64,000 nucleotides of DNA from the NCBI GenBank assembly GCA_030065125.1, contig JASJDM010000005.1, positions 1 through 64,000 on the forward strand. Direction: 5' to 3'. Source of the DNA: Lysobacterales bacterium (GTDB taxonomy: Bacteria > Pseudomonadota > Gammaproteobacteria > Xanthomonadales > SZUA-38). Below the pieces are notes generated by a model. That model had not been told where the DNA came from and searched no databases. It saw only the letters and a program-made list of their open reading frames with translations. Below, piece after piece: positions 1 to 64,000 of the stretch; the first letter of the stretch is position 1; every line of letters starts with the position of its first letter. A program made the position numbers and the translations under genes.

Positions 1-45
1 GACAGAGTAAAACCGGTTTTACTCTGTCCCTTTACTCTGACCCCA
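1..45. repeat. REP-like palindrome, cut by the left window edge
   Basis: Bases 1-28 form a perfect 14+14 inverted repeat (arms GACAGAGTAAAACC and GGTTTTACTCTGTC) centred between 14 and 15. The right arm continues to base 45 with CCTTTACTCTGACCCCA, so the full palindrome probably extends past the window start. Known: in gammaproteobacteria, GGGTCAGAGTAAA-type palindromes often flank or mark RAYT/IS200-like elements. No transposase is visible here. Confidence 0.6.
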
Positions 46-48
46 GGG

Positions 49-188
49 CTAAGGAGTTGCAGCGCCAATGGGGCAAGAACGGAGACATTTGGCACCAGGA
101 TGTGCCAACGGCCGAAGGCCGAAAGCGTAGCAAAACCGCGTTTTGCGTAGCGTCCGCGATTCGTCCATGGATGGACGATATCGCGGAT
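49..188 (+). repeat. Dispersed hairpin repeat, copy 1
   Basis: This non-coding stretch downstream of chpC carries GGCAAGAACGGAGAC, then a TGGCAC-6nt-GTGCCA hairpin at 90-107, then the small palindrome CGGCCGAAGGCCG at 109-121, and then further inverted repeats around 126-150. The same module recurs in the opposite orientation near 1700-1850 and 47935-48060. No open reading frame of its own is convincing. Confidence 0.6.
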
Positions 189-191
189 CAA

Positions 192-653
192 CTATGAAAT
201 GATTTCTACCAGCTTGGCCTCGATACCATCCATATCCGGCACAAACGCCACGTCGTCATTCACCCGCACGGTGTGCTTGACGCCGTCCGGGAGGTTGTCC
301 TGGTCGCCGTCCAGCAGCAGGTTTTCCTCGGTGATGGTAGTCAGCCGGGGGAACCCCTGTGCCAGCAGCGCCATGTAAGGCATCTGGGCATCGCCACCCA
401 GGGCCTTGAGGATGGCCACTTTTGCGCCCGAGGTGGTTTCCTCCTGCGCCTGACCGGCCAGCAGGGAGAACGAGAACAGCGGAATGCGCCATCCGCGCCA
501 GGTAATGAAACCGTAAATCCACTCCGGGGCATCGTCGATTTCCTGTGGGTTGCCGAAGGTGATGACCTCGGATACGGAGGCGTTGGGAAGCAGGATCTTG
601 GCGTCGGTGAGGGGGATCATGACGCCGCGGATGTCGGAAGCTAGTTGAGCCAT
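192..653 (-). CDS. chpC: ChpC, CheW-like adaptor of the Pil-Chp system
   Basis: The gene encodes 153 residues made of a single CheW-type domain. It should act in the cytoplasm as an adaptor between chemoreceptor and the ChpA kinase, feeding signals into type IV pilus control. It is the last gene of the minus-strand pil-chp operon, 16 bases after chpB, which is the position of chpC in Pseudomonas. The N-terminal IPLTDAKILLPNASVSEVI segment resembles the first strands of CheW, and WRGWRIPLFSF matches the CheW core. The start at 653 has a GAGAGG-like Shine-Dalgarno just upstream. Family assignment is firm. The name chpC rather than another CheW paralogue rests on gene order and size. Confidence 0.88.
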   Translation of the reverse strand: MAQLASDIRGVMIPLTDAKILLPNASVSEVITFGNPQEIDDAPEWIYGFITWRGWRIPLFSFSLLAGQAQEETTSGAKVAILKALGGDAQMPYMALLAQGFPRLTTITEENLLLDGDQDNLPDGVKHTVRVNDDVAFVPDMDGIEAKLVEIIS

Positions 654-669
654 AGGTAACCTCTCCGGA

Positions 670-1659
670 TTACTGGGTTTGTTCGTTGCGGCAGAATTCG
701 GTCAGCCGGGTCGCCAACTCCGCCGGGTTGCCGGTAAAGGAAACGCCACCGTTTGCCAGGGCACCATCGACCATGGAACTGACCACGCAGGTATCCGGAT
801 TCTGCACCCACACTTCTCCACCGTGATTGATCACGTATTCCGCCCCGGCGATGCCGTCGCTGGCCATGCCGGAGAAGATGATCACTCTAACCTGTCCATT
901 GAAACGGTTACTCATGTCGGTCATCACGTGGTCAATACAGGGTGAATAGGTCAGGGATTCCAGGGATTCGCCCAATACGACCCGGTGGTTCTCATCCAGG
1001 TTGAAGCGCCGGTCCACCGGCACAATCAGCACCGTTCCGGGCTCCAGCCGATCGCCCTCCCGGGCACAGCGAACGCTGAGCTCGCTGGCCTGGTCCAGCT
1101 GGGACGCCATCAGGTCGAGAAATTCCGAGCCGATGTGCTGGGCCAGGATGAAGGCCGCAGACAGGTCTCCAGGCAGCTCGGACAAAAAGCTTCGTACGGC
1201 TTCGGGACCGCCGATGGAAGCGCCCAGGATCCAGACGCTGCTGAGGTCACGCGAAGCGGGCTCCGGCTGTGCCGGTTCGGGCCGGGGCGGAAGGTCGCCG
1301 TCCGCACCCGAGATTTTCCCGGCCAGGTGCCGGGCCCAGCGTACCCGGTCCAGACCGTCCAGTCGCTCGCTGGCGGCGGCGTCATTGAAGACCAGCTGCC
1401 GCCCGGATTGTTCGTTCAGGATCAGGTTCAGCAGCTCCGGCTTGCGATCCAGCACGGGCTCCAGATTGACCACCAGGGCGTCAGCGTGGAGGGATTCGAT
1501 CATGCCCTCCTGCAGCTCGCTCAGCTTGATCTCAGCCACCAGTTCCGCGCCCGCTTCGCCAACGGCTTCGAGCAGGGCGTCGCGAAAGCGATCCTTTTCG
1601 AACAGCAGCGCTGCGCGCAGGTGATCAGCATCGGTAGAGCGCGAAAAGGAGGCGTCCAT
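670..1659 (-). CDS. chpB: ChpB, CheB-type receptor methylesterase
   Basis: This is a protein-glutamate methylesterase that should demethylate the PilJ receptor in the cytoplasm. With the chosen start at 1659 it has 329 residues. An N-terminal region of about 140 residues has no recognisable phospho-acceptor Asp. It is followed by a CheB catalytic domain with Ser148 in GASIGG, His175 in AQHIG and Asp268 in GMASDG, the expected Ser-His-Asp triad. The frame stays open back to 1791, but those extra 44 codons lie inside a dispersed repeat (copy 2), and the family-like sequence begins only after Met at 1659. A GGAG-type ribosome site is not obvious upstream of 1659. It lies between chpA and chpC, as in Pseudomonas. 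Confidence 0.88.
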   Translation of the reverse strand: MDASFSRSTDADHLRAALLFEKDRFRDALLEAVGEAGAELVAEIKLSELQEGMIESLHADALVVNLEPVLDRKPELLNLILNEQSGRQLVFNDAAASERLDGLDRVRWARHLAGKISGADGDLPPRPEPAQPEPASRDLSSVWILGASIGGPEAVRSFLSELPGDLSAAFILAQHIGSEFLDLMASQLDQASELSVRCAREGDRLEPGTVLIVPVDRRFNLDENHRVVLGESLESLTYSPCIDHVMTDMSNRFNGQVRVIIFSGMASDGIAGAEYVINHGGEVWVQNPDTCVVSSMVDGALANGGVSFTGNPAELATRLTEFCRNEQTQ

Positions 1660-1669
1660 GTCAGTTGAC

Positions 1670-1860
1670 CGCAAGACCGGCGATCCGAAGTGGGTGATCC
1701 CACGATTTCGGGACTCCCCGAGGCCCTGCCGATAGTTGCTTACGCCGACTCGCGGTCGCCCCGCGAAATTCGCGGTTTTTGCTGCGCTCACGCGCTTGCC
1801 GCACTGGCACGTCCCTGTGCCAGGCGTCTTCGTTCTTTCCCTTGGCCATTACAGTCCACC
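1670..1860 (-). repeat. Dispersed hairpin repeat, copy 2, between chpA and chpB
   Basis: On the minus strand this stretch reads GGGAAAGAACGAAGAC, then a TGGCAC-6nt-GTGCCA hairpin (1805-1822), then inverted repeats, ending near ATCACCCACTTCGGATCGCC. It shares its order and several motifs with copies 1 and 3. It fills the whole 211-base gap between the chpA stop and the chpB start, where a tightly packed operon would normally have a few bases. It also supplies an open frame that artificially lengthens chpB. Confidence 0.6.
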
Positions 1861-1870
1861 GCCACTACCA

Positions 1871-4800
1871 TCAGCCGGTTTCTACCGCCTCGTCCAGCAG
1901 CTCCTGCACGTTGGTCAGCAGCTCCGCCTCCTGGTAGGGCTTGCCGAGGTAACGGTTGACGCCGATATCCAGCGCCCGCTCCCGGTGTTTTTCACCCGTC
2001 CTGGAGGTGATCATGATGATGGGAATACCCTTGAGCCGATCGTCACTCTTCATGTGGGTGGCCACTTCGAAACCGTCCATGCGCGGCATCTCGATGTCCA
2101 GCAGCATCAGGTCGGGAATGCGGTCCTGCAGCTGCTCAACGGCGTCCACACCGTCCTTGGCGGTGATTACCTCCATGTCGTGGCGCTGCAGTACCCGGCT
2201 GGTGACTTTGCGCATGGTGATGGAATCGTCCACCACCATGATCAGCGGAACCTGCTCCTCTTCCTGCACCACCTCGACCGCCTCTTCGTCGGCGCCCTTG
2301 GCCTCGGTGGTGAGCTGCAGCGCCGCACCGCGGCGAATCAGCGGACCCAGGTCGAGAATCATGATCACGCTGCCGTCACCCAGGATGGTAGCGCCGAAAA
2401 TGCCCGGGATACTGCTGATCTGGGGACCTACGGACTTCACAACGATTTCGCGGCTGCCCATGACGGCATCTACGCGGATGGCGGCGCGCTGGTCGCCGAT
2501 GCGGGACATCAGCACCGGTACCATGTCGTCTTCGCCATGGTCTTTCCGCTCCAGCCCCAGCAGGACAGCCAGCTCCTTCAGCTGGTATTCCTCGCCGGTG
2601 TACTCGTAGACGGTCTCACCCTCGTCCATGCGCCGGTCGAAATCATGCCGGTTCATCCGCACCACGCCCTGGATACTGGTGAGGGGAATCGCAAAGGTGC
2701 TGTCGCCGACTCGCACCATAATGGCGTGGGTCACCGCCAGGGTGAACGGCAGGCGAATGGTGAAGCGGGTGCCCTGGCCTCGATCGGACGTAATATCCAG
2801 TGAGCCACCCAGCTGCTTGATCTCGCTGTTCACCACGTCCAGGCCCACGCCCCGGCCAGCCACCTTGGTGACCTGCTGGGCGGTGGTGAATCCCGTCTCC
2901 AGGATGAAACCGAACAGGTCGCGATCGGTCAGCTCCGAATCTTCCTTGAGCAGTCCGCGTTCCAGGGCCTTGGCCCGCACCCGCTCGTGGTCGATGCCGC
3001 TGCCGTCGTCTTCCACCGTGATCACCACCTCGGTGGCCTCACGGGTCACGCCCAGCTTGATCTCGCCCTCCGGGTCCTTACCTGACTGCTCGCGCTGCTC
3101 CGGTGACTCCAGGCCATGGGCCACGGCGTTCCGCAACATGTGCTCCAGCGGCGCGGTAATGCGTTCCAGCACGGTCCGGTCCATTTCACCCTGGGCACCT
3201 TCAACCCGCAGGTGCGCTTTCTTTTCCAGTTCTTTGCTGGTCTGGCGAAGAATGCGTCGCAGCCGGGGTACCAGACTGTCGAAGGGCACCATGCGGGTGC
3301 GCATCAGGCCTTCCTGCAGGTCCGAATTCACCCGGGACTGCTGCAGCAGCAGGGTTTCGGACTGGCGGGTCAGATCGTCCAGCATGCCCTGGATACTGAC
3401 CAGGTCGGATACCGATTCGGCCAGGCCCCGGGACAGTTGCTGCAGGGTCGAGAAGCGATCGAGTTCCAGCGGATCGAAGGCTTCATCCATTTCCTCTGCT
3501 TCGCGCTGGTAGCGCGACAGGATCTGGGCCTCGGTTTCGATTTCCAGCTTGCGAAGCTGCTCGCGCAAGCGGTTTACCGTCTGGTCAAATTCCACCAGGT
3601 TGAAGCGGAAGGTTCCAATCTGCTGTTCCAGGCGGGAGCGGTAGATACTGACCTCACCGGCATAGTTCACCAGGTTGTCCAGAAGGTCGGCGCGAACCCG
3701 GATCAATTCCTGCTGTGGCCGGGCCGTCACAGCGCCGCGTTGCTGGACCTCCTCGTCCAGCGCTGTGGGCGCTGGTTTCGGAGCCTTTTTCTTGGGCTTG
3801 GGCTTGGGCTTCGGCTTGGGTTTGGCCTCTTCAGCCGCCGGTTCCTCCGGCTCTGGCTCGGAAGGCTCTGCCTCGGGCTGATCCGGTTCCTGGGGTTTTT
3901 CCTCTTTCTCGGCCTTGCTCGCCTTCTTTTCCGCCTTCTTGTCGGCCTTTTCCGCTTTTTCGTCCGCCGGCGCTTCCTGCTCGGCCTCAGCCTCGGGTGC
4001 CTCCAGCGGTTTGCCGGCAATCAGTGCCTCGATCTGGTTGATGGCCGCGCGCCCGGTTGGGATGGCATCACGGGCCTGGACCTTGTCCAGCATCAGATGC
4101 AACCGGTCAAAGGCCAGTTCCAGGATTTCCACCGTCTGATCGGTCGTAGCGACTCGCTCTTCCACCACGCCTTCGAACAGCGATTCCATGGCGTGACTGA
4201 GGTCACCGATGGGCGACAGTCCGGCCATGCGCGCACCGCCCTTGAGGGTGTGCAGTTCACGCTGCAGTTCCACCACCGGCTCGTGGGATGACTGGTTGTC
4301 CCGCCACTCGGCCATCTTGTGGTCGGCTGCGTCGAGAATCTCGGACCCCTCCTGCAGGAAGATGTCCAGCAGTTCATCATCGATGTCTCCGAACTCGGAC
4401 ATGTCGACGGTTTCATCATCGGCATCGATTCCGGCCAGCTCTTCGCCGCTGCGCTCCCAGGCCTCCAGGTCCGAGGCCAGCTCGGCAATGGCTTCTCCCG
4501 CGGCCTCGCCTGCCTCGTCCACGGGCACCGCTGCCTCGTCGCTTTCGTCAACGGTCTCGCCCGGCTCCGCTTCGGCTTCCGCTTCGGCTTCCGCGTCGAC
4601 TTCCGTCTCCGCCGCCGGCTCGGGCATTTCCTCAGGAACCTCCAGTTCGGCCTCGAGCTCAGGCTCAGGTTCCGGTTCGGCTTCCGCCTGCTCGTCCCCT
4701 GCTGCCTGGTCGTCGGCCATGGCTTCGGCTTCGTCCTCGGTCTCGCCGGCCAATTCGGCTTCATCTTCGCCGACCTCTGCCACTGGCTCCTCGGCGCCTT

Positions 4801-7800
4801 CGTCTGCTTCCGCCGCCGGCTCAACGGCCGGCTCTTCTTCAGCAACCGTTTCGTCCGGGCCTTCACCTGCGTCGGATCCAGCGTCAGAAATGGACTCTTC
4901 GTCGACCAGATCGACCAGCTCCAGTCCTTCCAGGTCTTCGCTGGACACCAGCTCCAGGTCATCCAGTGCGATGTCGTCGGCATCGATGGCAGTAGCGACG
5001 GCGTCATCGTCCAGGCCCAGGTCCGGCAGCGCCTCACCCGCGTCTTCAGCGGTGGTTTCCTCAGCGTCGGCCTCGGACTCGGCAAAGTCCATATCGAAGT
5101 CGAGGTCAAAGGGTTGCGCTTCCTCGTCTCCGGCAACGGGTATGGTGGCGGCAGCAGCCGCTGCGTCATCTACCAGGTCGGACTCGTCGAATTCCTCCGG
5201 CCGATCAGCCATCTCTGGGCCGCTCAGTTCATCAGCGAACGCGCCGGTGAAGCTTTCCGATTCGGGCAGCGCGTCGCGCAGATTCCCCAGCTGCTGGCTC
5301 AGCGCCTCGGTATCGGGCAACTGAAGCTCCGGTGCTTCCAGCTGATCCAGCACCGTCTCGATGGTGCTCACCGTTTGCCGAATGGCGTCCAGCCCCGAGT
5401 TGTCGGGTGCCTGGTCACTCACGTTCAGGCGTTTGACGTAACCTTCCAGGGGTCCGGTCAGCGCGGTGATTTCCGGCAGGTCCACCATGGCGATGGCGCC
5501 GTTCAGCGTGTGCACCGAACGCACCATGGGTTCGCCCACCGACACCGGGTGCCCGGCATCGTCGCAGGCGCCCATGTATTCTTTGATCGTGCCCAGGTGG
5601 GTGGTCACCTCGGTGCGCAGGATTTCCCGCAGAACCGGGTCCATGCCCCCAACCGCGGCTTCTTCGGCAGGCGCTTCCGCCTCTTCGGTCTCCGGCTCAT
5701 CCAGGTTATTGATGAATGCTTCCAGGTCGGCGTCGAAGGCGTCAGCTTCGGACGAGTCGCCCTCCACACCCATCAACTCCTGTTCCTGGTCGGAATCATC
5801 AATGCCCAGATCACCCAGCAGGTCATCCATTTCGTCGGCAGCGGCGATCTCGTCGGCGCCTGCCCCGGCTGCCTCGTCTTCCAGTGGTTCGAGAGACAGA
5901 TCGTCCAGTTCCAGATCGGGGGACAGCGCAAGCCCGTCGGCTTCCACTGCCGCGTCGGCCGCCTCACCCTCTTCGGCCTCGGCTTCGGGACCTTCCAGCG
6001 ACAGATCGTCCAGGTCGTCCAGCGACAAATCGTCGAGATCGTCCAGGTCGTCGAGTTCGGCCGTTTCCACGGGTTCAGCCGAATCATCTTCGGACAGTTC
6101 AACAGCGGCGCCCTCGTCCGTCTCCGCCGACAGTTCATCCAGCGGTTCCAGTTCCAGTCCGGCTTCCGCGGCCGGCTCCTCGGCGTGTGCGGAACCGATT
6201 TCCTCAGGCGCTTCTTCGGCCTCGGCGTGTTCGCTCTCGGCGCTCATTGCCGGGTCGTCGATGGCGAATTCAGCCAGACCGCTGATTTCAGCACTGCCGG
6301 CCGCCGGCTCCGGCTCGCCTTCCAGGGGTTCCAGCTCCAGGTCGCCCAGATCGAAGTCAAAGTCCGTGCTTTCAACCGCAGCCTCTTCCTCGCCTTCGGG
6401 GGTGTCCTCCCCACCCTCGGTCTCCGCGACCTGGCCCTCCTCGTCCTCCAGAGGCAAAAGAGACAGGTCGTCGCTGACCGTTTCGGCCTCGGCTGACTCG
6501 CCCTCTTCCAGGGCCGGCAGATCCAGGTCGGCGTCCAGCAGTTCGCCGTCAAACTGAAGGCTTTCGAATACGTCGGTGGCTGCTTCATCATCATCAACCG
6601 ACGGCATTTCGGTGGTCGCATCGGGCAGCGCTTCGCCGGAATCTGCCGCCAGTAGATCCTCGGCGGCCTCCTCCGCCAGTTCCAGCGGTTCTTCCTCAAG
6701 GGAAAAATCATCCGCCAGCTCAAGCGGCTCATCGTCAAGCGAAAGATCGTCAGCCAGAGCCAGGTCTGCCTCCGCCTCTTCAGCCGGTGCTTCCTCGACG
6801 GCATCGATTGTTTCGGTTACTTCCTGTGGCTCAGTCTCAACGTCAGCCAGAACGGGCTCCTCCGATTCAACCGCTTCGGGCTCGGCCTCGGCGACTTCCT
6901 CGGCCGGAGCGGCCGTTGGTTCAAACCGAACCGTTTCGCCGTTCGCCAGCTTGTTGGCGACGCTCTTGATACCCTCGATGTCGGCGGTCGGACGACCTTC
7001 ACCTTTGACGTTGGCCAGCAGGCCGGGCAACGCCTCGACGGCATGACCCATAAGATCCACCAGCTCCGGCCCGGCAGCGATAGATTGGTCGAGGACCCGG
7101 TTCAGCATGTTTTCGATTTCCCAGCTGAACTCGCCGATGGTGTATGCGCCCACCAGGCGTCCACTGCCCTTGAGTGTGTGGAATGTCCGGCGAATGGTGG
7201 TGAGGGCCTCCTGGTCATCAGGATTGGACTTCCACTGGGGAAACAGCTCCGACAGATTGACCAGCTCTTCCTCGACCTCTTCGATGAACACCTCCTTGAT
7301 CTCGTCATCGATCTCTTCGGAGATGTCGGCCTCAAGGGATTCTTCGGCTGCCGCTTCTACGGAAGGTTCCGTCTCAGCGGGCTCCGCCTCGAAGGAATCG
7401 AGCGATTGTGTCTCCATCGCGTCGGCGGGCGCTTCAGTCTCGCTGCCGGCTTCCGGAATTGTCTCTGGCGCTACTTCAGCCGCTTCGCCGGATTCAGCCA
7501 GTTCCTGCTCCGCAGCCTCCATCATGGAGCGGATCGAGTCTTCGCCGTAGTAGCCCAGCTTGCGCAGGCTCTGCCGTGCCACTTCCAGTATCTTGTCCCG
7601 GCCAGGACGGTGTTCGCGCACCGCTTCCAGGTAGTATTCGAGACTGGCCACGGCGTCAGCCACCGTATCCAGTTCCTCGGCATCGGGGACATTACGCTTC
7701 TTCAGCAGTTCTACCTGGGTGTAGGCCACTATACCGTTCAGCAGGGAGGCCGCCTCGTCCAGGTCCAGCATCTTCAGCGCACCGACGATTTCTTCCAGCA

Positions 7801-9250
7801 GCGCCGGCGTCTGGCCCACCTTTTCATGGTCCCAGGGTGCCTCGATGAACTCCACGATGTTCTGTTTGATGACCTGCAGGTTGCCACTGGCTTCCTTCAT
7901 CAGCGCATCGAGGATGCGCCGAATTTCCGACTTGGGCAGATCCGGCATCGGATCGGGTTCAGCGGCCTCTTCCGCCGGTCGAGTCGGCGATCCCAGCTGT
8001 TCGATGTGGTCATCCAGCGAGGATTCCACGATGAGCAACGAGCCGGCGATGTCCAGCATGGCATTCTCGTTGACTTCGCCGCTGCCGATCAGCTCCTCCA
8101 GCTTGTCTCTCTGCTCCTGTACCACCTTTCGCGGAATACCCAGGCCCAGCATACCGAGGGTATCGCCCACCCGGTGCAGGGTTTCGGACTGCTCGTCGAA
8201 TCCCTCCGTGGTCATGTCGTTCTGGCGCACCTTCAGGTCCAGTGCGTCCTTCACGCGCATCAGGTCTTCCTTGATGGCGCCGGATACGGTACTGAGCAAT
8301 TCCCGGTTGTGCCCCGCGATGGCGCCCTTGGCATGCTCCAGTTCGTCAGCGTCAGGCATCAACTCGTCAAGGTTGAAGGTGGCCTTGACCGCATCCAGGT
8401 GTTCCGAGCCACTGTCGGCATGGGCGGCGTAATACAGCAGGCCCTTCAGCAGATCCTCCGGCAGGCGCTCGGCAAAGTAACCTTCACCGTGCAGCGCCAT
8501 CTGCTTGATCACGCGGTCCAGCTTGCCGAACAGCACCTTCAGGGCGCTGCCGGGATCCAGTGCGTCATTGCGAATACCGTCGAGCACCCCTTCAGCGACC
8601 CAGAATACCCGGCGCAGGTTCTCTTCGAAGGTGATCTGCCGCAGCTTGTCGCACAGCTTGTGCAGCCGGTTGATCATGGCCACGTCGGCCTCTGCCTTGA
8701 ACCAGTGCAACAGGCTGGATTCGAATACCTTCCTGATCTTGGCCGCCGCAACCCGCAGGGTGCGATCGTCCAGCGGTGCTGCGGGCCCATCCGCGATTTC
8801 CGGCAGCGGTGCTTCCAGGCGCGGTGAGAACAAAGCCGTTTCGGACAGCAGCTTCTGGCCCCGCACCGAGCGCAGGTCATTCAGCAGCGGCAGCAGCACC
8901 ACCGGGATGTCCCGGTGCCCGCCCTGCAGACGCTCCAGGTAATCGGGCAGCTGCACGATGCCCCGCATAAGCATGGCGTAGGCTTCATCAGTGTCGGCCA
9001 CTTCATCCTCCAGCAGGCCGAGCGCCACGTGTTCCATCTCTTCCACGACCAATGCCGCGCCATACAGCTCCACCATGCGCAGGGTGCCCTGTACCTGGTG
9101 CAGATAGGTCGCGCAGAACCGCATCTGACTGGTGTCACTGGTGTCCTCGACGTAGGCCTCCAGGGCCTGACGCGCCTGCTTCAGCGTCTCGTCCAGTTCC
9201 TGCTTCACCCAGCTCAGGGTGGTGAAATCAATGTCGTCATGCAGTTTCAT
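1871..9250 (-). CDS. chpA: ChpA, giant hybrid CheA-type histidine kinase
   Basis: This is a 2459-residue hybrid kinase of the Pil-Chp system, nearly the size of Pseudomonas ChpA. Phosphotransfer-like motifs are visible at His51 (LHQVQG), His691 (FHTLKGS), His1247 (HTLNGA) and His1667 (LHTLKGG). The regions between them (about 590-1200 and 1380-1640) are extremely rich in Glu, Asp and Ala. A Lys-Pro-Glu linker spans about 1745-1830. A CheA core follows: dimerisation helices about 1845-1990, ATPase domain about 2010-2170 (N box LRNAVAHGLE, G1 DDGSGID, G2 GRGVGLD) and a CheW domain about 2180-2310. A C-terminal receiver at about 2330-2455 has VVDDS and LLDIEMPRMDG. It should phosphorylate PilG and PilH. 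Some phosphotransfer domains are too divergent to count by eye. Confidence 0.95.
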   Translation of the reverse strand: MKLHDDIDFTTLSWVKQELDETLKQARQALEAYVEDTSDTSQMRFCATYLHQVQGTLRMVELYGAALVVEEMEHVALGLLEDEVADTDEAYAMLMRGIVQLPDYLERLQGGHRDIPVVLLPLLNDLRSVRGQKLLSETALFSPRLEAPLPEIADGPAAPLDDRTLRVAAAKIRKVFESSLLHWFKAEADVAMINRLHKLCDKLRQITFEENLRRVFWVAEGVLDGIRNDALDPGSALKVLFGKLDRVIKQMALHGEGYFAERLPEDLLKGLLYYAAHADSGSEHLDAVKATFNLDELMPDADELEHAKGAIAGHNRELLSTVSGAIKEDLMRVKDALDLKVRQNDMTTEGFDEQSETLHRVGDTLGMLGLGIPRKVVQEQRDKLEELIGSGEVNENAMLDIAGSLLIVESSLDDHIEQLGSPTRPAEEAAEPDPMPDLPKSEIRRILDALMKEASGNLQVIKQNIVEFIEAPWDHEKVGQTPALLEEIVGALKMLDLDEAASLLNGIVAYTQVELLKKRNVPDAEELDTVADAVASLEYYLEAVREHRPGRDKILEVARQSLRKLGYYGEDSIRSMMEAAEQELAESGEAAEVAPETIPEAGSETEAPADAMETQSLDSFEAEPAETEPSVEAAAEESLEADISEEIDDEIKEVFIEEVEEELVNLSELFPQWKSNPDDQEALTTIRRTFHTLKGSGRLVGAYTIGEFSWEIENMLNRVLDQSIAAGPELVDLMGHAVEALPGLLANVKGEGRPTADIEGIKSVANKLANGETVRFEPTAAPAEEVAEAEPEAVESEEPVLADVETEPQEVTETIDAVEEAPAEEAEADLALADDLSLDDEPLELADDFSLEEEPLELAEEAAEDLLAADSGEALPDATTEMPSVDDDEAATDVFESLQFDGELLDADLDLPALEEGESAEAETVSDDLSLLPLEDEEGQVAETEGGEDTPEGEEEAAVESTDFDFDLGDLELEPLEGEPEPAAGSAEISGLAEFAIDDPAMSAESEHAEAEEAPEEIGSAHAEEPAAEAGLELEPLDELSAETDEGAAVELSEDDSAEPVETAELDDLDDLDDLSLDDLDDLSLEGPEAEAEEGEAADAAVEADGLALSPDLELDDLSLEPLEDEAAGAGADEIAAADEMDDLLGDLGIDDSDQEQELMGVEGDSSEADAFDADLEAFINNLDEPETEEAEAPAEEAAVGGMDPVLREILRTEVTTHLGTIKEYMGACDDAGHPVSVGEPMVRSVHTLNGAIAMVDLPEITALTGPLEGYVKRLNVSDQAPDNSGLDAIRQTVSTIETVLDQLEAPELQLPDTEALSQQLGNLRDALPESESFTGAFADELSGPEMADRPEEFDESDLVDDAAAAAATIPVAGDEEAQPFDLDFDMDFAESEADAEETTAEDAGEALPDLGLDDDAVATAIDADDIALDDLELVSSEDLEGLELVDLVDEESISDAGSDAGEGPDETVAEEEPAVEPAAEADEGAEEPVAEVGEDEAELAGETEDEAEAMADDQAAGDEQAEAEPEPEPELEAELEVPEEMPEPAAETEVDAEAEAEAEAEPGETVDESDEAAVPVDEAGEAAGEAIAELASDLEAWERSGEELAGIDADDETVDMSEFGDIDDELLDIFLQEGSEILDAADHKMAEWRDNQSSHEPVVELQRELHTLKGGARMAGLSPIGDLSHAMESLFEGVVEERVATTDQTVEILELAFDRLHLMLDKVQARDAIPTGRAAINQIEALIAGKPLEAPEAEAEQEAPADEKAEKADKKAEKKASKAEKEEKPQEPDQPEAEPSEPEPEEPAAEEAKPKPKPKPKPKKKAPKPAPTALDEEVQQRGAVTARPQQELIRVRADLLDNLVNYAGEVSIYRSRLEQQIGTFRFNLVEFDQTVNRLREQLRKLEIETEAQILSRYQREAEEMDEAFDPLELDRFSTLQQLSRGLAESVSDLVSIQGMLDDLTRQSETLLLQQSRVNSDLQEGLMRTRMVPFDSLVPRLRRILRQTSKELEKKAHLRVEGAQGEMDRTVLERITAPLEHMLRNAVAHGLESPEQREQSGKDPEGEIKLGVTREATEVVITVEDDGSGIDHERVRAKALERGLLKEDSELTDRDLFGFILETGFTTAQQVTKVAGRGVGLDVVNSEIKQLGGSLDITSDRGQGTRFTIRLPFTLAVTHAIMVRVGDSTFAIPLTSIQGVVRMNRHDFDRRMDEGETVYEYTGEEYQLKELAVLLGLERKDHGEDDMVPVLMSRIGDQRAAIRVDAVMGSREIVVKSVGPQISSIPGIFGATILGDGSVIMILDLGPLIRRGAALQLTTEAKGADEEAVEVVQEEEQVPLIMVVDDSITMRKVTSRVLQRHDMEVITAKDGVDAVEQLQDRIPDLMLLDIEMPRMDGFEVATHMKSDDRLKGIPIIMITSRTGEKHRERALDIGVNRYLGKPYQEAELLTNVQELLDEAVETG

Positions 9251-9409
9251 AACTACGGCCTGCTCACGCTGATTGGTACGCCCCCGGTGGACCGGCTGCC
9301 TCCTGCAACCAGGGCTGACATAGGCAGTTGCAACACCGATGCGGCGTCGCTCCTTACCCGTTGAAACCCGTCAGCGAGCACCGCGCGGCTCACGACCTGG
9401 CCTCTTTGT

Positions 9410-10321
9410 TCATTCCTGTCCACCCAACTCTTCTCCTTGCGCCTTGCGCCGAAACGCCAGGGTGCGCTGACTGGATACCCGCTGTACCAGCGGATTGCTC
9501 CAGAGGGTGACCTCGCCGGCCCCCAGGATCAGACAGCCTCCCGGCTTCAGACACGTCACCAGATGATTCAACAGCTCGTGTCTGCGAACGCGCGGAAAGT
9601 AAATCAGCACGTTCTGGCAATAAATCAGGTCCAGGCGGGTCATCGGCTGCCGCTGCACATCCAGCAGGTTCAGCACGGCGAATCCCACCCGTCGCTTCAA
9701 CCGATCCGCGACCCTGAAATGGTTATCGTCGAATCGTTCGCAATATTCCTGTCGATACTTCTCCGGAATCTCCTTAAGACGGCTGCTGGCATAAATTCCC
9801 TGCCTGCCTACCGCCAGCGCCGGTGGACTCACGTCCGATCCGGTGATTCCGAAGTAGAACGACTGCTCCTGGCGGCTGGTGAACTCATCGATCACCATCG
9901 CCAGGCTGTACACCTCTTCGCCCGTCGCGCATCCGATGCTCCAGGCATGGAATGCCTCGCTGGCGCCCTGCTCCAGGTACGCCGGCAGCAGCTGGTCCCG
10001 AACCAGGTCCAGCGACGGCGGGTGGCGAAAAAACCGGGTTTCGTGGACCGTCAGCCGATCCACCAGGACCGCCCACTCTTTCGCACCCTTGGGCCCGACC
10101 AGGCATTCGTCCCGGTAGCGGGCCAGGTTCCTGTAGCCCAGCTCCTGCAGTCGCATCCGCAGGTTGGTCTCCAGGAACAGCCGCCGGCTTGGCGGAACCA
10201 CTACGCCGGTTCGCTTTTCCAGCAGGTCCACCCAGCGCTGAAATTCGTGCTCGTCCATGACGACGCCACCACCCGCAGGTGGGACTGACGAATTCAACGC
10301 TTTGGCTTCATCACCGCCCAT
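9410..10321 (-). CDS. pilK: PilK, CheR-type chemoreceptor methyltransferase
   Basis: This is an S-adenosylmethionine-dependent methyltransferase of 303 residues that should methylate glutamates of PilJ, opposing ChpB. It has the CheR N-terminal helical domain (EFQRWVDLLEKRTG), the TRFFRHPPSLDLV segment typical of CheR, the SAM-binding WSIGCATGEEVYSLAM motif around residues 138-155, and LDLIYCQNVLIYF near 230. A second in-frame Met at 10258 (MDEHEFQRW) begins exactly at the conserved domain and may be the true start; about 282 residues would then remain. It sits between pilJ and chpA, as in Pseudomonas, with about 130-160 bases on either side, which is looser than the rest of the operon. Confidence 0.9.
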   Translation of the reverse strand: MGGDEAKALNSSVPPAGGGVVMDEHEFQRWVDLLEKRTGVVVPPSRRLFLETNLRMRLQELGYRNLARYRDECLVGPKGAKEWAVLVDRLTVHETRFFRHPPSLDLVRDQLLPAYLEQGASEAFHAWSIGCATGEEVYSLAMVIDEFTSRQEQSFYFGITGSDVSPPALAVGRQGIYASSRLKEIPEKYRQEYCERFDDNHFRVADRLKRRVGFAVLNLLDVQRQPMTRLDLIYCQNVLIYFPRVRRHELLNHLVTCLKPGGCLILGAGEVTLWSNPLVQRVSSQRTLAFRRKAQGEELGGQE

Positions 10322-10451
10322 GGCCTCCGTCCTGCCTTACCCCGTTAATGGATGAACGGCGAAAGCGTTTTCCTGTTCGGTGCCCTGCTTTGCCCGGCAC
10401 CGCTGGGCATAAACTCAATCCAGACCATCAACCCGTCATGGATTCGGGAAC

Positions 10452-12494
10452 TCAGGCCGGCAGCTTGAAGTCCGCTACCGAACGCCGCAGCTCTGCCGCC
10501 AGGTCCGCCAGGTGGCCAATGCTTTCGGCCGTCTGGCTGGTACCCGCTGAGGTCTGGGTGGTGATTTCCTGAATCACGTTCATGGTTCCCGAGATGTTGG
10601 TGGCTGCCGCCGACTGCTGGCGGGCCGCCTCCGAGATGTTTTGAATCAGGTCCGCGAGGTCATGAGATACCTTCTCGATCTCGCCCAGCGCTTCGCCGGC
10701 GTCCTCGGCCAGTCGAGCACCGCTGACCACTTCTGAGGTGGTCTGCTCCATGGAGATCACCGCCTCGTTGGTGTCGGCCTGAATCGTCTGCACCAGGGTT
10801 TCAATTCGCTTGGTCGCGTTGGACGCGCGTTCCGCCAGTCGCTGCACTTCGTCAGCAACCACCGCAAAACCACGACCGGCTTCACCCGCCGAGGCCGCCT
10901 GGATAGCGGCGTTCAGCGCGAGAATGTTGGTTTGTTCGGCGATGTCATTAATCAGTTCAACGATGTCGCCAATTTCCTGGGAGCTTTCACCCAGCCGCTT
11001 GATCCGCTTGGACGTTTCCTGGATCTGGTCGCGGATGTTGTCCATGCCGTCGATGGTCTGTCGCACCACTTCCGCGCCCTTGGCGGCGATGGCCACCGAG
11101 CGCTGCGCTACGTCCGCGGATTCGGCAGAGTTCTTGGAGACCTCGTCAATGGAGACGGCGATCTCGTTGATGGCCGCTGACGCTGATGTGATCTGCTGGG
11201 CCTGGTGCTCCGAGGCCTCCGCCAGGTGCATGGCCGTGGCCTGGGTTTCCTGGGCCGCCGAGGCCACCTGCACTGCGGTTTCGTTAATGGTGGTTACCAG
11301 GGAGCGCAGGGCTTCGATGGCAAAGTTGATGGAGTCCGCGATGGCACCGGTGATGTCTTCGGTCACCGTGGCTTTCACCGTCAGGTCACCCTCAGCGAGA
11401 GATCCCATTTCATCCAGCAGCCGCAGAATAGCCTCCTGGTTCCGCTGGTTCAGATCTTCCGTCACCTTGAAGCGTGCCCGCTGATCCCGGTACAGCAACC
11501 ACAGCAGCACCACCACCAGGAATATAGCGGCCAGGCCAAGGATGACGCCGAAACGGACCGATGGCCACAGGCGCTCACCTTCGGTCAGATCGGTATAGAC
11601 CTCCTGCAACGCGGCCGCATCATTCAGCAGCGTCTCCGAGTCGAAGAAGATGGCGTCGGACGCCCGCTTGACCTGCACCAGCTGGTCGGAAGCGCCGAGA
11701 ATACGCTGGGCGTTGGACTCGATATCGTTGTAGACCTGGAATACGCTGCCCAGCAGCTCCAGCGCTTCGGGGTTCTGGATGGGTCGAATACCCATGTCGT
11801 TATTGCCGTTGAGCAACCCGTCCAGCACATTGCGCAGGAAGTTGATGTCGTCTCCGAGCCCTTCCGCCGTGGTGCCCGCATCGATACCGCCGCTCAGAAT
11901 GACGTTAACCCGGCGCAGCATCTTGTCCGCCAGCGCCAGTGTTGCCGCGGACATGTAAATCTGCTGCGGGCGGGCATTGATGTCCCGGAGAACTTTTGCC
12001 ACCTCGTCCAGACGGCCCTGAAGCACCGGGATGTCGCCGGAAAACTGCTCCACCGTCTGGGACAGGTCGGTGACCACCGTGGACGCGGCCAGGATAGTAC
12101 GGACCTCGCCACTGATGCCGGTCCAGGTCTCTTCAACCAGCCGGTTGCGGGCGTCCGCGACCCCCTGCTCCGATGGGAGCGGGCTCAATCCTGATTCGGG
12201 CTGTCCCTCGGTCAGCTGGTCCAGGTTCCGCTGGATCTTGTCGCGGGTCTCCCGCAGCTGGTCGAAGGCGTCAAATGTTCCACCCGCCGCCTCGTTAGCG
12301 AACTTGGCGATCTGCTGGGACAGCACCTGAGTCTCGGTGATCAGGCCGAGATGCCGGCGCTGTTGCTCAGCCGCGTCGTTCAGGAAGACAAAGTTCAGGA
12401 TCAGACCCAGAAACACCGCCACCAGCAATGCAGCCAGGACGTACAGAAATGTGTTGGTTTCGCGCGCCTGCAAAGTTCCCGCTGCTGCACTCAT
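10452..12494 (-). CDS. pilJ: PilJ, type IV pilus chemoreceptor (MCP)
   Basis: This is a 680-residue methyl-accepting chemotaxis protein in the inner membrane. It has a first transmembrane helix at about residues 16-38, a periplasmic PilJ-type helical domain to about residue 300, a second transmembrane helix at about 308-330, a HAMP region and a cytoplasmic coiled-coil signalling hairpin. The hairpin tip carries the conserved NILALNAAIQAASAGEAGRG and FAVVADEVQRLAERA segments. Known role: in Pseudomonas, PilJ senses surface contact or pilus state and controls ChpA. Length is almost identical to the Pseudomonas protein. The start at 12494 follows a GGGGAGTTGATCC leader with a good Shine-Dalgarno. 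Confidence 0.95.
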   Translation of the reverse strand: MSAAAGTLQARETNTFLYVLAALLVAVFLGLILNFVFLNDAAEQQRRHLGLITETQVLSQQIAKFANEAAGGTFDAFDQLRETRDKIQRNLDQLTEGQPESGLSPLPSEQGVADARNRLVEETWTGISGEVRTILAASTVVTDLSQTVEQFSGDIPVLQGRLDEVAKVLRDINARPQQIYMSAATLALADKMLRRVNVILSGGIDAGTTAEGLGDDINFLRNVLDGLLNGNNDMGIRPIQNPEALELLGSVFQVYNDIESNAQRILGASDQLVQVKRASDAIFFDSETLLNDAAALQEVYTDLTEGERLWPSVRFGVILGLAAIFLVVVLLWLLYRDQRARFKVTEDLNQRNQEAILRLLDEMGSLAEGDLTVKATVTEDITGAIADSINFAIEALRSLVTTINETAVQVASAAQETQATAMHLAEASEHQAQQITSASAAINEIAVSIDEVSKNSAESADVAQRSVAIAAKGAEVVRQTIDGMDNIRDQIQETSKRIKRLGESSQEIGDIVELINDIAEQTNILALNAAIQAASAGEAGRGFAVVADEVQRLAERASNATKRIETLVQTIQADTNEAVISMEQTTSEVVSGARLAEDAGEALGEIEKVSHDLADLIQNISEAARQQSAAATNISGTMNVIQEITTQTSAGTSQTAESIGHLADLAAELRRSVADFKLPA

Positions 12495-12554
12495 GGATCA
12501 ACTCCCCGCTTTGTCTCTGTCGCTCTGTTTTTATCTGTGTACATGTCGCCTGCT

Positions 12555-13088
12555 TCAGGCCGCGGCCTGCATAAATTCCGGGTTGTTGACCAGCTTGGCA
12601 ACGTTGAACGCCCCCCAGAAATCTTCACTCTTGTGGTACTCACGGGTGACATACCGGCCAACATCCTGCTCTTCGAAATACGAACCGTCCGTTTCTTCTT
12701 CCTCAAGAAAATGCCGCTGCCCCTGGACCTCGTCGATCAGCAGCCCGACAACGCCGCCCTGCTGCTGCACCACCAGCACCCTGGAGTACTTTGTGACCGA
12801 CGTGCGGTCACCTCCCAGGAACTGGCGCATGTCCACGATGGGCACCAGGGTGCCGCGGATGTTTGCCACGCCCAGGACCCAGGCCTTGGAACCTGGCACC
12901 AGCGTGTAGGACGGGATGGTCAGAATCTCCACCACGTCGGCAATCTCGATCACCAGGTTGATATCCACCACCTTGAAGGCAATGCCGGACCATGAACCCT
13001 GGGCCATGGCCTGTTCCGGCAGACCCACGGCATGCACCAGGGATCGCTTCTCAAAATCTCTCAGGGTGTCAAATGCCGCTTCTGCCAT
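12555..13088 (-). CDS. pilI: PilI, CheW-like adaptor
   Basis: This is a 177-residue CheW-domain protein that should couple PilJ to ChpA. CheW core features are visible, for example WVLGVANIRGTLVPIVDMRQFLGG and the later VVQQQGGVVGLLIDEV. The N-terminal 30 residues carry the FEKRSLVHAVGLPEQ segment seen in PilI proteins. It lies 13 bases after pilH and 60 bases before pilJ in the operon. The length equals that of Pseudomonas PilI to within a residue or two. ChpC at the other end of the operon is the second CheW-type adaptor. Confidence 0.92.
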   Translation of the reverse strand: MAEAAFDTLRDFEKRSLVHAVGLPEQAMAQGSWSGIAFKVVDINLVIEIADVVEILTIPSYTLVPGSKAWVLGVANIRGTLVPIVDMRQFLGGDRTSVTKYSRVLVVQQQGGVVGLLIDEVQGQRHFLEEEETDGSYFEEQDVGRYVTREYHKSEDFWGAFNVAKLVNNPEFMQAAA

Positions 13089-13101
13089 AGTCGTCCCCCG
13101 C

Positions 13102-13467
13102 TCAGCTCTCCAGCGCGACTTTGATCTTGCGCAACAGCACCGAGTCCTTGACCGGCTTGGTCAGGTAATCCTTGGCGCCCTGGCGCAGGCCCCATACCCG
13201 GTCTGTTTCCATGGTCTTGGTGCTGACAATAATGACCGGGATGTCCGACGTCTGGGGATCCCGGCTCAGGGTTCGCGTTGCCTGGAAACCGTTCATTCCG
13301 GGCATGATGACGTCCATCAGGATCAGCTCGGGCTGACTGGAACGGGCCTTCTCAATGCCTTCCTCGGCATTGGCGGCTGACTCCACCTCAAAGCCGTTGC
13401 GCTCCAGCATCTTGGTGAAAATGTGGACGTCGGTCGGCGAGTCGTCGATGATCAGTATGCGGGCCAT
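13102..13467 (-). CDS. pilH: PilH, CheY-like response regulator
   Basis: This is a 121-residue stand-alone receiver domain. The acidic pocket Asp8-Asp9, the phospho-acceptor Asp52 (LILMDVIMPG) and Lys104 (YLTKPV) are all in place. Known role: in Pseudomonas, PilH is one of two regulators phosphorylated by ChpA and is linked to pilus retraction or to acting as a phosphate sink. There is no output domain. It is 20 bases downstream of pilG and 13 bases upstream of pilI, so it is clearly co-transcribed. Confidence 0.93.
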   Translation of the reverse strand: MARILIIDDSPTDVHIFTKMLERNGFEVESAANAEEGIEKARSSQPELILMDVIMPGMNGFQATRTLSRDPQTSDIPVIIVSTKTMETDRVWGLRQGAKDYLTKPVKDSVLLRKIKVALES

Positions 13468-13487
13468 GAACCTCCCCCTACAGAAGC

Positions 13488-13916
13488 TTAGCCTTCTCCC
13501 TCCGGCGACACCTCGGACCCATCATCCACGTGGGCACGAATGGCACCGAGCAATTCGTCCCGTGTGAAGGGTTTAGTCAGGTATTGCTCTGACCCGACAA
13601 TGCGCCCGCGGGCCTTGTCGAACAGACCATCTTTGCTGGACAGCATGATGACCGGGGTCGACTTGAATACTCGGTTGTTCTTGATCAGGGCGCAGGTCTG
13701 ATAACCGTCCAGCCGCGGCATCATGATGTCCACGAATATAATGTTGGGCTGGTGATCGGAAATCTTGGACAGCGCTTCAAACCCGTCCGTGGCCGTCACC
13801 ACATCACATCCTTCCTTCTTGAGAAGGGTTTCGGCTGTTCTGCGGATGGTCTTGCTGTCGTCAATGACCATCACTTTCAGCCCTTCCAGCCCGCTTCTTT
13901 CCGGTGCTGCGTCCAC
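13488..13916 (-). CDS. pilG: PilG, CheY-like response regulator
   Basis: This is a 142-residue stand-alone receiver and the first gene of the pil-chp operon. Asp19-Asp20, phospho-acceptor Asp63 (IIFVDIMMPRLDG) and Lys115 (YLTKPF) are conserved. Known role: PilG is the main output of the Pil-Chp pathway, promoting pilus extension and, in Pseudomonas, cAMP synthesis. It is divergent from gshB across a 296-base spacer that contains a good sigma-70-like promoter for this operon. The two receivers pilG and pilH are consecutive, as in other species. Confidence 0.93.
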   Translation of the reverse strand: MDAAPERSGLEGLKVMVIDDSKTIRRTAETLLKKEGCDVVTATDGFEALSKISDHQPNIIFVDIMMPRLDGYQTCALIKNNRVFKSTPVIMLSSKDGLFDKARGRIVGSEQYLTKPFTRDELLGAIRAHVDDGSEVSPEGEG

Positions 13917-13964
13917 GACGTCCCCCGTGAGTAACCAAGTCTATTAGGCGCGATTATCCAAGCC

Positions 13965-13994
13965 TGTTTACCGAATCTTCAGTAGCCATGTCAA
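13965..13994 (-). promoter_or_regulatory. Probable sigma-70 promoter of the pil-chp operon
   Basis: On the minus strand a perfect TTGACA (13989-13994) is followed after 18 bases by TAAACA (13965-13970). Transcription would begin near 13957, about 40 bases before the pilG start. Read by eye only. Confidence 0.45.
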
Positions 13995-14212
13995 GTTATT
14001 TGCCTAAGTAACTCAACATATTGCACTTTTTTCATGCCTCGTAGCGGAGTTTTTGGTCCGCATCTGTGATGCTCGTCACGTCCTGAGAAGTCAGTTCAAA
14101 CGGGACGCCGGCAACGATTCGGAAACGATGGCGTGGAAGTGCGTGTTACTATAGCACCGGCGTCTATTTCCGCGCCGCGGCCGACTAAAACAATTGTTAC
14201 GGAGAATCAGGG

Positions 14213-15187
14213 GTGACTGACGGGGAACCCGTGGGCGATCCGCTCAAAATCGGGGTGGTGATGGACCCCATCCAATCCATCAATATCAAGAAAGACTCCA
14301 CCTTTGCCATGTTGCTGGAAGCCCAGCGGCGGGGGCATACCCTTGCCTATATGGAACCGGGCAACCTGTGGGTGGACCAGGGCGACCCGTGGGGTCATCA
14401 GCGCCCCCTGACGGTAGAGGACAACCCGGCGGGCTGGTTCCAGCTGGGCGATGCCGTGGCCACGCCGCTGGCGGAACTGGACGTCATACTGATGCGCAAG
14501 GATCCACCCTTTGACATCGAGTACGTGTTTGACACCTACGTGCTGGAGCGGGCGGAACAGGCCGGCGTGCTGGTTGTCAACCGACCGGCCGCCCTGCGCG
14601 ACATCAACGAAAAGGCCTATATTGCGTGGTTCCCCGACCTGACGCCTCAGACCCTGATCGCCAGAGACCGGCAGGTACTGAAGGATTTCGTACATGCCCA
14701 GGGCGACGCCGTGATCAAGCCGCTGGGCGGCATGGGCGGAGAATCCATATTCAAGGTATCCAGCGCCGATTCCAATTTGAACGTAATCCTGGAAACCGTC
14801 AGTCACGACGGGCGCAAGCTGATCATGGCCCAGGGTTATGTGCAGGAGATCACAGAAGGCGACAAGCGCGTCCTTATAGTGAACGGCGAGCCGATCCCAT
14901 ACGCCCTGGCCCGAATTCCCGCCGCGGATGATTTCCGGGGCAACCTGGCCAAGGGCGGTACGGGCAAAGCCGTGCCCCTGAGCGAGGCTGACCTGGCCAT
15001 TGCCAGCCGGGTCGGGCCGGTGCTCAAGGAAAAGGGCGTGCTGTTTGCCGGCATCGACGTAATTGGAGACCGCCTGACGGAAATCAACGTGACTTCTCCC
15101 ACCTGCATTCGAGAACTTGACGCGGCCCACGATCTGAATATCGCCGGGCAGCTGTTCGAGGTCATCGAGGACATCCGGCGACAGTGA
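14213..15187 (+). CDS. gshB: Glutathione synthetase
   Basis: This enzyme joins gamma-glutamylcysteine and glycine using ATP, the last step of glutathione synthesis, in the cytoplasm. The 324-residue sequence is typical throughout. The N-terminal IGVVMDPIQSINIKKDST segment, the DPPFD motif, the ATP-grasp region (VIKPLGGMGGESIF) and the C-terminal EINVTSPTCIRELD are all seen. The GTG start at 14213 follows a GGAG at 14201-14204. A later ATG at 14261 would remove conserved residues. It overlaps tonB by four bases (GTGA), implying translational coupling. It is divergent from pilG, the same arrangement as in Pseudomonas. Confidence 0.95.
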   Translation: MTDGEPVGDPLKIGVVMDPIQSINIKKDSTFAMLLEAQRRGHTLAYMEPGNLWVDQGDPWGHQRPLTVEDNPAGWFQLGDAVATPLAELDVILMRKDPPFDIEYVFDTYVLERAEQAGVLVVNRPAALRDINEKAYIAWFPDLTPQTLIARDRQVLKDFVHAQGDAVIKPLGGMGGESIFKVSSADSNLNVILETVSHDGRKLIMAQGYVQEITEGDKRVLIVNGEPIPYALARIPAADDFRGNLAKGGTGKAVPLSEADLAIASRVGPVLKEKGVLFAGIDVIGDRLTEINVTSPTCIRELDAAHDLNIAGQLFEVIEDIRRQ

Positions 15188-16056
15188 GTGAAGCCGATCC
15201 CATAACCACGGACGATCGCCTCAGCGTCACGGTGGTGTTCGCCCTGATGCTGCACGCGGTGGTCGTGCTTGGGGTGAGCTTCACCTACGAGGAACCCGAT
15301 ACACCCGATAATCTGCCATCGCTGGACGTCATCCTGGTCCAACGCAAGAGCGAAACGCCTCCCGACGAGGCGGATTACCTGGCCCAGGCTTCCCAGGTCG
15401 GCGGCGGCACCGAGGTGGAAAAAGTCAGGCCCCAAAGCCCGATCACCGGTCAATTGCCCAAACCTGATCCGGGTATCGCGCCGGCACCGACCCAGCCATC
15501 CACACCGAACCCACAAAAACCATCACCAGCGGACCTGCTGACCCGGCAAGACTCCACCACTCGCGTCGTCAAGACCGAGGAGCAGAAACCCATCCCGGAC
15601 ACTGAAACCCCCACGGCCAGGGAACTGATCGATCGCAGCGTGGAAATCGCCCGGCTGGAAGCCGAGATCGGCCGGGAGCTGCAGGCCTACGCAAGACGTC
15701 CGCGGCGCAAGTTTATTTCTGCCAACACCCGGGAATTTGAATTTGCCAGCTACATGCAGGCCTGGGTGGCCAAGGTGGAGCGGATTGGCAACCTCAACTA
15801 CCCCAGCGAAGCCCGGCGCCGGGACCTGGAAGGCAGCCTGGTATTGACCGTGGCCATCAGCCGCGACGGCAGCGTCGAAAGCATCGACATTATTCAGCCC
15901 TCGGGCTTCCCGGTCCTGGACGACGCGGCCATCCGCATAGTCCGTCTGGGCGCGCCCTATGCGCCTTTGCCTGCAACAATGCGCGAATCGGTCGATATTC
16001 TTCATATCACCCGGACCTGGCAGTTTCTGCCCGGGAACGTATTGCGACACAATTAG
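15184..16056 (+). CDS. tonB: TonB-family energy transducer (TonB3-like)
   Basis: This 290-residue protein has one N-terminal transmembrane helix (about residues 15-32), a Pro-rich periplasmic linker (about 75-120) and a C-terminal TonB domain (about 195-285; YPSEARRRDLEGSLVL, then SGFPVLDDAAIRIV). TonB proteins transmit the ExbBD proton-motive energy to outer-membrane receptors. No exbBD genes are nearby. Position between gshB and yqgE matches Pseudomonas tonB3, which has been tied to pilus assembly and twitching, so a role in pili rather than iron uptake is a fair inference. Its GTG start overlaps the gshB stop (GTGA). The linker lacks the long (EP)n(KP)n run of classical TonB. Confidence 0.85.
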   Translation: MSEADPITTDDRLSVTVVFALMLHAVVVLGVSFTYEEPDTPDNLPSLDVILVQRKSETPPDEADYLAQASQVGGGTEVEKVRPQSPITGQLPKPDPGIAPAPTQPSTPNPQKPSPADLLTRQDSTTRVVKTEEQKPIPDTETPTARELIDRSVEIARLEAEIGRELQAYARRPRRKFISANTREFEFASYMQAWVAKVERIGNLNYPSEARRRDLEGSLVLTVAISRDGSVESIDIIQPSGFPVLDDAAIRIVRLGAPYAPLPATMRESVDILHITRTWQFLPGNVLRHN

Positions 16057-16139
16057 CGTAACTGGTACGAACTTAACGCGCAGTGCACCAGTCGAAGTCA
16101 TTATGACCAGCAAACACCGCAAAACGACGCAACAGGATG

Positions 16140-16171
16140 TTGACATTTGGGCCTCACCCCTGGGGTATGAT
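16140..16171 (+). promoter_or_regulatory. Possible promoter before yqgE
   Basis: TTGACA (16140-16145) and TATGAT (16166-16171) are separated by 20 bases, longer than ideal. A transcript from here would start almost at the yqgE ATG at 16178 and be nearly leaderless. It lies in the 121-base gap after tonB. Confidence 0.3.
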
Positions 16172-16177
16172 GAAACC

Positions 16178-16744
16178 ATGGCAGCCAGTGATTACATGAA
16201 CAACCAGTTCCTGATTGCCATGCCGGGCATGGAGGACCCCAATTTCTCACGCTCGGTCACTTACGTCTGCCAGCACAACGCCTCCGGTGCCCTGGGTATC
16301 ACTATCAACCGCTCGTCGGACCTGACCGTGGGTGACGTACTGGAGCAGCTGGAGATCAAGATTGAATCCCCCCGCTGGGCGGATGAGCCGGTACTGATCG
16401 GCGGCCCCGTCCACCAGGACCGGGGGTTCGTGCTGCACAACCGCTCCAGCGACGAATGGAGCTCAAGCTTCACCGTCACTCCCGAGATTGCCCTGACCAC
16501 GTCCAAGGACATCCTCGAAGCCATGGCCCAGGGCAGTGGTCCCGACCAGGCCATCCTGGCACTGGGCTACGCCGGCTGGTCTGCCGGTCAGCTGGAGTCC
16601 GAGATCCTGCAGAACGCCTGGCTGCATACCTCCCTGGACACCCAGATCCTGTTCGATTCACCCCTGACCGAGCGCTGGCACGAAGCCGCCGCGGCACTGG
16701 GCGTGGACATCGACATGCTGACCGGCGCGGCAGGACACGCCTGA
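16178..16744 (+). CDS. yqgE: YqgE/AlgH family protein (UPF0301)
   Basis: This is a cytoplasmic protein of the YqgE/AlgH (DUF179) family whose biochemical role is unknown. From the ATG at 16178 it has 188 residues, the usual family length, starting just before the conserved NNQFLIAMPGMEDPNFSRSV. Other family signatures are GALGITINR, VLIGGPVHQDRGFVLH and ALGYAGWSAGQLESEI. The frame stays open upstream to 15959 but those residues overlap tonB and are not family-like. Met at 16103 is a less likely alternative, and 16196 is also possible. It lies between tonB and ruvX, an arrangement conserved in many gammaproteobacteria. Confidence 0.9.
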   Translation: MAASDYMNNQFLIAMPGMEDPNFSRSVTYVCQHNASGALGITINRSSDLTVGDVLEQLEIKIESPRWADEPVLIGGPVHQDRGFVLHNRSSDEWSSSFTVTPEIALTTSKDILEAMAQGSGPDQAILALGYAGWSAGQLESEILQNAWLHTSLDTQILFDSPLTERWHEAAAALGVDIDMLTGAAGHA

Positions 16745-16783
16745 TCCTGATCGGCCGACCGGGTTCGCGCCAACGGCGAACGG

Positions 16784-17227
16784 ATGAGCCGGCTGTCTGA
16801 CTCGCCCACAGTCCTCTGCTTCGACTACGGCCTGCGCCGAACCGGGGCCGCCGTTGGTCAGCAGCTCACCGGAACGGCAACGCCGCTCAAGGTATTCACC
16901 AGCCCAACCCGCCGGCAGGGCTGGGAGGTGATTGAACAACTCCTGGAAGAATGGCAACCTGACGCGCTGGTTGTGGGCGTCCCGCTGACCGGAAGCGGCC
17001 AGGAACAGCCCATGACGGAGAAGGCCCGGCGTTTTGCCCGCCAGCTGGAAGGCCGGTTCGGGCTGCCGGTGCATGAAGCCGAGGAACGCTACTCCTCCCG
17101 CGAAGCCCAGGACCGGCATCGGCGCGCACGTTCCGCCGGAAACGCCCGGCGGCGGGAAGCCGCCAGGGAGGACGCGGTAGCCGCACAAATCATTCTGGAG
17201 GCCTGGTTTGCCAGCCAACCCGACTGA
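16784..17227 (+). CDS. ruvX: RuvX/YqgF Holliday-junction resolvase-like protein
   Basis: This is an RNase H-fold protein of 147 residues, known in other bacteria as a putative Holliday junction resolvase or pre-16S rRNA processing nuclease (YqgF). The N-terminal CFDYGLRRTGAAVG motif carries the first catalytic Asp. VVGVPLTGSGQ and the HEAEERYSS region (second acidic residue) follow, and EDAVAAQIILEAW carries the last conserved Asp. It sits 39 bases after yqgE and overlaps pyrR by 20 bases, so the yqgE-ruvX-pyrR-pyrB-pyrC' genes look like one transcription unit. Confidence 0.9.
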   Translation: MSRLSDSPTVLCFDYGLRRTGAAVGQQLTGTATPLKVFTSPTRRQGWEVIEQLLEEWQPDALVVGVPLTGSGQEQPMTEKARRFARQLEGRFGLPVHEAEERYSSREAQDRHRRARSAGNARRREAAREDAVAAQIILEAWFASQPD

Positions 17228-17735
17228 ACAAGTTTACCTGCCGGATATGGCCTCGCTGCTGGAGACTTTTGTCGAGCAGGTCGAGAACCTGCTGGAGGGG
17301 ATAGAGCAACCCGTCATCGTGGGCATCCACACCGGCGGGCTGTGGCTGGCCCAGTACCTGGCCCGGAAGCGCGGCGACGGGGGCAGCGTGGGCGAACTGG
17401 ACATCGGCTTCCACCGGGACGACTTCGACGCCAGGGGACTGACCAAACCCATCCGCCCCTCCCGCATCGACGGCACCCTGGAAGGGCAGACGGTGCTGCT
17501 GGTGGATGACGTCATCCATACCGGCCGGACCACCCGGGCCGCCATCAATTCTCTGTATGATTTCGGCCGGCCGGGCCGGATCCTGCTGGCGGTGCTGGTG
17601 GACCGCTCCGGCCGGGAGTTGCCGATCCAGCCAGACGCGTCAGCCATCGACCTGGAGCTGCCGGAACATTGCCATATCCGGCTCAGCGGCCCGGATCCGC
17701 TGGCGCTGCGGGTTACCGGAGGACCGAATGGCTGA
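17208..17735 (+). CDS. pyrR: PyrR, bifunctional pyrimidine regulator / uracil phosphoribosyltransferase
   Basis: This is a 175-residue type I phosphoribosyltransferase-fold protein. The PRPP-binding motif [17 protein letters not shown] is clear near residues 96-113, and [10 protein letters not shown] marks the first loop. In Gram-positive bacteria PyrR is an mRNA-binding attenuator. In pseudomonads its role is less certain. The TTG start at 17208 has a TGGAGG Shine-Dalgarno (17196-17201) inside ruvX. Met at 17247 is an alternative start. It overlaps pyrB by eight bases. No attenuator leader of the Bacillus type is apparent. Confidence 0.88.
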
Positions 17736-18699
17736 ACTCCAGCTTCGTCCGGACGGCCGGCTGCGCCATTTCCTGTCCATCGAAGGCCTGAACCAGCCCC
17801 TGCTGAGCGAGGTGCTGGATACAGCGGAGTCTTTTCGCAAAGCGGCATTCCAGCAGGTCAGGAAGCTGCCTCTGCTGCGCGGCAAAACCGTCATTAACCT
17901 GTTTTTCGAGCCCAGCACCCGGACCCGAACAACATTTGAGCTGGCTGCCCGGCGCCTGTCGGCCGATGTGGTCAATATCGACGTGGCGGCATCATCCACC
18001 ACCAAGGGTGAAACCCTGCTGGATACCCTGCGCACCCTGGAAGCCATGCATTGTGATCTGTTCGTGGTACGCCACGGGCTCAGTGGTGCTGCCCACTTTT
18101 TTGCCCAGCATGCGCCGGAGGGGGTATCGGTGCTGAATGCCGGCGACGGCCGGCACTCCCACCCCACCCAGGCCATGCTCGACCTGTTCACCATCCGTCG
18201 GCACCGCCCGGACCTGGACCGGCTCAAGGTGGTGATTGTCGGCGACATCCTTCACTCCCGGGTCGCCCGCTCCCAGATTCACGCGCTGAATCTGTTTGGT
18301 GTACCGGAGATCCGAGTGGTGGCACCGGCAACGCTGCTGCCCGTGGACGTGGAAACCATGGGAGTCCACATCTACAACGACTTTGACGCCGCCATTGATG
18401 GTGCCGATGTTGTGATCATGCTGCGTCTGCAGCGGGAGCGCATGCACGGACCGCTGCTGTCCAGCAAAGATGAATACTTCCGCCGCTTCGGACTGACCGA
18501 AAAGCGCCTGGCCCGCGCCCGGCCGAATTGCCTGGTGATGCACCCGGGCCCCATGAACCGGGGCGTCGAGATCGAATCCAGCATAGCCGACGGCGCGCAG
18601 TCGGTCATCCTGGAGCAGGTGTCCAATGGCCTGGCCATTCGCATGGCGGTCATGGCGATGGCCCTGGGGTCGCGCGACCCCGGCGAGGGGAAGGCGTGA
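17728..18699 (+). CDS. pyrB: Aspartate carbamoyltransferase catalytic subunit
   Basis: This enzyme condenses carbamoyl phosphate and aspartate in pyrimidine synthesis. The protein has 323 residues from ATG 17728, preceded by GGAGGA at 17718-17723. The carbamoyl-phosphate motif [13 protein letters not shown], the [12 protein letters not shown] segment and [11 protein letters not shown] are intact. No pyrI regulatory subunit follows. Instead the next gene is a dead dihydroorotase homologue (pyrC'), the pairing known from Pseudomonas, in which ATCase forms a PyrB6-PyrC'6 dodecamer. The 8-base overlap with pyrR and 4-base overlap with pyrC' suggest translational coupling. Confidence 0.95.
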
Positions 18700-19949
18700 A
18701 CCAGGTCATCCGCAACGGCCGGCTGCTGGACCCCGCCCGCGGCGTGGACCAGGTCGGTGACCTCTGGATCAGCGCCGGCGCCATTACCGCGATGGGAGAG
18801 CCGCCGGGTTCGTTCGAGCCGGACAGCGAATTCGACGCCAGCAGCCTGTGGGTGATGCCCGGGCTGGTGGACCTGTGCGCCAGGCTGGGTGCCAGTCCCG
18901 ACCAGGAAACCCGGGCCGCCGCCCGCGGCGGCTTTACAACGGTCTGCTGTCCACCCGACACCGGACCGGTGCTGGACTCCGTGGCCGTCCTCAAGCATCT
19001 GCTGGCACAGACCGCGGATTCCAGCTCTGCCCGGATCCTGACCATTGGCGCGTTGACCTCGGGGCTGCAGGGCACCGGGCTGGCGGATCATGACACCCTG
19101 CTGCGCAATGGCTGTGTGGGTCTGGGTAACGGCTCAAACGGCATCGGCGACAGTCACGTGATGCGCAGCGCCATGCAAACCGCCCGGTCTCTGGGTGCCA
19201 CGGTGTTCATTCGGCCCGAGGATCCATCATTGGCTGGCGGCTGTGCCCACGACGGCCCCATTGCCACCCGGCTCGGATTGCAGGGTATTCCCGCCTCCGC
19301 AGAAGCCGCCGGAATGGCCCGGGATCTGGCATTGATCGAAGAGACCGGGGTACGTGCCCATTTCTGCCGCCTGTCCAGTGCCGTGGGCGTGCAGTTGCTG
19401 GAGCAGGCGAGGTCCCGGGGCCTGCCGGTCACTGCGGACGTGGCCATGCACCAGCTTTTCCTGACCGAACACGACATCAGCGGCTTTGACGCCAACTGCC
19501 ATACTCGCCCGCCCCTGCGCGCCACGTCGGACCGGGAGGCGCTGATCGACGCGGTTCGCCACGGCGTGATAGACGCCATCTGCAGCGACCACACACCGCT
19601 GGGCGTGGACGCCAAGCTGGCGCCGTTTGCCGACACCGAACCCGGCATCTCCGCGGCGGAGACGGTCCTGGGGCTGGGCATGCGCCTGGTGGAAGACGAC
19701 CGGCTGGACCTGAGCACACTGCTCGCCGCGCTGGTGGACAATCCAACGCGGGTGCTGGGCCGAACGCCGGCTGGATTGAGTGCCGGTGCGCCCGCCGACC
19801 TTGTAATCTATGACCCCGCCGCGGTCTGGCGCTGTGACCCGGACGAATTCATCTCCGATGGCCACAATTCCCCGTTTTCCGGCTGGGAGTTCCAGGGCCA
19901 GGTGGTCGCCACCTTTTGCGATGGCCGGCAGACTCCAGCCACAGACTGA
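18696..19949 (+). CDS. pyrC': PyrC', non-catalytic dihydroorotase homologue
   Basis: This is a 417-residue dihydroorotase-fold protein from GTG 18696, overlapping pyrB by GTGA. In active dihydroorotases the first strand ends in D-x-H-x-H, which binds zinc. Here the matching segment (residues 59-64, DLCARL) has Cys61 and Arg63 in place of both His. The rest of the fold, including HTRPPLRAT and ICSDHTPLG, is retained. Known: in Pseudomonas such PyrC' proteins are inactive but needed to assemble active ATCase. A true pyrC must therefore exist elsewhere in the genome. The identification is strong. The structural role here is inferred from the family. Confidence 0.9.
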
Positions 19950-19963
19950 AAAGAGAACTCCTG

Positions 19964-20869
19964 ATGGGCTTAACCCGACGCCAGTTCGTGAAACTCAATG
20001 CCGCGCTGGCGGCCAGCCTGGCCACAGCCAACGCCTGGTCCACCGGCAGCCTGATCAGGAAGACCATCCCGTCCAGCGGCGAGCAGGTCACCGCCATGGG
20101 CATCGGCACCAACCGCTACGGTGTGACCAGCGATGAAGACAAGGCCGTGCTGCAGGACACCCTGGCCCGCTTTGCCGAGCTGGGCGGGTCCATCATCGAC
20201 ACCGCACCGTCCTACGGTCGCGGCCTGTCAGAGGTCGTTCTGGGAGAAATTGCCGGCGCAGCCGGTTTGAGCCGGCAGCTGTTCTGGGCTACCAAGGTTG
20301 ATGCCCGGGTGCCCGGGCCGGAACAGCTGGAAGCCTCGCTGCGCAAGTTGGGCGTTGACCAGGCCGATCTGATCCAGGTGCACAACCTGCGGGAAACCGC
20401 CGCGCAGCTGCCTTTCCTGCGCGAGGCTCGCGAAGAGGGGCTGCTGCGCTATATTGGCGTCACCACCCATCGCCCGACCCAGCACCAGGATATTGAACAG
20501 CTGCTGAAGACGGAAAAGCTGGACTTCATCCAGGTGAATTATTCCCTGGCCGACCGTTCCGCCGCCGACCGGCTGCTGCCGGCCGCCCAGGAGCACGGCG
20601 CCGCCGTTCTGGTCAACATTCCTTTCGCCCGGGGCCGGCTGTTTGAAAAGGTCGGTGACCGGCCGCTGCCGGACTGGGCCGCAGAATTTGACTGCCGGTC
20701 CTGGGGCAACTTTTTCCTGAAGTACATCATCAGCCATCCGGCGGTGACCAGCCCGATACCTGGCACCCGGAAAGTCAGGCACGCCGTGGACAACATGCGG
20801 GCGGCGACCGGCCGGCTGCCCTCTCCGGAGCTGCGTCAGCGCCAGGAAGCATTGATCGACTCACTTTAG
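19964..20869 (+). CDS. Aldo/keto reductase with N-terminal Tat-like signal
   Basis: This is a 301-residue NAD(P)H-dependent oxidoreductase of the aldo/keto reductase superfamily. After an N-terminal TRRQFVKLNAALAASLATA segment, which looks like a twin-arginine-type signal, the protein shows DTAPSYGRGLSE (catalytic Asp and Tyr), FWATKVD (Lys) and LIQVHNL (His), the usual tetrad. The C-terminal SPIPGTRKVRHAVDNM matches cofactor-binding segments of the family. The start at 19964 was chosen because it begins the signal; an earlier ATG at 19916 overlaps pyrC'. It follows pyrC' by 14 bases and may be co-transcribed. The substrate is unknown. Confidence 0.8.
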   Translation: MGLTRRQFVKLNAALAASLATANAWSTGSLIRKTIPSSGEQVTAMGIGTNRYGVTSDEDKAVLQDTLARFAELGGSIIDTAPSYGRGLSEVVLGEIAGAAGLSRQLFWATKVDARVPGPEQLEASLRKLGVDQADLIQVHNLRETAAQLPFLREAREEGLLRYIGVTTHRPTQHQDIEQLLKTEKLDFIQVNYSLADRSAADRLLPAAQEHGAAVLVNIPFARGRLFEKVGDRPLPDWAAEFDCRSWGNFFLKYIISHPAVTSPIPGTRKVRHAVDNMRAATGRLPSPELRQRQEALIDSL

Positions 20870-20907
20870 GACCCAAGTAGGAATTATCCCCCAACGGAGC
20901 GATTCCC

Positions 20908-21339
20908 ATGAATCTGACCAAAGCTCTCACGCTGATGATACTGCTCGTCGGTGGACTGACCACTCTGTCTACCGCCCAGGCCAGCGGCCACGGCGGTCGT
21001 CACGGGCCCGGCCACGGCGTTGACCGTATGATCCAGCAGCTGAACCTTACGGAGCAGCAGGCAGTGGCCGTACGCGAGGTGTTTGAACAGCAGCGCAAGG
21101 TGATGGAGGCGGCCCACGCCGGTGGCAGGAGACCCAGCGAGGAAGAACGCCAGGCCCACCGCACCGCACTGGATGCCCGCCTGGCCGAGGTACTGACCGA
21201 ACCGCAGATGGAGCGCTTCCGGGAGATGCGCTCCAACCGCCCCGGCGGCGCCGGCCGCGGCCACGGCAAAGGTTATGGCCACGGGGCCGGCAAGATGCGC
21301 AAGCCCAAAGACGATACGTCCGGCGAGGACGACTCCTGA
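20908..21339 (+). CDS. Spy/CpxP-like periplasmic protein
   Basis: This small protein of 143 residues has a signal peptide (residues 1-25, ending AQA-S), a His/Gly-rich patch, a central helical region with the sequence LNLTEQQAVAVREVFEQQR, and a Gly/His/Lys-rich tail (GRGHGKGYGHG). The LTxxQ element and helical layout resemble the Spy/CpxP family of periplasmic chaperones and stress sensors; the His-rich ends suggest metal binding. It stands alone, 38 bases after the aldo/keto reductase, with an ACGGAGCG ribosome site. Family placement is moderate because the sequence is short. Confidence 0.6.
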   Translation: MNLTKALTLMILLVGGLTTLSTAQASGHGGRHGPGHGVDRMIQQLNLTEQQAVAVREVFEQQRKVMEAAHAGGRRPSEEERQAHRTALDARLAEVLTEPQMERFREMRSNRPGGAGRGHGKGYGHGAGKMRKPKDDTSGEDDS

Positions 21340-21386
21340 CCTGAGGGCGACGCCGGATCGGCGCCCCGGCGTTCAATCCAGGGCCT

Positions 21387-22040
21387 CTACGCGCCCCCGG
21401 CCCGCTCTCCGGGCCTGGGAATCTCCAGCACCGGTGCGTCCATGGCTTTGTGACGGGCCGGGCGGGCGTTCATTCGCTCCAGGTAGTCCTGCAGATGCGG
21501 ATGGTCAATGGAGAATTTGAACGATACCGCCCAGTTCAGGGTGTGGGTGATAAATATGTCTGCCACGGTGAACCGGTCGGCCACCATGAATTCCCGACCG
21601 CCCATGCCCTGGCTCAGCAGCGCGGCCGCCTTTTCGAATTCATAGTGGGCGGTGGATTCAATTTCCGGTATCCGGTGTTCCTTGGGCAGTGCAAAGCGAT
21701 GCTTGCCGGCGGTCCACAGGGGCTGCTCCAGTTCGGTCAGCGCGAAAAACACCCACTGGTCGTTCAACCCCCGGTCCGGGCTCCCCGCCGCCGGAATCAG
21801 GCCCGCCTCCGGATGCCGGTCCGCCAGGTAGGTGCAGATGGCTCCCGATTCCGTCAGGGTAAGATCATCATGGCGCAGGGCCGGAACCTTACCCGCGGGA
21901 TTGATGCCCAGGAAGTAGTCACTGCGGTTGTCCCCCCTGGAAAAATCGATCTGGTAGTACTCGTAGGGCTGCCCCAATTCCTCCAGCAGCCACATGGGGC
22001 GGTCAGAGCGTGAGCGCTTGAATCCGAACAGTTGATACAT
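21387..22040 (-). CDS. Glutathione S-transferase
   Basis: This is a 217-residue GST-fold protein. The N-terminal thioredoxin-like domain shows GKVPALRHDDLTLTESGAICTYLAD, the glutathione-binding segment with the conserved cis-Pro and the ES motif. The C-terminal helical domain has VADRFTVADIFITHTLNWA, the usual N-capping Asp region. The substrate cannot be told from sequence. The window also encodes GshB and a GFA-domain protein, consistent with an active glutathione economy. It is followed on the same strand, 47 bases upstream, by the metallo-beta-lactamase gene. Confidence 0.85.
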   Translation of the reverse strand: MYQLFGFKRSRSDRPMWLLEELGQPYEYYQIDFSRGDNRSDYFLGINPAGKVPALRHDDLTLTESGAICTYLADRHPEAGLIPAAGSPDRGLNDQWVFFALTELEQPLWTAGKHRFALPKEHRIPEIESTAHYEFEKAAALLSQGMGGREFMVADRFTVADIFITHTLNWAVSFKFSIDHPHLQDYLERMNARPARHKAMDAPVLEIPRPGERAGGA

Positions 22041-22087
22041 GGTTTTCTCGTTGCCTGAGTGATTGGAAAGAGTGAGCCGAAGGCAGG

Positions 22088-22825
22088 TTACTCCTGCTGC
22101 CGGTGGGCATCTACCAGGGCGATGGTCCCCTCCAGAAGTCCAAGTCCGCCCGGCGGGCCGTGACTGGGCACGACAGTCTCGGCTTCGGGAAACCGGGTCA
22201 GAATATTGTTCACCGCACGGTCCCAGTATCCGACGTCGGCATCCGCCGTGTTGCCCAGGGTGCGGGCCCTGGCCGGACGCACCGTGCAGCCGCCGAACAG
22301 CAGCCTGGCCTGGGGTACATACACCACCACGTTGTCGCGGGTGTGCGCCGGCCCCGGGTAGTAGACCATCGTACCAGCGAGGGGCTGCATGCCATCGCGC
22401 AGGACCAGGTCATGATCGGCCGGCAGCAGGGACTCGCCAGGGGCTGCCTCGTTGGACAGCCGGTGCGCCCAGCTGGGAATTCCGCGCTCGCGCAGTGCCC
22501 GAACGCCCCCCATCTTGTCCTGGTGCGCATGGGTCAACACGGCCGCGGTCACTGACTGTCCCAGGCGGCTCTCCGTCCAGTCGAGGATGGCCCGGGTGTC
22601 CTTCTCGGTCCAGGCGGTATCCACCAGCAGCAGCCCCCACGGGGTCGTCACCAGCAGACCATTGGAGGCCACCGGGCCCCACTGCTCGGTGTCCAGGTAG
22701 CTGGTATGCATCCAGACCCCCAGGGCCAGAGGCTCGAATTGCACTGGCATCACGGGCTCCGCGCGGCTGTTAGCGAACGCAGCCGCGAGCAGCAGCAGAC
22801 CCATGAACGATGGACGAACAGTCAT
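22088..22825 (-). CDS. Subclass B1 metallo-beta-lactamase (NDM/VIM-like)
   Basis: This is a probable secreted zinc beta-lactamase of 245 residues. From the start at 22825 it has a signal peptide (about 1-22) and then an alpha-beta-beta-alpha metallo-hydrolase domain. All six B1 metal ligands are present: His99, His101 and Asp103 in THAHQDKMGG, His161 in YPGPAHTRDN, Cys180 in FGGCTVR and His222 in VPSHG. The segments VWMHTSYLD, VASNGLLV, LVDTAWT, HAHQDKMGG and GNTADAD closely resemble those I remember of NDM-1, so this is not a generic glyoxalase-II-type hydrolase. Loop 3 and the hinge loop differ from NDM. An upstream in-frame Met at 22867 is less likely. No integron, IS or resistance gene flanks it, so it looks like a resident chromosomal gene. 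Confidence 0.85.
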   Translation of the reverse strand: MTVRPSFMGLLLLAAAFANSRAEPVMPVQFEPLALGVWMHTSYLDTEQWGPVASNGLLVTTPWGLLLVDTAWTEKDTRAILDWTESRLGQSVTAAVLTHAHQDKMGGVRALRERGIPSWAHRLSNEAAPGESLLPADHDLVLRDGMQPLAGTMVYYPGPAHTRDNVVVYVPQARLLFGGCTVRPARARTLGNTADADVGYWDRAVNNILTRFPEAETVVPSHGPPGGLGLLEGTIALVDAHRQQE

Positions 22826-22902
22826 GGCCTCATTGTGACCGCCGACCGCGTTGCCATCAACGGCCACCGCACAGGCTGACGGCTGTACTATGATGTTGTC
22901 TC

Positions 22903-23922
22903 ATGCCCACCAACGTCACGCCGGAGTACAAGAAAGCCGAGGAGGCCTATCGCCAGGCCCGGGAACCGCGGGAGCGGCTGGAGTGCCTGCGGGAACTGCT
23001 GCGCACCATCCCCAAGCACAAGGGCACCGAGCACCTGCAGGCCGACATCAAGACCCGCATCAAACAGCTCTCCGAGGAGCTGGCCGGACCCCGCAAGGGA
23101 GCGCACCGAAGTGGCCCCTCCCACGTGGTGCGGCCCGAGGGCGCCGGGCAGCTTTGCCTGGTGGGGCCGCCCAACGCCGGCAAGTCCAGCCTGCATGCCG
23201 CGCTGACCGGTTCCAGGACCGACATTGGCCCCTACCCCTTCACCACGCATCTGCCGGTCCCCGGCATGCTGCCGTTCGAAGACATTCACTATCAGCTGGT
23301 GGATCTGCCGCCGGTGTCTGCCGAATTCATGGAGCCCTGGATGGTGAACGCACTGCAGCCTGCTGACGGTGTGCTGCTGGTGATCGACCTGAGCGATCCG
23401 GAGTGCCTGGACCAGATACCGGCCATTCTTGGGCGCCTGGCAGAGAAAAAGGTCTTCCTGCGCTCCGGCTGGCCAGGCCAGCCCAGCGAAATCCCGTCCA
23501 ATGTCGACGAACTGGAGGACCCGTTCCGACTGGAGCTGCCCACCCTGCTGGTAGCCAACAAGTCGGACCTGGACCCGGACCCGGAAGAAGTCCAGGTCCT
23601 GGAAGAGCTCCTGGGCCTGCGGTTTCCAGCCCTCGCCACTTCCGCGGAGACCGGGCATAACCTGGACCAGCTGGGGCCGTTCCTGTTCCGGGCCCTGCAG
23701 ACCGTCCGGGTCTACACCAAGTCACCCGGGAAGCCGCCCGACGCGGACAAGCCTTTCACCGTACGCCGGGGTGAAACCGTGCTGGACGTTGCCCGTCTGG
23801 TGCATCAGGACATCGCCCGGGAATTGCGCTTTGCGCGCATCTGGGGCAGCGAGGTCTTCGACGGCCAGCAGGTCGGGCCCGACCACCAGGTTGCAGATGG
23901 CGATATCGTTGAGCTGCATTGA
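22903..23922 (+). CDS. DRG/Obg-related GTPase with C-terminal TGS domain
   Basis: This is a 339-residue GTPase. Residues 1-70 are charged and helical. The G domain has the P-loop VGPPNAGKSS (88-97), a G3 element written DLPP instead of the usual DxxG (134-137), NKSD near 218 and TSAE for G5. The C-terminal 65 residues (FTVRRGETVLDVARLVH ... DHQVADGDIVELH) form a TGS domain. This layout is that of the DRG/Obg-like family, best known in eukaryotes and archaea as ribosome-associated factors. Its role in bacteria is unclear. The gene starts 77 bases from the divergent metallo-beta-lactamase and 21 bases before a dehydratase gene. Confidence 0.75.
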   Translation: MPTNVTPEYKKAEEAYRQAREPRERLECLRELLRTIPKHKGTEHLQADIKTRIKQLSEELAGPRKGAHRSGPSHVVRPEGAGQLCLVGPPNAGKSSLHAALTGSRTDIGPYPFTTHLPVPGMLPFEDIHYQLVDLPPVSAEFMEPWMVNALQPADGVLLVIDLSDPECLDQIPAILGRLAEKKVFLRSGWPGQPSEIPSNVDELEDPFRLELPTLLVANKSDLDPDPEEVQVLEELLGLRFPALATSAETGHNLDQLGPFLFRALQTVRVYTKSPGKPPDADKPFTVRRGETVLDVARLVHQDIARELRFARIWGSEVFDGQQVGPDHQVADGDIVELH

Positions 23923-23943
23923 ACCGGTGGTATGGTGGCAGGC

Positions 23944-25050
23944 ATGCAGATTCAGCAGATTTCAGCTTTCCAGGTCGACTTGCCGCTGCACGAGGGCAGC
24001 TACAAATGGTCCGGCGGAAAATCGGTGGAGGTGTTCGACAGCACCATCGTCAGGATTGATACGGATGCGGGCATCACCGGCTACGGCGAAGTCTGTCCGC
24101 TGGGGCCTTTTTACCTGCCCGCCTACGCCGGCGGCGCGCGGGCCGGACTGGCGGAACTGGCACCACAGCTGCTGGGCCGCAACCCTCTGCACCTGGAGCA
24201 GCTCAATCGGCACATGGATTGGTGCCTGAAGGGGCACCCCTACGTCAAATCCGCCGTCGACATGGCCTGCTGGGACATCCTCGGCCAGGCCACCGGCCAG
24301 CCGGTCTGCAGCCTGCTGGGCGGACGCTACGGTGATGACTTTGTACTGTATCGCGCCATTTCCCAGGAGTCCCCTGAGACCATGGCCGGGCGCGTCGCCG
24401 GGTACCGGGAGGAAGGCTACCGGCGGTTCCAGCTCAAGGTGGGCGGCGATCCCGAAACCGATATTGCGCGCATCCGGGCGGTGTCCGCCGAGCTGCAAAC
24501 CGGGGATATCCTCATCGCTGATGCCAATACCGGCTGGCTCAGCCACGAAGCCATGCGGGTCATCCAGGCGGTTGCCGATGTCGACGTGTATATCGAACAG
24601 CCCTGCGCCAGCTACCGGGAATGCCTGAGCGTGCGGCAGCATTGCCGGCATCCCTTCGTGCTGGACGAATCCGTCGATGGCCTGGACATGCTGCTGACCG
24701 CCCAGGCCGACAACGCCATGGACGTGGTCAACCTCAAGATCAGCAAGCTGGGTGGGCTGACCCGGGCAAGGCAGGCCCGGGACCTGTGCATATCATTAGG
24801 TGTCGCCATGACCATCGAAGACAGCTGGGGCGGCGACATCACCACCGCGGCCATCGCCCACCTGGCCCACAGCACGCCGGCCGAACTGCTGTTCACCGCC
24901 ACCGATTTCAACAGCTATGTCACTGTCAGCACGGCGGAGGGCGCGCCCCAGCGAGATAACGGCCGCATGGCCGCTTCCGAACTGCCCGGCCTCGGCGTTC
25001 AGCCCAGACCCGGCGTCCTGGGCGACCCGGTGGCGAGTTGGTCCAGGTGA
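23944..25050 (+). CDS. Enolase-superfamily dehydratase, probably cis-3-hydroxy-L-proline dehydratase
   Basis: This is a mandelate racemase/muconate lactonising family protein of 368 residues from ATG 23944; an ATG at 23932 adds four residues. The N-terminal capping domain begins [18 protein letters not shown]. The barrel shows FQLKVGGD (general-base Lys), [14 protein letters not shown] and LDESVDG as metal ligands and acid/base positions, and [10 protein letters not shown] near the end. The pattern, especially the [10 protein letters not shown] opening and DANTGW, recalls cis-3-hydroxy-L-proline dehydratases, which yield pyrroline-2-carboxylate. Specific function is inference; a racemase or other dehydratase is possible. 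It overlaps the next gene by four bases. Confidence 0.72.
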
Positions 25051-25913
25051 AACTCCTGCTGGCGGCAGCGTGGCTGGCGGGGACGGCCTGGGCACAGCCC
25101 GACCCCCAGGCATTCGACACCGGTCGCGACAACCACGCCGGCCTTACGTTCTCTCCCGATGGACAGTCCGCATACTGGGTCGCCTGGGACGGTAAATGGG
25201 GCAGCAGGGCCGCCGGTCCTCGCACCATCTACACGGCACAAAGAACTGCATCCGGCTGGAGCCCCCCGCGTCCGGCGGCCTTCTCGGGATCTTACTCTGA
25301 CGGTGCCCCGTTCGTCTCCCCGGATGGACACTGGCTGTACTTCGTCTCCGACCGGCCGGAAACTGCAGGTGAAGACGCTGGCGATGGCAATATCTGGCGC
25401 TACCGCCTTCACTCCGACCTTCATTCCGAAGGGGCACTGGAAAAGCTGGCCATTAACTCGGCGGCGGCTGAGTACTCGCCGGTTGTGGTGGCATCGGGCG
25501 TCCTCTACTTCGCCTCGGCACGTCCCGGCGGCCTTGGCCAGGGAGACCTGTATCGGGCTGCCCCTGAAGGTGATGGATTCCAGCAGCCGGAGAACCTCGG
25601 GCCGGCGGTCAATACCGCAACGGGAGAGTGGAATCTCTGGGTTTCACCCGATGAATCCGAGATGATCTTCGAGGCGTCCTCCCGGCCCACCAACCTTTCG
25701 GTTCCCGGGGACCTCTACTACAGCCGTCAGAACAACGGGGGCTGGCATCCCGCCGTTCCGCTGACCTCCCTCAACACAACCCACAGCGACCTGCTGACAC
25801 GAATGCATCCTGACGGTGTCACGCTGTATTTCACCCAGGCTCCCCTTGGCCAACACGCCGAGCTCATCAGGGTCAGCTGGCGCGAACATCGTCCCGTGTC
25901 CACGAATCCGTAG
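25047..25913 (+). CDS. Secreted PD40/TolB-like beta-propeller protein
   Basis: This is a 288-residue exported protein. GTG at 25047 gives a clear signal peptide ([16 protein letters not shown]) and overlaps the preceding stop by GTGA; a TTG at 25038 is also in frame. Several blades with the PD40 pattern are visible: [51 protein letters not shown] and [12 protein letters not shown]. Such propellers act as binding scaffolds in the periplasm or outside the cell. No enzyme motif is seen. Coupling to the dehydratase gene suggests a shared process, but none can be named. Confidence 0.7.
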
Positions 25914-26157
25914 GCCATTGGACCGAAGTGGTCGGCCAACCGGGAATCTGGCGTATCGTGGCATGTACCCATACGCACCCAGACCGCCTGCGCCGTAAAA
26001 TAGCACTACCTGTCGGACGAACATTCTGCTGAGTCGATCACGTAAAGATTTCGCTGAGAGAATCCCGGCTCCTGCGCACTGACGGGCTTTCACGCCTGCA
26101 CTGACTACGCCGCCAAGCCCCACCCGCGCAGACCGGAGTGGCATTGGAGGCCCTATC

Positions 26158-27513
26158 ATGAATCACCCGGACACCCCCCTGAACCGTTGGCTCGTCGTTG
26201 TTGGGGCCATCATGATCCAACTGGCCCTTGGCGCTATCTACGCCTGGTCGGTTTTCACTGCTCGATTGACCGATGCAGGCGGCGCTTATGCGTTCACTGC
26301 CAGCGAGACCGCCTGGGTTTTTTCAGCAGGGCTGGCCACGTTCGCTCTGGTCATGGTGCTGGCGGGCCGGGTATTGCCACTTGTGGGCCCGCGCCGGCTG
26401 GCCATGGCTGGCGGTCTGCTGCTCGGCGCTGGCTACCTTTTCAGCGGGTTTTTCGGCACCAGTTTCTGGGCTCAGCTGCTGGGCATAGGCCTGGTCAGCG
26501 GTGCGGGAATTGGCCTGGCCTACGTGGTGCCCATCGCGGTCTGCGTCAAGTGGTTCCCCGATAAAAAAGGCCTCATCACCGGGCTGGCCGTGGCCGGGTT
26601 TGGATTCGGCGCGACCATCTGGGTCAAGCTGGCGGGTTCCTGGTTTGGCGGTCTGCTGAATACCACCGCGGTATTTGACCTCCCGGGCGTACAAAGCGTT
26701 TTCGTGATCTACGGCATCACCTTTGCCCTGCTGGTGCTGTTGGGCAGTATGGTCATGGTCAACCCCCCCGAGGGTTACCAGCCCCAGGGCTGGACGCCGC
26801 CCGTATCGGAGCACGGCGACCACGAGGGTGCGTTGGACTTCGGCGCCAGGGAAATGCTGCGTACGCCACAGTTCTACATGCTGTGGTCGGTGTTTTTCGC
26901 AGCCGGCGTGGCCGGACTGATGGTGATCTATTGCATCAAGCTGTTCGGTATCGACGCGCTGGAGCATCACGGCATCACCGGCGCTGGCGCCATTACCGGC
27001 ACCGCCATGGCCTGGTACGCCATTTTCAACGGCTTCGGCCGGATCGCCTGGGGCAGCATCTCCGACCGCATTGGACGCAAAGCCGCCATCACGCTGATGA
27101 CGGCCCTGCAGGGCATCACCATGCTGATGACCTACCACGTGTTCATTTACTTCGGCCTGACCAGCGGCTTCGTTGTTGCCGCGGCGCTGATCGGCTTCAA
27201 CTACGGCGGCAGTTTTGCGCTGTTCCCGGCCATTACCGCGGACTATTTCGGTAACCGCAAGGTGGGCAGCAACTACGGCTGGATCTTCACCGCCTACGGT
27301 GTAGCCGGACTTGCCGGACCCCTGCTGGCCGGACACTTCAAGGACGCGGCCCAGGGTGCCGCCGATCCCAGCGTCTGGATGACTCCGTTCATCATCGCCG
27401 GGGTGGTGTGCCTGGTAGGTGCCTTCGTCATGTCCATGACCCATCGCCCCAGGACGCGACAGCCCCTCGGCCGACCCGACGCCGTGCAGCCCGCAACCAC
27501 CGGTGCTGCCTGA
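26158..27513 (+). CDS. MFS transporter, oxalate/formate antiporter (OFA) family
   Basis: This is a 451-residue inner-membrane protein with 12 predicted helices. The opening NRWLVVVGAIMIQLALGAIYAWSVF is typical of OxlT-like carriers, as is GRIAWGSISDRIGRK in the central loop and the SNYGWIFTAYGVAGLAGPLLAG segment. Family members exchange small carboxylates such as oxalate and formate, pyruvate or lactate; the substrate here is unknown. A GGAGG ribosome site lies about 8 bases before the ATG. The 244-base leader upstream (25914-26157) holds no other recognisable feature. It converges on the SDR gene with 28 bases between stops. Confidence 0.85.
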   Translation: MNHPDTPLNRWLVVVGAIMIQLALGAIYAWSVFTARLTDAGGAYAFTASETAWVFSAGLATFALVMVLAGRVLPLVGPRRLAMAGGLLLGAGYLFSGFFGTSFWAQLLGIGLVSGAGIGLAYVVPIAVCVKWFPDKKGLITGLAVAGFGFGATIWVKLAGSWFGGLLNTTAVFDLPGVQSVFVIYGITFALLVLLGSMVMVNPPEGYQPQGWTPPVSEHGDHEGALDFGAREMLRTPQFYMLWSVFFAAGVAGLMVIYCIKLFGIDALEHHGITGAGAITGTAMAWYAIFNGFGRIAWGSISDRIGRKAAITLMTALQGITMLMTYHVFIYFGLTSGFVVAAALIGFNYGGSFALFPAITADYFGNRKVGSNYGWIFTAYGVAGLAGPLLAGHFKDAAQGAADPSVWMTPFIIAGVVCLVGAFVMSMTHRPRTRQPLGRPDAVQPATTGAA

Positions 27514-27541
27514 ATTTGCAGCAGGCATCCCTGCCGGTAAC

Positions 27542-28453
27542 TCAACCTGACCCGCCTCTCTGGTGGCGGGTCATGCCGGCCATCACGCCACCCAGAACCC
27601 GTACCCGGGCAAAGCGCGGCAGCATGGACAGGGCCCGGGTCAGGAACCATCCCCGGAAATGGGGGTACACCGTGGTCCGGCGGCCCAGGTGATCCAGTAT
27701 GTTCCGCGCCACCGCGGCCGGTTCGGAACCTGGAGAACGCAGGTTCGCCCTGTCATTGAACCCGGTATCGACCTGGGCCGGGGCCGCCGACAGCACGTCG
27801 ACGTTGAAGGGCTTCAGCTCCAGGCGAAGGGCCTCGGCCAGGGACTGAACATAAGCCTTGCTGGCCGCGTAGCTGGCGGCACCCGGTACGCCCTGCCACG
27901 CCAGGATCGAGCTCAGCAGCACCAGGCCGCCCGAACGTCGCTGCCGCATGGGCTGCAGAAAATGATGCGCCTGGGCAGTGACGGATCGGACGTTGAGGTC
28001 CACCAGGTTCAGTTCGCCGTCTGCCTGCTGATCAAGGAACGGACCCGAACTGCCAAATCCTGCATTGGCGACCAGCAACCCGATTTCCAGGTCCCCGGTC
28101 TGCTCTTTCAGCCTGTTGACGCCGGACTCTGTGGAAAGGTCGACGGCGACAATCCGAACATCGACGCCGCAGTCCCGCTGCAGTTCCTCCCCCAGGGATT
28201 CCAGCTGCCGGACGCGACGGGCGGCCAGCACCACGTTGACGCCGCGCCGGGCAATTTTCCGGGCGATTTCCAGGCCGATACCGCTGGATGCGCCGGTGAC
28301 CACAGCCCACGGTCCGTAGTGCGCGCGCCAGTGGTGCCATCGTTCGGGGGCAGCCGCCACATCCGTGCTGCCTCGCTCCCGTTCAGGGTGTCCGGCCGAT
28401 GGGACCTGGCTCGTAAGCTGATCAGTAGAAGTCAACGCGGCGTTCTGCTGCAT
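27542..28453 (-). CDS. Short-chain dehydrogenase/reductase
   Basis: This is a 303-residue NAD(P)-dependent oxidoreductase. After an unusual 45-residue polar N-terminal extension it has the Rossmann motif TGASSGIG (residues 53-60), VANAGFG (128-134), a catalytic Ser in LLSSILA and Tyr195/Lys199 in SYAASKAY. The C-terminal part (HPHFRGWFLTRALSMLPRFARVRVLGGVM) is hydrophobic and may contact the membrane. The start at 28453 has a CTGGAG ribosome site. It is divergent from an hxlR-type regulator across 78 bases that hold two operator-like repeats, so HxlR control is very likely. The substrate is unknown. Confidence 0.85.
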   Translation of the reverse strand: MQQNAALTSTDQLTSQVPSAGHPERERGSTDVAAAPERWHHWRAHYGPWAVVTGASSGIGLEIARKIARRGVNVVLAARRVRQLESLGEELQRDCGVDVRIVAVDLSTESGVNRLKEQTGDLEIGLLVANAGFGSSGPFLDQQADGELNLVDLNVRSVTAQAHHFLQPMRQRRSGGLVLLSSILAWQGVPGAASYAASKAYVQSLAEALRLELKPFNVDVLSAAPAQVDTGFNDRANLRSPGSEPAAVARNILDHLGRRTTVYPHFRGWFLTRALSMLPRFARVRVLGGVMAGMTRHQRGGSG

Positions 28454-28468
28454 GTTTCGCTCCAGTTA

Positions 28469-28516
28469 GTTTCATGATGGAACTAATAATAGACTTTTGC
28501 GTTTCATGATGCAACT
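28469..28516. promoter_or_regulatory. Paired HxlR operators between SDR and hxlR
   Basis: Two near-identical 16-mers, GTTTCATGATGGAACT (28469-28484) and GTTTCATGATGCAACT (28501-28516), lie in direct orientation 32 bases apart, about three helical turns. Each fits the imperfect palindrome GTTnCATGATGnAAC. They lie in the 78-base divergent spacer and should be bound by the HxlR product. Confidence 0.65.
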
Positions 28517-28531
28517 TACTATCCTTGGGTT

Positions 28532-29068
28532 ATGGAAAGAAAAACTTTTGACACGGCACCCTGCTCCATTGCCAGGTCCCTGGACGTGCTGGGGGATTGG
28601 TGGAATCCGCTGATCATTCGGGAGTGCCTCTATGGCGTTCACCGATTTGACGAGTTTCAAAAATGGCTGGACATCGGCCGCAACATTCTTACCCGCCGCT
28701 TGAAGCAGCTGGTGGACGAGGGCCTGCTGGAAAAGCGCCCCTACCAGGACAACCCGCCCCGCTTTGAGTATCACCTGACCGACAAGGGATATGACGCCGC
28801 CGGCGTGCTGCTGGCACTAATGGCCTATGGAGAAAAGTGGCACTTCGAGAATGGCAACGAGCCTATCCGCATCTTCGACCGTACCTCCGGGGCCCGGGTC
28901 ATGCCGGCCCTGGTGGACGCCCGCAGCATGCGAGCCATTGACGCCAGGCAACTCTACGCCGGCCCCGGTCCGGCATTCCCGGCCGACAAATCGGTGCGGC
29001 GCAGCCGCTTCGTGGAATATTTTGCCCGGCAGGGCGACGGCAAACGGCCTGCGAAAACGACGGAGTGA
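28532..29068 (+). CDS. HxlR-family transcriptional regulator
   Basis: This is a 178-residue winged-helix regulator. It has the family signature CSIARSLDVLGDWWNPLIIRECLYGVHRFDEFQ near the N-terminus, with an early Cys (Cys10), a recognition region ILTRRLKQLVDEGLLEKRPY and the wing RFEYHLTDKG. HxlR proteins often sense aldehydes or redox stress through that Cys. The C-terminal 75 residues exceed the core HxlR length. It is divergent from the SDR gene, whose promoter it probably controls along with its own. No good Shine-Dalgarno precedes the ATG at 28532. A crotonase gene follows within 5 bases. Confidence 0.88.
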   Translation: MERKTFDTAPCSIARSLDVLGDWWNPLIIRECLYGVHRFDEFQKWLDIGRNILTRRLKQLVDEGLLEKRPYQDNPPRFEYHLTDKGYDAAGVLLALMAYGEKWHFENGNEPIRIFDRTSGARVMPALVDARSMRAIDARQLYAGPGPAFPADKSVRRSRFVEYFARQGDGKRPAKTTE

Positions 29069-29072
29069 AAAG

Positions 29073-29846
29073 GTGAGTCTTCAAGGAACCGAAACCATCA
29101 AGGTAGAGCGCCACCAGCAGCGGGTCACCGTTACTCTGGCAAATCCGCGCCTGAAAAACCGGCTCAACAGCGAAGATCTGGCCGATCTGCTGAACCTGGT
29201 GAACCGGCTCCACCAGGACACCACGGTTCGGGTTGTCACTTTCACCGGAGAAGGTGACTGCTTCTGCGCCGGTTTTGACCTGAATGAACTCAGCCGCGTC
29301 ACCGAGGATCAGCGGCTGCCTGACTTCGACAAACTGGCCCAATCCATCGAGGATCTGCGCTGTCCCACCATCTGCGCCCTGAACGGCAGCGTTTACGGTG
29401 GCGGCATTGACCTGGCCCTGGCGTGTGACTTCCGGCTGGGCGTGGAAGGCATGGAACTCATGATGCCGGCCGTCCGGCTCGGGCTACATTACTATCCCAG
29501 CGGCATCCGCCGCTATGTCGCACGGCTGGGCGGAAAAGGCGCACGACGCCTGCTGCTCCGATCGGAGACTGTTGGAGGGCAGGACCTGCTGGACCTGGGA
29601 TTCCTGGACGAAATTCACCCGGTGGACAGACTGGCCGCGGCCGCCAGGTCCTTAGCCGCCCGCCTGGCCGGATTCGGGCCGCTGGCGCTGGAAGGAATGA
29701 AGCAGTGCATCAATGGGTTCGCCCGGTCCAGCGCCGAACTGGCGACCATGGAGGAACGCTTCCAGGACGTCCTGCAGTCCGAGGATATCCGCGAAGGCAT
29801 CCGGGCACAGCGGGAAAAGCGCCCGCCCGGGTTCCAGCGGAAGTAG
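29073..29846 (+). CDS. Enoyl-CoA hydratase/isomerase (crotonase) family protein
   Basis: This is a 257-residue crotonase-fold protein from GTG 29073, 4 bases after the hxlR stop with AAAAGG upstream. GEGDCFCAGFDLNEL carries the oxyanion-hole segment and LNGSVYGGGIDLALACDFRL the second one. MMPAVRLGLHYYPSGIRRYVARLGG replaces the usual E-P-E region. The typical catalytic Glu pair of hydratases is not clearly present, so isomerase, hydrolase or another CoA-ester activity is possible. Co-transcription with hxlR suggests that it belongs to the same inducible response as the divergent SDR. Confidence 0.78.
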   Translation: MSLQGTETIKVERHQQRVTVTLANPRLKNRLNSEDLADLLNLVNRLHQDTTVRVVTFTGEGDCFCAGFDLNELSRVTEDQRLPDFDKLAQSIEDLRCPTICALNGSVYGGGIDLALACDFRLGVEGMELMMPAVRLGLHYYPSGIRRYVARLGGKGARRLLLRSETVGGQDLLDLGFLDEIHPVDRLAAAARSLAARLAGFGPLALEGMKQCINGFARSSAELATMEERFQDVLQSEDIREGIRAQREKRPPGFQRK

Positions 29847-29877
29847 CTGCCTGCCCCAGTTAGACCATCACCACCGA

Positions 29878-31428
29878 TTACTCGGGGGCAATAGTCCTGA
29901 ACGACTGGAAATCGCACTTCCACGCGGTTCCCTGGTTCCGAACGCCACAGTACTGATAGCTTTGCCTCGGCAACGGCGTGACACCCAGGGCCGGCGTGAA
30001 CTGAAACGTGAACTCCAGATCCCCACTGGTGTTTTCCGTCGGAACCTCGAAGGTTACTTCACAAGTGGACGCGGATCCCGGTGAAGAATACTCTCCCCAA
30101 CGTCGATCGGACGCGCTTTGATTGATGATGGTTTCCGTTGCACCGCAGGTGGAGGACACGTACCTGACCCGGCTGTTGCGGTAGTAAAACCTGGCTCGGC
30201 CCGGCGTGTTGGAGTCGATAGTGGTCAGTACGGTAAAGCGGCCTCCCGGCAATAGGGGATTTGTTGGCGTGGGTCCTTGCCGGAGTCGAGTCAGCATGCG
30301 CAACACGGCAGCCGGCGTCGGTGAACTGGAACCAGGTCCTCTGTTCCAGCGCCGAAAGCGGAAGCGTCCTTCTCCCACGCCCCGGGTCCGAGGAAACAAA
30401 GTCCCGTAGTTTTTCAGCGCCACCGCTTCAAATCCATCAGTGAATATTTCCAGTTCGGCCTCACCCCCAGCGGCCACGTCGGCCATGCCCGGCGCCCCCG
30501 GCGGCAGCGCCTCTTCGATCCAGGTCGTGCCATCAAAGCCCCAGGCCACACCCTCATTGGGAGACGGACCCTTCATCGCACCCGGGCGCCGGCCCACGGC
30601 AAACACCAGGTTGGGCCCATACCCGGCCATCCCGGTCAGCGTATCATTTGGACCCGCATCGGCTTGCTTGGTCCAGCCCTGGCCATCGAATTTCCAGAAT
30701 TCATTGTTGAACGCCTGATTGACCGCGAATATCTCCGAGGGAGCAAAATCTCCCGGGACGCAGCTGTCCTCGGGGATATACGCCGCAATCAGGTTCAGGG
30801 GGCTGCCGCCCGGCTGCTCATACAGCGCCAGATCCATCGGGTCATCGGCATTGGACAATGCGCCGTCGGTGAATCGGCGGATGGTCCCGTCGGTGTACAG
30901 GGCCTTCACATCGTTACTGCTGCCGCACAGGGTCAACACGGGCCTGGAGCTTAGCCGACAGAATGCGCTGGCGTCGGGATCAGCAATGACATAGGGACAT
31001 ACCGTGTTGAAGCCAAAGCCACCGCCGCTGGCCAGTTCCTGGTAGATCACCAGGTCCTTTTCCGGCGGCGCCCAGACCGGGGTGAAAAAGCGTGGATCAC
31101 CGGTATTCTCCGGGAACAATGGGCTCCAGCTGCCATTGTTCCAGATCAGAACCAGGTCCTGTCCAGAAGCCACGGCAAACGTCTCGTCCACCGCCAGCAC
31201 ATCCAGCAGGTCCTTGCTGGTGCCCGAGGGCACGATGGTCCCGGCATCCCCCTGGTTGAAGTGCACGATCTGGCCGGCATTGCCCACGCCGATGGCGAAA
31301 TCCTCACTGGGCGCACTGAATCCCACCAGGGTTTCGGTAGCATTGACAGGCTCGGTGGACCAGGGCTGGGCCAATGCGCCGCCGGCAAACGCCAGCAGGC
31401 AGATCAACAGGACGGAATGGCCATTCAT
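29878..31428 (-). CDS. Secreted protein of unknown function
   Basis: I do not recognise this 516-residue protein. From the start at 31428, which has a CTGGAG site, there is a signal peptide (NGHSVLLICLLAFAGGALAQ). An N-terminal half follows with repeated short beta elements (for example VGFSAPSEDFAIGVGNAGQIVHF), suggestive of a propeller-like fold. An IFTDGFE motif occurs near residue 330; in Lysobacterales such DGFE tails usually sit near protein C-termini. An Arg/Gly-rich stretch and a C-terminal beta-rich domain with several Cys (YVSSTCGATE, TCEVTFE, YQYCGVRNQG, KCDFQSF) complete it. The ATG at 31455 is an alternative start. Confidence 0.6.
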   Translation of the reverse strand: MNGHSVLLICLLAFAGGALAQPWSTEPVNATETLVGFSAPSEDFAIGVGNAGQIVHFNQGDAGTIVPSGTSKDLLDVLAVDETFAVASGQDLVLIWNNGSWSPLFPENTGDPRFFTPVWAPPEKDLVIYQELASGGGFGFNTVCPYVIADPDASAFCRLSSRPVLTLCGSSNDVKALYTDGTIRRFTDGALSNADDPMDLALYEQPGGSPLNLIAAYIPEDSCVPGDFAPSEIFAVNQAFNNEFWKFDGQGWTKQADAGPNDTLTGMAGYGPNLVFAVGRRPGAMKGPSPNEGVAWGFDGTTWIEEALPPGAPGMADVAAGGEAELEIFTDGFEAVALKNYGTLFPRTRGVGEGRFRFRRWNRGPGSSSPTPAAVLRMLTRLRQGPTPTNPLLPGGRFTVLTTIDSNTPGRARFYYRNSRVRYVSSTCGATETIINQSASDRRWGEYSSPGSASTCEVTFEVPTENTSGDLEFTFQFTPALGVTPLPRQSYQYCGVRNQGTAWKCDFQSFRTIAPE

Positions 31429-31514
31429 GGCGTGTCTCCAGGCAGCTTCCACCACTCATGCGAGAATCGGCGCCAATCAGCGACAGCGGCTGCAGAGAAA
31501 CGTGACTCGGAGTG

Positions 31515-32294
31515 CTAGTTTGGGTCCGGCTGCATCCGGATTTCGTTGTCGTAGACACCCTCTGGCAGCGGCAAACCGGCCAGTTCGGCATCACCCAGGG
31601 GGCCGTCGGGCGTCACGCCATGCATTTCCAACACGGCCTGCAGCTGCCGGCAATGGTGGGCCGCGTGCCAGGTGGTGCGCTCCAGCACGCCTAACGCGTC
31701 ACGGCGGCCGTAGTAAGTGTCCATCTCAGCCGGCAGCCCCCGGTCCATGCGGCGCCACCAGTTCTGCAGCCCGGTTTTGACCTGCTCCCCCGTGTGGGCC
31801 AGGGTCGGGCCATCCGACAGGCCCTCGGGCGTCACTCGCTCGAACCACTCGTATTCCAGGGTGCCTCCCTCAGCCGCCGCCACGAAGGCCTGCACCACCA
31901 TGAATATGTGGTAGACCAGGTCACTGTAGGGGCGGTCGCGGCCCGGAAAATGTTCCCGCAACTGCTGCCCACTGAGCTGGCAGGCAAAGCGCTGGGCCGC
32001 CGCGATGATGCGTTGGCACTTTTCCACGTACTGCTCCGCTGTCAACTGCGGACCGGCCAGGCTGACCCCGACAAAATCGGCCACGTCCCGCAGGTCCTGG
32101 CAGTAGGTGCCCAGCTCTCCCCGGGCCACGACAGGTACCGAGCGAAAACCCAAGGCCGCCAGATCCGACATCGCGCCCGGCGATTCCACCACGTTGATAG
32201 ACTCGAAGTGGATACCCTGATCGATCAGGAATTCTTTGGTGCGAAGGCAGCTGGAGCAGCCGGGCTGCCAGTAGACACGATAGGTTTCGGACAT
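31515..32294 (-). CDS. Glutaredoxin-DinB fusion protein
   Basis: This is a 259-residue cytoplasmic protein. Residues 1-75 resemble a glutaredoxin, with the redox motif PGCSSCLRTKEFL and the cis-Pro segment RSVPVVARGE. The remainder is a DinB/YfiT-like four-helix bundle with candidate metal ligands His in DLVYHIFMVV and in TTWHAAHHCRQLQ. DinB-fold proteins include bacillithiol and mycothiol-type S-transferases and other thiol enzymes, so a fused thiol-transfer or thiol-repair activity is an inference. The start at 32294 follows CCCGGAGAG; longer in-frame starts would run into a 71-base inverted repeat. Confidence 0.75.
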   Translation of the reverse strand: MSETYRVYWQPGCSSCLRTKEFLIDQGIHFESINVVESPGAMSDLAALGFRSVPVVARGELGTYCQDLRDVADFVGVSLAGPQLTAEQYVEKCQRIIAAAQRFACQLSGQQLREHFPGRDRPYSDLVYHIFMVVQAFVAAAEGGTLEYEWFERVTPEGLSDGPTLAHTGEQVKTGLQNWWRRMDRGLPAEMDTYYGRRDALGVLERTTWHAAHHCRQLQAVLEMHGVTPDGPLGDAELAGLPLPEGVYDNEIRMQPDPN

Positions 32295-32334
32295 TGCACT
32301 CTCCGGGAATCTATCCCCTACCTGTATGTTTATC

Positions 32335-32405
32335 GGTGAACGCTTGCTGCGCAAGCTGGTGAACGCGCAGCGTTCGTTCACCAGCTTGCGCAGCAAGCGT
32401 TCACC
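32335..32405. repeat. Perfect inverted repeat with 31-bp arms
   Basis: Arms at 32335-32365 and 32375-32405 are exact reverse complements, separated by 9 bases (CGCAGCGTT). Each arm also contains its own small palindrome (GCTTGC-TGC-GCAAGC), so a branched structure is possible. It lies between the stop of hppA and the start of the glutaredoxin-DinB gene, upstream of the latter and next to the hppA terminator. Confidence 0.85.
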
Positions 32406-32409
32406 CTAA

Positions 32410-32438
32410 AAAAAAGCCCGCGCGAAGCGGGCTTTTTT
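32410..32438 (-). terminator. Rho-independent terminator of hppA
   Basis: A 12-bp perfect stem (AAAAAAGCCCGC / GCGGGCTTTTTT) with a 5-base loop lies 18 bases after the hppA stop codon on the minus strand, ending in a U-tract. A-rich and T-rich ends make it bidirectional in form. Confidence 0.9.
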
Positions 32439-32455
32439 GCTGCACCTGGCAATAA

Positions 32456-34594
<2,139 letters not shown>

Positions 34595-34919
34595 TTCCAG
34601 AGTTACTCCAGATTTTTAGTGAGGAATTCGATTGGTTTTGCTTTTTCGACCCGCGTTTCGCCCAGGCGAAAGCCGATGAAGCTCCCGCGACCGAGCAGAG
34701 GATTCGCGCAAAAATGTGAGTATTCAGCTATTCCGAAAAACCCGCCAAGCCCTTAGGCCTCGGGGAGATTGGCGCGGAAGTTTACCACATCCTGGGCCCG
34801 GAAAGGCCCCTCCGATGGTCGAATGTGACCCCGCAATTCTACGTACACGGCGGCCGGGGCTTCTCCCGGGGCTGGCGCCAGTGCAGAATTCGCTTTTTGC
34901 ACCCGTTTCAAGGACCTTG
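34595..34919. other. Intergenic region between hppA and the nitroreductase
   Basis: This is a 325-base divergent spacer. It contains the hppA ribosome site (CTGGAG near 34605) and presumably promoters for both genes. I see no convincing hexamers, repeats or small gene. The nitroreductase frame remains open back to 34716 but is not family-like there. Confidence 0.5.
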
Positions 34920-35585
34920 ATGAACGTATCCGAAGCCGTCGCCCAGCGCCGCACCATTCGCGGTTTTCGCCCTGACCCGGTAGACCCCAAGCTGATCCGG
35001 CAGATCTTTTCCCGTGCGCAGCAGGCGCCGTCCAACTGCAACACCCAGCCCTGGCACATGACCGTGGTGTCCGGCCAGGCGCGGCAGCAGCTGGAGCAGA
35101 GCCTGATGCAGGAAATCATGTCCGGCAAGCCCCCCTCCCCGGCATTCACACCGGGAGACCACAATCTGCAGGGCATCTACCGCGAACGGCAGGTGGACTG
35201 CGCGGTTCGCTACTACGGCGTCATGGGCATCGGGCGCGAGGACAAGCAGGCCCGCAACGAACTGATGGCGAAAAACTGGCAGTTTTTCGGGGCGCCCCAC
35301 GCCGGCTTCCTGTGCATGCCCCTGGACATGGGACCGGTCAACGCCATCGACATCGGCATCTACCTGCAGACCCTGATGCTGCTGTTCGTGGAGCACGGCA
35401 TCGACAGCTGCCCCCAGGGCGCCCTGGCCTTTTTTCCCGATCCGGTGCGAGAGATCGGCGGTATCCCCGAGGGCATGGGTATCGTCTGCGGCATCTCGTT
35501 TGGCTACGCCGATGAGGAGGCCCTGATCAATACCGTGAGGATGCCCCGGGACGAACTGAACCGGGCAGTTGAATTCGTGGAATGA
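34920..35585 (+). CDS. Nitroreductase family flavoprotein
   Basis: This is a 221-residue FMN-dependent oxidoreductase. NVSEAVAQRRTIRGFRPDPV carries the FMN-phosphate-binding Arg pair, SRAQQAPSNCNTQPWHMTVV matches the family's second FMN segment, and GIDSCPQGALAFFPD with GISFGYADEEALINTVRMPR forms the C-terminal signature. The start at 34920 follows AAGGACC. The frame is open further upstream without family-like sequence. Natural substrates of such enzymes (quinones, nitro compounds, enones) cannot be told. It stands alone between hppA (divergent) and the racemase gene (convergent, 3 bases between stops). Confidence 0.85.
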   Translation: MNVSEAVAQRRTIRGFRPDPVDPKLIRQIFSRAQQAPSNCNTQPWHMTVVSGQARQQLEQSLMQEIMSGKPPSPAFTPGDHNLQGIYRERQVDCAVRYYGVMGIGREDKQARNELMAKNWQFFGAPHAGFLCMPLDMGPVNAIDIGIYLQTLMLLFVEHGIDSCPQGALAFFPDPVREIGGIPEGMGIVCGISFGYADEEALINTVRMPRDELNRAVEFVE

Positions 35586-35588
35586 TCC

Positions 35589-36725
35589 TCAGGTCAATGC
35601 GCCGGACTGGCGCAGGGCCTCAATCTCCTCCGCCTCAAACCCCCAGTCCGCCAGCACCGATTCAGTATCAGCACCTTCAGGACTACCTGGCTCCGGCACA
35701 TCACACTGGCTGCGACTGAATCGCGGCGCCGGCGCCGGCTGGGTCAGGCCGTTGATGTCGATAAAGGTCTGGCGAGCCCGGTTGTGGGGGTGGTCCGGGG
35801 CTTCGGTGAAATCCAACACCGGCGCAAAGCAGGCATCGGTACCCTCCAGCAGTTCGCACCACTCCTGCCGGGTCCGGGTCCTGAACACCTGCTCCAGGCG
35901 CTGCTTGAGCTCCGGCCAGCGCGACGGATCCAGCTGCTTGCCGAAGGTCTCGGGATCAAGCTCCAGTTTCTCCAGCAGCAGCGCATAGAACTGCGGCTCC
36001 AGCGGCCCCACCGAGACAAACTTGCCGTCTGCCGTCTCGTAGACGTCGTAATAGTGGGCGGCGCCGTCCAGCAGGTTGGCCGAGCGCTGACTGGACCATA
36101 CGCCGAGCCGCTGCATGCCGTGAAACATGGACATCAGGCTGGCCGCGCCGTCGGTTATGGCGGCATCCACCACCTGTCCCTGACCCGAGGTTTTGGACTC
36201 CACCAGAGCCGCCAGCATGCCCATCACCAGGAACAGGCTGCCGCCGGCGTAGTCCCCCACCAGATTGAGCGGAACGGCGGGTTTTTCCCGACTGCCAATG
36301 GCGGCCAGGGCGCCCGAAATGGCGATGTAGTTGATATCGTGACCCGCCACGGTGGACAGCGGACCGTCCTGGCCCCAGCCGGTCATCCGGCCATAGACCA
36401 GGCGGGGATTGCGCGCCAGGCAGGCGTCGGGCCCGAAGCCCACCCGCTCGGCCACGCCGGGCCGGAAGCCCTCGAACAGCATGTCGGCCTTCTCCACCAG
36501 GGTCATCAGGGTTTCCAGGCCCTCGGCGGTTTTCAGATCCAGGGCGATGGATTTCTTGCCGCGGCTGTGGACGTCCATGGCGGACGGCAGCGCAATGCCC
36601 GGGGTAGAAGAGGATCGCTCCACTACGACCACTTCGGCGCCCAGGTCAGCCAGCAGCATTCCGGCATAGGGTCCGGGTCCGAGTCCCTTGATTTCAAGGA
36701 CCTTGATGCCGGCCAGGGGACCCAC
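35589..36725 (-). CDS. Alpha-methylacyl-CoA racemase (CoA-transferase family III)
   Basis: This is a 378-residue CaiB/BaiF-fold enzyme. The segments GHDINYIAISG (His129) and NLVGDYAGGSLF (Asp158) match the catalytic His and Asp of alpha-methylacyl-CoA racemases such as mycobacterial MCR, so racemisation of 2-methylacyl-CoA is more likely than CoA transfer. GQVVDAAITDG is also family-typical. It is last in a minus-strand set with an acyl-CoA dehydrogenase (4 bases upstream) and two MaoC-type genes. Racemisation would supply the (S)-2-methylacyl-CoA that acyl-CoA dehydrogenases need. A CoA-transferase role is the main alternative. Confidence 0.85.
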   Translation of the reverse strand: MGPLAGIKVLEIKGLGPGPYAGMLLADLGAEVVVVERSSSTPGIALPSAMDVHSRGKKSIALDLKTAEGLETLMTLVEKADMLFEGFRPGVAERVGFGPDACLARNPRLVYGRMTGWGQDGPLSTVAGHDINYIAISGALAAIGSREKPAVPLNLVGDYAGGSLFLVMGMLAALVESKTSGQGQVVDAAITDGAASLMSMFHGMQRLGVWSSQRSANLLDGAAHYYDVYETADGKFVSVGPLEPQFYALLLEKLELDPETFGKQLDPSRWPELKQRLEQVFRTRTRQEWCELLEGTDACFAPVLDFTEAPDHPHNRARQTFIDINGLTQPAPAPRFSRSQCDVPEPGSPEGADTESVLADWGFEAEEIEALRQSGALT

Positions 36726-36729
36726 CAGA

Positions 36730-37917
36730 TCAGTCCGCGTCCAGCGCCCGCCCGATGATTTCTTTCATGATTTCGCTGGTACCGCCGTAGATGCGCTGGA
36801 CCCTCGCGTCAGCGTAGAGCTGGGCAATGGGGTACTCCAGCATGTAGCCGTAGCCACCGTGCAGCTGCAGGCATTCGTCGATGATTTCGCACTGGGTCTC
36901 GGTGCACCACAGCTTGGCCATGGCGCCGGTGGCGTTGTCCAGCCGGCCGTCCAGCAGCTTCTGCACGCAGCTGTCCACGAAAGCCCGCATGACCTCGAGT
37001 CTGGTCTTGCACTCGGCCAGCTTGAAGCGGGTGTTCTGGAAGCCCATGACCGGCTGGCCGAAGGCCTTGCGCTCGCGCACGTACTGGATGGTCTCGCGCA
37101 CCGCCATCTCGGTGGCGCCCAGGGCCGCCATGGCGATGATGAGTCGCTCGTAGGGCAGTTCCTGCATCAGATTGACGAAGCCCATACCCTCGGCACCGCC
37201 CAGGAGGTTTTCCCTGGGCACCCGGACGTTTTCGAAAAACAACTCGGAGGTGTCCTGGGCTTTCAGCCCGATCTTTTCCAGGTTCCTGCCCCGGCTGAAT
37301 CCCTCGGCGCCCTCGGTTTCCAGCACCATCAGGGAAATTCCCTTGGCACCCTGGTTTGGATCGGTTTTGGTCACCACGACGATCAGGTCTGCGACCTGGC
37401 CGTTGGTGATGAAGATCTTGGAGCCGTTGATGACATAGTCGTCGCCATCGGCCAGGGCCGTGGTGCGTATGCTCTGAAGGTCCGAACCCGCAGAAGGTTC
37501 CGTCATGGCGATGGCGCCGACGAGCTCGCCGCTGATGAGTTTCGGAAGCCAGCGCTGCTTCTGCTCATCCGTGCCGAAATTCAGGATGTATCGGGCAACG
37601 ATGTTATGGACGCCAAAGCCCCAACCGGCATCCCCAACCCTGGCCTGTTCCAGGAAAATCACCATATCGTGTCCGTAGTCACCACCGGAACCGCCATACT
37701 CTTCCGGCATTGAAGCGCCGAGCAGTCCGAGTTCACCGCACTGGTTCCAGAACTCCCGGTCCACGTAGCCCTGCCTGCGCCAGCGGTCCATATTGGGAAC
37801 CAGTTCGGCGGCGAAAAATCGCTCCACCATATCCGCCAGCTGAGCATGTTCTTCGCTCATCCAGGGCGCCACGCGATGCCCGGCGTTAAATTCCATTTGG
37901 TTGGCTGCTGTTGCCAT
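36730..37917 (-). CDS. Acyl-CoA dehydrogenase
   Basis: This is a 395-residue FAD flavoenzyme that forms a 2,3-trans-enoyl-CoA. AMTEPSAGSD (about 137-146) and NGSKIFITNG (164-173) are FAD/substrate segments. The C-terminal YGGTSEIM lacks the Glu used by medium-chain enzymes at that point. The candidate catalytic base is Glu257 in LPYERLIIA, the position used by long-chain and isovaleryl-CoA dehydrogenases. With the adjacent racemase, a branched or 2-methyl substrate is plausible. It is divergently organised with the TetR side of the locus and sits 59 bases after the MaoC gene. Confidence 0.92.
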   Translation of the reverse strand: MATAANQMEFNAGHRVAPWMSEEHAQLADMVERFFAAELVPNMDRWRRQGYVDREFWNQCGELGLLGASMPEEYGGSGGDYGHDMVIFLEQARVGDAGWGFGVHNIVARYILNFGTDEQKQRWLPKLISGELVGAIAMTEPSAGSDLQSIRTTALADGDDYVINGSKIFITNGQVADLIVVVTKTDPNQGAKGISLMVLETEGAEGFSRGRNLEKIGLKAQDTSELFFENVRVPRENLLGGAEGMGFVNLMQELPYERLIIAMAALGATEMAVRETIQYVRERKAFGQPVMGFQNTRFKLAECKTRLEVMRAFVDSCVQKLLDGRLDNATGAMAKLWCTETQCEIIDECLQLHGGYGYMLEYPIAQLYADARVQRIYGGTSEIMKEIIGRALDAD

Positions 37918-37976
37918 GAGGTGATTCTCCTGATTGCTTATTTGATCCGGCCTGGGCGGGTCAGCTCCATTCCAGC

Positions 37977-38402
37977 TCAGGGAAGGGCCACCGTCGCCGT
38001 TGCGCTTAGTGTTGTTTTTCCGTCATCGATCCGGGTTCTGAGCTTCAGACGCAGCCGCCGTTCCCCGTCTTCCTCAAAAATCCTGGAAACACGGCCACTG
38101 CAGGTCACCGTCGCATGCACCGGCGTAATCGCCATAAAGCGGGCTGAATAGGCCCGCAGCTGCTGCTGGGGGATCCATTCGGTCACCATTCGTCCCAGCA
38201 CCGCCATGGACAGCATGCCGTGGGCGATGACGTCGTCCAGTCCAGCCTGTTGAGCGAAGTCCGAGTCCACGTGAATCGGGTTATGGTCACCGGAGCCGCC
38301 ACAGTAAAGGGCCAGCACATGGCGGGTGACGGGACCAAAAGTCAGGGTCGGCAGTTCGTCGCCGACCTGCAGCTGGCCAAAATCAGGTGCCTGGCCGCTC
38401 AC
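37977..38402 (-). CDS. MaoC-like (R)-hydratase, catalytic hot-dog subunit
   Basis: This is a 141-residue single hot-dog domain. The hydratase-2 motif SGDHNPIHVD carries Asp39 and His44, expected to activate water for addition to an enoyl-CoA. It overlaps the preceding gene by four bases (ATGA), so the two small hot-dog proteins are translated together and probably form a heteromeric hydratase, as known for split MaoC systems in actinobacteria. The enoyl-CoA made by the adjacent dehydrogenase is a likely substrate. An itaconyl- or mesaconyl-CoA hydratase is an alternative. Confidence 0.85.
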   Translation of the reverse strand: MSGQAPDFGQLQVGDELPTLTFGPVTRHVLALYCGGSGDHNPIHVDSDFAQQAGLDDVIAHGMLSMAVLGRMVTEWIPQQQLRAYSARFMAITPVHATVTCSGRVSRIFEEDGERRLRLKLRTRIDDGKTTLSATATVALP

Positions 38403-38854
38403 GCCTGGGGCCTGCGCATGATGAGAGTGGTCCGGCGCTGCTGTACCTGTTCGCCCAGCTGGTTGGTTGCGGTGGCCACCAGTTCCATGAAGTCCATGGC
38501 GCCGCCCTTTTTCTCGTACATCTTGTCGATGCGGTCCTGCAGCGTAATGGTGTCACCGGCGAAAATCAGGCCCTGGTAGCTGAAGCTTTCTTCGCCGTGC
38601 AGCAGGTATCGATAGTCAATTCCAAGCTCTTCGGCGTCGGGACCGGTGCGGGGTGCCAGGGACCACAGGCAGGTGCCGAAGGATGGCGGCGCCAGGACCG
38701 AACGGTAGCCGGCCTGCCGGGCCGCTGCCTCGTCCAGGTAGATGTCCCGGGTTTCTCCGATCGCCTTGGCGAACAGCCGCAGCTGGCCCAGCTCCACCTG
38801 CACCGAGGCGGGTTCGGATACGTGTCCCAGGTATTCCCGATTGAAGATCGTCAT
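38399..38854 (-). CDS. MaoC N-terminal (FAS1-like dehydratase) hot-dog partner
   Basis: This is a 151-residue hot-dog domain of the MaoC_dehydrat_N type. Its features are LFAKAIGETRDIYLDEAAARQAGYRSVLAPPSFGT and a basic-tail segment QQRRTTLIMRR. It lacks the D-x4-H catalytic motif seen in its partner, so it is likely the substrate-binding half of a two-gene hydratase. It is the first gene of the minus-strand set and faces the tetR gene across 119 bases that contain two palindromic operators. No clear Shine-Dalgarno precedes the ATG at 38854. Confidence 0.8.
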   Translation of the reverse strand: MTIFNREYLGHVSEPASVQVELGQLRLFAKAIGETRDIYLDEAAARQAGYRSVLAPPSFGTCLWSLAPRTGPDAEELGIDYRYLLHGEESFSYQGLIFAGDTITLQDRIDKMYEKKGGAMDFMELVATATNQLGEQVQQRRTTLIMRRPQA

Positions 38855-38923
38855 GGATTGAGTACGAGACGGCCGGCTCCCGGCCGAGCGGCCCGTGCCA
38901 TCGATCTACACCAATAGTTGAGT

Positions 38924-38968
38924 TTACTCATGAGTAAGGTAATATGCCAATAACTTACCCACGGGTAA
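38924..38968. promoter_or_regulatory. Paired TetR operators
   Basis: Two 14-base perfect palindromes share the pattern TTACyCryGrGTAA: TTACTCATGAGTAA (38924-38937) and TTACCCACGGGTAA (38955-38968). They are 31 bases apart in the divergent spacer, and the second lies 5 bases from the tetR start. They are well placed to repress both directions. Confidence 0.75.
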
Positions 38969-38973
38969 CTTAG

Positions 38974-39612
38974 ATGTCAAATCCCAGCACCAGCGGTCGA
39001 CGAGCAGCCCGGCGTATCGGCGTGGATCAGGGCGCCGATTTCGAACAGCGGCGCCGGATTATCCTGCGGGAAGCGGCCCGGGCCTTTAACGAAAAAGGGG
39101 TGGAGAACACCTCCCTGGACGACATCGCTGCCCGGCTCAACGTCACCAAGCCGGCGCTGTATCACTACGTGTCCAGCAAAGATGAATTCGTTTCGCTCTG
39201 CCTGGCCCAGGCCATGGAGGACAACCAGCGTCTGCTCGAGGAGGCCGGGCAGCGCGGCGGAACGGGACTGGAGCAGCTCATCTACATCTTCGAGCGCTGG
39301 GTGCAGGGTGTGGTGTCGGATTTCGGCCGCAGCATTGTGCTGGTGGATCTGCGCACCCTCAGCGACGCCAGCCGCCGGGAACACCGCAAGGCCCAGCGGC
39401 AGCTGCTGCGCTCGGTGGAGTCCATCATTCAGCGGGGAATCGAGGACGGCTCGGTACGCCGCTGCAGTCCCGCCGTCATGGCGCTCAGCCTGATCGGCCT
39501 GTTCAATTCCCCGGCGCGCTGGTACCGGGAGGACGGTGGACTTAGTATCGAGGAAATTGCACAGGAGTTGATGGCCCTGCTGACCAATGGCGTGGCCGCC
39601 AGCCCCGAGTAA
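38974..39612 (+). CDS. TetR/AcrR-family transcriptional regulator
   Basis: This is a 212-residue regulator. The N-terminal HTH has ILREAARAFNEKGVENTSLDDIAARLNVTKPALYHYVSSKDEF, the classic TetR pattern, after a 25-residue basic tail. The C-terminal domain (about 85-205) should bind a ligand, possibly an acyl-CoA, and recalls TetR_C domains of fatty-acid regulators. Two matching palindromes precede the gene, suggesting autoregulation and control of the divergent MaoC-ACAD-racemase set. The lyase-mutase-carboxylase genes follow on the same strand after a 31-base gap and may share its transcript. Confidence 0.9.
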   Translation: MSNPSTSGRRAARRIGVDQGADFEQRRRIILREAARAFNEKGVENTSLDDIAARLNVTKPALYHYVSSKDEFVSLCLAQAMEDNQRLLEEAGQRGGTGLEQLIYIFERWVQGVVSDFGRSIVLVDLRTLSDASRREHRKAQRQLLRSVESIIQRGIEDGSVRRCSPAVMALSLIGLFNSPARWYREDGGLSIEEIAQELMALLTNGVAASPE

Positions 39613-39643
39613 GTCACACCGGCCCCAGAGGTTCAAACCCGAA

Positions 39644-40516
39644 ATGAGCATCCGTCCGCGGCGATCCGTCCTGTACATGCCGGGCTCCAACACGCGTGCC
39701 CTTGAAAAGGCCAGGACCCTGGCCGCTGACTGCGTGATCATGGACCTGGAAGACTCCGTGGCACCCGATGCCAAGGAACAGGCACGGGACAATGTCCTTC
39801 GTGCCCTGGAACGGGGCGGCTATGGCCGGCGCGAACGGGTGTTTCGCATCAATGGCCACGACACGCCATGGCACGCAGAAGACCTGGAGGCCGCCGCCCG
39901 CAGCGGTGCCGACGCAGTCCTGCTGCCCAAGGTCAGCACCGCCGAACAGGTGGGCCAGGCGGCCGAGAGCCTGGCCAGCCACGGCGCTCCCAGCGACCTG
40001 GGGCTTTGGGTGATGGCGGAAACCGCCGCCGGAATCCTGGACATGGACACCATTGCCGGCAGCCATCCAGCCCTGCAGGTCATCGTCATGGGCAATGCTG
40101 ACCTGGCCAGCGAACTGAGGATCGATCCAGGCCCGAACCGGGAGGGCCTGATTGGCCCCATGAGCCACTGTGTGCTGTCGGCCCGGGCCCATGGACTTGA
40201 TATACTGGACGGCGTTTCAGAAGACTTCAGCGACATGACGGCGTTTCGCGCTTCCTGCGAACAGGGACGGTCGCTGGGCTTCGATGGAAAGACGCTGATT
40301 CACCCCCGGCAGATAGACGCCGCCAATGACGTTTTTGGCGTGTCGGACCAGGCCATCGAGTCCGCCACAGCCGTTTGTGATGCGTGGCAGGCCGCCTTCG
40401 ACAAAGGTCGGGGTGTTGCCGTTCTCAATGGGCGTATGATCGAGCAACTGCACGCCGAATCAGCGCAGCGAACACTGGCCCTGGCAGAGGCCATCCGGGA
40501 GATGGAGAATGGCTGA
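39644..40516 (+). CDS. CitE-like CoA-ester lyase (malyl/citramalyl-CoA lyase family)
   Basis: This is a 290-residue HpcH/HpaI-type TIM-barrel protein. [18 protein letters not shown] and [20 protein letters not shown] open it (metal-binding acidic residues). [32 protein letters not shown] and [12 protein letters not shown] follow, which is CitE-like throughout. Family members cleave malyl-, beta-methylmalyl- or citramalyl-CoA, or hydrolyse malyl-CoA. It overlaps the methylmalonyl-CoA mutase gene by eight bases, a strong sign of linked function. The mitochondrial counterpart CLYBL is a citramalyl-CoA lyase that protects the B12-dependent mutase, and a similar job here is an inference. The start at 39644 follows CCAGAGG. 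Confidence 0.85.
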
Positions 40517-42659
40517 GAACAACACCCCACGCCAGCGATGGGATGAGCTGGCAACCCGGGAGCGCAAGGGGCGCTCACCCGACGATCTGGTCTGGCAAAC
40601 CCCGGAAGGCATTCCGGTGCAGCCGGTATACACCGCTGACGACCTGGCCGGCATGCAGCACCTGGACAGCCTGCCCGGATTCAAGCCATTCATACGCGGC
40701 CCCAGGGCCACCATGTACACGGGAAGACCCTGGACAGTGCGGCAGTACGCCGGATTTTCAACGGCGGAGGAATCCAACGCCTTCTACCGCAATAACCTGG
40801 CGGCGGGACAAACCGGCCTGTCGGTAGCCTTCGACCTGGCCACCCACCGGGGCTACGACTCGGACCACCCCCGGGTGGTGGGCGACGTGGGTAAAGCGGG
40901 AGTGGCCATCGACACCGTCGAGGACATGAAGATCCTGTTCGACGGTATCCCGCTGGACAAGATGTCTGTCTCCATGACCATGAACGGCGCGGTGATCCCG
41001 ATCATGGCCATGTACATCATTGCCGCCGAGGAGCAGGGCGTCAGCCAGCAGCAGCTGGCCGGCACACTGCAGAACGACATTCTCAAAGAATTCATGGTGC
41101 GCAACACCTATATCTACCCGCCCCAGCCCTCCATGCGCATCGTGGCCGACATCATCGGCTTCACTGCCCACCACATGCCGCGCTACAACTCGGTATCCAT
41201 CTCCGGCTACCACATGCAGGAGGCCGGAGCCACGGCGGTACAGGAGCTGGGCTTTACCATCGCCGACGGCATTGAATACGTACGCGCGGCCCTGGCCAGC
41301 GGGTTGAAGGTGGATGAGTTTGCGCCGCGGCTGTCGTTCTTCTTCGGCATCGGCATGAACTTCTTCATGGAGGCGGCCAAGCTGCGTGCGGCCCGCCTGC
41401 TGTGGGCCCAGCTGATGGAAGAGCTGTTTCAGCCGGAGAACCCCAAATCGCTGATGCTGCGGACCCACTGCCAGACCTCAGGAGTCAGTCTGACCAGCCA
41501 GGATCCCTACAACAACATCATCCGCACGACGGTGGAGGCGCTGGCCGCGGCCCTGGGCGGAACCCAGTCCCTGCACACCAATTCCTTCGACGAAGCCCTG
41601 GCGCTGCCGACCCCGTTTTCCGCCCAGATTGCCCGCAATACGCAACTGGTGCTGCAGGAGGAAACGGGCGTCACCCGGGTGGTTGATCCCCTGGCCGGGT
41701 CCTACTACGTGGAAAGCCTGACCGCGTCCCTGGTCGCCGAAGCCCGCAAGCTCTTCGACGAGGTGGAGGAACTGGGGGGCATGACCAAGGCGGTGGAATC
41801 CGGCATGCCCAAGCTGCGCATCGAGCAGGCCGCCGCACTGCGCCAGGCCCGCATCGACCGCGGTGAAGAAGTCATCGTCGGAGTTAACAAGTTTCAGCGG
41901 GACGATGAACCCGATATCGACGTGCTGGACATCGACAACACCGCGGTGCGCGAGTCTCAGATCGAGCGGCTGACCCGAGTCCGCGCCGAGCGCGACGAGA
42001 CCGCCTGCCAGGTGGCCCTGGACGCCCTGACTGCCGCCGCTGAAAACGAAACCGGCAACCTGCTGGATCTGGCCCTTGATGCGGCCCGGACTCGGGCCAG
42101 CGTGGGAGAGATCTCCGGCGCCCTGGAAAAAATTTACGGGAGGCACACCGCCGTGACCCAGTCCATCAGCGGAGTGTATGGATCCGCCTACGAAGACGAC
42201 GCGGATTTCGCCAGTATCCAGGCGGAAATCGACGAGTTTGCCCGCGGCGAAGGCCGTCGTCCCAGGATGCTGGTGGTAAAGCTGGGACAGGATGGCCATG
42301 ACCGGGGCGCCAAGGTGATTGCCACGGCATTTGCCGACCTGGGCTTTGACGTGGATATCGGGCCGCTGTTCCAGACCCCGGAGGAGGCCGCACGGCACGC
42401 GGTGGAAAACGACGTTCACGTGGTGGGCGTGTCCTCCCAGGCAGCCGGCCACAAAACTCTCGTTCCCCAGCTGATCGAGGCACTGAAAGCCAACAACGCT
42501 GAAGATATCCTGGTGGTATGCGGCGGGGTCATCCCGCCAAAAGATCACGCGACGCTGAGAGCGGGAGGTGTAGCCGCCGTGTTCGGCCCGGGCACCAACA
42601 TCCCGGCTGCCGCGCGGGACGTCATCCGGCTGATCCAGCAGCGCCAGAAAGCCGCCTGA
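40509..42659 (+). CDS. mcm: Methylmalonyl-CoA mutase
   Basis: This is a 716-residue adenosylcobalamin enzyme that interconverts methylmalonyl-CoA and succinyl-CoA. The N-terminal barrel has [29 protein letters not shown] and [13 protein letters not shown]. The C-terminal B12 domain has the base-off motif [10 protein letters not shown] with His597 as cobalt ligand. Length matches the single-gene large-subunit type. The accessory GTPase MeaB, both propionyl-CoA carboxylase subunits and the epimerase are encoded downstream, so the whole propionyl-CoA to succinyl-CoA path is here. Its start lies inside the lyase gene, with GGAG-like bases before it. Confidence 0.96.
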
Positions 42660-42692
42660 GCCAAAAACGACAACAGCAAAAGAAACAAGCCT

Positions 42693-44225
42693 ATGAAGGA
42701 CATCATCCAGCAGCTTGCTGACAAGCGGGCCGCGGCCAAACTGGGCGGCGGTCAGCGCCGCATCGACTCCCAGCACGCCAAAGGCAAACTCACCGCCAGG
42801 GAGCGCATCGAGCTTCTGCTGGACCCGGGCAGCTTCGAAGAATGGGACATGTTCAAGGAGCACCGCTGCACCGATTTCGGCATGGCCGAGCAGAAGGTGC
42901 CCGGCGACGGCGTCGTGATCGGCTACGGCACCATCAACGGGCGGCTGGTGTTTGTGTTCAGCCAGGATTTCACTGTGTTCGGCGGCTCTCTGTCCGAGGC
43001 CCACGCGGAGAAGATCTGCAAGATCATGGACCAGGCCATGAAAGTAGGCGCGCCAGTGATCGGTCTGAACGACTCCGGTGGTGCGCGCATCCAGGAGGGC
43101 GTGGCCTCCCTGGGGGGCTACGCCGAGGTCTTCCAGCGCAACGTCATGGCCTCGGGCGTGATCCCGCAGATTTCCCTGATCATGGGGCCCTGCGCCGGCG
43201 GCGCGGTGTACTCCCCGGCCATGACCGACTTCATCTTCATGGTCAAGGACACGTCATACATGTTCGTCACCGGTCCGGACGTGGTCAAAACCGTCACCCA
43301 CGAGGTAGTGACCGCCGAGGACCTGGGCGGCGCGGTGACCCACACCTCGCGATCCGGCGTAGCCGACCTGGCCCTGGAAAACGACCTGGAGGCCCTGCTC
43401 AACACCCGCCGGTTTTTCAGCTTCCTGCCCGCCAACAATCGGGAAAAGCCGCCGCACCGACCCACCGACGATCCGGCCAGCCGGATCATTCCGTCCCTGG
43501 ACAGCCTGGTTCCCGAGGATGCCACCAAGCCCTACGACATCAAGGAGCTGATCGTGAAAGTGGCCGACGAAGGCGACTTTTTCGAACTGCAGCCGGACTA
43601 CGCCCAGAATATCGTGATCGGGTTCATCCGATTGGAAGGTCACAGCGTCGGCGTGGTGGCCAACCAGCCCATGGTGCTGGCGGGTTGCCTGGACATCGAC
43701 TCGTCGCGAAAGGGTGGACGATTTGTCCGCTTCTGCGACGCCTTCAATATCCCTATCCTGACTCTGGTCGACGTGCCCGGATTCATGCCCGGAACCGCCC
43801 AGGAGTACGGCGGCATCATCAAGCAGGGTGCCAAGCTGTTGTATGCCTATGCTGAAGCCACCGTACCCAAGGTCACTCTGATCACCCGCAAGGCCTACGG
43901 TGGCGCGTATGACGTGATGTCCTCCAAGCACCTGCGGGGCGATGTGAACTTCGCGTGGCCCAGCGCTGAGATCGCGGTCATGGGGTCCAAGGGAGCGGTG
44001 GAAATCATTTTCCGCAAGGACATCGGCGACGCCGACAAGATCCAGCAGCGCACCGACCAGTACCAGGAGAAGTTCGCCAACCCGTTCATCGCCAGCAACC
44101 GGGGCTACGTGGACGACGTGGTTACGCCCCGCTCCACCCGGGTTCGAATCTGCCGGTCGTTTGCCATGCTGCGGGACAAGGAACTGGAAAACCCCTGGCG
44201 CAAGCACGGCAACATCCCGCTCTGA
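42693..44225 (+). CDS. pccB: Propionyl-CoA carboxylase beta subunit
   Basis: This is the 510-residue carboxyltransferase subunit, which moves CO2 from biotin to propionyl-CoA. The crotonase-like halves show [14 protein letters not shown] and the [14 protein letters not shown] oxyanion-hole segment, then [28 protein letters not shown] in the second half with [10 protein letters not shown]. It lies 33 bases after the mutase and 33 before pccA. Acetyl-CoA carboxylase activity cannot be excluded by sequence alone, but the context with mutase, MeaB and epimerase favours propionyl-CoA. Confidence 0.95.
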
Positions 44226-44258
44226 TCTCCCAGCAGGCAAAACGAACACAGGCACAAC

Positions 44259-46244
44259 ATGTTCAAAAAAATCCTGATTGCAAATCGCGGCGAAATCGCC
44301 TGCCGGGTCATCAAGACCGCCCGCAAAATGGGCATCCCGACGGTGGCGGTGTACTCCGAAGCCGATCGCCAGGCGCTGCACGTGAAGATGGCCGACGAGG
44401 CGGTGTACATCGGCCCCGCGCCATCGGCAGAAAGCTACCTGGTCATCGACAACATCATCAATGCCTGCCGGGAAACCGGGGCCGACGCTGTTCACCCGGG
44501 CTACGGGTTCCTGTCGGAAAACGCGGCCTTCACCGAGGCCCTGGCCAAGGCGGGCATCACCTTCATTGGCCCCGAGGCCCACGCCATCACCATGATGGGA
44601 GACAAGATCACCTCCAAGAAGCTGGCCGCCGACGCCGGCGTCAATACCATCCCGGGATACCAGGGCATTATTGAAAGCGCTGACCACGCGGCAGAGATCG
44701 CCAGCGAGATCGGTTACCCGGTCATGCTCAAGGCCAGCGCCGGGGGCGGCGGCAAGGGCATGCGGGTGGTCTGGAACGAAGAGGAATGCCGTGACGGCTT
44801 TGTCCGTGCCAGCAACGAAGCCAAATCCAGCTTCGGCGACGACCGGGTACTGGCGGAAAAGTTTATCGAGGAGCCCCGCCACATCGAGATCCAGGTCATG
44901 GCTGACGCCCACGGCAATGCGATTTACCTGAACGAGCGCGAATGCTCCATTCAGCGGCGCCACCAGAAGGTCATCGAGGAAGCGCCCTCCCCGTTCCTGG
45001 ATCCGGAAACCCGCACAGCCATGGGCGATCAGGCGGTGGCCCTGGCCAAGGCGGTGGACTACCGCTCAGCAGGAACCGTGGAGTTCATCGTGGACTCCAG
45101 CAAGAACTTTTACTTCCTGGAAATGAACACCCGCCTGCAGGTTGAGCACCCCATCACCGAATACATCACCGGCCAGGACCTGGTGGAGCTGATGATTCGG
45201 GTGGCGGCCGGCGAAGAACTGCCCCTGAGCCAGGCCGACGTCCCGATCAACGGCTGGGCGGTGGAGGCCCGGGTTTACGCGGAAGACCCGTTCCGCAATT
45301 TCATGCCCTCCATCGGGCGGCTGGCTCACTACATTCCTCCCGAGGAGACCGACAGGGTTCGCGTGGACACCGGCATTGAAGAAGGCTCGGAAGTCTCCAT
45401 GTTCTACGACCCCATGATCGCCAAACTGGTGACCTGGGGCGCCGACCGGGCCGAGGCCATCGCCAACATGCAGGAGGCCCTGGACCGTTATTACATTCGC
45501 GGCGTGGCCCACAACATCAGCTTTCTCAACGCCGTGCTGGCCCACCCGCGCTTCGACGAGGGTCGTATTACCACCAACTTCATTGCCGAAGAGTACCCCG
45601 ACGGCTTTCACGCCGAAGACGTGGTGCCCGACGACCCGGGTCTCCCCATTGCCATGGCCGCCATGGCGCACCGGGCGCTGATCGACCGGGCTGCCCGCAT
45701 CAGCGGCCAGCTGGCCGGCCACGAGCGCAAGGTGGGCAGGTCTTTCGTGGTGCTGGCCGGCGGCGAAAACCATGCCGTTGAGGTGACCCCGGCTGACGAT
45801 GGCTACGAGGTGAGCCTGGATGGACACGAGTACCGGATCAGCACCGGCTGGCGTCTGGGTGAGCCGCTCATCTTCGCCGAGGTGAATGGCGAACCGGTGT
45901 GTTTCCAGTTCGACCGCGCCGGCGTTCACTACCGCCTGTCCCGGCGGGGCAGCCAGATCGACGCGTTGGTGGTATCGCCGCGCACGGCGGAACTGGCCTC
46001 GCTGATGCCGGAAAAGGTAGCGCCCGACCTGTCCCGGTTCCTGCTTTCCCCCATGCCGGGGCTGCTGGTGCGCCTGTCCGCCGGTACCGGTGACGAGGTC
46101 AAGGCCGGAGAAGAACTGGCGGTGGTGGAAGCCATGAAAATGGAAAACAGCCTGCGCGCCTCTGAAGACGTGAAGATTGCCAAGGTGCTGGCCGAGGAAG
46201 GCCAGAGCCTGGTGGTGGATCAGCCCATCCTCGAATTCGAGTGA
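44259..46244 (+). CDS. pccA: Propionyl-CoA carboxylase alpha subunit (biotin carboxylase plus BCCP)
   Basis: This is a 661-residue biotin-dependent carboxylase subunit. It has an N-terminal biotin carboxylase domain (KKILIANRGEIACRVI; ATP-grasp segment KASAGGGGKGMRVV; EMNTRLQVEHPITE), a linker/BT region (about 460-580) and a C-terminal biotinyl domain with Lys627 in EAMKMENS. It carboxylates biotin with ATP and bicarbonate and partners PccB. It overlaps meaB by four bases (GTGA). Chain length and order are those of bacterial PCC/MCC-type alpha subunits. Confidence 0.95.
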   Translation: MFKKILIANRGEIACRVIKTARKMGIPTVAVYSEADRQALHVKMADEAVYIGPAPSAESYLVIDNIINACRETGADAVHPGYGFLSENAAFTEALAKAGITFIGPEAHAITMMGDKITSKKLAADAGVNTIPGYQGIIESADHAAEIASEIGYPVMLKASAGGGGKGMRVVWNEEECRDGFVRASNEAKSSFGDDRVLAEKFIEEPRHIEIQVMADAHGNAIYLNERECSIQRRHQKVIEEAPSPFLDPETRTAMGDQAVALAKAVDYRSAGTVEFIVDSSKNFYFLEMNTRLQVEHPITEYITGQDLVELMIRVAAGEELPLSQADVPINGWAVEARVYAEDPFRNFMPSIGRLAHYIPPEETDRVRVDTGIEEGSEVSMFYDPMIAKLVTWGADRAEAIANMQEALDRYYIRGVAHNISFLNAVLAHPRFDEGRITTNFIAEEYPDGFHAEDVVPDDPGLPIAMAAMAHRALIDRAARISGQLAGHERKVGRSFVVLAGGENHAVEVTPADDGYEVSLDGHEYRISTGWRLGEPLIFAEVNGEPVCFQFDRAGVHYRLSRRGSQIDALVVSPRTAELASLMPEKVAPDLSRFLLSPMPGLLVRLSAGTGDEVKAGEELAVVEAMKMENSLRASEDVKIAKVLAEEGQSLVVDQPILEFE

Positions 46245-47236
46245 GCGCCGACCCGGAACAACTGGCCCGGGGCATCCTCGCCGGCGACCGCCGCGCCCTG
46301 GCCCGGGGCATTACCCTGCTGGAATCCTCCCGGGATGCCGACCGCGAACCCGGTGACCAGCTGCTGGAGCGGCTGGTGCCGCATTCCGGCCGGTCCATCC
46401 GGGTTGGTATTTCCGGCGTCCCCGGGGTCGGTAAGTCTACCTTTATCGAGAGCTTTGGCATTCACGCCATCAACCAGGGGCATCGGGTCGCTGTGCTGGC
46501 GGTGGATCCGTCGTCCGCCCTGAGCGGCGGCTCGATCCTGGGCGACAAGACCCGCATGTCCACCCTTTCCGCCAGCCTGGATGCATTTATCCGCCCCTCC
46601 CCCGCCGGCGGCACCCTCGGCGGCGTTGCGCGGAACACCCGGGAAACCATGATCCTGGTGGAAGCGGCTGGATTTGACGTGGTGCTGGTGGAGACCGTGG
46701 GGGTGGGTCAGTCGGAGACCGCGGTGGCGGAAATGACCGATTTCTTCATGCTCATGCTGCTGCCGGGCGGCGGCGACGAACTGCAGGGTATCAAGCGGGG
46801 CATCATTGAACTGGCCGACCTGGTGGTGGTGAACAAGGCTGACGGCGACCTGACTGCGGCTGCCGGGCGGGCCGCCGCGGAGTATCGCAACGCCCTGGGA
46901 TTCCTCCATCCCAGGCACCGGGACTGGCAGGTCCAGGTGCTGACCTGCTCGGCCACGCAGCAACAGGGCATCAACGGAATCTGGTCGGCCATGACCGAAT
47001 TCCGGGACCAGATGACCGCCAGCGGCACCCTGGAGCGGGCCCGGTCAGTCCACGCCCAGCGATGGTTGTGGGACGAAATCTCGGAAAACCTGATGGAACT
47101 GCTGCGCGAAGATCCCCATATGAACAGCAGGGTCCAGGAACTGGAACAGGCCGTCGCCCAGGGCAAGTCGCCACCGCGGGTCGCGGCCCGGGAAGTGCTG
47201 AACCTGTTCACGAATGCGCGAGAGGGTAAAGAATGA
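46241..47236 (+). CDS. meaB: MeaB, methylmalonyl-CoA mutase GTPase chaperone
   Basis: This is a 331-residue G3E-family P-loop GTPase that helps load and protect the cobalamin of methylmalonyl-CoA mutase. The P-loop GVPGVGKSTFIE, the Walker B region DVVLVETVGVGQSE and the NKADGD motif are intact. The N-terminal arm and the C-terminal dimer helices are present. GTG start at 46241 overlaps pccA, and its stop overlaps the epimerase start (ATGA), so the three genes are translationally coupled. Confidence 0.93.
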   Translation: MSADPEQLARGILAGDRRALARGITLLESSRDADREPGDQLLERLVPHSGRSIRVGISGVPGVGKSTFIESFGIHAINQGHRVAVLAVDPSSALSGGSILGDKTRMSTLSASLDAFIRPSPAGGTLGGVARNTRETMILVEAAGFDVVLVETVGVGQSETAVAEMTDFFMLMLLPGGGDELQGIKRGIIELADLVVVNKADGDLTAAAGRAAAEYRNALGFLHPRHRDWQVQVLTCSATQQQGINGIWSAMTEFRDQMTASGTLERARSVHAQRWLWDEISENLMELLREDPHMNSRVQELEQAVAQGKSPPRVAAREVLNLFTNAREGKE

Positions 47237-47637
47237 TTGGAAAGCTCAACCACGTAGCGATCGTGGTCCCCGACCTGGAGCAGGCCTCCGCGGTGTATCG
47301 CGATACCCTGGGTGCCACGGTATCCAACCCCCAGGACCTGCCGGACCACGGCGTGACCACCGTGTTCGTGGAACTGCCCAATACCAAGATCGAGCTGCTG
47401 CACCCGCTGGGTGAGAACTCGCCGATCGCGAAGTTCCTGGAGAAAAACACCAGCGGCGGCATGCACCACGTGTGCTACGAAGTGGAAGACATCATCGCGG
47501 CCCGGGACCACCTCAAAGCCCAGGGCGCCCGAGTGCTGGGTAACGGTGAACCCCGCACCGGCGCCCACGGCAAGCCGGTGCTGTTTCTGCACCCTAAAGA
47601 CTTCTGCGGCACGTTGGTCGAAATTGAGGAGGTCTGA
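47233..47637 (+). CDS. mce: Methylmalonyl-CoA epimerase
   Basis: This is a 134-residue vicinal-oxygen-chelate fold enzyme that interconverts (S)- and (R)-methylmalonyl-CoA, linking carboxylase and mutase. Metal ligands are seen as His in KLNHVAIVVPDLE, His in SGGMHHVCYEVEDI and Glu in GTLVEIEEV at the C-terminus. It is the last gene of the operon. REP-like repeats begin about 45 bases after its stop. Confidence 0.93.
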   Translation: MIGKLNHVAIVVPDLEQASAVYRDTLGATVSNPQDLPDHGVTTVFVELPNTKIELLHPLGENSPIAKFLEKNTSGGMHHVCYEVEDIIAARDHLKAQGARVLGNGEPRTGAHGKPVLFLHPKDFCGTLVEIEEV

Positions 47638-47683
47638 TGAAGGCACTCGTCCAGAGTGCCTTCGATGACCTCTCCTTAAAAAC

Positions 47684-47890
47684 GTCATCCCGGACCCCGA
47701 TCCGGGATCCATCTGATTACACGAAGGTGCCTTCGTTTAGGCCTGCATACCCCACACGAGCGCAACCATCGTCCGTGACACCATCAAGGGCTTGCGTAAT
47801 TGAACGAAGCCTCCGATCAAGCCATTGCCCGGATCGAAGGCCATACAGACCCGCCTCTCAGATGGATCCTGAATCAAGTTCAGGATGACG
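47684..47890. repeat. REP-like pair in opposite orientation
   Basis: A GTCATCCCGGACCCC...TCCGGGATCCATCTG unit at about 47684-47715 is followed by the inverted unit GATGGATCCTGAATCAAG...CAGGATGACG at about 47861-47890. Both share the GTCATCC...GGATCCATC ends seen again at 56.5-57.0 kb. A degenerate third half (ACTCGATTCAGGATTCAGG) lies at 47902-47920. Such doublets commonly sit at operon ends. Confidence 0.7.
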
Positions 47891-47924
47891 GGCGAGTGGG
47901 ACTCGATTCAGGATTCAGGTTGGT

Positions 47925-48070
47925 TTATCCGCAAGATGGGTCATCCGTGACTCGCTAGCGGTCGCGAATCGAAAACGCAGTTTGCGATTCACTCGCGGCC
48001 TTCGGCCGTGGGCACTTCCCTGTGCCAAAGTGGGTGAGCAGAGGACCCACTCCGGAACCCCTCAGTGCAT
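47925..48070 (-). repeat. Dispersed hairpin repeat, copy 3
   Basis: On the minus strand a TGGCAC-6nt-GTGCCC hairpin (48010-48027) is followed by CGGCCGAAGGCCGCGAG, a CGAATC/GATTCG inverted repeat and GACCGCTAGCGAGTC. The order matches copies 1 and 2. It ends just before the stop of the RND gene. With the REP pair it accounts for nearly all of the 458-base gap 47638-48095. Confidence 0.6.
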
Positions 48071-48095
48071 GGAATCGAACCCTTCCGGACCCAAT

Positions 48096-51000
48096 CTACT
48101 CCACCCCCACCGGCTCCCCCATCGCTTTGGCCGGAGCCGACCGCGCCCGATACCCATGCAAATCCTCCAGGATCAGGTACAGGCACGGCACCAGGAACAG
48201 GGTGATGACCGTGGCGAACAGCACACCCCAGGCCAGGGAGATCCCCATGGGCACCAGGAACATGGTTTCCGGCCTGGTGTTCAGCATGAAGGGCAGCAGG
48301 CCGACAAAGGTGGTGATGGAGGTCAGCAGTATGGGGCGGAAGCGCACGATGCCCGCCGTCAGCACCGCAGCAATCACCTCGGTCCCCTGACGCCGCTGGC
48401 GATTGACGTAATCCACCATCACCAGGCTGGCGTTCACCACCACGCCGGACAGCGCAATGACGCCCAGCAGCGAGGGAAACACGATGGGAAAACCCATGAT
48501 CATGTGGCCGATCACCGCACCGATAACCCCAAACGGAATCACGCTCATGATGACGGCGGGCTGCAGGTAGGATTTCAGCGGAATGGCGAGGATGGCATAG
48601 ATGGCCAGCAAGGCCATGGGAAACAGACTCAGCAGCCCCATCAGCGCCTTGTTGCGGTCCTCCTGCTCGCCGGTCAACCGGTAGCTGACGCTGGGGTATC
48701 CGGCCAGCAGCCCGGGCAGGACGTCAGCCTGCATGGCGGCCAGCACATTTTCCGGCGGCGTGACGGACCGGTCGGTGCGCGCCGTCACGGTCACCACGCG
48801 CTGGTTGTCCACCCGTCGGATGGTGGAAAAACCGCGCCCGTATTCCACCTCGGCAACCGATGCGAACGGTACTTCGGTGCCGTTGGCCGTTCGAATCCGC
48901 ATTTCTTCCAGGTCTCCGAGGGAGCGGCGCTCAAACTCGGGATAACGGACCATTACCCGAACGTCCTCTGACCCGCGCTGGACCCGCTGGGCCTCTTCAC
49001 CGTAGAACGCCTGGCGCACCTGCCGGGCCAGGTCATTCAGCGTCAGTCCCAGGACGCGCGCTTCGGGACGCAGGGACAGCTTCACTTCTTCTTTGCCGGA
49101 GCGGAAGGAATCAGTAATGTCGATGACACCGTCAAAGCGGGCCAGCTCTCCACGAATACGTGCAGCCACCTCACGCAACTGTTCCACGCTGCGTCCGCGC
49201 AGCTCGATGGATATGGGCGAGCCGGCGCTGAACAGGTCCGCCGAGAATCTCAGTTCCACGGCGCCGGGAATGGGTCCAGCCAGGTCTCGCCAGCGGCGTT
49301 CGATATCCGGCGCGGTAACCCCGGGCCGTTCGGAATTGGGCAGCAGCGAGATAATGATTTCCGCCCGGTGGCTTTGGGGTCCGCTGACGCCTCGCGGGCG
49401 AGGACGACCGTCTCCCAGCGACGTCTTGCCAATGCTTGTCAGCACACTTTGAATAATGCCGGGATTATCGGGGAACTCCCGGTCCAGCTGAGCCATGAGC
49501 TCGGCACCAGCCGCCTCGATCTTTTCCGCCGCCCGGGCCGTCTCGCTGGCGGTGATGCCTTCGGGCATGGTCAGCGATGCGGTTACAAGGTTGCCTTCGA
49601 TGGGAGGAAAGAACTGGAATCCGATACGGCCGCTGAGGAAAAGCCCCAGGGTCAGCAGGATCACCGCCACGCCACCGGCAAGCACCGTGTAGCGCCACTC
49701 CACGGCAGCAGCCAGCCACCTTCCGTAGCGCTGTTTGGCGAAATCCTCCAGGCCCTGGGACAGGGAATTTTGAAAGTTCAACCAGCGCGCCACCAGGGCG
49801 TTGTGCTGGTGATCCCGGGCGCGGCTGCGGTGGGACAGGTGGCTGGGGAGAATCAGCATGCATTCCACGATGCTGAAGACCAGGCACAGGATCACCACGA
49901 CCCCCACCACCGAGAAAAATGCGCCCATACGGCCTGGCACGAAGATAATAGGCAGGAAAGCCGTGACTGTGGTCAGCACCCCGAAGATGACCGGCACCGC
50001 CACCTCGTGGGCGCCGTTGATAGCCGCCGTGCGCTGGTCCTCGGCGTCGCGTTCGTGGGCATAGATCCGCTCGCCGACCACGATGGCGTCGTCCACCACG
50101 ATACCCAGTACCAGGATGAATCCCATCACCGTCAGCGTGCTCAGCGTGATATCCAGCGGACCAAAAACCATGATGGCGCCAAGCAGGGAAATTGGGATCC
50201 CGGCTGACACCCACATGGCCAGCCGGAACCTGAGCGGCAGCGTCAGCGCCAGCAGCACCAGGATCAGACCACCCACCGCCAGGTTTTGCAGGATCGCCAG
50301 TCGCGCCCGCAGCTCTTCAGCCGTGTCCCGCCACAGCACCAGCTGGAGTTCCGCCGGCAGCCTGGAACGGGCCTGGTCCAGGTAATCGGCAACCGTATCA
50401 GCGATCTCCAGGGCGTCTTCGTTGCCGCTGCGGAACACCCGAACCATGGCGGCGGGCATGCCGTCGAAGCGCACGCGCAGGTCTCCTTCTTCGAACCCAT
50501 CCACCACCCGGCCGATTTCGCCCAGGGTGACAGCGGTGCCGTCGTTTGCCGTCACCACCACAATGTCTTCGAAATCACTTCCGCGGTAATTCTGCCCCTG
50601 GGTGCGGACCAGCACCTCTCCGCCGCCGGTCCGGATGCTGCCGCCGGGAAGGTCCAGCGAGGAGCGCCGGACGATGCTGGCCACATCGGCCAGGGTCAGG
50701 CCGTAGCGGCGCAGGGTCAGTTCCGATACTTCGATGGAGATTTCGTCCGGCCGGACGTATTCCATGCCCACCTGGGAGACTCCCGGCAATGCGGCCAGTT
50801 CATCCCGCATTTCCTGGGCCAGGGTTTTCAGGGTTCGTTCGTCGGTGTTGCCGGCAATGACGATGTCGGCGACCTCGCTGACGATGGTGGCCTGGGACAC
50901 GATGGGCTTTTCTGTTTCCGCGGGAAAGGTATTGATGGCGTCCACCTTGCCCTTGATGTCGTTCAGGGCGCGGATCATGTCTGTACCGGGATCAAACTCC

Positions 51001-51281
51001 AGCGAGACGCTGCAGTTGCCCTCGGCTGAGGCGGAGGTCATTTTCTGGACGTTTTCCGTACCTTCCAGGGCCTCCTCGATACGGATGCAAACACCCTGCT
51101 CCGTTTCTTCCGGTGTGGCACCGAGGTACGGCACATTGACGTTGACGATCTCAAACTCGACCTGGGGGAACTCTTCCTGGCGGGTATTGGCCAGTGAGAC
51201 CAGTCCGCCAACCACCAGCAGCGCCATCAGCAGATTGGCCGCCACCGGGTTGTCCACAAACCACGCGATGATGCCTCTCAT
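48096..51281 (-). CDS. RND-family efflux permease
   Basis: This is a 1061-residue inner-membrane proton-driven pump of the AcrB/HAE type, with 12 helices and two large periplasmic loops. The N-terminal IIAWFVDNPVAANLLMALLVVGG is RND-typical. The proton relay Asp pair is in LGIVVDDAIVVGERIY (about 400-415), and the second-half repeat GVIALSGVVVNASLVMVDYVN is present. The substrate cannot be predicted. It lies 5 bases after its membrane-fusion partner. No outer-membrane channel gene is adjacent, so it would use a TolC-like channel encoded elsewhere. The operon is headed by a GntR-type regulator, which is unusual for RND pumps. Confidence 0.93.
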   Translation of the reverse strand: MRGIIAWFVDNPVAANLLMALLVVGGLVSLANTRQEEFPQVEFEIVNVNVPYLGATPEETEQGVCIRIEEALEGTENVQKMTSASAEGNCSVSLEFDPGTDMIRALNDIKGKVDAINTFPAETEKPIVSQATIVSEVADIVIAGNTDERTLKTLAQEMRDELAALPGVSQVGMEYVRPDEISIEVSELTLRRYGLTLADVASIVRRSSLDLPGGSIRTGGGEVLVRTQGQNYRGSDFEDIVVVTANDGTAVTLGEIGRVVDGFEEGDLRVRFDGMPAAMVRVFRSGNEDALEIADTVADYLDQARSRLPAELQLVLWRDTAEELRARLAILQNLAVGGLILVLLALTLPLRFRLAMWVSAGIPISLLGAIMVFGPLDITLSTLTVMGFILVLGIVVDDAIVVGERIYAHERDAEDQRTAAINGAHEVAVPVIFGVLTTVTAFLPIIFVPGRMGAFFSVVGVVVILCLVFSIVECMLILPSHLSHRSRARDHQHNALVARWLNFQNSLSQGLEDFAKQRYGRWLAAAVEWRYTVLAGGVAVILLTLGLFLSGRIGFQFFPPIEGNLVTASLTMPEGITASETARAAEKIEAAGAELMAQLDREFPDNPGIIQSVLTSIGKTSLGDGRPRPRGVSGPQSHRAEIIISLLPNSERPGVTAPDIERRWRDLAGPIPGAVELRFSADLFSAGSPISIELRGRSVEQLREVAARIRGELARFDGVIDITDSFRSGKEEVKLSLRPEARVLGLTLNDLARQVRQAFYGEEAQRVQRGSEDVRVMVRYPEFERRSLGDLEEMRIRTANGTEVPFASVAEVEYGRGFSTIRRVDNQRVVTVTARTDRSVTPPENVLAAMQADVLPGLLAGYPSVSYRLTGEQEDRNKALMGLLSLFPMALLAIYAILAIPLKSYLQPAVIMSVIPFGVIGAVIGHMIMGFPIVFPSLLGVIALSGVVVNASLVMVDYVNRQRRQGTEVIAAVLTAGIVRFRPILLTSITTFVGLLPFMLNTRPETMFLVPMGISLAWGVLFATVITLFLVPCLYLILEDLHGYRARSAPAKAMGEPVGVE

Positions 51282-51286
51282 GGTTG

Positions 51287-52450
51287 TTATCCCGCCTGGC
51301 CGCGGTCAGCGGTGGCAACTGGCTTGACCCGCATGCCATCCACCACGGTTTGCAGGGGTGATACCACCACGCGCTCACCGGCATTCAATCCGGCGGTCAC
51401 GTACACCTCGTCGCGGTAAACCCGCAGGATTTCAACATCCCGAATGCTGAGCCGCTCCTCGTCGTTGACGACCAGGACCCGGGTACCCTCTCTCAGGGCC
51501 ACCCGGGGCAGCACCACCACGTCCTCCCGGGCGACACCGGCGATTTCAGCCTCCACGAACAACCCGACCGGCGGCGGCAGCAGCTGACTTTCCGGGTCAG
51601 CACTGATTCGGCCGATGGCGTAGACCATGCGGCTGCCGGGATCAATTTCGGCCTCAGTCCTGACCAGCCGGCCATTCCAGGACTGGCTCTGGCCGGCAAA
51701 ATCCGTGCGGAAGGAAATTTGCGGCGACAGATCCACGGGAAGCTCGCCGCGCCGATTTTCGGGCAGGTTCAGATAAGCCAGCTGCCGGTCGGCAATGGGC
51801 AGGCGGACCTCGACAAAATCCACCGCATAAATTTCTGCCACGGCGGCACCGCGACTGATGAACTGTCCGCGATCGACCTTCTCACTCCTGACCAGGCCGG
51901 CGAAGGGTGCCTTCAGCTCGGTTCTGGCCAGGTCCCGCCGGGCGGTCTCCAGCACCAGTCGGGCATCCTGCAGTGCAGCAGCAGCCACCCTGGCACCGCG
52001 TCGGGCAGATTCCAGGTCGGCCTGGCTGACCAGGCTACGCCCATGCAGATCCTGGACTCTTCCATAGTCGAACTGGGCCAGTTCGTTCTCGGCATCCGCC
52101 CGGGCCAGGGCCGCCTCGGCCCTTTCCACCGCGGCGATGTAATCGCTCTGGTTGATGCGCAAAAGCGTTTCATCCAGCTCGAAGTACCCGCCCGGAACCA
52201 GGTTGGGTGAGACCCAGTCCACCCGGCCGGAGACTTCGGGCACCAGTGCTGACTCGCTGCGCGGGACCACCGTGCCCTGGGCATGTACTTTGAGCTGCAC
52301 ACGCTCGGGCTGGACGGTCAGCACCCGGACCGTCGTCGGCAGCGGCTGCGGCAGCGACGGCTCCACGGTACTGGCCGTGCCGATCAGCAGCGCGACCAGG
52401 GCCAATGCCGCCAGCAGCACTCCAATGGGTGCGATGACCTTGGCATTCAT
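51287..52450 (-). CDS. RND membrane-fusion (periplasmic adaptor) protein
   Basis: This is a 387-residue HlyD/AcrA-like adaptor. From the start at 52450 it has an N-terminal membrane anchor (VIAPIGVLLAALALVALLIG), the lipoyl half-motifs (VHAQGTVVPRSESALVPEVSGRV and LKAPFAGLVRSEKVDRGQFI), a coiled-coil hairpin between them and beta-barrel/MP domains. It bridges the RND pump to an outer-membrane channel. The ATG overlaps the stop of the regulator gene (ATGA) and GAGGGC precedes it. A longer open frame upstream overlaps the regulator and is not coding. Confidence 0.92.
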   Translation of the reverse strand: MNAKVIAPIGVLLAALALVALLIGTASTVEPSLPQPLPTTVRVLTVQPERVQLKVHAQGTVVPRSESALVPEVSGRVDWVSPNLVPGGYFELDETLLRINQSDYIAAVERAEAALARADAENELAQFDYGRVQDLHGRSLVSQADLESARRGARVAAAALQDARLVLETARRDLARTELKAPFAGLVRSEKVDRGQFISRGAAVAEIYAVDFVEVRLPIADRQLAYLNLPENRRGELPVDLSPQISFRTDFAGQSQSWNGRLVRTEAEIDPGSRMVYAIGRISADPESQLLPPPVGLFVEAEIAGVAREDVVVLPRVALREGTRVLVVNDEERLSIRDVEILRVYRDEVYVTAGLNAGERVVVSPLQTVVDGMRVKPVATADRGQAG

Positions 52451-53196
52451 AGCTGTGCCCTCCGTGGACCATCGGCTGCAGCGGCCAGCATGGTGGCGAC
52501 GCGTTGCCGCATCATGCGGTTGAGCCGCAGCATGGCTTCGCCCACCGCCGCGCCGTCCCGTTGTCGCAGCGCCTGCCTGATCTCGCCGGCAAATGCCCGG
52601 CGAATCTCCCGGGCCTCGGGTTCGTTCATTTTCGATCGCATCTGCTGGAGGGGCATTCTCGACAGCACCGGAGTCCGCAGTCCGTTGATGGTCAGGCGTA
52701 GCACCAGGTGATCGGCGAGTTCCACGAAGTACATGCACAGCCGGCGCATGGCCATGTGCTGCTCCACAGCATCGATGTCGTCACGCAGGATTTCGTCTAC
52801 CAGTTCCTGGGCCCGGGTCAGTTCCGACTCGGTGGCGGATTCCATGGCCTTGCGGGCGGCGGTGTCCAGCAGGATGCCGAACATGTGCATGACCTCGTCC
52901 ACCAGCTTGGCGTCGGGTACGTCGCTGACGTCCAGCAGCGGCCCCAGAACGTCCAGGGTACAGTCCTCGATGGCAGCAACCCGGGAGCCTCCTGGCTGAA
53001 TCGAGGTAATGCCCAATTGTTCCAGTTTCTTGAAGGCCTCCCGCACGGCGCCCCGGCTGGCCTCGAAGCGGCTGCAAAGGTCCCGCTCCGACGGCAGGCG
53101 TTCACCGACCCGGTACTGACCGCGCAGGATTTCATCCCGCAGGGTGGCCGCGATTTCCTCGCTCCGGGAAGGAGCGGGCTTTATATTATCTAGCAC
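52447..53196 (-). CDS. GntR-family (FadR subfamily) regulator
   Basis: This is a 249-residue regulator from a GTG start. The winged HTH has LRDEILRGQYRVGERLPSERDLCSRFEASRGAVREAFKKLEQLG, and the helical C-terminal domain resembles FCD domains that bind small carboxylates or acyl ligands. It heads the operon with the RND adaptor and pump. Two TGGTnnnACCA palindromes lie 6-31 bases upstream of the start, overlapping where the promoter should be, so it probably represses its own operon. No Shine-Dalgarno is evident before the GTG. Confidence 0.9.
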   Translation of the reverse strand: MLDNIKPAPSRSEEIAATLRDEILRGQYRVGERLPSERDLCSRFEASRGAVREAFKKLEQLGITSIQPGGSRVAAIEDCTLDVLGPLLDVSDVPDAKLVDEVMHMFGILLDTAARKAMESATESELTRAQELVDEILRDDIDAVEQHMAMRRLCMYFVELADHLVLRLTINGLRTPVLSRMPLQQMRSKMNEPEAREIRRAFAGEIRQALRQRDGAAVGEAMLRLNRMMRQRVATMLAAAADGPRRAQL

Positions 53197-53201
53197 TAAT
53201 A

Positions 53202-53227
53202 TGGTCCGACCAATTTGGTAGGACCAA
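53202..53227. promoter_or_regulatory. Paired GntR/FadR-type operators
   Basis: TGGTCCGACCA (53202-53212) and TTGGTAGGACCAA (53215-53227) are adjacent palindromes that fit the GntR/FadR consensus TGGTnnnACCA. They sit just upstream of the regulator's GTG start. Confidence 0.75.
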
Positions 53228-53264
53228 TTTTATGCCTCTGGCCAGGGATTAACAATGCCGGTGG

Positions 53265-54947
53265 TCACGGTCGGTATCCCGGCCCACGCACGACCCGGCC
53301 CGGCAATGCGCCGGTGTGTTCGCCATCCCGCAGCACCTGCTGACCGTTGACGAAGACGTGGACCATACCTTCGGCCAGCTGGTGCGGCTGCTTGAAGGTG
53401 GCCCGGTCACGGACGACAGCGGGGTCGAAAATGGCGATGTCGGCGTAAAAACCCGGCGCCAACCGGCCCCGGTCAGGAATCTTCAGGTTGGTTGCCGGCA
53501 GCAGGGTCAGACGGTGAACAGCTTCCTGCAGGGAGATCACCTTCTCTTCCCGCACATACTTGCCCAGCAGGCGGGCAAAATTGCCGTAGGCCCGGGGGTG
53601 GGTGCCCCGTTCCAGGAACCTGCCCTCCGGCGCCATGGCCGCCGCATCGGAGCCAAAACTCATCCACGGCAGCCTGATCTGCCGCTTGACGTTGTCCTCG
53701 GACATCAGGAAATAGATGGCCCCGATTTCCCCTTCGGCCTCCAGCACCAGATCAACCACGGTCTGGGCAGGGTCGGTGCCGCGTTCGGAGGCCACATCGG
53801 CGATGGTTCTACCCATCAGGTCACGCAGGTCGTCGTTGGCAACCGAGGAGAGCAGTACGCCTCCGGGGCCCGCGCCGTAGTAGAGATTCTCCCAGTCATC
53901 GGCGTTCTCGCCCATGGCGGCAACGATGCGTGCCCGTGAATCCGGCTGCCGCAGCCGCTTCAGCAGTTCCTCCGCGCCCCCCTCGCTGGCCCAGGGCGGG
54001 AAACAGGCGGTGAGGGAAGTACCGCCCGCCACGTAGGTATACATGTCGGTGGTGATGTCCAGGCCTTCGGCCCGGGCGTCTTCGATCATCCGGGTGATGG
54101 CGGGCAACTTGCCCCAGTTCTGCTGGCCGGCCATTTTCAGATGGTAGATCTCGGCGCCCACGCCCCCCTCCCTGGCAATGCGGATCAACTCCGCCACCGA
54201 ATCCTCGATGCGGTTGCCTTCGCTGCGCATGTGGGAAATGTAGCGCCCACCGTATTCCCCCACCACGCTGGCCAGTTCGATCAGTTCTTCGGTGCTGGCG
54301 AAAAACGCCGGCGGATAGATCAGGGAGCTGCCCAGGCCCATGGCACCCTCCTCCATGGCCTGCCGGGTGAGGGCTTTCATCCGCTCCAGTTCCTCGGCGC
54401 TGGGCGGCCGGTCATCGAAGCCGATCTCGTGGATTCGCAGGGTGGTCGCACCGACAAAAGACGCCACGTTGGGCGAGACGCCCTTTTGCTCCAGGTACTC
54501 CAGATACTCACCCAGGGTCTGCCATTCCACCGGGGGGGCGTCCTCGCCCATGGCGTCCTGCAGCAGCGCTTTGCCCTGGTCGCCCTCGGGCAGCGGCCCC
54601 ATGGACCAGCCCTCACCAAACACCTCCAGGGTGACCCCCTGTTTGATGTCACTGAGTCCGCGGCCGTCCTGGATCAGGCTGCCCACGGCCCAGCTCAGCA
54701 TGTTGATGAATCCCGGCGCAATGGCCAGACCCGAGGCGTCCACCACCAGGACCGCCTCGGCGTCACCCAGGTCTCCGATGGCGGCAATCCGGTCGTCGCT
54801 GACGGCGACGTCGGTGACAATCCCCGGGAACCCCGTACCGTCATACACGGTGCCACCGCGGATGATCACGTCGTAGCTGGCGGCATGCAGCACGGCACAG
54901 ACCATCCAGATGCAAGCTGCAACGCAACAGCGGCTGACTGAATTCAT
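53265..54947 (-). CDS. Secreted D-aminoacylase-like amidohydrolase
   Basis: This is a 560-residue amidohydrolase-superfamily protein with a signal peptide (about 1-22) preceding the beta-sandwich segment YDVIIRGGTVYDGTGFPG. It aligns with N-acyl-D-amino-acid deacylases, with ISHMRSEG, AEIYHLKMAG and SFGSDAAAMAPEGR as metal-site regions, and RLAPGFYADIAIFDP at the end. Oddly, the usual HxH after PGFID reads PGFINMLSW (Leu84, Trp86), and the Cys of the GNCG-like motif is replaced by FGEGW. The site is thus reduced to the later His and Asp residues. Activity is uncertain. It stands alone and is divergent from the cyclodeaminase-like gene. Confidence 0.75.
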   Translation of the reverse strand: MNSVSRCCVAACIWMVCAVLHAASYDVIIRGGTVYDGTGFPGIVTDVAVSDDRIAAIGDLGDAEAVLVVDASGLAIAPGFINMLSWAVGSLIQDGRGLSDIKQGVTLEVFGEGWSMGPLPEGDQGKALLQDAMGEDAPPVEWQTLGEYLEYLEQKGVSPNVASFVGATTLRIHEIGFDDRPPSAEELERMKALTRQAMEEGAMGLGSSLIYPPAFFASTEELIELASVVGEYGGRYISHMRSEGNRIEDSVAELIRIAREGGVGAEIYHLKMAGQQNWGKLPAITRMIEDARAEGLDITTDMYTYVAGGTSLTACFPPWASEGGAEELLKRLRQPDSRARIVAAMGENADDWENLYYGAGPGGVLLSSVANDDLRDLMGRTIADVASERGTDPAQTVVDLVLEAEGEIGAIYFLMSEDNVKRQIRLPWMSFGSDAAAMAPEGRFLERGTHPRAYGNFARLLGKYVREEKVISLQEAVHRLTLLPATNLKIPDRGRLAPGFYADIAIFDPAVVRDRATFKQPHQLAEGMVHVFVNGQQVLRDGEHTGALPGRVVRGPGYRP

Positions 54948-55065
54948 GGATTAGCCCTTCCCGGATTACTTAGGCGGAACGTCATCATACCCCGCACGTT
55001 GATGCGACGGGGCAGCTGATGCACAGTGGGAACCCGCCTCAAGACCACACTCTTTCGGAAACAAT

Positions 55066-56040
55066 ATGCGAATCATCAATGCCAGCCAGGTCCGGGAATT
55101 GCTGCCCATGGACGAGTGTATTGACGCCATGGACCAGGCCATGCGCGCTGTCAGCGCCGGCGAAGTCAGCATACCACCGCGAATCATCATGCCGCTTCAC
55201 GGCACCGCGGGATTCCTGGGCGCCATGCCCGGCAGCGCGGGAAGCCCGAGAATCGATGGTGCCAAGTTGATCAGCCAGCATGCCGGCAATCCGGCCCGGG
55301 GGCTGCCCGCCATCCAGGGTTTTGTTGCGCTGTTTGACCCGGACAATGGAACACCCCGGGCACTGGTGGACGGCGCGGAGATCACCGGTATTCGCACCGC
55401 CGCGGCGTCCGGGCTGGCCACCCGGCTGTTGGCCAGGTCCGACGCCCGCAGCCACGGCATCCTGGGCACCGGGGTGCAGGCCGTCACCCACATTGACGCC
55501 ATCGCCGCAAGCCGGGATATCGAGGAAACGCTGATCTGGGGCCGTGATTTTTCCAAGGCCCGGTCACTGGCTCATCAACAGGCGGAACGCACGGGGCGGA
55601 AATACCGCGCGGTGGACTCACCGGAACTGGCCGCCGGCTGTGACATCGTGACCACCGTGACTGCCGCAGCAGAGCCTATCCTGATGGGCGCCTGGATTCA
55701 CCAGGGGACCCACGTCAACCTGGTCGGCGCCCACTCACCGGACTCCCGGGAAGCCGACAGCGAGCTGATGGCCACGGCTTTTGTTTACTGTGATCTGACA
55801 GAATCCCTTTTCAACGAATCCGGCGACGTCCTGATTCCCCTGAACGAGGGCAGAATGGACCGAAGCCAGATCCGCGGCGAAATCGGCAGCCTGGCGGCGG
55901 GAGATATTCCTGGACGGCAAAACCCGGACGAAATCACCGTATACAAATCCCTTGGGATCACTGCACAGGATCTGTTTGCGGCACAGCTGGTATTGGAAAA
56001 AGCGCTCGCACGGGATGTGGGCGAGGAGGTTACCCTATGA
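55066..56040 (+). CDS. Ornithine cyclodeaminase/mu-crystallin family protein
   Basis: This is a 324-residue NAD(P)-binding protein. The N-terminal substrate domain has IPPRIIMPL and DGAKLISQHAGNPARGLP with the conserved Lys. The Rossmann part shows LGTGVQAVTHIDAI (residues 134-147), and the C-terminal GAHSPDSREADSEL follows. Family members include ornithine cyclodeaminase, alanine dehydrogenase and pyrroline-2-carboxylate (ketimine) reductases. In this genome a probable cis-3-hydroxyproline dehydratase (23944-25050) would make pyrroline-2-carboxylate, so the reductase role is attractive. It overlaps the GFA gene by four bases. Confidence 0.82.
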   Translation: MRIINASQVRELLPMDECIDAMDQAMRAVSAGEVSIPPRIIMPLHGTAGFLGAMPGSAGSPRIDGAKLISQHAGNPARGLPAIQGFVALFDPDNGTPRALVDGAEITGIRTAAASGLATRLLARSDARSHGILGTGVQAVTHIDAIAASRDIEETLIWGRDFSKARSLAHQQAERTGRKYRAVDSPELAAGCDIVTTVTAAAEPILMGAWIHQGTHVNLVGAHSPDSREADSELMATAFVYCDLTESLFNESGDVLIPLNEGRMDRSQIRGEIGSLAAGDIPGRQNPDEITVYKSLGITAQDLFAAQLVLEKALARDVGEEVTL

Positions 56041-56528
56041 TCACCGAAATGGTCTCGGGCCGCTGTACCTGCGCCGAGGTTGCCTACCAGTTTCAGCCGC
56101 CACCCCTGATCGTACACTGCTGCCACTGCCGCTGGTGCCAGCGCGAGACCGGCTCGGCCTTCGTGATCAATGCGCTGATCGAAACCAGTCGCATTGCCCT
56201 GTTATCCGGACAGCCCGATTCCGTCGAAACCCCCAGCGAAAGCGGCAAGGGTCAGCACATCATCCGCTGCCCTTCCTGCCGGGTCGCTCTGTGGAGCCAC
56301 TACGCCGGAATGGGACAAGGGGTTGCCTTCGTTCGGGTGGGCACCCTGGACAACCCGGACCTGTTCCCGCCGGACATTCACATCTTCACGGAATCCAGGC
56401 AGCCCTGGGTGAGGCTGCCGGACACAATCCCCGTGCGCCAGCGTTACTACCGGCGGGAGGAGGTCTGGCCCGAGGCGAGTATGGAGCGGTGGGTCAACAC
56501 GACCCGCGCCCAAAGGGCGCCACCTTAA
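56037..56528 (+). CDS. GFA/CENP-V domain zinc protein
   Basis: This is a 163-residue protein of the GFA (glutathione-dependent formaldehyde-activating enzyme) fold. Zinc ligands are seen in GRCTCAEV, HCCHCRWCQR and RCPSC, with the usual GSAFVINALI strand after the second set. Family members bind zinc and sometimes glutathione; most have no proven activity. The ATG overlaps the cyclodeaminase-like stop (ATGA), so the two are translationally coupled. REP-like repeats begin 4 bases after its stop. Confidence 0.85.
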   Translation: MITEMVSGRCTCAEVAYQFQPPPLIVHCCHCRWCQRETGSAFVINALIETSRIALLSGQPDSVETPSESGKGQHIIRCPSCRVALWSHYAGMGQGVAFVRVGTLDNPDLFPPDIHIFTESRQPWVRLPDTIPVRQRYYRREEVWPEASMERWVNTTRAQRAPP

Positions 56529-56532
56529 AACG

Positions 56533-56990
56533 TCATCCTGGACTTGATCCGGGATCCATCAGCGAGCGGGGTCACACGTACCTGCGCCTGGTACTGAGCG
56601 ACTAACGACGGCTCCGGTCATCACCACTCAAACCAGGAACGAAGCAGCCTCGGCATTTCAGATGGATCCTGAATCAAGCCCCATTCTGTCCGTCGTCCTG
56701 AACTCGATTCAGGATCCATCTGAAGTTCCGAAGCTGGGTTCGTTGGACAATGCCGCGGTGATGATCGAAGTCGGACCAGGGGCCCACAACATTACGGACA
56801 AACGAGCCCATTCAAGGGCTTCGCTCCCAACATTGGCGGGTTGGACGGGATTTATCTGCCTCCGCTTTACCACGACTTACCGTCAAGGCGTCACGGACGA
56901 TGTCTTCGATTAAGCGGACTGGCGACGGAATGCGATCCGCCTTCGGAGTTTCAGATGGATCCTGAATCAAGTTCAGGATGACGGTTTAAT
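56533..56990. repeat. REP-like repeat cluster
   Basis: Units sharing GTCATCCTG...CAGGATCCATCTGA occur at about 56533-56562 (direct), 56661-56679 (inverted half), 56692-56723 (direct) and 56952-56982 (inverted). They fill the 482-base gap between the GFA gene and nadE. The short open frame at 56662-56913 crosses repeats and has no recognisable protein features. Confidence 0.75.
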
Positions 56991-57010
56991 GGTGCGCGCT
57001 TTGCGCGCCT

Positions 57011-58624
57011 CTAGTTTTTATCATGCCAGGCGTTAGTGATGGGATAGCGGCGGTCGCGGCCGAAGGCCCGGGGGGTTACGCGGCATCCGGGGGCGGACTG
57101 GCGGCGTTTGTATTCGTTGATCAGGACCAGCCGGGCCACCTTACGAACAGTCTCGTGGTCAAAATCCGCGGCGATGGACTCCACCGACTCGTCCTGTTCC
57201 ACATAGCGGGCCAGGATCTCGTCCAGCACGGGGTACGGCGGCAGCGAGTCTTCGTCCTTCTGGTCCGGCGCCAGTTCCGCTGACGGCGGGCGATCGATGA
57301 TGCCCTGGGGAACGGCAGGTGACAGTTGGTTGCGATACTCGGCCAGGGCATACACGCGGGTTTTCACGCAGTCTTTGATGGGGTTGTAGCCGCCGCACAT
57401 ATCCCCGTAGATGGTGCAGTAGCCCACAGCCACCTCGCTCTTATTGCCCGTGGTCAGCAGCATCGCACCGGACTTATTGGAGATGGCCATCAGCATGTTG
57501 CCACGGATCCGCGCCTGGATGTTTTCCTCGGTGATGTCGGGTTCGGCACCGGCAAACACCGGGGCCAATTCGTCCAGGTAGACCTCGAAGGCCGACTCGA
57601 TGGACACCACCTGGTAATCGATCCCCAGGATTTCCGCCTGTTCCCGGGCCAGGTCCAGGCTCAGCTGGGAGGTATGTCGCGACGGCAGCATGACCGCCTG
57701 GACGTTGTCTGCCCCCAGGGCATCCACCGCGATGGCGGCGGTCAACCCGGAGTCGATACCCCCGGAAAGGCCCAGCAGCACCCGCTGGAACCCGTTCTTG
57801 CGCACATAGTCCCGGGTGCCGCGTACCAGGGTCTGGTAGATGGCGGTGAGCTGGTCCTCCGGGCCGTCGGGTTCCCAGTCCACGGCGTGAATCCTGCCGC
57901 CGTAAAACCCGAACTGGAACAGGCCGTCGGAGTACATCGACGTCGGCCCGATGACCTCCCCGTCTGGGTGAATCGCGAACGAGCGTCCATCAAAAACCAG
58001 CTCGTCCTGTCCGCCGACCAGGTTGGCGTAGACAATGGGCAAACCGGTTTCCGTGGCCCGGTGTGCCAGGGCCTGCTCTCGGTTCAGGCGTTTGTTTTCA
58101 TGGAACGGGGAAGCGTTGGGAATGACCAGTACGTCACAGCCGTGGGCCGCCGCCTTACGGGCGGGCTCCTGTTCCCAGATGTCCTCACAGATCAGCAGGC
58201 CAACCCGCACACCGTTGAGTGTGACGGTGACCGGATCGCGGCCGGCATCAAAATAACGCTTCTCGTCAAATACTGCGTAATTGGGCAGCGCCTGCTTGAA
58301 ATAGCGCGCGATGATTTCACCGTCGCGGATCCAGCTGACCGCATTGTAGAGTCGATCGGACACCGGCATGGGATGCCCCACCAGGGTGTCGATACCGGTG
58401 ATGGATTCCGCGATCCGCTGCAGCGCCAGCAGGGTGTGTTCAACAAAGCCGCGACGGTAAAGCAGATCCTCCGGCGGGTAGCCGGTCAGGCACAGCTCCG
58501 GCAGCACCACCAAATCGGAACCCAGGGCCCGCGCCTCGGCCGCTGCCTGGATGACGCGCTCTGCGTTACCGTCTACGTCGCCAACGGGAAAATCCCGCTG
58601 GACCACGGCAATTCTGAGGGTCAC
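57011..58624 (-). CDS. nadE: Glutamine-dependent NAD+ synthetase
   Basis: This is a 537-residue two-domain enzyme that amidates deaminated NAD. The N-terminal nitrilase-type glutaminase has Glu in [14 protein letters not shown], Lys in FDEKRYFD and Cys in LLICEDIWE. The C-terminal synthetase has the ATP-pyrophosphatase loop [21 protein letters not shown] and [24 protein letters not shown]. Glutamine use is therefore expected rather than ammonia only. It lies 15 bases after sucD and may be co-transcribed with sucCD. REP-like repeats flank its 3' end. Confidence 0.95.
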
Positions 58625-58639
58625 GTCCCGTGCTGCGGG

Positions 58640-59509
58640 TCAGAGCTTGTCGGCAATGGCTGCACCAAGGTCGGCCGGAGACCGTACGGTGGTGACACCC
58701 GCAGCCTGCAGCGCTTCGAACTTGGCTTCCGCCGTGCCCTTGCCGCCAGCGATGATGGCACCGGCGTGGCCCATGCGCTTGCCCTTGGGCGCGGTGACAC
58801 CGGCAATGTAGGCCACTACGGGTTTCGTCACGTACTGGCTGATGAATTCTGCGGCATCTTCTTCGGCGCTGCCGCCAATCTCGCCCACCATGATAATGCC
58901 TTCGGTTTCCGGGTCGTCCTGGAACTGACGCAGGCAGTCGATGAAATTCATGCCCTGGATGGGATCGCCGCCGATGCCGATGCAGGTCGTCTGTCCCAGA
59001 CCGGCCAGGGTGGTCTGATACACGGCTTCATAGGTCAGGGTGCCGGACCGCGATACAACGCCTACCTTACCGGGCGAATGGATGCTGCCCGGCATGATTC
59101 CGATCTTGCAGGCCCCGGGTGTAATGATGCCCGGACAGTTGGGTCCGATCAGGTAGACATCATCCATGTCTGCCAGCACCGCCTTGACCCGCATCATGTC
59201 CAGCACCGGGATACCCTCGGTGATGCAGACAATGACACGAATGCCGGCGTCCGCTGCCTCCAGGATCGCGTCAGCAGCGAACGGTGGCGGCACATAAATT
59301 ACCGACGCGTCAGCGCCAGTGGTTTCGACCGCCTGCTCCATGGTATTGAACACCGGCAGGTCCAGGTGGGTCTGGCCGCCCTTGCCGGGGGTCACTCCAC
59401 CAACCAGCTGGGTGCCGTACTCGATAGCCTGCTCGGAATGGTAGGTGCCCTCTTTCCCGGTGAAGCCCTGGCAGATGACCTTTGTGTCCTTGTTAATCAG
59501 TACGCTCAT
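58640..59509 (-). CDS. sucD: Succinyl-CoA synthetase alpha subunit
   Basis: This 289-residue subunit binds CoA and carries the phospho-histidine. From Met at 59509 the sequence starts [23 protein letters not shown], as in the family. [16 protein letters not shown] and His248 in [15 protein letters not shown] are intact. Partner of SucC 10 bases upstream in the TCA cycle step succinyl-CoA to succinate with nucleotide triphosphate formation. An in-frame Met 16 codons earlier lies inside sucC and is unlikely. Confidence 0.96.
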
Positions 59510-59519
59510 TGTCTTGTCC

Positions 59520-60680
59520 TCAACCCGCAGCCGCCACGGCTTTCTGGGCGCCGTCATTCAGGTCTTCTGCTGAAGTGATCTCCAGGTCCGTTTCGTCCAG
59601 CATCTTGCGGCCCTTTTCCTGGTTGGTACCTTCCAGGCGAACGATCACCGGAACCGATACCCCCACTTCCTGGAAGGCAGAAATCACCCCCTCGGCAATG
59701 GTGTCACAGCGTACGATGCCGCCAAATATGTTGACGAGGATGGCTTTGACCGTGTCGCTGGAGGTAATCAACTTGAAGGCCTCGGCCACCCGCTCAGCGG
59801 TGGCGTTGCCGCCTACATCCAGGAAGTTTGCGGGCTCACCGCCGTTGAGTTTGATCACATCCATGGTGGCCATGGCCAGACCGGCGCCGTTCACCATGCA
59901 GCCAATGTTGCCATCCAGGGTGACGTAGTTGAGGCCGTGCCGGGCGGCCGCTGCCTCGGTCGGGTCTTCCTGGGATTCGTCCCGCATCTCGGCCAGCTCG
60001 GGGTGGCGGAACAGGGCGTTACTGTCCGCATTGATCTTGGCATCCAGGGCCAGCAGGTCGCCGGAGCCGGTAATGACCAGAGGATTGACCTCGATCAGGG
60101 AAAGATCCTTTTCCACGAACAGGCGGTGCAGACCCAGCATGATCTTCGTGAGCTGGCCCACCTGGCGGGAATTGAGTCCCAGAGCAAATCCCATCTTGCG
60201 GCACTGGTAGGCCTGCAGTCCTTCGGTATTGTCGACCTCCACCGTGATGATCTGGTCCGGCGTCTCGGCGGCCACCGTTTCGATGTCCACGCCGCCGGCC
60301 GCCGACGCCATGTAGGTCACGCACTTGTTGGTGCGGTCCACCAGGCCGCTGAGGTACAACTCCTGGTCGATGTCGATGGCTTCACCAATCAGCACCCGGT
60401 GCACCGGCATGGCAACCCCGCCGGTCTGGTAGGTCTCGATGGTCATGCCCAGCATCTTGTCAGCCACCGAACGCAGGTCGTTCAGGCTGCCGGCCAGCTT
60501 GACGCCACCCGCCTTGCCACGCCCACCGGCGTGCACCTGAGCCTTGACCACCCAGGCTTCTCCGCCAATGGCCTTGGCGGCATCCACCGCCTCGTCGATG
60601 GTCGAGGCAACGCGCCCCCTGGGCACGGGCACTCCGTACTGTTCAAACAGGTCCTTGGCTTGATATTCGTGAAAATTCAT
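59520..60680 (-). CDS. sucC: Succinyl-CoA synthetase beta subunit
   Basis: This is a 386-residue ATP-grasp subunit that binds nucleotide and the phosphate loop. [21 protein letters not shown] opens it. [31 protein letters not shown] and the C-terminal [18 protein letters not shown] and [17 protein letters not shown] are typical. It heads the sucC-sucD-nadE unit and is divergent from pilS across 257 bases. The RBS AGAGGCTCC precedes the ATG. Nucleotide specificity (ATP or GTP) cannot be told. Confidence 0.96.
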
Positions 60681-60937
60681 TGGAGCCTCTTTTGCTGTTG
60701 ACTGCGTGTGTACCGCACATCGGCTGGACTCGACCGGAGCACTGAAAGCGGTGGCAACGGGTTACTTTTTCGGATGGCGTCCGGCGAAAAAAATGAGGTC
60801 GGTATTTTGGAGCAAACCGGGGGCCGAATCAAAGGATTGCGTATTCGACTTTAATCCATGGTGCGGGCGCCGGACTTTCACCTTGACACATCCTGGCGGC
60901 ACGTCTGGAACGGCTTCGCGGCCTGCTAAGATACGCC

Positions 60938-62644
60938 GTGATGAACGAACCTTCATCTACACCCATGGCGCGCTGGGCCCGGCTCTGGCGGGCTGATTCG
61001 ATCCCCGCCGGTGACCAGGTGGCCTGGCAGGTGCTCGAGTACCTGAATCTTTACCGCTGTTTTGTCGCGGTGCTGTTTGCCGGGCTGTTTTTTACGCCCA
61101 TCATGAGCGAAGCCATGTCCGGCGCGGATCTGCGCTGGGCCCGCAGCGTAACCGCAGCCTACCTGGTATTCGCACCGGTGCAGCTGCTGCTGGGCCGCTA
61201 CCGCCGCCGGGCATTCCGGCTGCATGGGATCGCCGGACTGGTATTCGATATCGTCGGCATAGTCCTGATGCTTCGGTTCCTGGGCGGGCTGGGCAGTGGT
61301 GTAGGAACCCTGCTGGTAGGCACCATGGGCGCGGCTGGAGCCATGCTGACCCTGCGCTTCGCCCTGACGGCAGCCGCGGCGGCCTCCATGGCGCTGCTGT
61401 GGCAGACCGTGCTGGATGTCTTCCACGGCCTGGAGTCCATGGCGGTACTGGCCCCCGCAGGCATGCTGGGTGGCGCCTATTTCGCCACGTCCCTGCTGGG
61501 CCACTATCTGGCTCGACGCACCCGGGAAAGTCATACCCTTGCCCAGCGCCAGTCCATAGACCTTGCACACCTGTCCAGGCTGAACGAGTTGATCGTGGCG
61601 CGCATGCGCACCGGCATCCTGATCGTGGACCAGAACGACCAGACCCACGTCATGAACGACGCCGCCTGGTACCTGATGGGCATGCCTCCCCAGCGGGCCG
61701 GCGAGCTGGCCCGCCTGTCACCGGATCTGCTGGAAGGGCTGTCGCACTGGCGAACCACAGGCCGGCATCAGAACCAACCCCTGCGCCTGGCCCATGGCGT
61801 TCCTGAGGTGGTGCCCCGTTTCGCCAGGTTGAGCGCGGATGAACTGTCGGAAACCCTGATCTTCCTGGAAGATACCAGCATGGTGTCGCGCCGGGCCCAG
61901 GAATTGACCCTGGCTTCACTGGGCAGGCTTTCCGCAACCATCGCCCATGAAATCCGCAACCCCCTGGCCGCCATCAGCCATTCGGCCCAGCTGCTGGCCG
62001 AATCCGAATCCCTCAGTTCAGCCGACCTGCGCCTGTCCCAGATCATCAATCGACACTGCACCCGGATGAACGAAATCATCGAGAACGTGCTGCAGCTGGC
62101 CCGCCAGGAACCACCCAAGCCGGAGGTACTTCAGCTGCGGGACTGGCTGGAGCATTTCGTCGAGGAACTCCCGCGCCACCAGGAGCTGGGTGACAGCCGG
62201 ATCGTCATGGCCCGGCCGGACAGCGACCTGGACGTGGTCGCGCTGGTTGATCCCGTGCAGCTCCAGCAAGTCTTGTGGAACCTGTGCCAGAACGCGCTGA
62301 AGTACGGCCGCAGGGACGGCAGGGCCGCCCAGGTGACCATCCGCCCGTCCCTGCTGGACGGACGAAAAGGGCCCGTCATTGACGTGATTGACCAGGGCCC
62401 CGGCGTGCCGGAGGAGGACGCGGACCGGATTTTTCAGCCGTTTTACACCTCCAGCGCCGACGGCACCGGCCTGGGGCTGTACCTGTGCCGACAGCTTTGT
62501 GCGTTAAACCAGGGAGACCTGGAATACATGCGAAACCCCGACGGCGGCAGTATTTTCCGCCTGTCGCTGCCCGCGGCGCCAGGCGCGCCCGGCGACAGTC
62601 GCCGGCGCCAGCAGGAGGGCCAGGGCCTGCAACCGGCCGGCTAA
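60938..62644 (+). CDS. pilS: PilS, sensor histidine kinase of type IV pilin expression
   Basis: This is a 568-residue membrane kinase. About six hydrophobic segments occur between residues 35 and 190, then a coiled linker, a PAS-like region (about 205-310) and the kinase core. The core has His337 in IAHEIRNPLAAISHSAQLL, the N box LWNLCQNALKYG, G1 DVIDQGPGVP and G2 GTGLGLYLCRQL. Known: PilS phosphorylates PilR to activate pilA with RpoN. A GTG at 60938 and an ATG at 60941 are adjacent alternatives, with no clear Shine-Dalgarno. TAAGAT at 60927-60932 could be a -10 element, giving a nearly leaderless message. pilR follows after 60 bases. Confidence 0.9.
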   Translation: MMNEPSSTPMARWARLWRADSIPAGDQVAWQVLEYLNLYRCFVAVLFAGLFFTPIMSEAMSGADLRWARSVTAAYLVFAPVQLLLGRYRRRAFRLHGIAGLVFDIVGIVLMLRFLGGLGSGVGTLLVGTMGAAGAMLTLRFALTAAAAASMALLWQTVLDVFHGLESMAVLAPAGMLGGAYFATSLLGHYLARRTRESHTLAQRQSIDLAHLSRLNELIVARMRTGILIVDQNDQTHVMNDAAWYLMGMPPQRAGELARLSPDLLEGLSHWRTTGRHQNQPLRLAHGVPEVVPRFARLSADELSETLIFLEDTSMVSRRAQELTLASLGRLSATIAHEIRNPLAAISHSAQLLAESESLSSADLRLSQIINRHCTRMNEIIENVLQLARQEPPKPEVLQLRDWLEHFVEELPRHQELGDSRIVMARPDSDLDVVALVDPVQLQQVLWNLCQNALKYGRRDGRAAQVTIRPSLLDGRKGPVIDVIDQGPGVPEEDADRIFQPFYTSSADGTGLGLYLCRQLCALNQGDLEYMRNPDGGSIFRLSLPAAPGAPGDSRRRQQEGQGLQPAG

Positions 62645-62704
62645 GCCGGATCTGGCCCGATAATTGCTTGGCAATTGACCGATCAGAATCGAAGTACACG
62701 GAAC

Positions 62705-64000
62705 ATGACCCGACCCCTCGCCCTCGTCATTGACGATGAGCCGGATATTCGTGAGCTGCTGGAGATCACCCTGTCCCGCATGGACCTGGAGGTGGAAGCC
62801 GCGGCGGACTGTGCCCAGGCCCGTGCCCTGCTGGAGCAGCATGCCTTCGATCTATGCTTCACCGACATGCGCCTGCCTGACGGCAACGGCATTGACCTGG
62901 TCAAGCACATCTCGCGCAACTACAGTGGCCTGCCGGTGGCGGTCATTACCGCCCACGGCAATACCGAGGCAGCGGTGGAGGCGCTGAAGTCGGGGGCGTT
63001 TGATTTTGTCTCAAAACCCGTCGATCTCACCGCATTGCGAGCCATGGTCAATACCGCGCTCAAGGTCAACCGCCCGGGCGAGGAAGGGCCGGCCCCAAGC
63101 CACGACCTGCTGGGCACCTCACGGGAAATCAACGCCGTCCGCCGACAGATCGAAAAGCTGGCTCGCAGCCAGGCACCCATCCACATCAGCGGCGAATCGG
63201 GGGTCGGCAAAGAACTGGCCGCGCGCATGATCCACGAGCGGGGCCCGCGCAGCGACGGTCCATTTGTGGCGGTCAATTGTGGCGCCATACCCACCGAGTT
63301 AATGGAAAGCGAGTTTTTTGGCCACAAGAAAGGCTCGTTTACCGGCGCCACGGCTGACAAACACGGGCTGTTCGAGGCCGCCACCGGCGGCACTATTTTC
63401 CTGGACGAAGTGGCCGATCTGCCGCTGCACATGCAGGTCAAACTGCTGCGGGTGATCCAGGAAAAATCAGTTCGGCCCATCGGCGCCACCCGCGAACAGT
63501 CGGTGGACGTTCGTATCCTCAGCGCAACCCACAAAAACCTTCTGGACCTGGTGCACGACGGCGACTTCCGCCAGGATCTCTACTACCGGATCAATGTCAT
63601 CGAACTGCACATGCCCGGTCTGCGGGAGCGGCCTGCGGACATTGCGCCCCTGGCCGACCATTTTCTTCGGCAGATAGCCCGGGACTGGCAGATGGAACCG
63701 GCGGGACTGAGCGAAGACGCCATTGCCGCCCTGCAGGACTACTCGTTCCCAGGCAACGTCCGCGAACTGCACAATATCCTGGAGCGGGCAGTGACCCTGT
63801 GTGAAGACGACCTGATTCGGGCCACTGACCTGCAGCTGCCGTCAGAACATGAACTGCCGGCACCCGGCGATTATGAACGCGGTAATCTGTCGCTGGAGGA
63901 ATACATGGGCAATATTGAGCGGGACGCCATAGTCCAGGCGCTGGAGGAAACCCGCTACAACAAGACCGCGGCGGCAAAAAAACTGGGAATCACCTTCCGC
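62705..64000 (+). CDS. pilR: PilR, NtrC-type response regulator (3' end outside window)
   Basis: This sigma-54-dependent activator is open through the right edge: 432 residues are visible of about 445-455 expected. The receiver has Asp10-Asp11, phospho-acceptor Asp54 (CFTDMRLPDG) and Lys104. The AAA+ domain (about 135-370) has Walker A GESGVGKE (Lys169), GSFTGA at 210-215 in place of the commoner GAFTGA, Walker B GTIFLDEVADL and the arginine-finger region FRQDLYYRINVIEL. A Fis-type helix-turn-helix begins near the edge (NKTAAAKKLGIT). With PilS it should activate pilA transcription. Confidence 0.93.
   Translation, partial: MTRPLALVIDDEPDIRELLEITLSRMDLEVEAAADCAQARALLEQHAFDLCFTDMRLPDGNGIDLVKHISRNYSGLPVAVITAHGNTEAAVEALKSGAFDFVSKPVDLTALRAMVNTALKVNRPGEEGPAPSHDLLGTSREINAVRRQIEKLARSQAPIHISGESGVGKELAARMIHERGPRSDGPFVAVNCGAIPTELMESEFFGHKKGSFTGATADKHGLFEAATGGTIFLDEVADLPLHMQVKLLRVIQEKSVRPIGATREQSVDVRILSATHKNLLDLVHDGDFRQDLYYRINVIELHMPGLRERPADIAPLADHFLRQIARDWQMEPAGLSEDAIAALQDYSFPGNVRELHNILERAVTLCEDDLIRATDLQLPSEHELPAPGDYERGNLSLEEYMGNIERDAIVQALEETRYNKTAAAKKLGITFR

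What the first reader, a model, noticed from the sequence alone, without database searches (positions are those of the whole stretch)
22088..22825. NDM-like subclass B1 metallo-beta-lactamase in an ordinary chromosomal setting
Seen: all six B1 zinc ligands (His99, His101, Asp103, His161, Cys180, His222) and motifs such as THAHQDKMGG, VWMHTSYLD and LVDTAWT that closely match what I remember of NDM-1. A signal peptide is present. Known: acquired B1 carbapenemases are thought to come from environmental chromosomes, and the source of the NDM lineage is unresolved. Inference: this could be a relative of the NDM/VIM lineage in a non-clinical gammaproteobacterium. No integron, IS or resistance gene flanks it, which argues for a resident gene.
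Basis: partly seen in the sequence, partly recalled or inferred. Interest (0 to 1): 0.85.

Follow-up and report, generated by a model that had tools for sequence, protein, structure and literature searches.

The report
New chromosomal relative of NDM/FIM carbapenemases
The chromosome of an unnamed, likely gammaproteobacterial species carries a new gene that falls on the same branch of the beta-lactamase family tree as the hospital enzymes NDM and FIM; its protein is predicted to be exported and would likely destroy penicillin- and carbapenem-type antibiotics, which adds one more member to a large natural reservoir but is unlikely to be the source of NDM.

Summary
A 245-aa subclass B1 metallo-beta-lactamase lies on the minus strand at 22825..22088, with all six zinc ligands at the stated residues. 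It scores 230 bits against NCBIfam's B1 model (cut-off 200) but far below the cut-offs of the named families shown. A predicted structure (pLDDT 94) matches FIM-1 best. In a careful tree it belongs to a 60-row clade with NDM-1, FIM-1, Erythrobacter and Hirschia enzymes, apart from VIM and IMP (100/96). Grouping with VIM is rejected (AU p 0.0013); grouping with NDM or FIM alone is neither supported nor rejected. In detail it is not NDM-like: 41% identity, no lipobox, a stretch seven residues shorter, Arg for Lys224.

No mobile genes were found beside it, but 'resident' needs a caveat: 0 of 3 family relatives have it, and it lies just past the point where conserved synteny (pil to pyrC) ends. 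Organisms named for its best homologues are alpha- or deltaproteobacterial; its own host looks gammaproteobacterial, and 3 of 21 same-class B1 carriers fall in this clade. Old transfer between classes is the likeliest history. A new family of a known kind; hydrolysis is predicted, not shown.

The parts
22088..22825 (-). subclass B1 metallo-beta-lactamase, 245 aa from ATG (a GTG at 22867 is an alternative start)
22760..22825 (-). N-terminal signal-peptide-like stretch (residues 1-22, by eye), without a lipobox cysteine
   Evidence: sequence; low model confidence at residues 1-20; lipobox test negative
22517..22534 (-). THAHQD, residues 98-103: zinc ligands His99, His101, Asp103
   Evidence: H, H, D in 63, 62 and 63 of 63 aligned rows
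22343..22345 (-). zinc ligand His161
   Evidence: 63 of 63 rows
22286..22288 (-). zinc ligand Cys180, the only cysteine of the protein
22277..22279 (-). Arg183 (BBL 224 by alignment), where NDM-1 has Lys
   Evidence: Arg in 62 of 63 rows, query included
22250..22252 (-). Asn192 (BBL 233 by alignment)
   Evidence: 63 of 63 rows
22160..22162 (-). zinc ligand His222
   Evidence: 63 of 63 rows
21387..22040 (-). glutathione S-transferase family gene, 47 bases downstream of the MBL on the same strand; possible shared transcript (untested)
   Evidence: Pfam GST_N and GST_C; sequence
22903..23922 (+). divergent TGS-domain GTPase on the other side of the MBL
   Evidence: Pfam TGS, MMR_HSR1; full-length relatives in 3 of 60 relatives
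18528..19949 (+). pyrC-like amidohydrolase, last gene of the conserved synteny block (pil cluster to pyrC)
   Evidence: G001, G002, G003; Pfam Amidohydro_1

Best explanation
The gene encodes a subclass B1 metallo-beta-lactamase of the NDM/FIM clade that is predicted to be exported to the periplasm and to bind two zinc ions, and that would likely hydrolyse penicillins, cephalosporins and carbapenems. Predicted mechanism, from established B1 chemistry: Zn1 (His99, His101, His161) and Zn2 (Asp103, Cys180, His222) activate a bridging hydroxide that attacks the beta-lactam carbonyl; Arg183 (BBL 224) would bind the drug's carboxylate, with Asn192 (BBL 233) in the same loop. Without a lipobox it is likely soluble, unlike NDM. 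Its natural role is inferred to be protection of cell-wall synthesis from beta-lactams made by neighbours. Its history is inferred: an old gain, likely from alpha- or deltaproteobacteria, beside a rearranged end of the pyrC block. Shown: sequence, ligands, family score, clade, absence from 3 family relatives, synteny break. Predicted or inferred: fold, export, activity, spectrum, role, host class, direction of transfer.
Against: No activity data. 3 of 21 predicted B1 genes tested in PMC5637372 were inactive (all in B1-3). Substrate range differs within the clade (ElBla2 did not hydrolyse cefepime or nitrocefin). Against transfer: codon index and GC3 are host-like, no mobile genes seen, two further same-class genomes hold clade members, and loss in the few known relatives is possible. 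The long end branch leaves its place inside the clade open.
Confidence: 0.82

Rival explanations
1. It is a B1-type fold with another natural substrate, for example a glutathione-linked hydrolase that works with the adjacent GST.
For: A GST gene lies 47 bases downstream on the same strand; some predicted B1 genes proved inactive on imipenem (PMC5637372).
Against: Intact B1 site with Cys180 and Asn192; B1 model over its cut-off; the GST is not beside the MBL in the 12 relative loci compared.
Confidence: 0.08
2. It is a long-standing, vertically inherited gene of the host family, lost in the sampled relatives.
For: Host-like GC3 and codon index; no mobile genes; the published ElBla2 authors argue loss for their gene (PMC5770381 abstract).
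Against: 0 of 3 family relatives; of 21 same-class carriers 18 hold B1 genes outside this clade; it sits in a stretch that the relatives lack.
Confidence: 0.25
3. It is a recently acquired mobile resistance gene like NDM-1.
For: Patchy occurrence; GC 0.672 is above 36 of 37 other window genes.
Against: No transposase or integrase among 40 flanking ORFs; none of 2709 matching plasmid records reaches 60% identity; GC3 and codon index within 1 sd.
Confidence: 0.03
4. The contig is a binning or assembly error that joins a foreign stretch to the host's pil-pyrC block.
For: The genome is in 138 contigs; synteny with the family ends 2.1 kb before the gene.
Against: The gene lies inside a 110.8-kb contig whose left part matches the family; composition is even; database entries identical to MBL, GshB and the TGS GTPase all list a longest contig of 129,504 bases, which suggests a second assembly with the same linkage.
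Confidence: 0.04

Closest known systems
FIM-1 (Pseudomonas aeruginosa, PDB 6v3q)
   Same: Best solved match by sequence and fold; same clade; Arg at BBL 224; similar loop length (64 against 62)
   Different: 45.7% identity over 219 columns; blaFIM model 206.6 of 590 bits; not its sister in the tree
ElBla2 type, Erythrobacter litoralis (PDB 6v72/6v73; PMC5770381)
   Same: Same clade; chromosomal; 47.2% identity
   Different: Groups with NDM-1 at 100/100 without the query; stretch between ligands 69 residues against 62
Hirschia baltica metallo-beta-lactamase (PDB 6v54, 6v5m, 6v61)
   Different: 39.5% identity; sister of an unnamed same-class genome's gene, L116, not of the query
NDM-1
   Same: Same clade; THAHQDKMGG identical; same ligands
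   Different: 40.9% identity; NDM has a lipobox, a stretch seven residues longer and Lys at BBL 224
AMM-1 (Alteromonas mangrovi MAG, PMC12238668; abstract and section 3.2 read)
   Same: Chromosomal B1 gene in a gammaproteobacterial MAG without mobile elements
   Different: Placed in B1.2 with IMP-1 and VMB-1; the query is in the NDM/FIM clade. No direct alignment was made here

Membership tests
Subclass B1 metallo-beta-lactamase | Zinc ligands HxHxD, His, Cys, His | tested here: met
Subclass B1 metallo-beta-lactamase | NCBIfam NF033088 above curated cut-off | tested here: met
   230.3 against 200 bits
Subclass B1 metallo-beta-lactamase | B1 fold | tested here: met
Subclass B1 metallo-beta-lactamase | Zinc-dependent beta-lactam hydrolysis | not testable with these tools
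   needs the pure protein
Subclass B1 metallo-beta-lactamase | Export signal | tested here: inconclusive
   hydrophobic N-terminus by eye; no signal-peptide program; start codon uncertain
NDM family | NCBIfam blaNDM above cut-off | tested here: not met
   164.6 against 580 bits
NDM family | Lipobox in the signal peptide | tested here: not met
   no match; the only cysteine is Cys180
NDM family | Insertion before the third His ligand | tested here: not met
   62 residues between ligand motifs against 69; insertion described in PMC12326980
NDM family | Sister of NDM-1 and Erythrobacteraceae enzymes | tested here: inconclusive
   not so in the tree, AU p 0.277
FIM family | NCBIfam blaFIM above cut-off | tested here: not met
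   206.6 against 590 bits
FIM family | Sister of FIM-1 and its near rows | tested here: inconclusive
   not so in the tree, AU p 0.251
VIM family | NCBIfam blaVIM above cut-off; clade with VIM | tested here: not met
   162.8 against 500 bits; AU p 0.0013
Group B1-1 of PMC5637372 (NDM, FIM, VIM side) | Clade with NDM and FIM | tested here: met
   99/97 and 100/96; here VIM falls outside this clade, in an unrooted tree
Group B1-1 of PMC5637372 (NDM, FIM, VIM side) | Hosts alpha- or deltaproteobacterial, as reported in 2017 | tested here: not met
   host inferred gammaproteobacterial from GshB names and family synteny
Subclass B3 or glyoxalase II-like hydrolase | Site without the Cys221 ligand | tested here: not met
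   GGC with Cys180 present; the 25 NCBIfam models shown of 55 are B1 models

The most novel reading that the evidence does not exclude
The NDM/FIM clade has an old, non-clinical foothold in Gammaproteobacteria: this carbapenemase crossed from alpha- or deltaproteobacteria into a gammaproteobacterial chromosome long before the drugs were used, became soluble while NDM stayed lipid-anchored, and now works beside a glutathione S-transferase as a chemical-defence pair.
Probability: 0.2. Interest if true: 0.6.

Novelty: new member of a known kind. Interest (0 to 1): 0.42.

Why it matters
It adds a deep, unassigned branch to the B1 clade that holds NDM and FIM, in a host class from which group B1-1 was not reported in 2017 (PMC5637372). 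It shows how wide the natural reservoir is and warns against reading an identical ten-letter motif as NDM ancestry. The same rows show lipobox-like signals in about half of the clade, which makes a stated open question, where NDM's lipidation signal came from (PMC12326980), directly testable.

Tried and rejected
Rejected: the gene on the plus strand; close NDM ancestry (identity, lipobox, loop); VIM lineage; capture by a mobile element; a second B1 gene in the genome (the next matches to the B1 model score 88.8 bits or less, below the cut-off; the best of them is a 360-aa protein without a GGC motif).

Led nowhere: promoter scan (0 found; 1 terminator-like site at 21331-21317 downstream of the GST against 0.9 expected); Rfam (0 at gathering scores); tRNA (0). 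What follows pyrC in relative G002 was not examined. No B1-3 or B1-4 outgroup (such as BcII or CcrA) was fetched, so the tree is unrooted and only splits are reported. The host could not be named; its class is inferred.

Novelty searches. In those listings I saw no paper on this gene; only open-licence papers are held, and most hits were seen as listings.

Bias and dropped rows: the 46 homologues in the careful trees are representatives (clustered at 62% identity) of the 119 listed homologues other than the window's own; 714 were found and 120 listed. All 119 were used in the quick tree, where the query also fell apart from VIM and IMP but P0009 and P0028 fell on the VIM/IMP side (support 85). 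L119 and L120 (long branches) were dropped. The FIM test was unfinished and done.

Full report
WHAT IS THERE. The gene is on the minus strand, 22825 to 22088, 245 codons from ATG; the plus-strand frame holds a stop. An in-frame GTG at 22867 would add 14 residues, so the start is uncertain. NCBIfam's B1 model scores it 230.3 bits (cut-off 200). Among the 25 best of 55 matching models no named family reaches its own cut-off: FIM 206.6 of 590, NDM 164.6 of 580, VIM 162.8 of 500. Pfam gives Lactamase_B, 61.3 bits.

RELATIVES. In a search of about 5.8 billion proteins 714 match at E <= 1e-10 (120 listed); the best that is not its own scores 254 bits, and the highest identity listed is 57%. Six of the 120 rows name an organism: Henriciella, Hyphococcus (twice), an alphaproteobacterium, a deltaproteobacterium and one 'Pseudomonadota bacterium'. 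Henriciella and Hyphococcus are Alphaproteobacteria. In the plasmid collection 2709 of 72,556 records match, all below 60% identity. Solved relatives by sequence, in order: FIM-1, Erythrobacter litoralis, Hirschia baltica, NDM (the two species names come).

TREE. The careful tree has 82 rows: 46 representatives of 119 homologues, 8 loci of named genomes, 20 genes of unnamed same-order or same-class genomes, 7 references and the query. The query falls in a 60-row clade with NDM-1, FIM-1, 6v72 and 6v54; the VIM and IMP groups lie outside (99/97; 100/96 after two long rows were dropped, where the bootstrap had not fully settled). Inside the clade the query has no resolved sister and a long end branch (0.79 and 0.91). 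Holding it with the VIM group is rejected (p 0.0013); with the NDM group (p 0.277) or the FIM group (p 0.251) it is not. NDM-1 groups with Erythrobacteraceae enzymes at 100/100 without the query.

DETAILS AGAINST 'NDM-LIKE'. Identity to NDM-1 is 40.9% by BLAST over 220 columns and 36.8% over 242 columns when the N-terminus is counted. From the first to the third His ligand there are 62 residues, against 69 in NDM-1 and 6v72, 64 in FIM-1, 65 in VIM and 62 in IMP-1. BBL 224 is Arg, as in FIM-1 and in 62 of 63 aligned rows, query included, where NDM-1 has Lys. The only cysteine is the zinc ligand, so there is no lipobox.

SETTING. To the left lie a chemotaxis cluster of the type IV pilus kind, gshB, a TonB protein and pyr genes (names such as pilG, yqgE and pyrR are recalled labels). 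tblastn finds this order in family relatives G001, G002 and G003 as far as the fetched stretches reach, up to pyrC. After pyrC the order differs: in G001 and G003 a GST and a HAD protein follow, and in G003 then pilU and pilT (labels by eye), while here come an aldo/keto reductase, an unknown ORF, a GST, the MBL and a TGS GTPase. In this genome pilT and pilU (95% identical to G003's) are on another contig, C22, and the HAD and GST genes are not within the 16 kb fetched there. So the MBL ends about 2.1 kb past a rearranged junction. Of 60 relatives only 3, all of family f7, have a full-length TGS GTPase (75-77%; shorter GTPase-domain matches are common), and none of the 3 has the MBL at E <= 1e-3. 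Among 40 flanking ORFs scanned there is no transposase or integrase. GC is 0.672, higher than 36 of 37 other window genes (1.68 sd); GC3 and codon index are 0.95 and -0.81 sd from the mean.

DISTRIBUTION. 0 of 3 family relatives have it. In the order 14 of 398 genomes, this one included, have a B1 gene over the cut-off; in a class sample 6 of 369, this one included. together give 21 same-class carriers at E <= 1e-30 (two of them below the family cut-off); 3 fall in the NDM/FIM clade (this one, G050, G539) and 18 outside it. PMC5637372 (Results read) reported the hosts of group B1-1 as Alpha- and Deltaproteobacteria only.

HOST. Of the 120 GshB homologues listed 11 name an organism: 8 gammaproteobacterial (mostly Lysobacterales/Xanthomonadales), 3 'Pseudomonadota bacterium', none alphaproteobacterial (Marinihelvus checked, the other class assignments recalled). 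Gammaproteobacteria is therefore an inference.

HOW IT LIKELY WORKS. By established B1 chemistry a hydroxide bridging two zincs opens the lactam ring. Precedent supports activity: 3 of 3 tested B1-1 genes were Carba NP positive, 18 of 21 overall, the 3 failures being in B1-3 (PMC5637372 Table 3).

LIPOBOX. PMC12326980 (abstract and passages read) says that the origin of NDM's lipidation sequence is unknown. Of 133 rows on the NDM/FIM side 126 could be judged: 40 have the strict lipobox and 66 a relaxed one. In the VIM group it is 3 (strict) and 4 (relaxed) of 11, in the IMP group 0 of 8. Shuffled N-termini pass the relaxed test in 3.1% (197 of 6300), and the trait needs at least 22 changes on the 80-row tree. 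This is a pattern test of my own, not SignalP. The Erythrobacteraceae loci L006 and L007 could not be judged by the script; by eye both have a lipobox-like site.

VERDICT. A real and new B1 family by the 70% clustering rule of PMC5637372, probably an active carbapenemase, of a kind with many relatives in public sequence. Worth recording; unlikely to be the source of NDM.

Noticed in passing
L102 shows that the host's order also holds VIM-type chromosomal genes; L017 may be a misbinned contig.
   Followed up: partly
rows P0005-P0123 and L001-L007: About half of the NDM/FIM-side rows have lipobox-like signal peptides (66 of 126 relaxed, 40 of 126 strict), so NDM's membrane anchor may be older than its mobilisation.
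   Followed up: partly
Described only.
   Followed up: no
L002, L003, L004: In these alphaproteobacterial (two of them Marinicaulis) loci gshB lies about 4.6-5.5 kb downstream of the MBL; in the window gshB is about 7 kb away. Probably chance.
   Followed up: no
window 18528-23922 and L125 (G000 contig C22): The pyrC-GST-HAD-pilU-pilT order of relative G003 is broken in this genome; pilT-pilU sit on another contig at 95% identity.
   Followed up: partly
window 22903-23922: TGS-domain GTPase found full-length in only 3 of 60 relatives (75-77% identity, family f7); among the organisms named for its homologues are Woeseiaceae and Chromatiales.
   Followed up: partly
window 40509-47637: Compact propionyl-CoA/methylmalonyl-CoA cluster: mutase, both carboxylase subunits, MeaB and a glyoxalase-fold gene, likely the epimerase.
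   Followed up: no
window 1871-9250: A 2459-aa CheA-type protein with a response-regulator end, of the kind found in type IV pilus chemotaxis systems.
   Followed up: no
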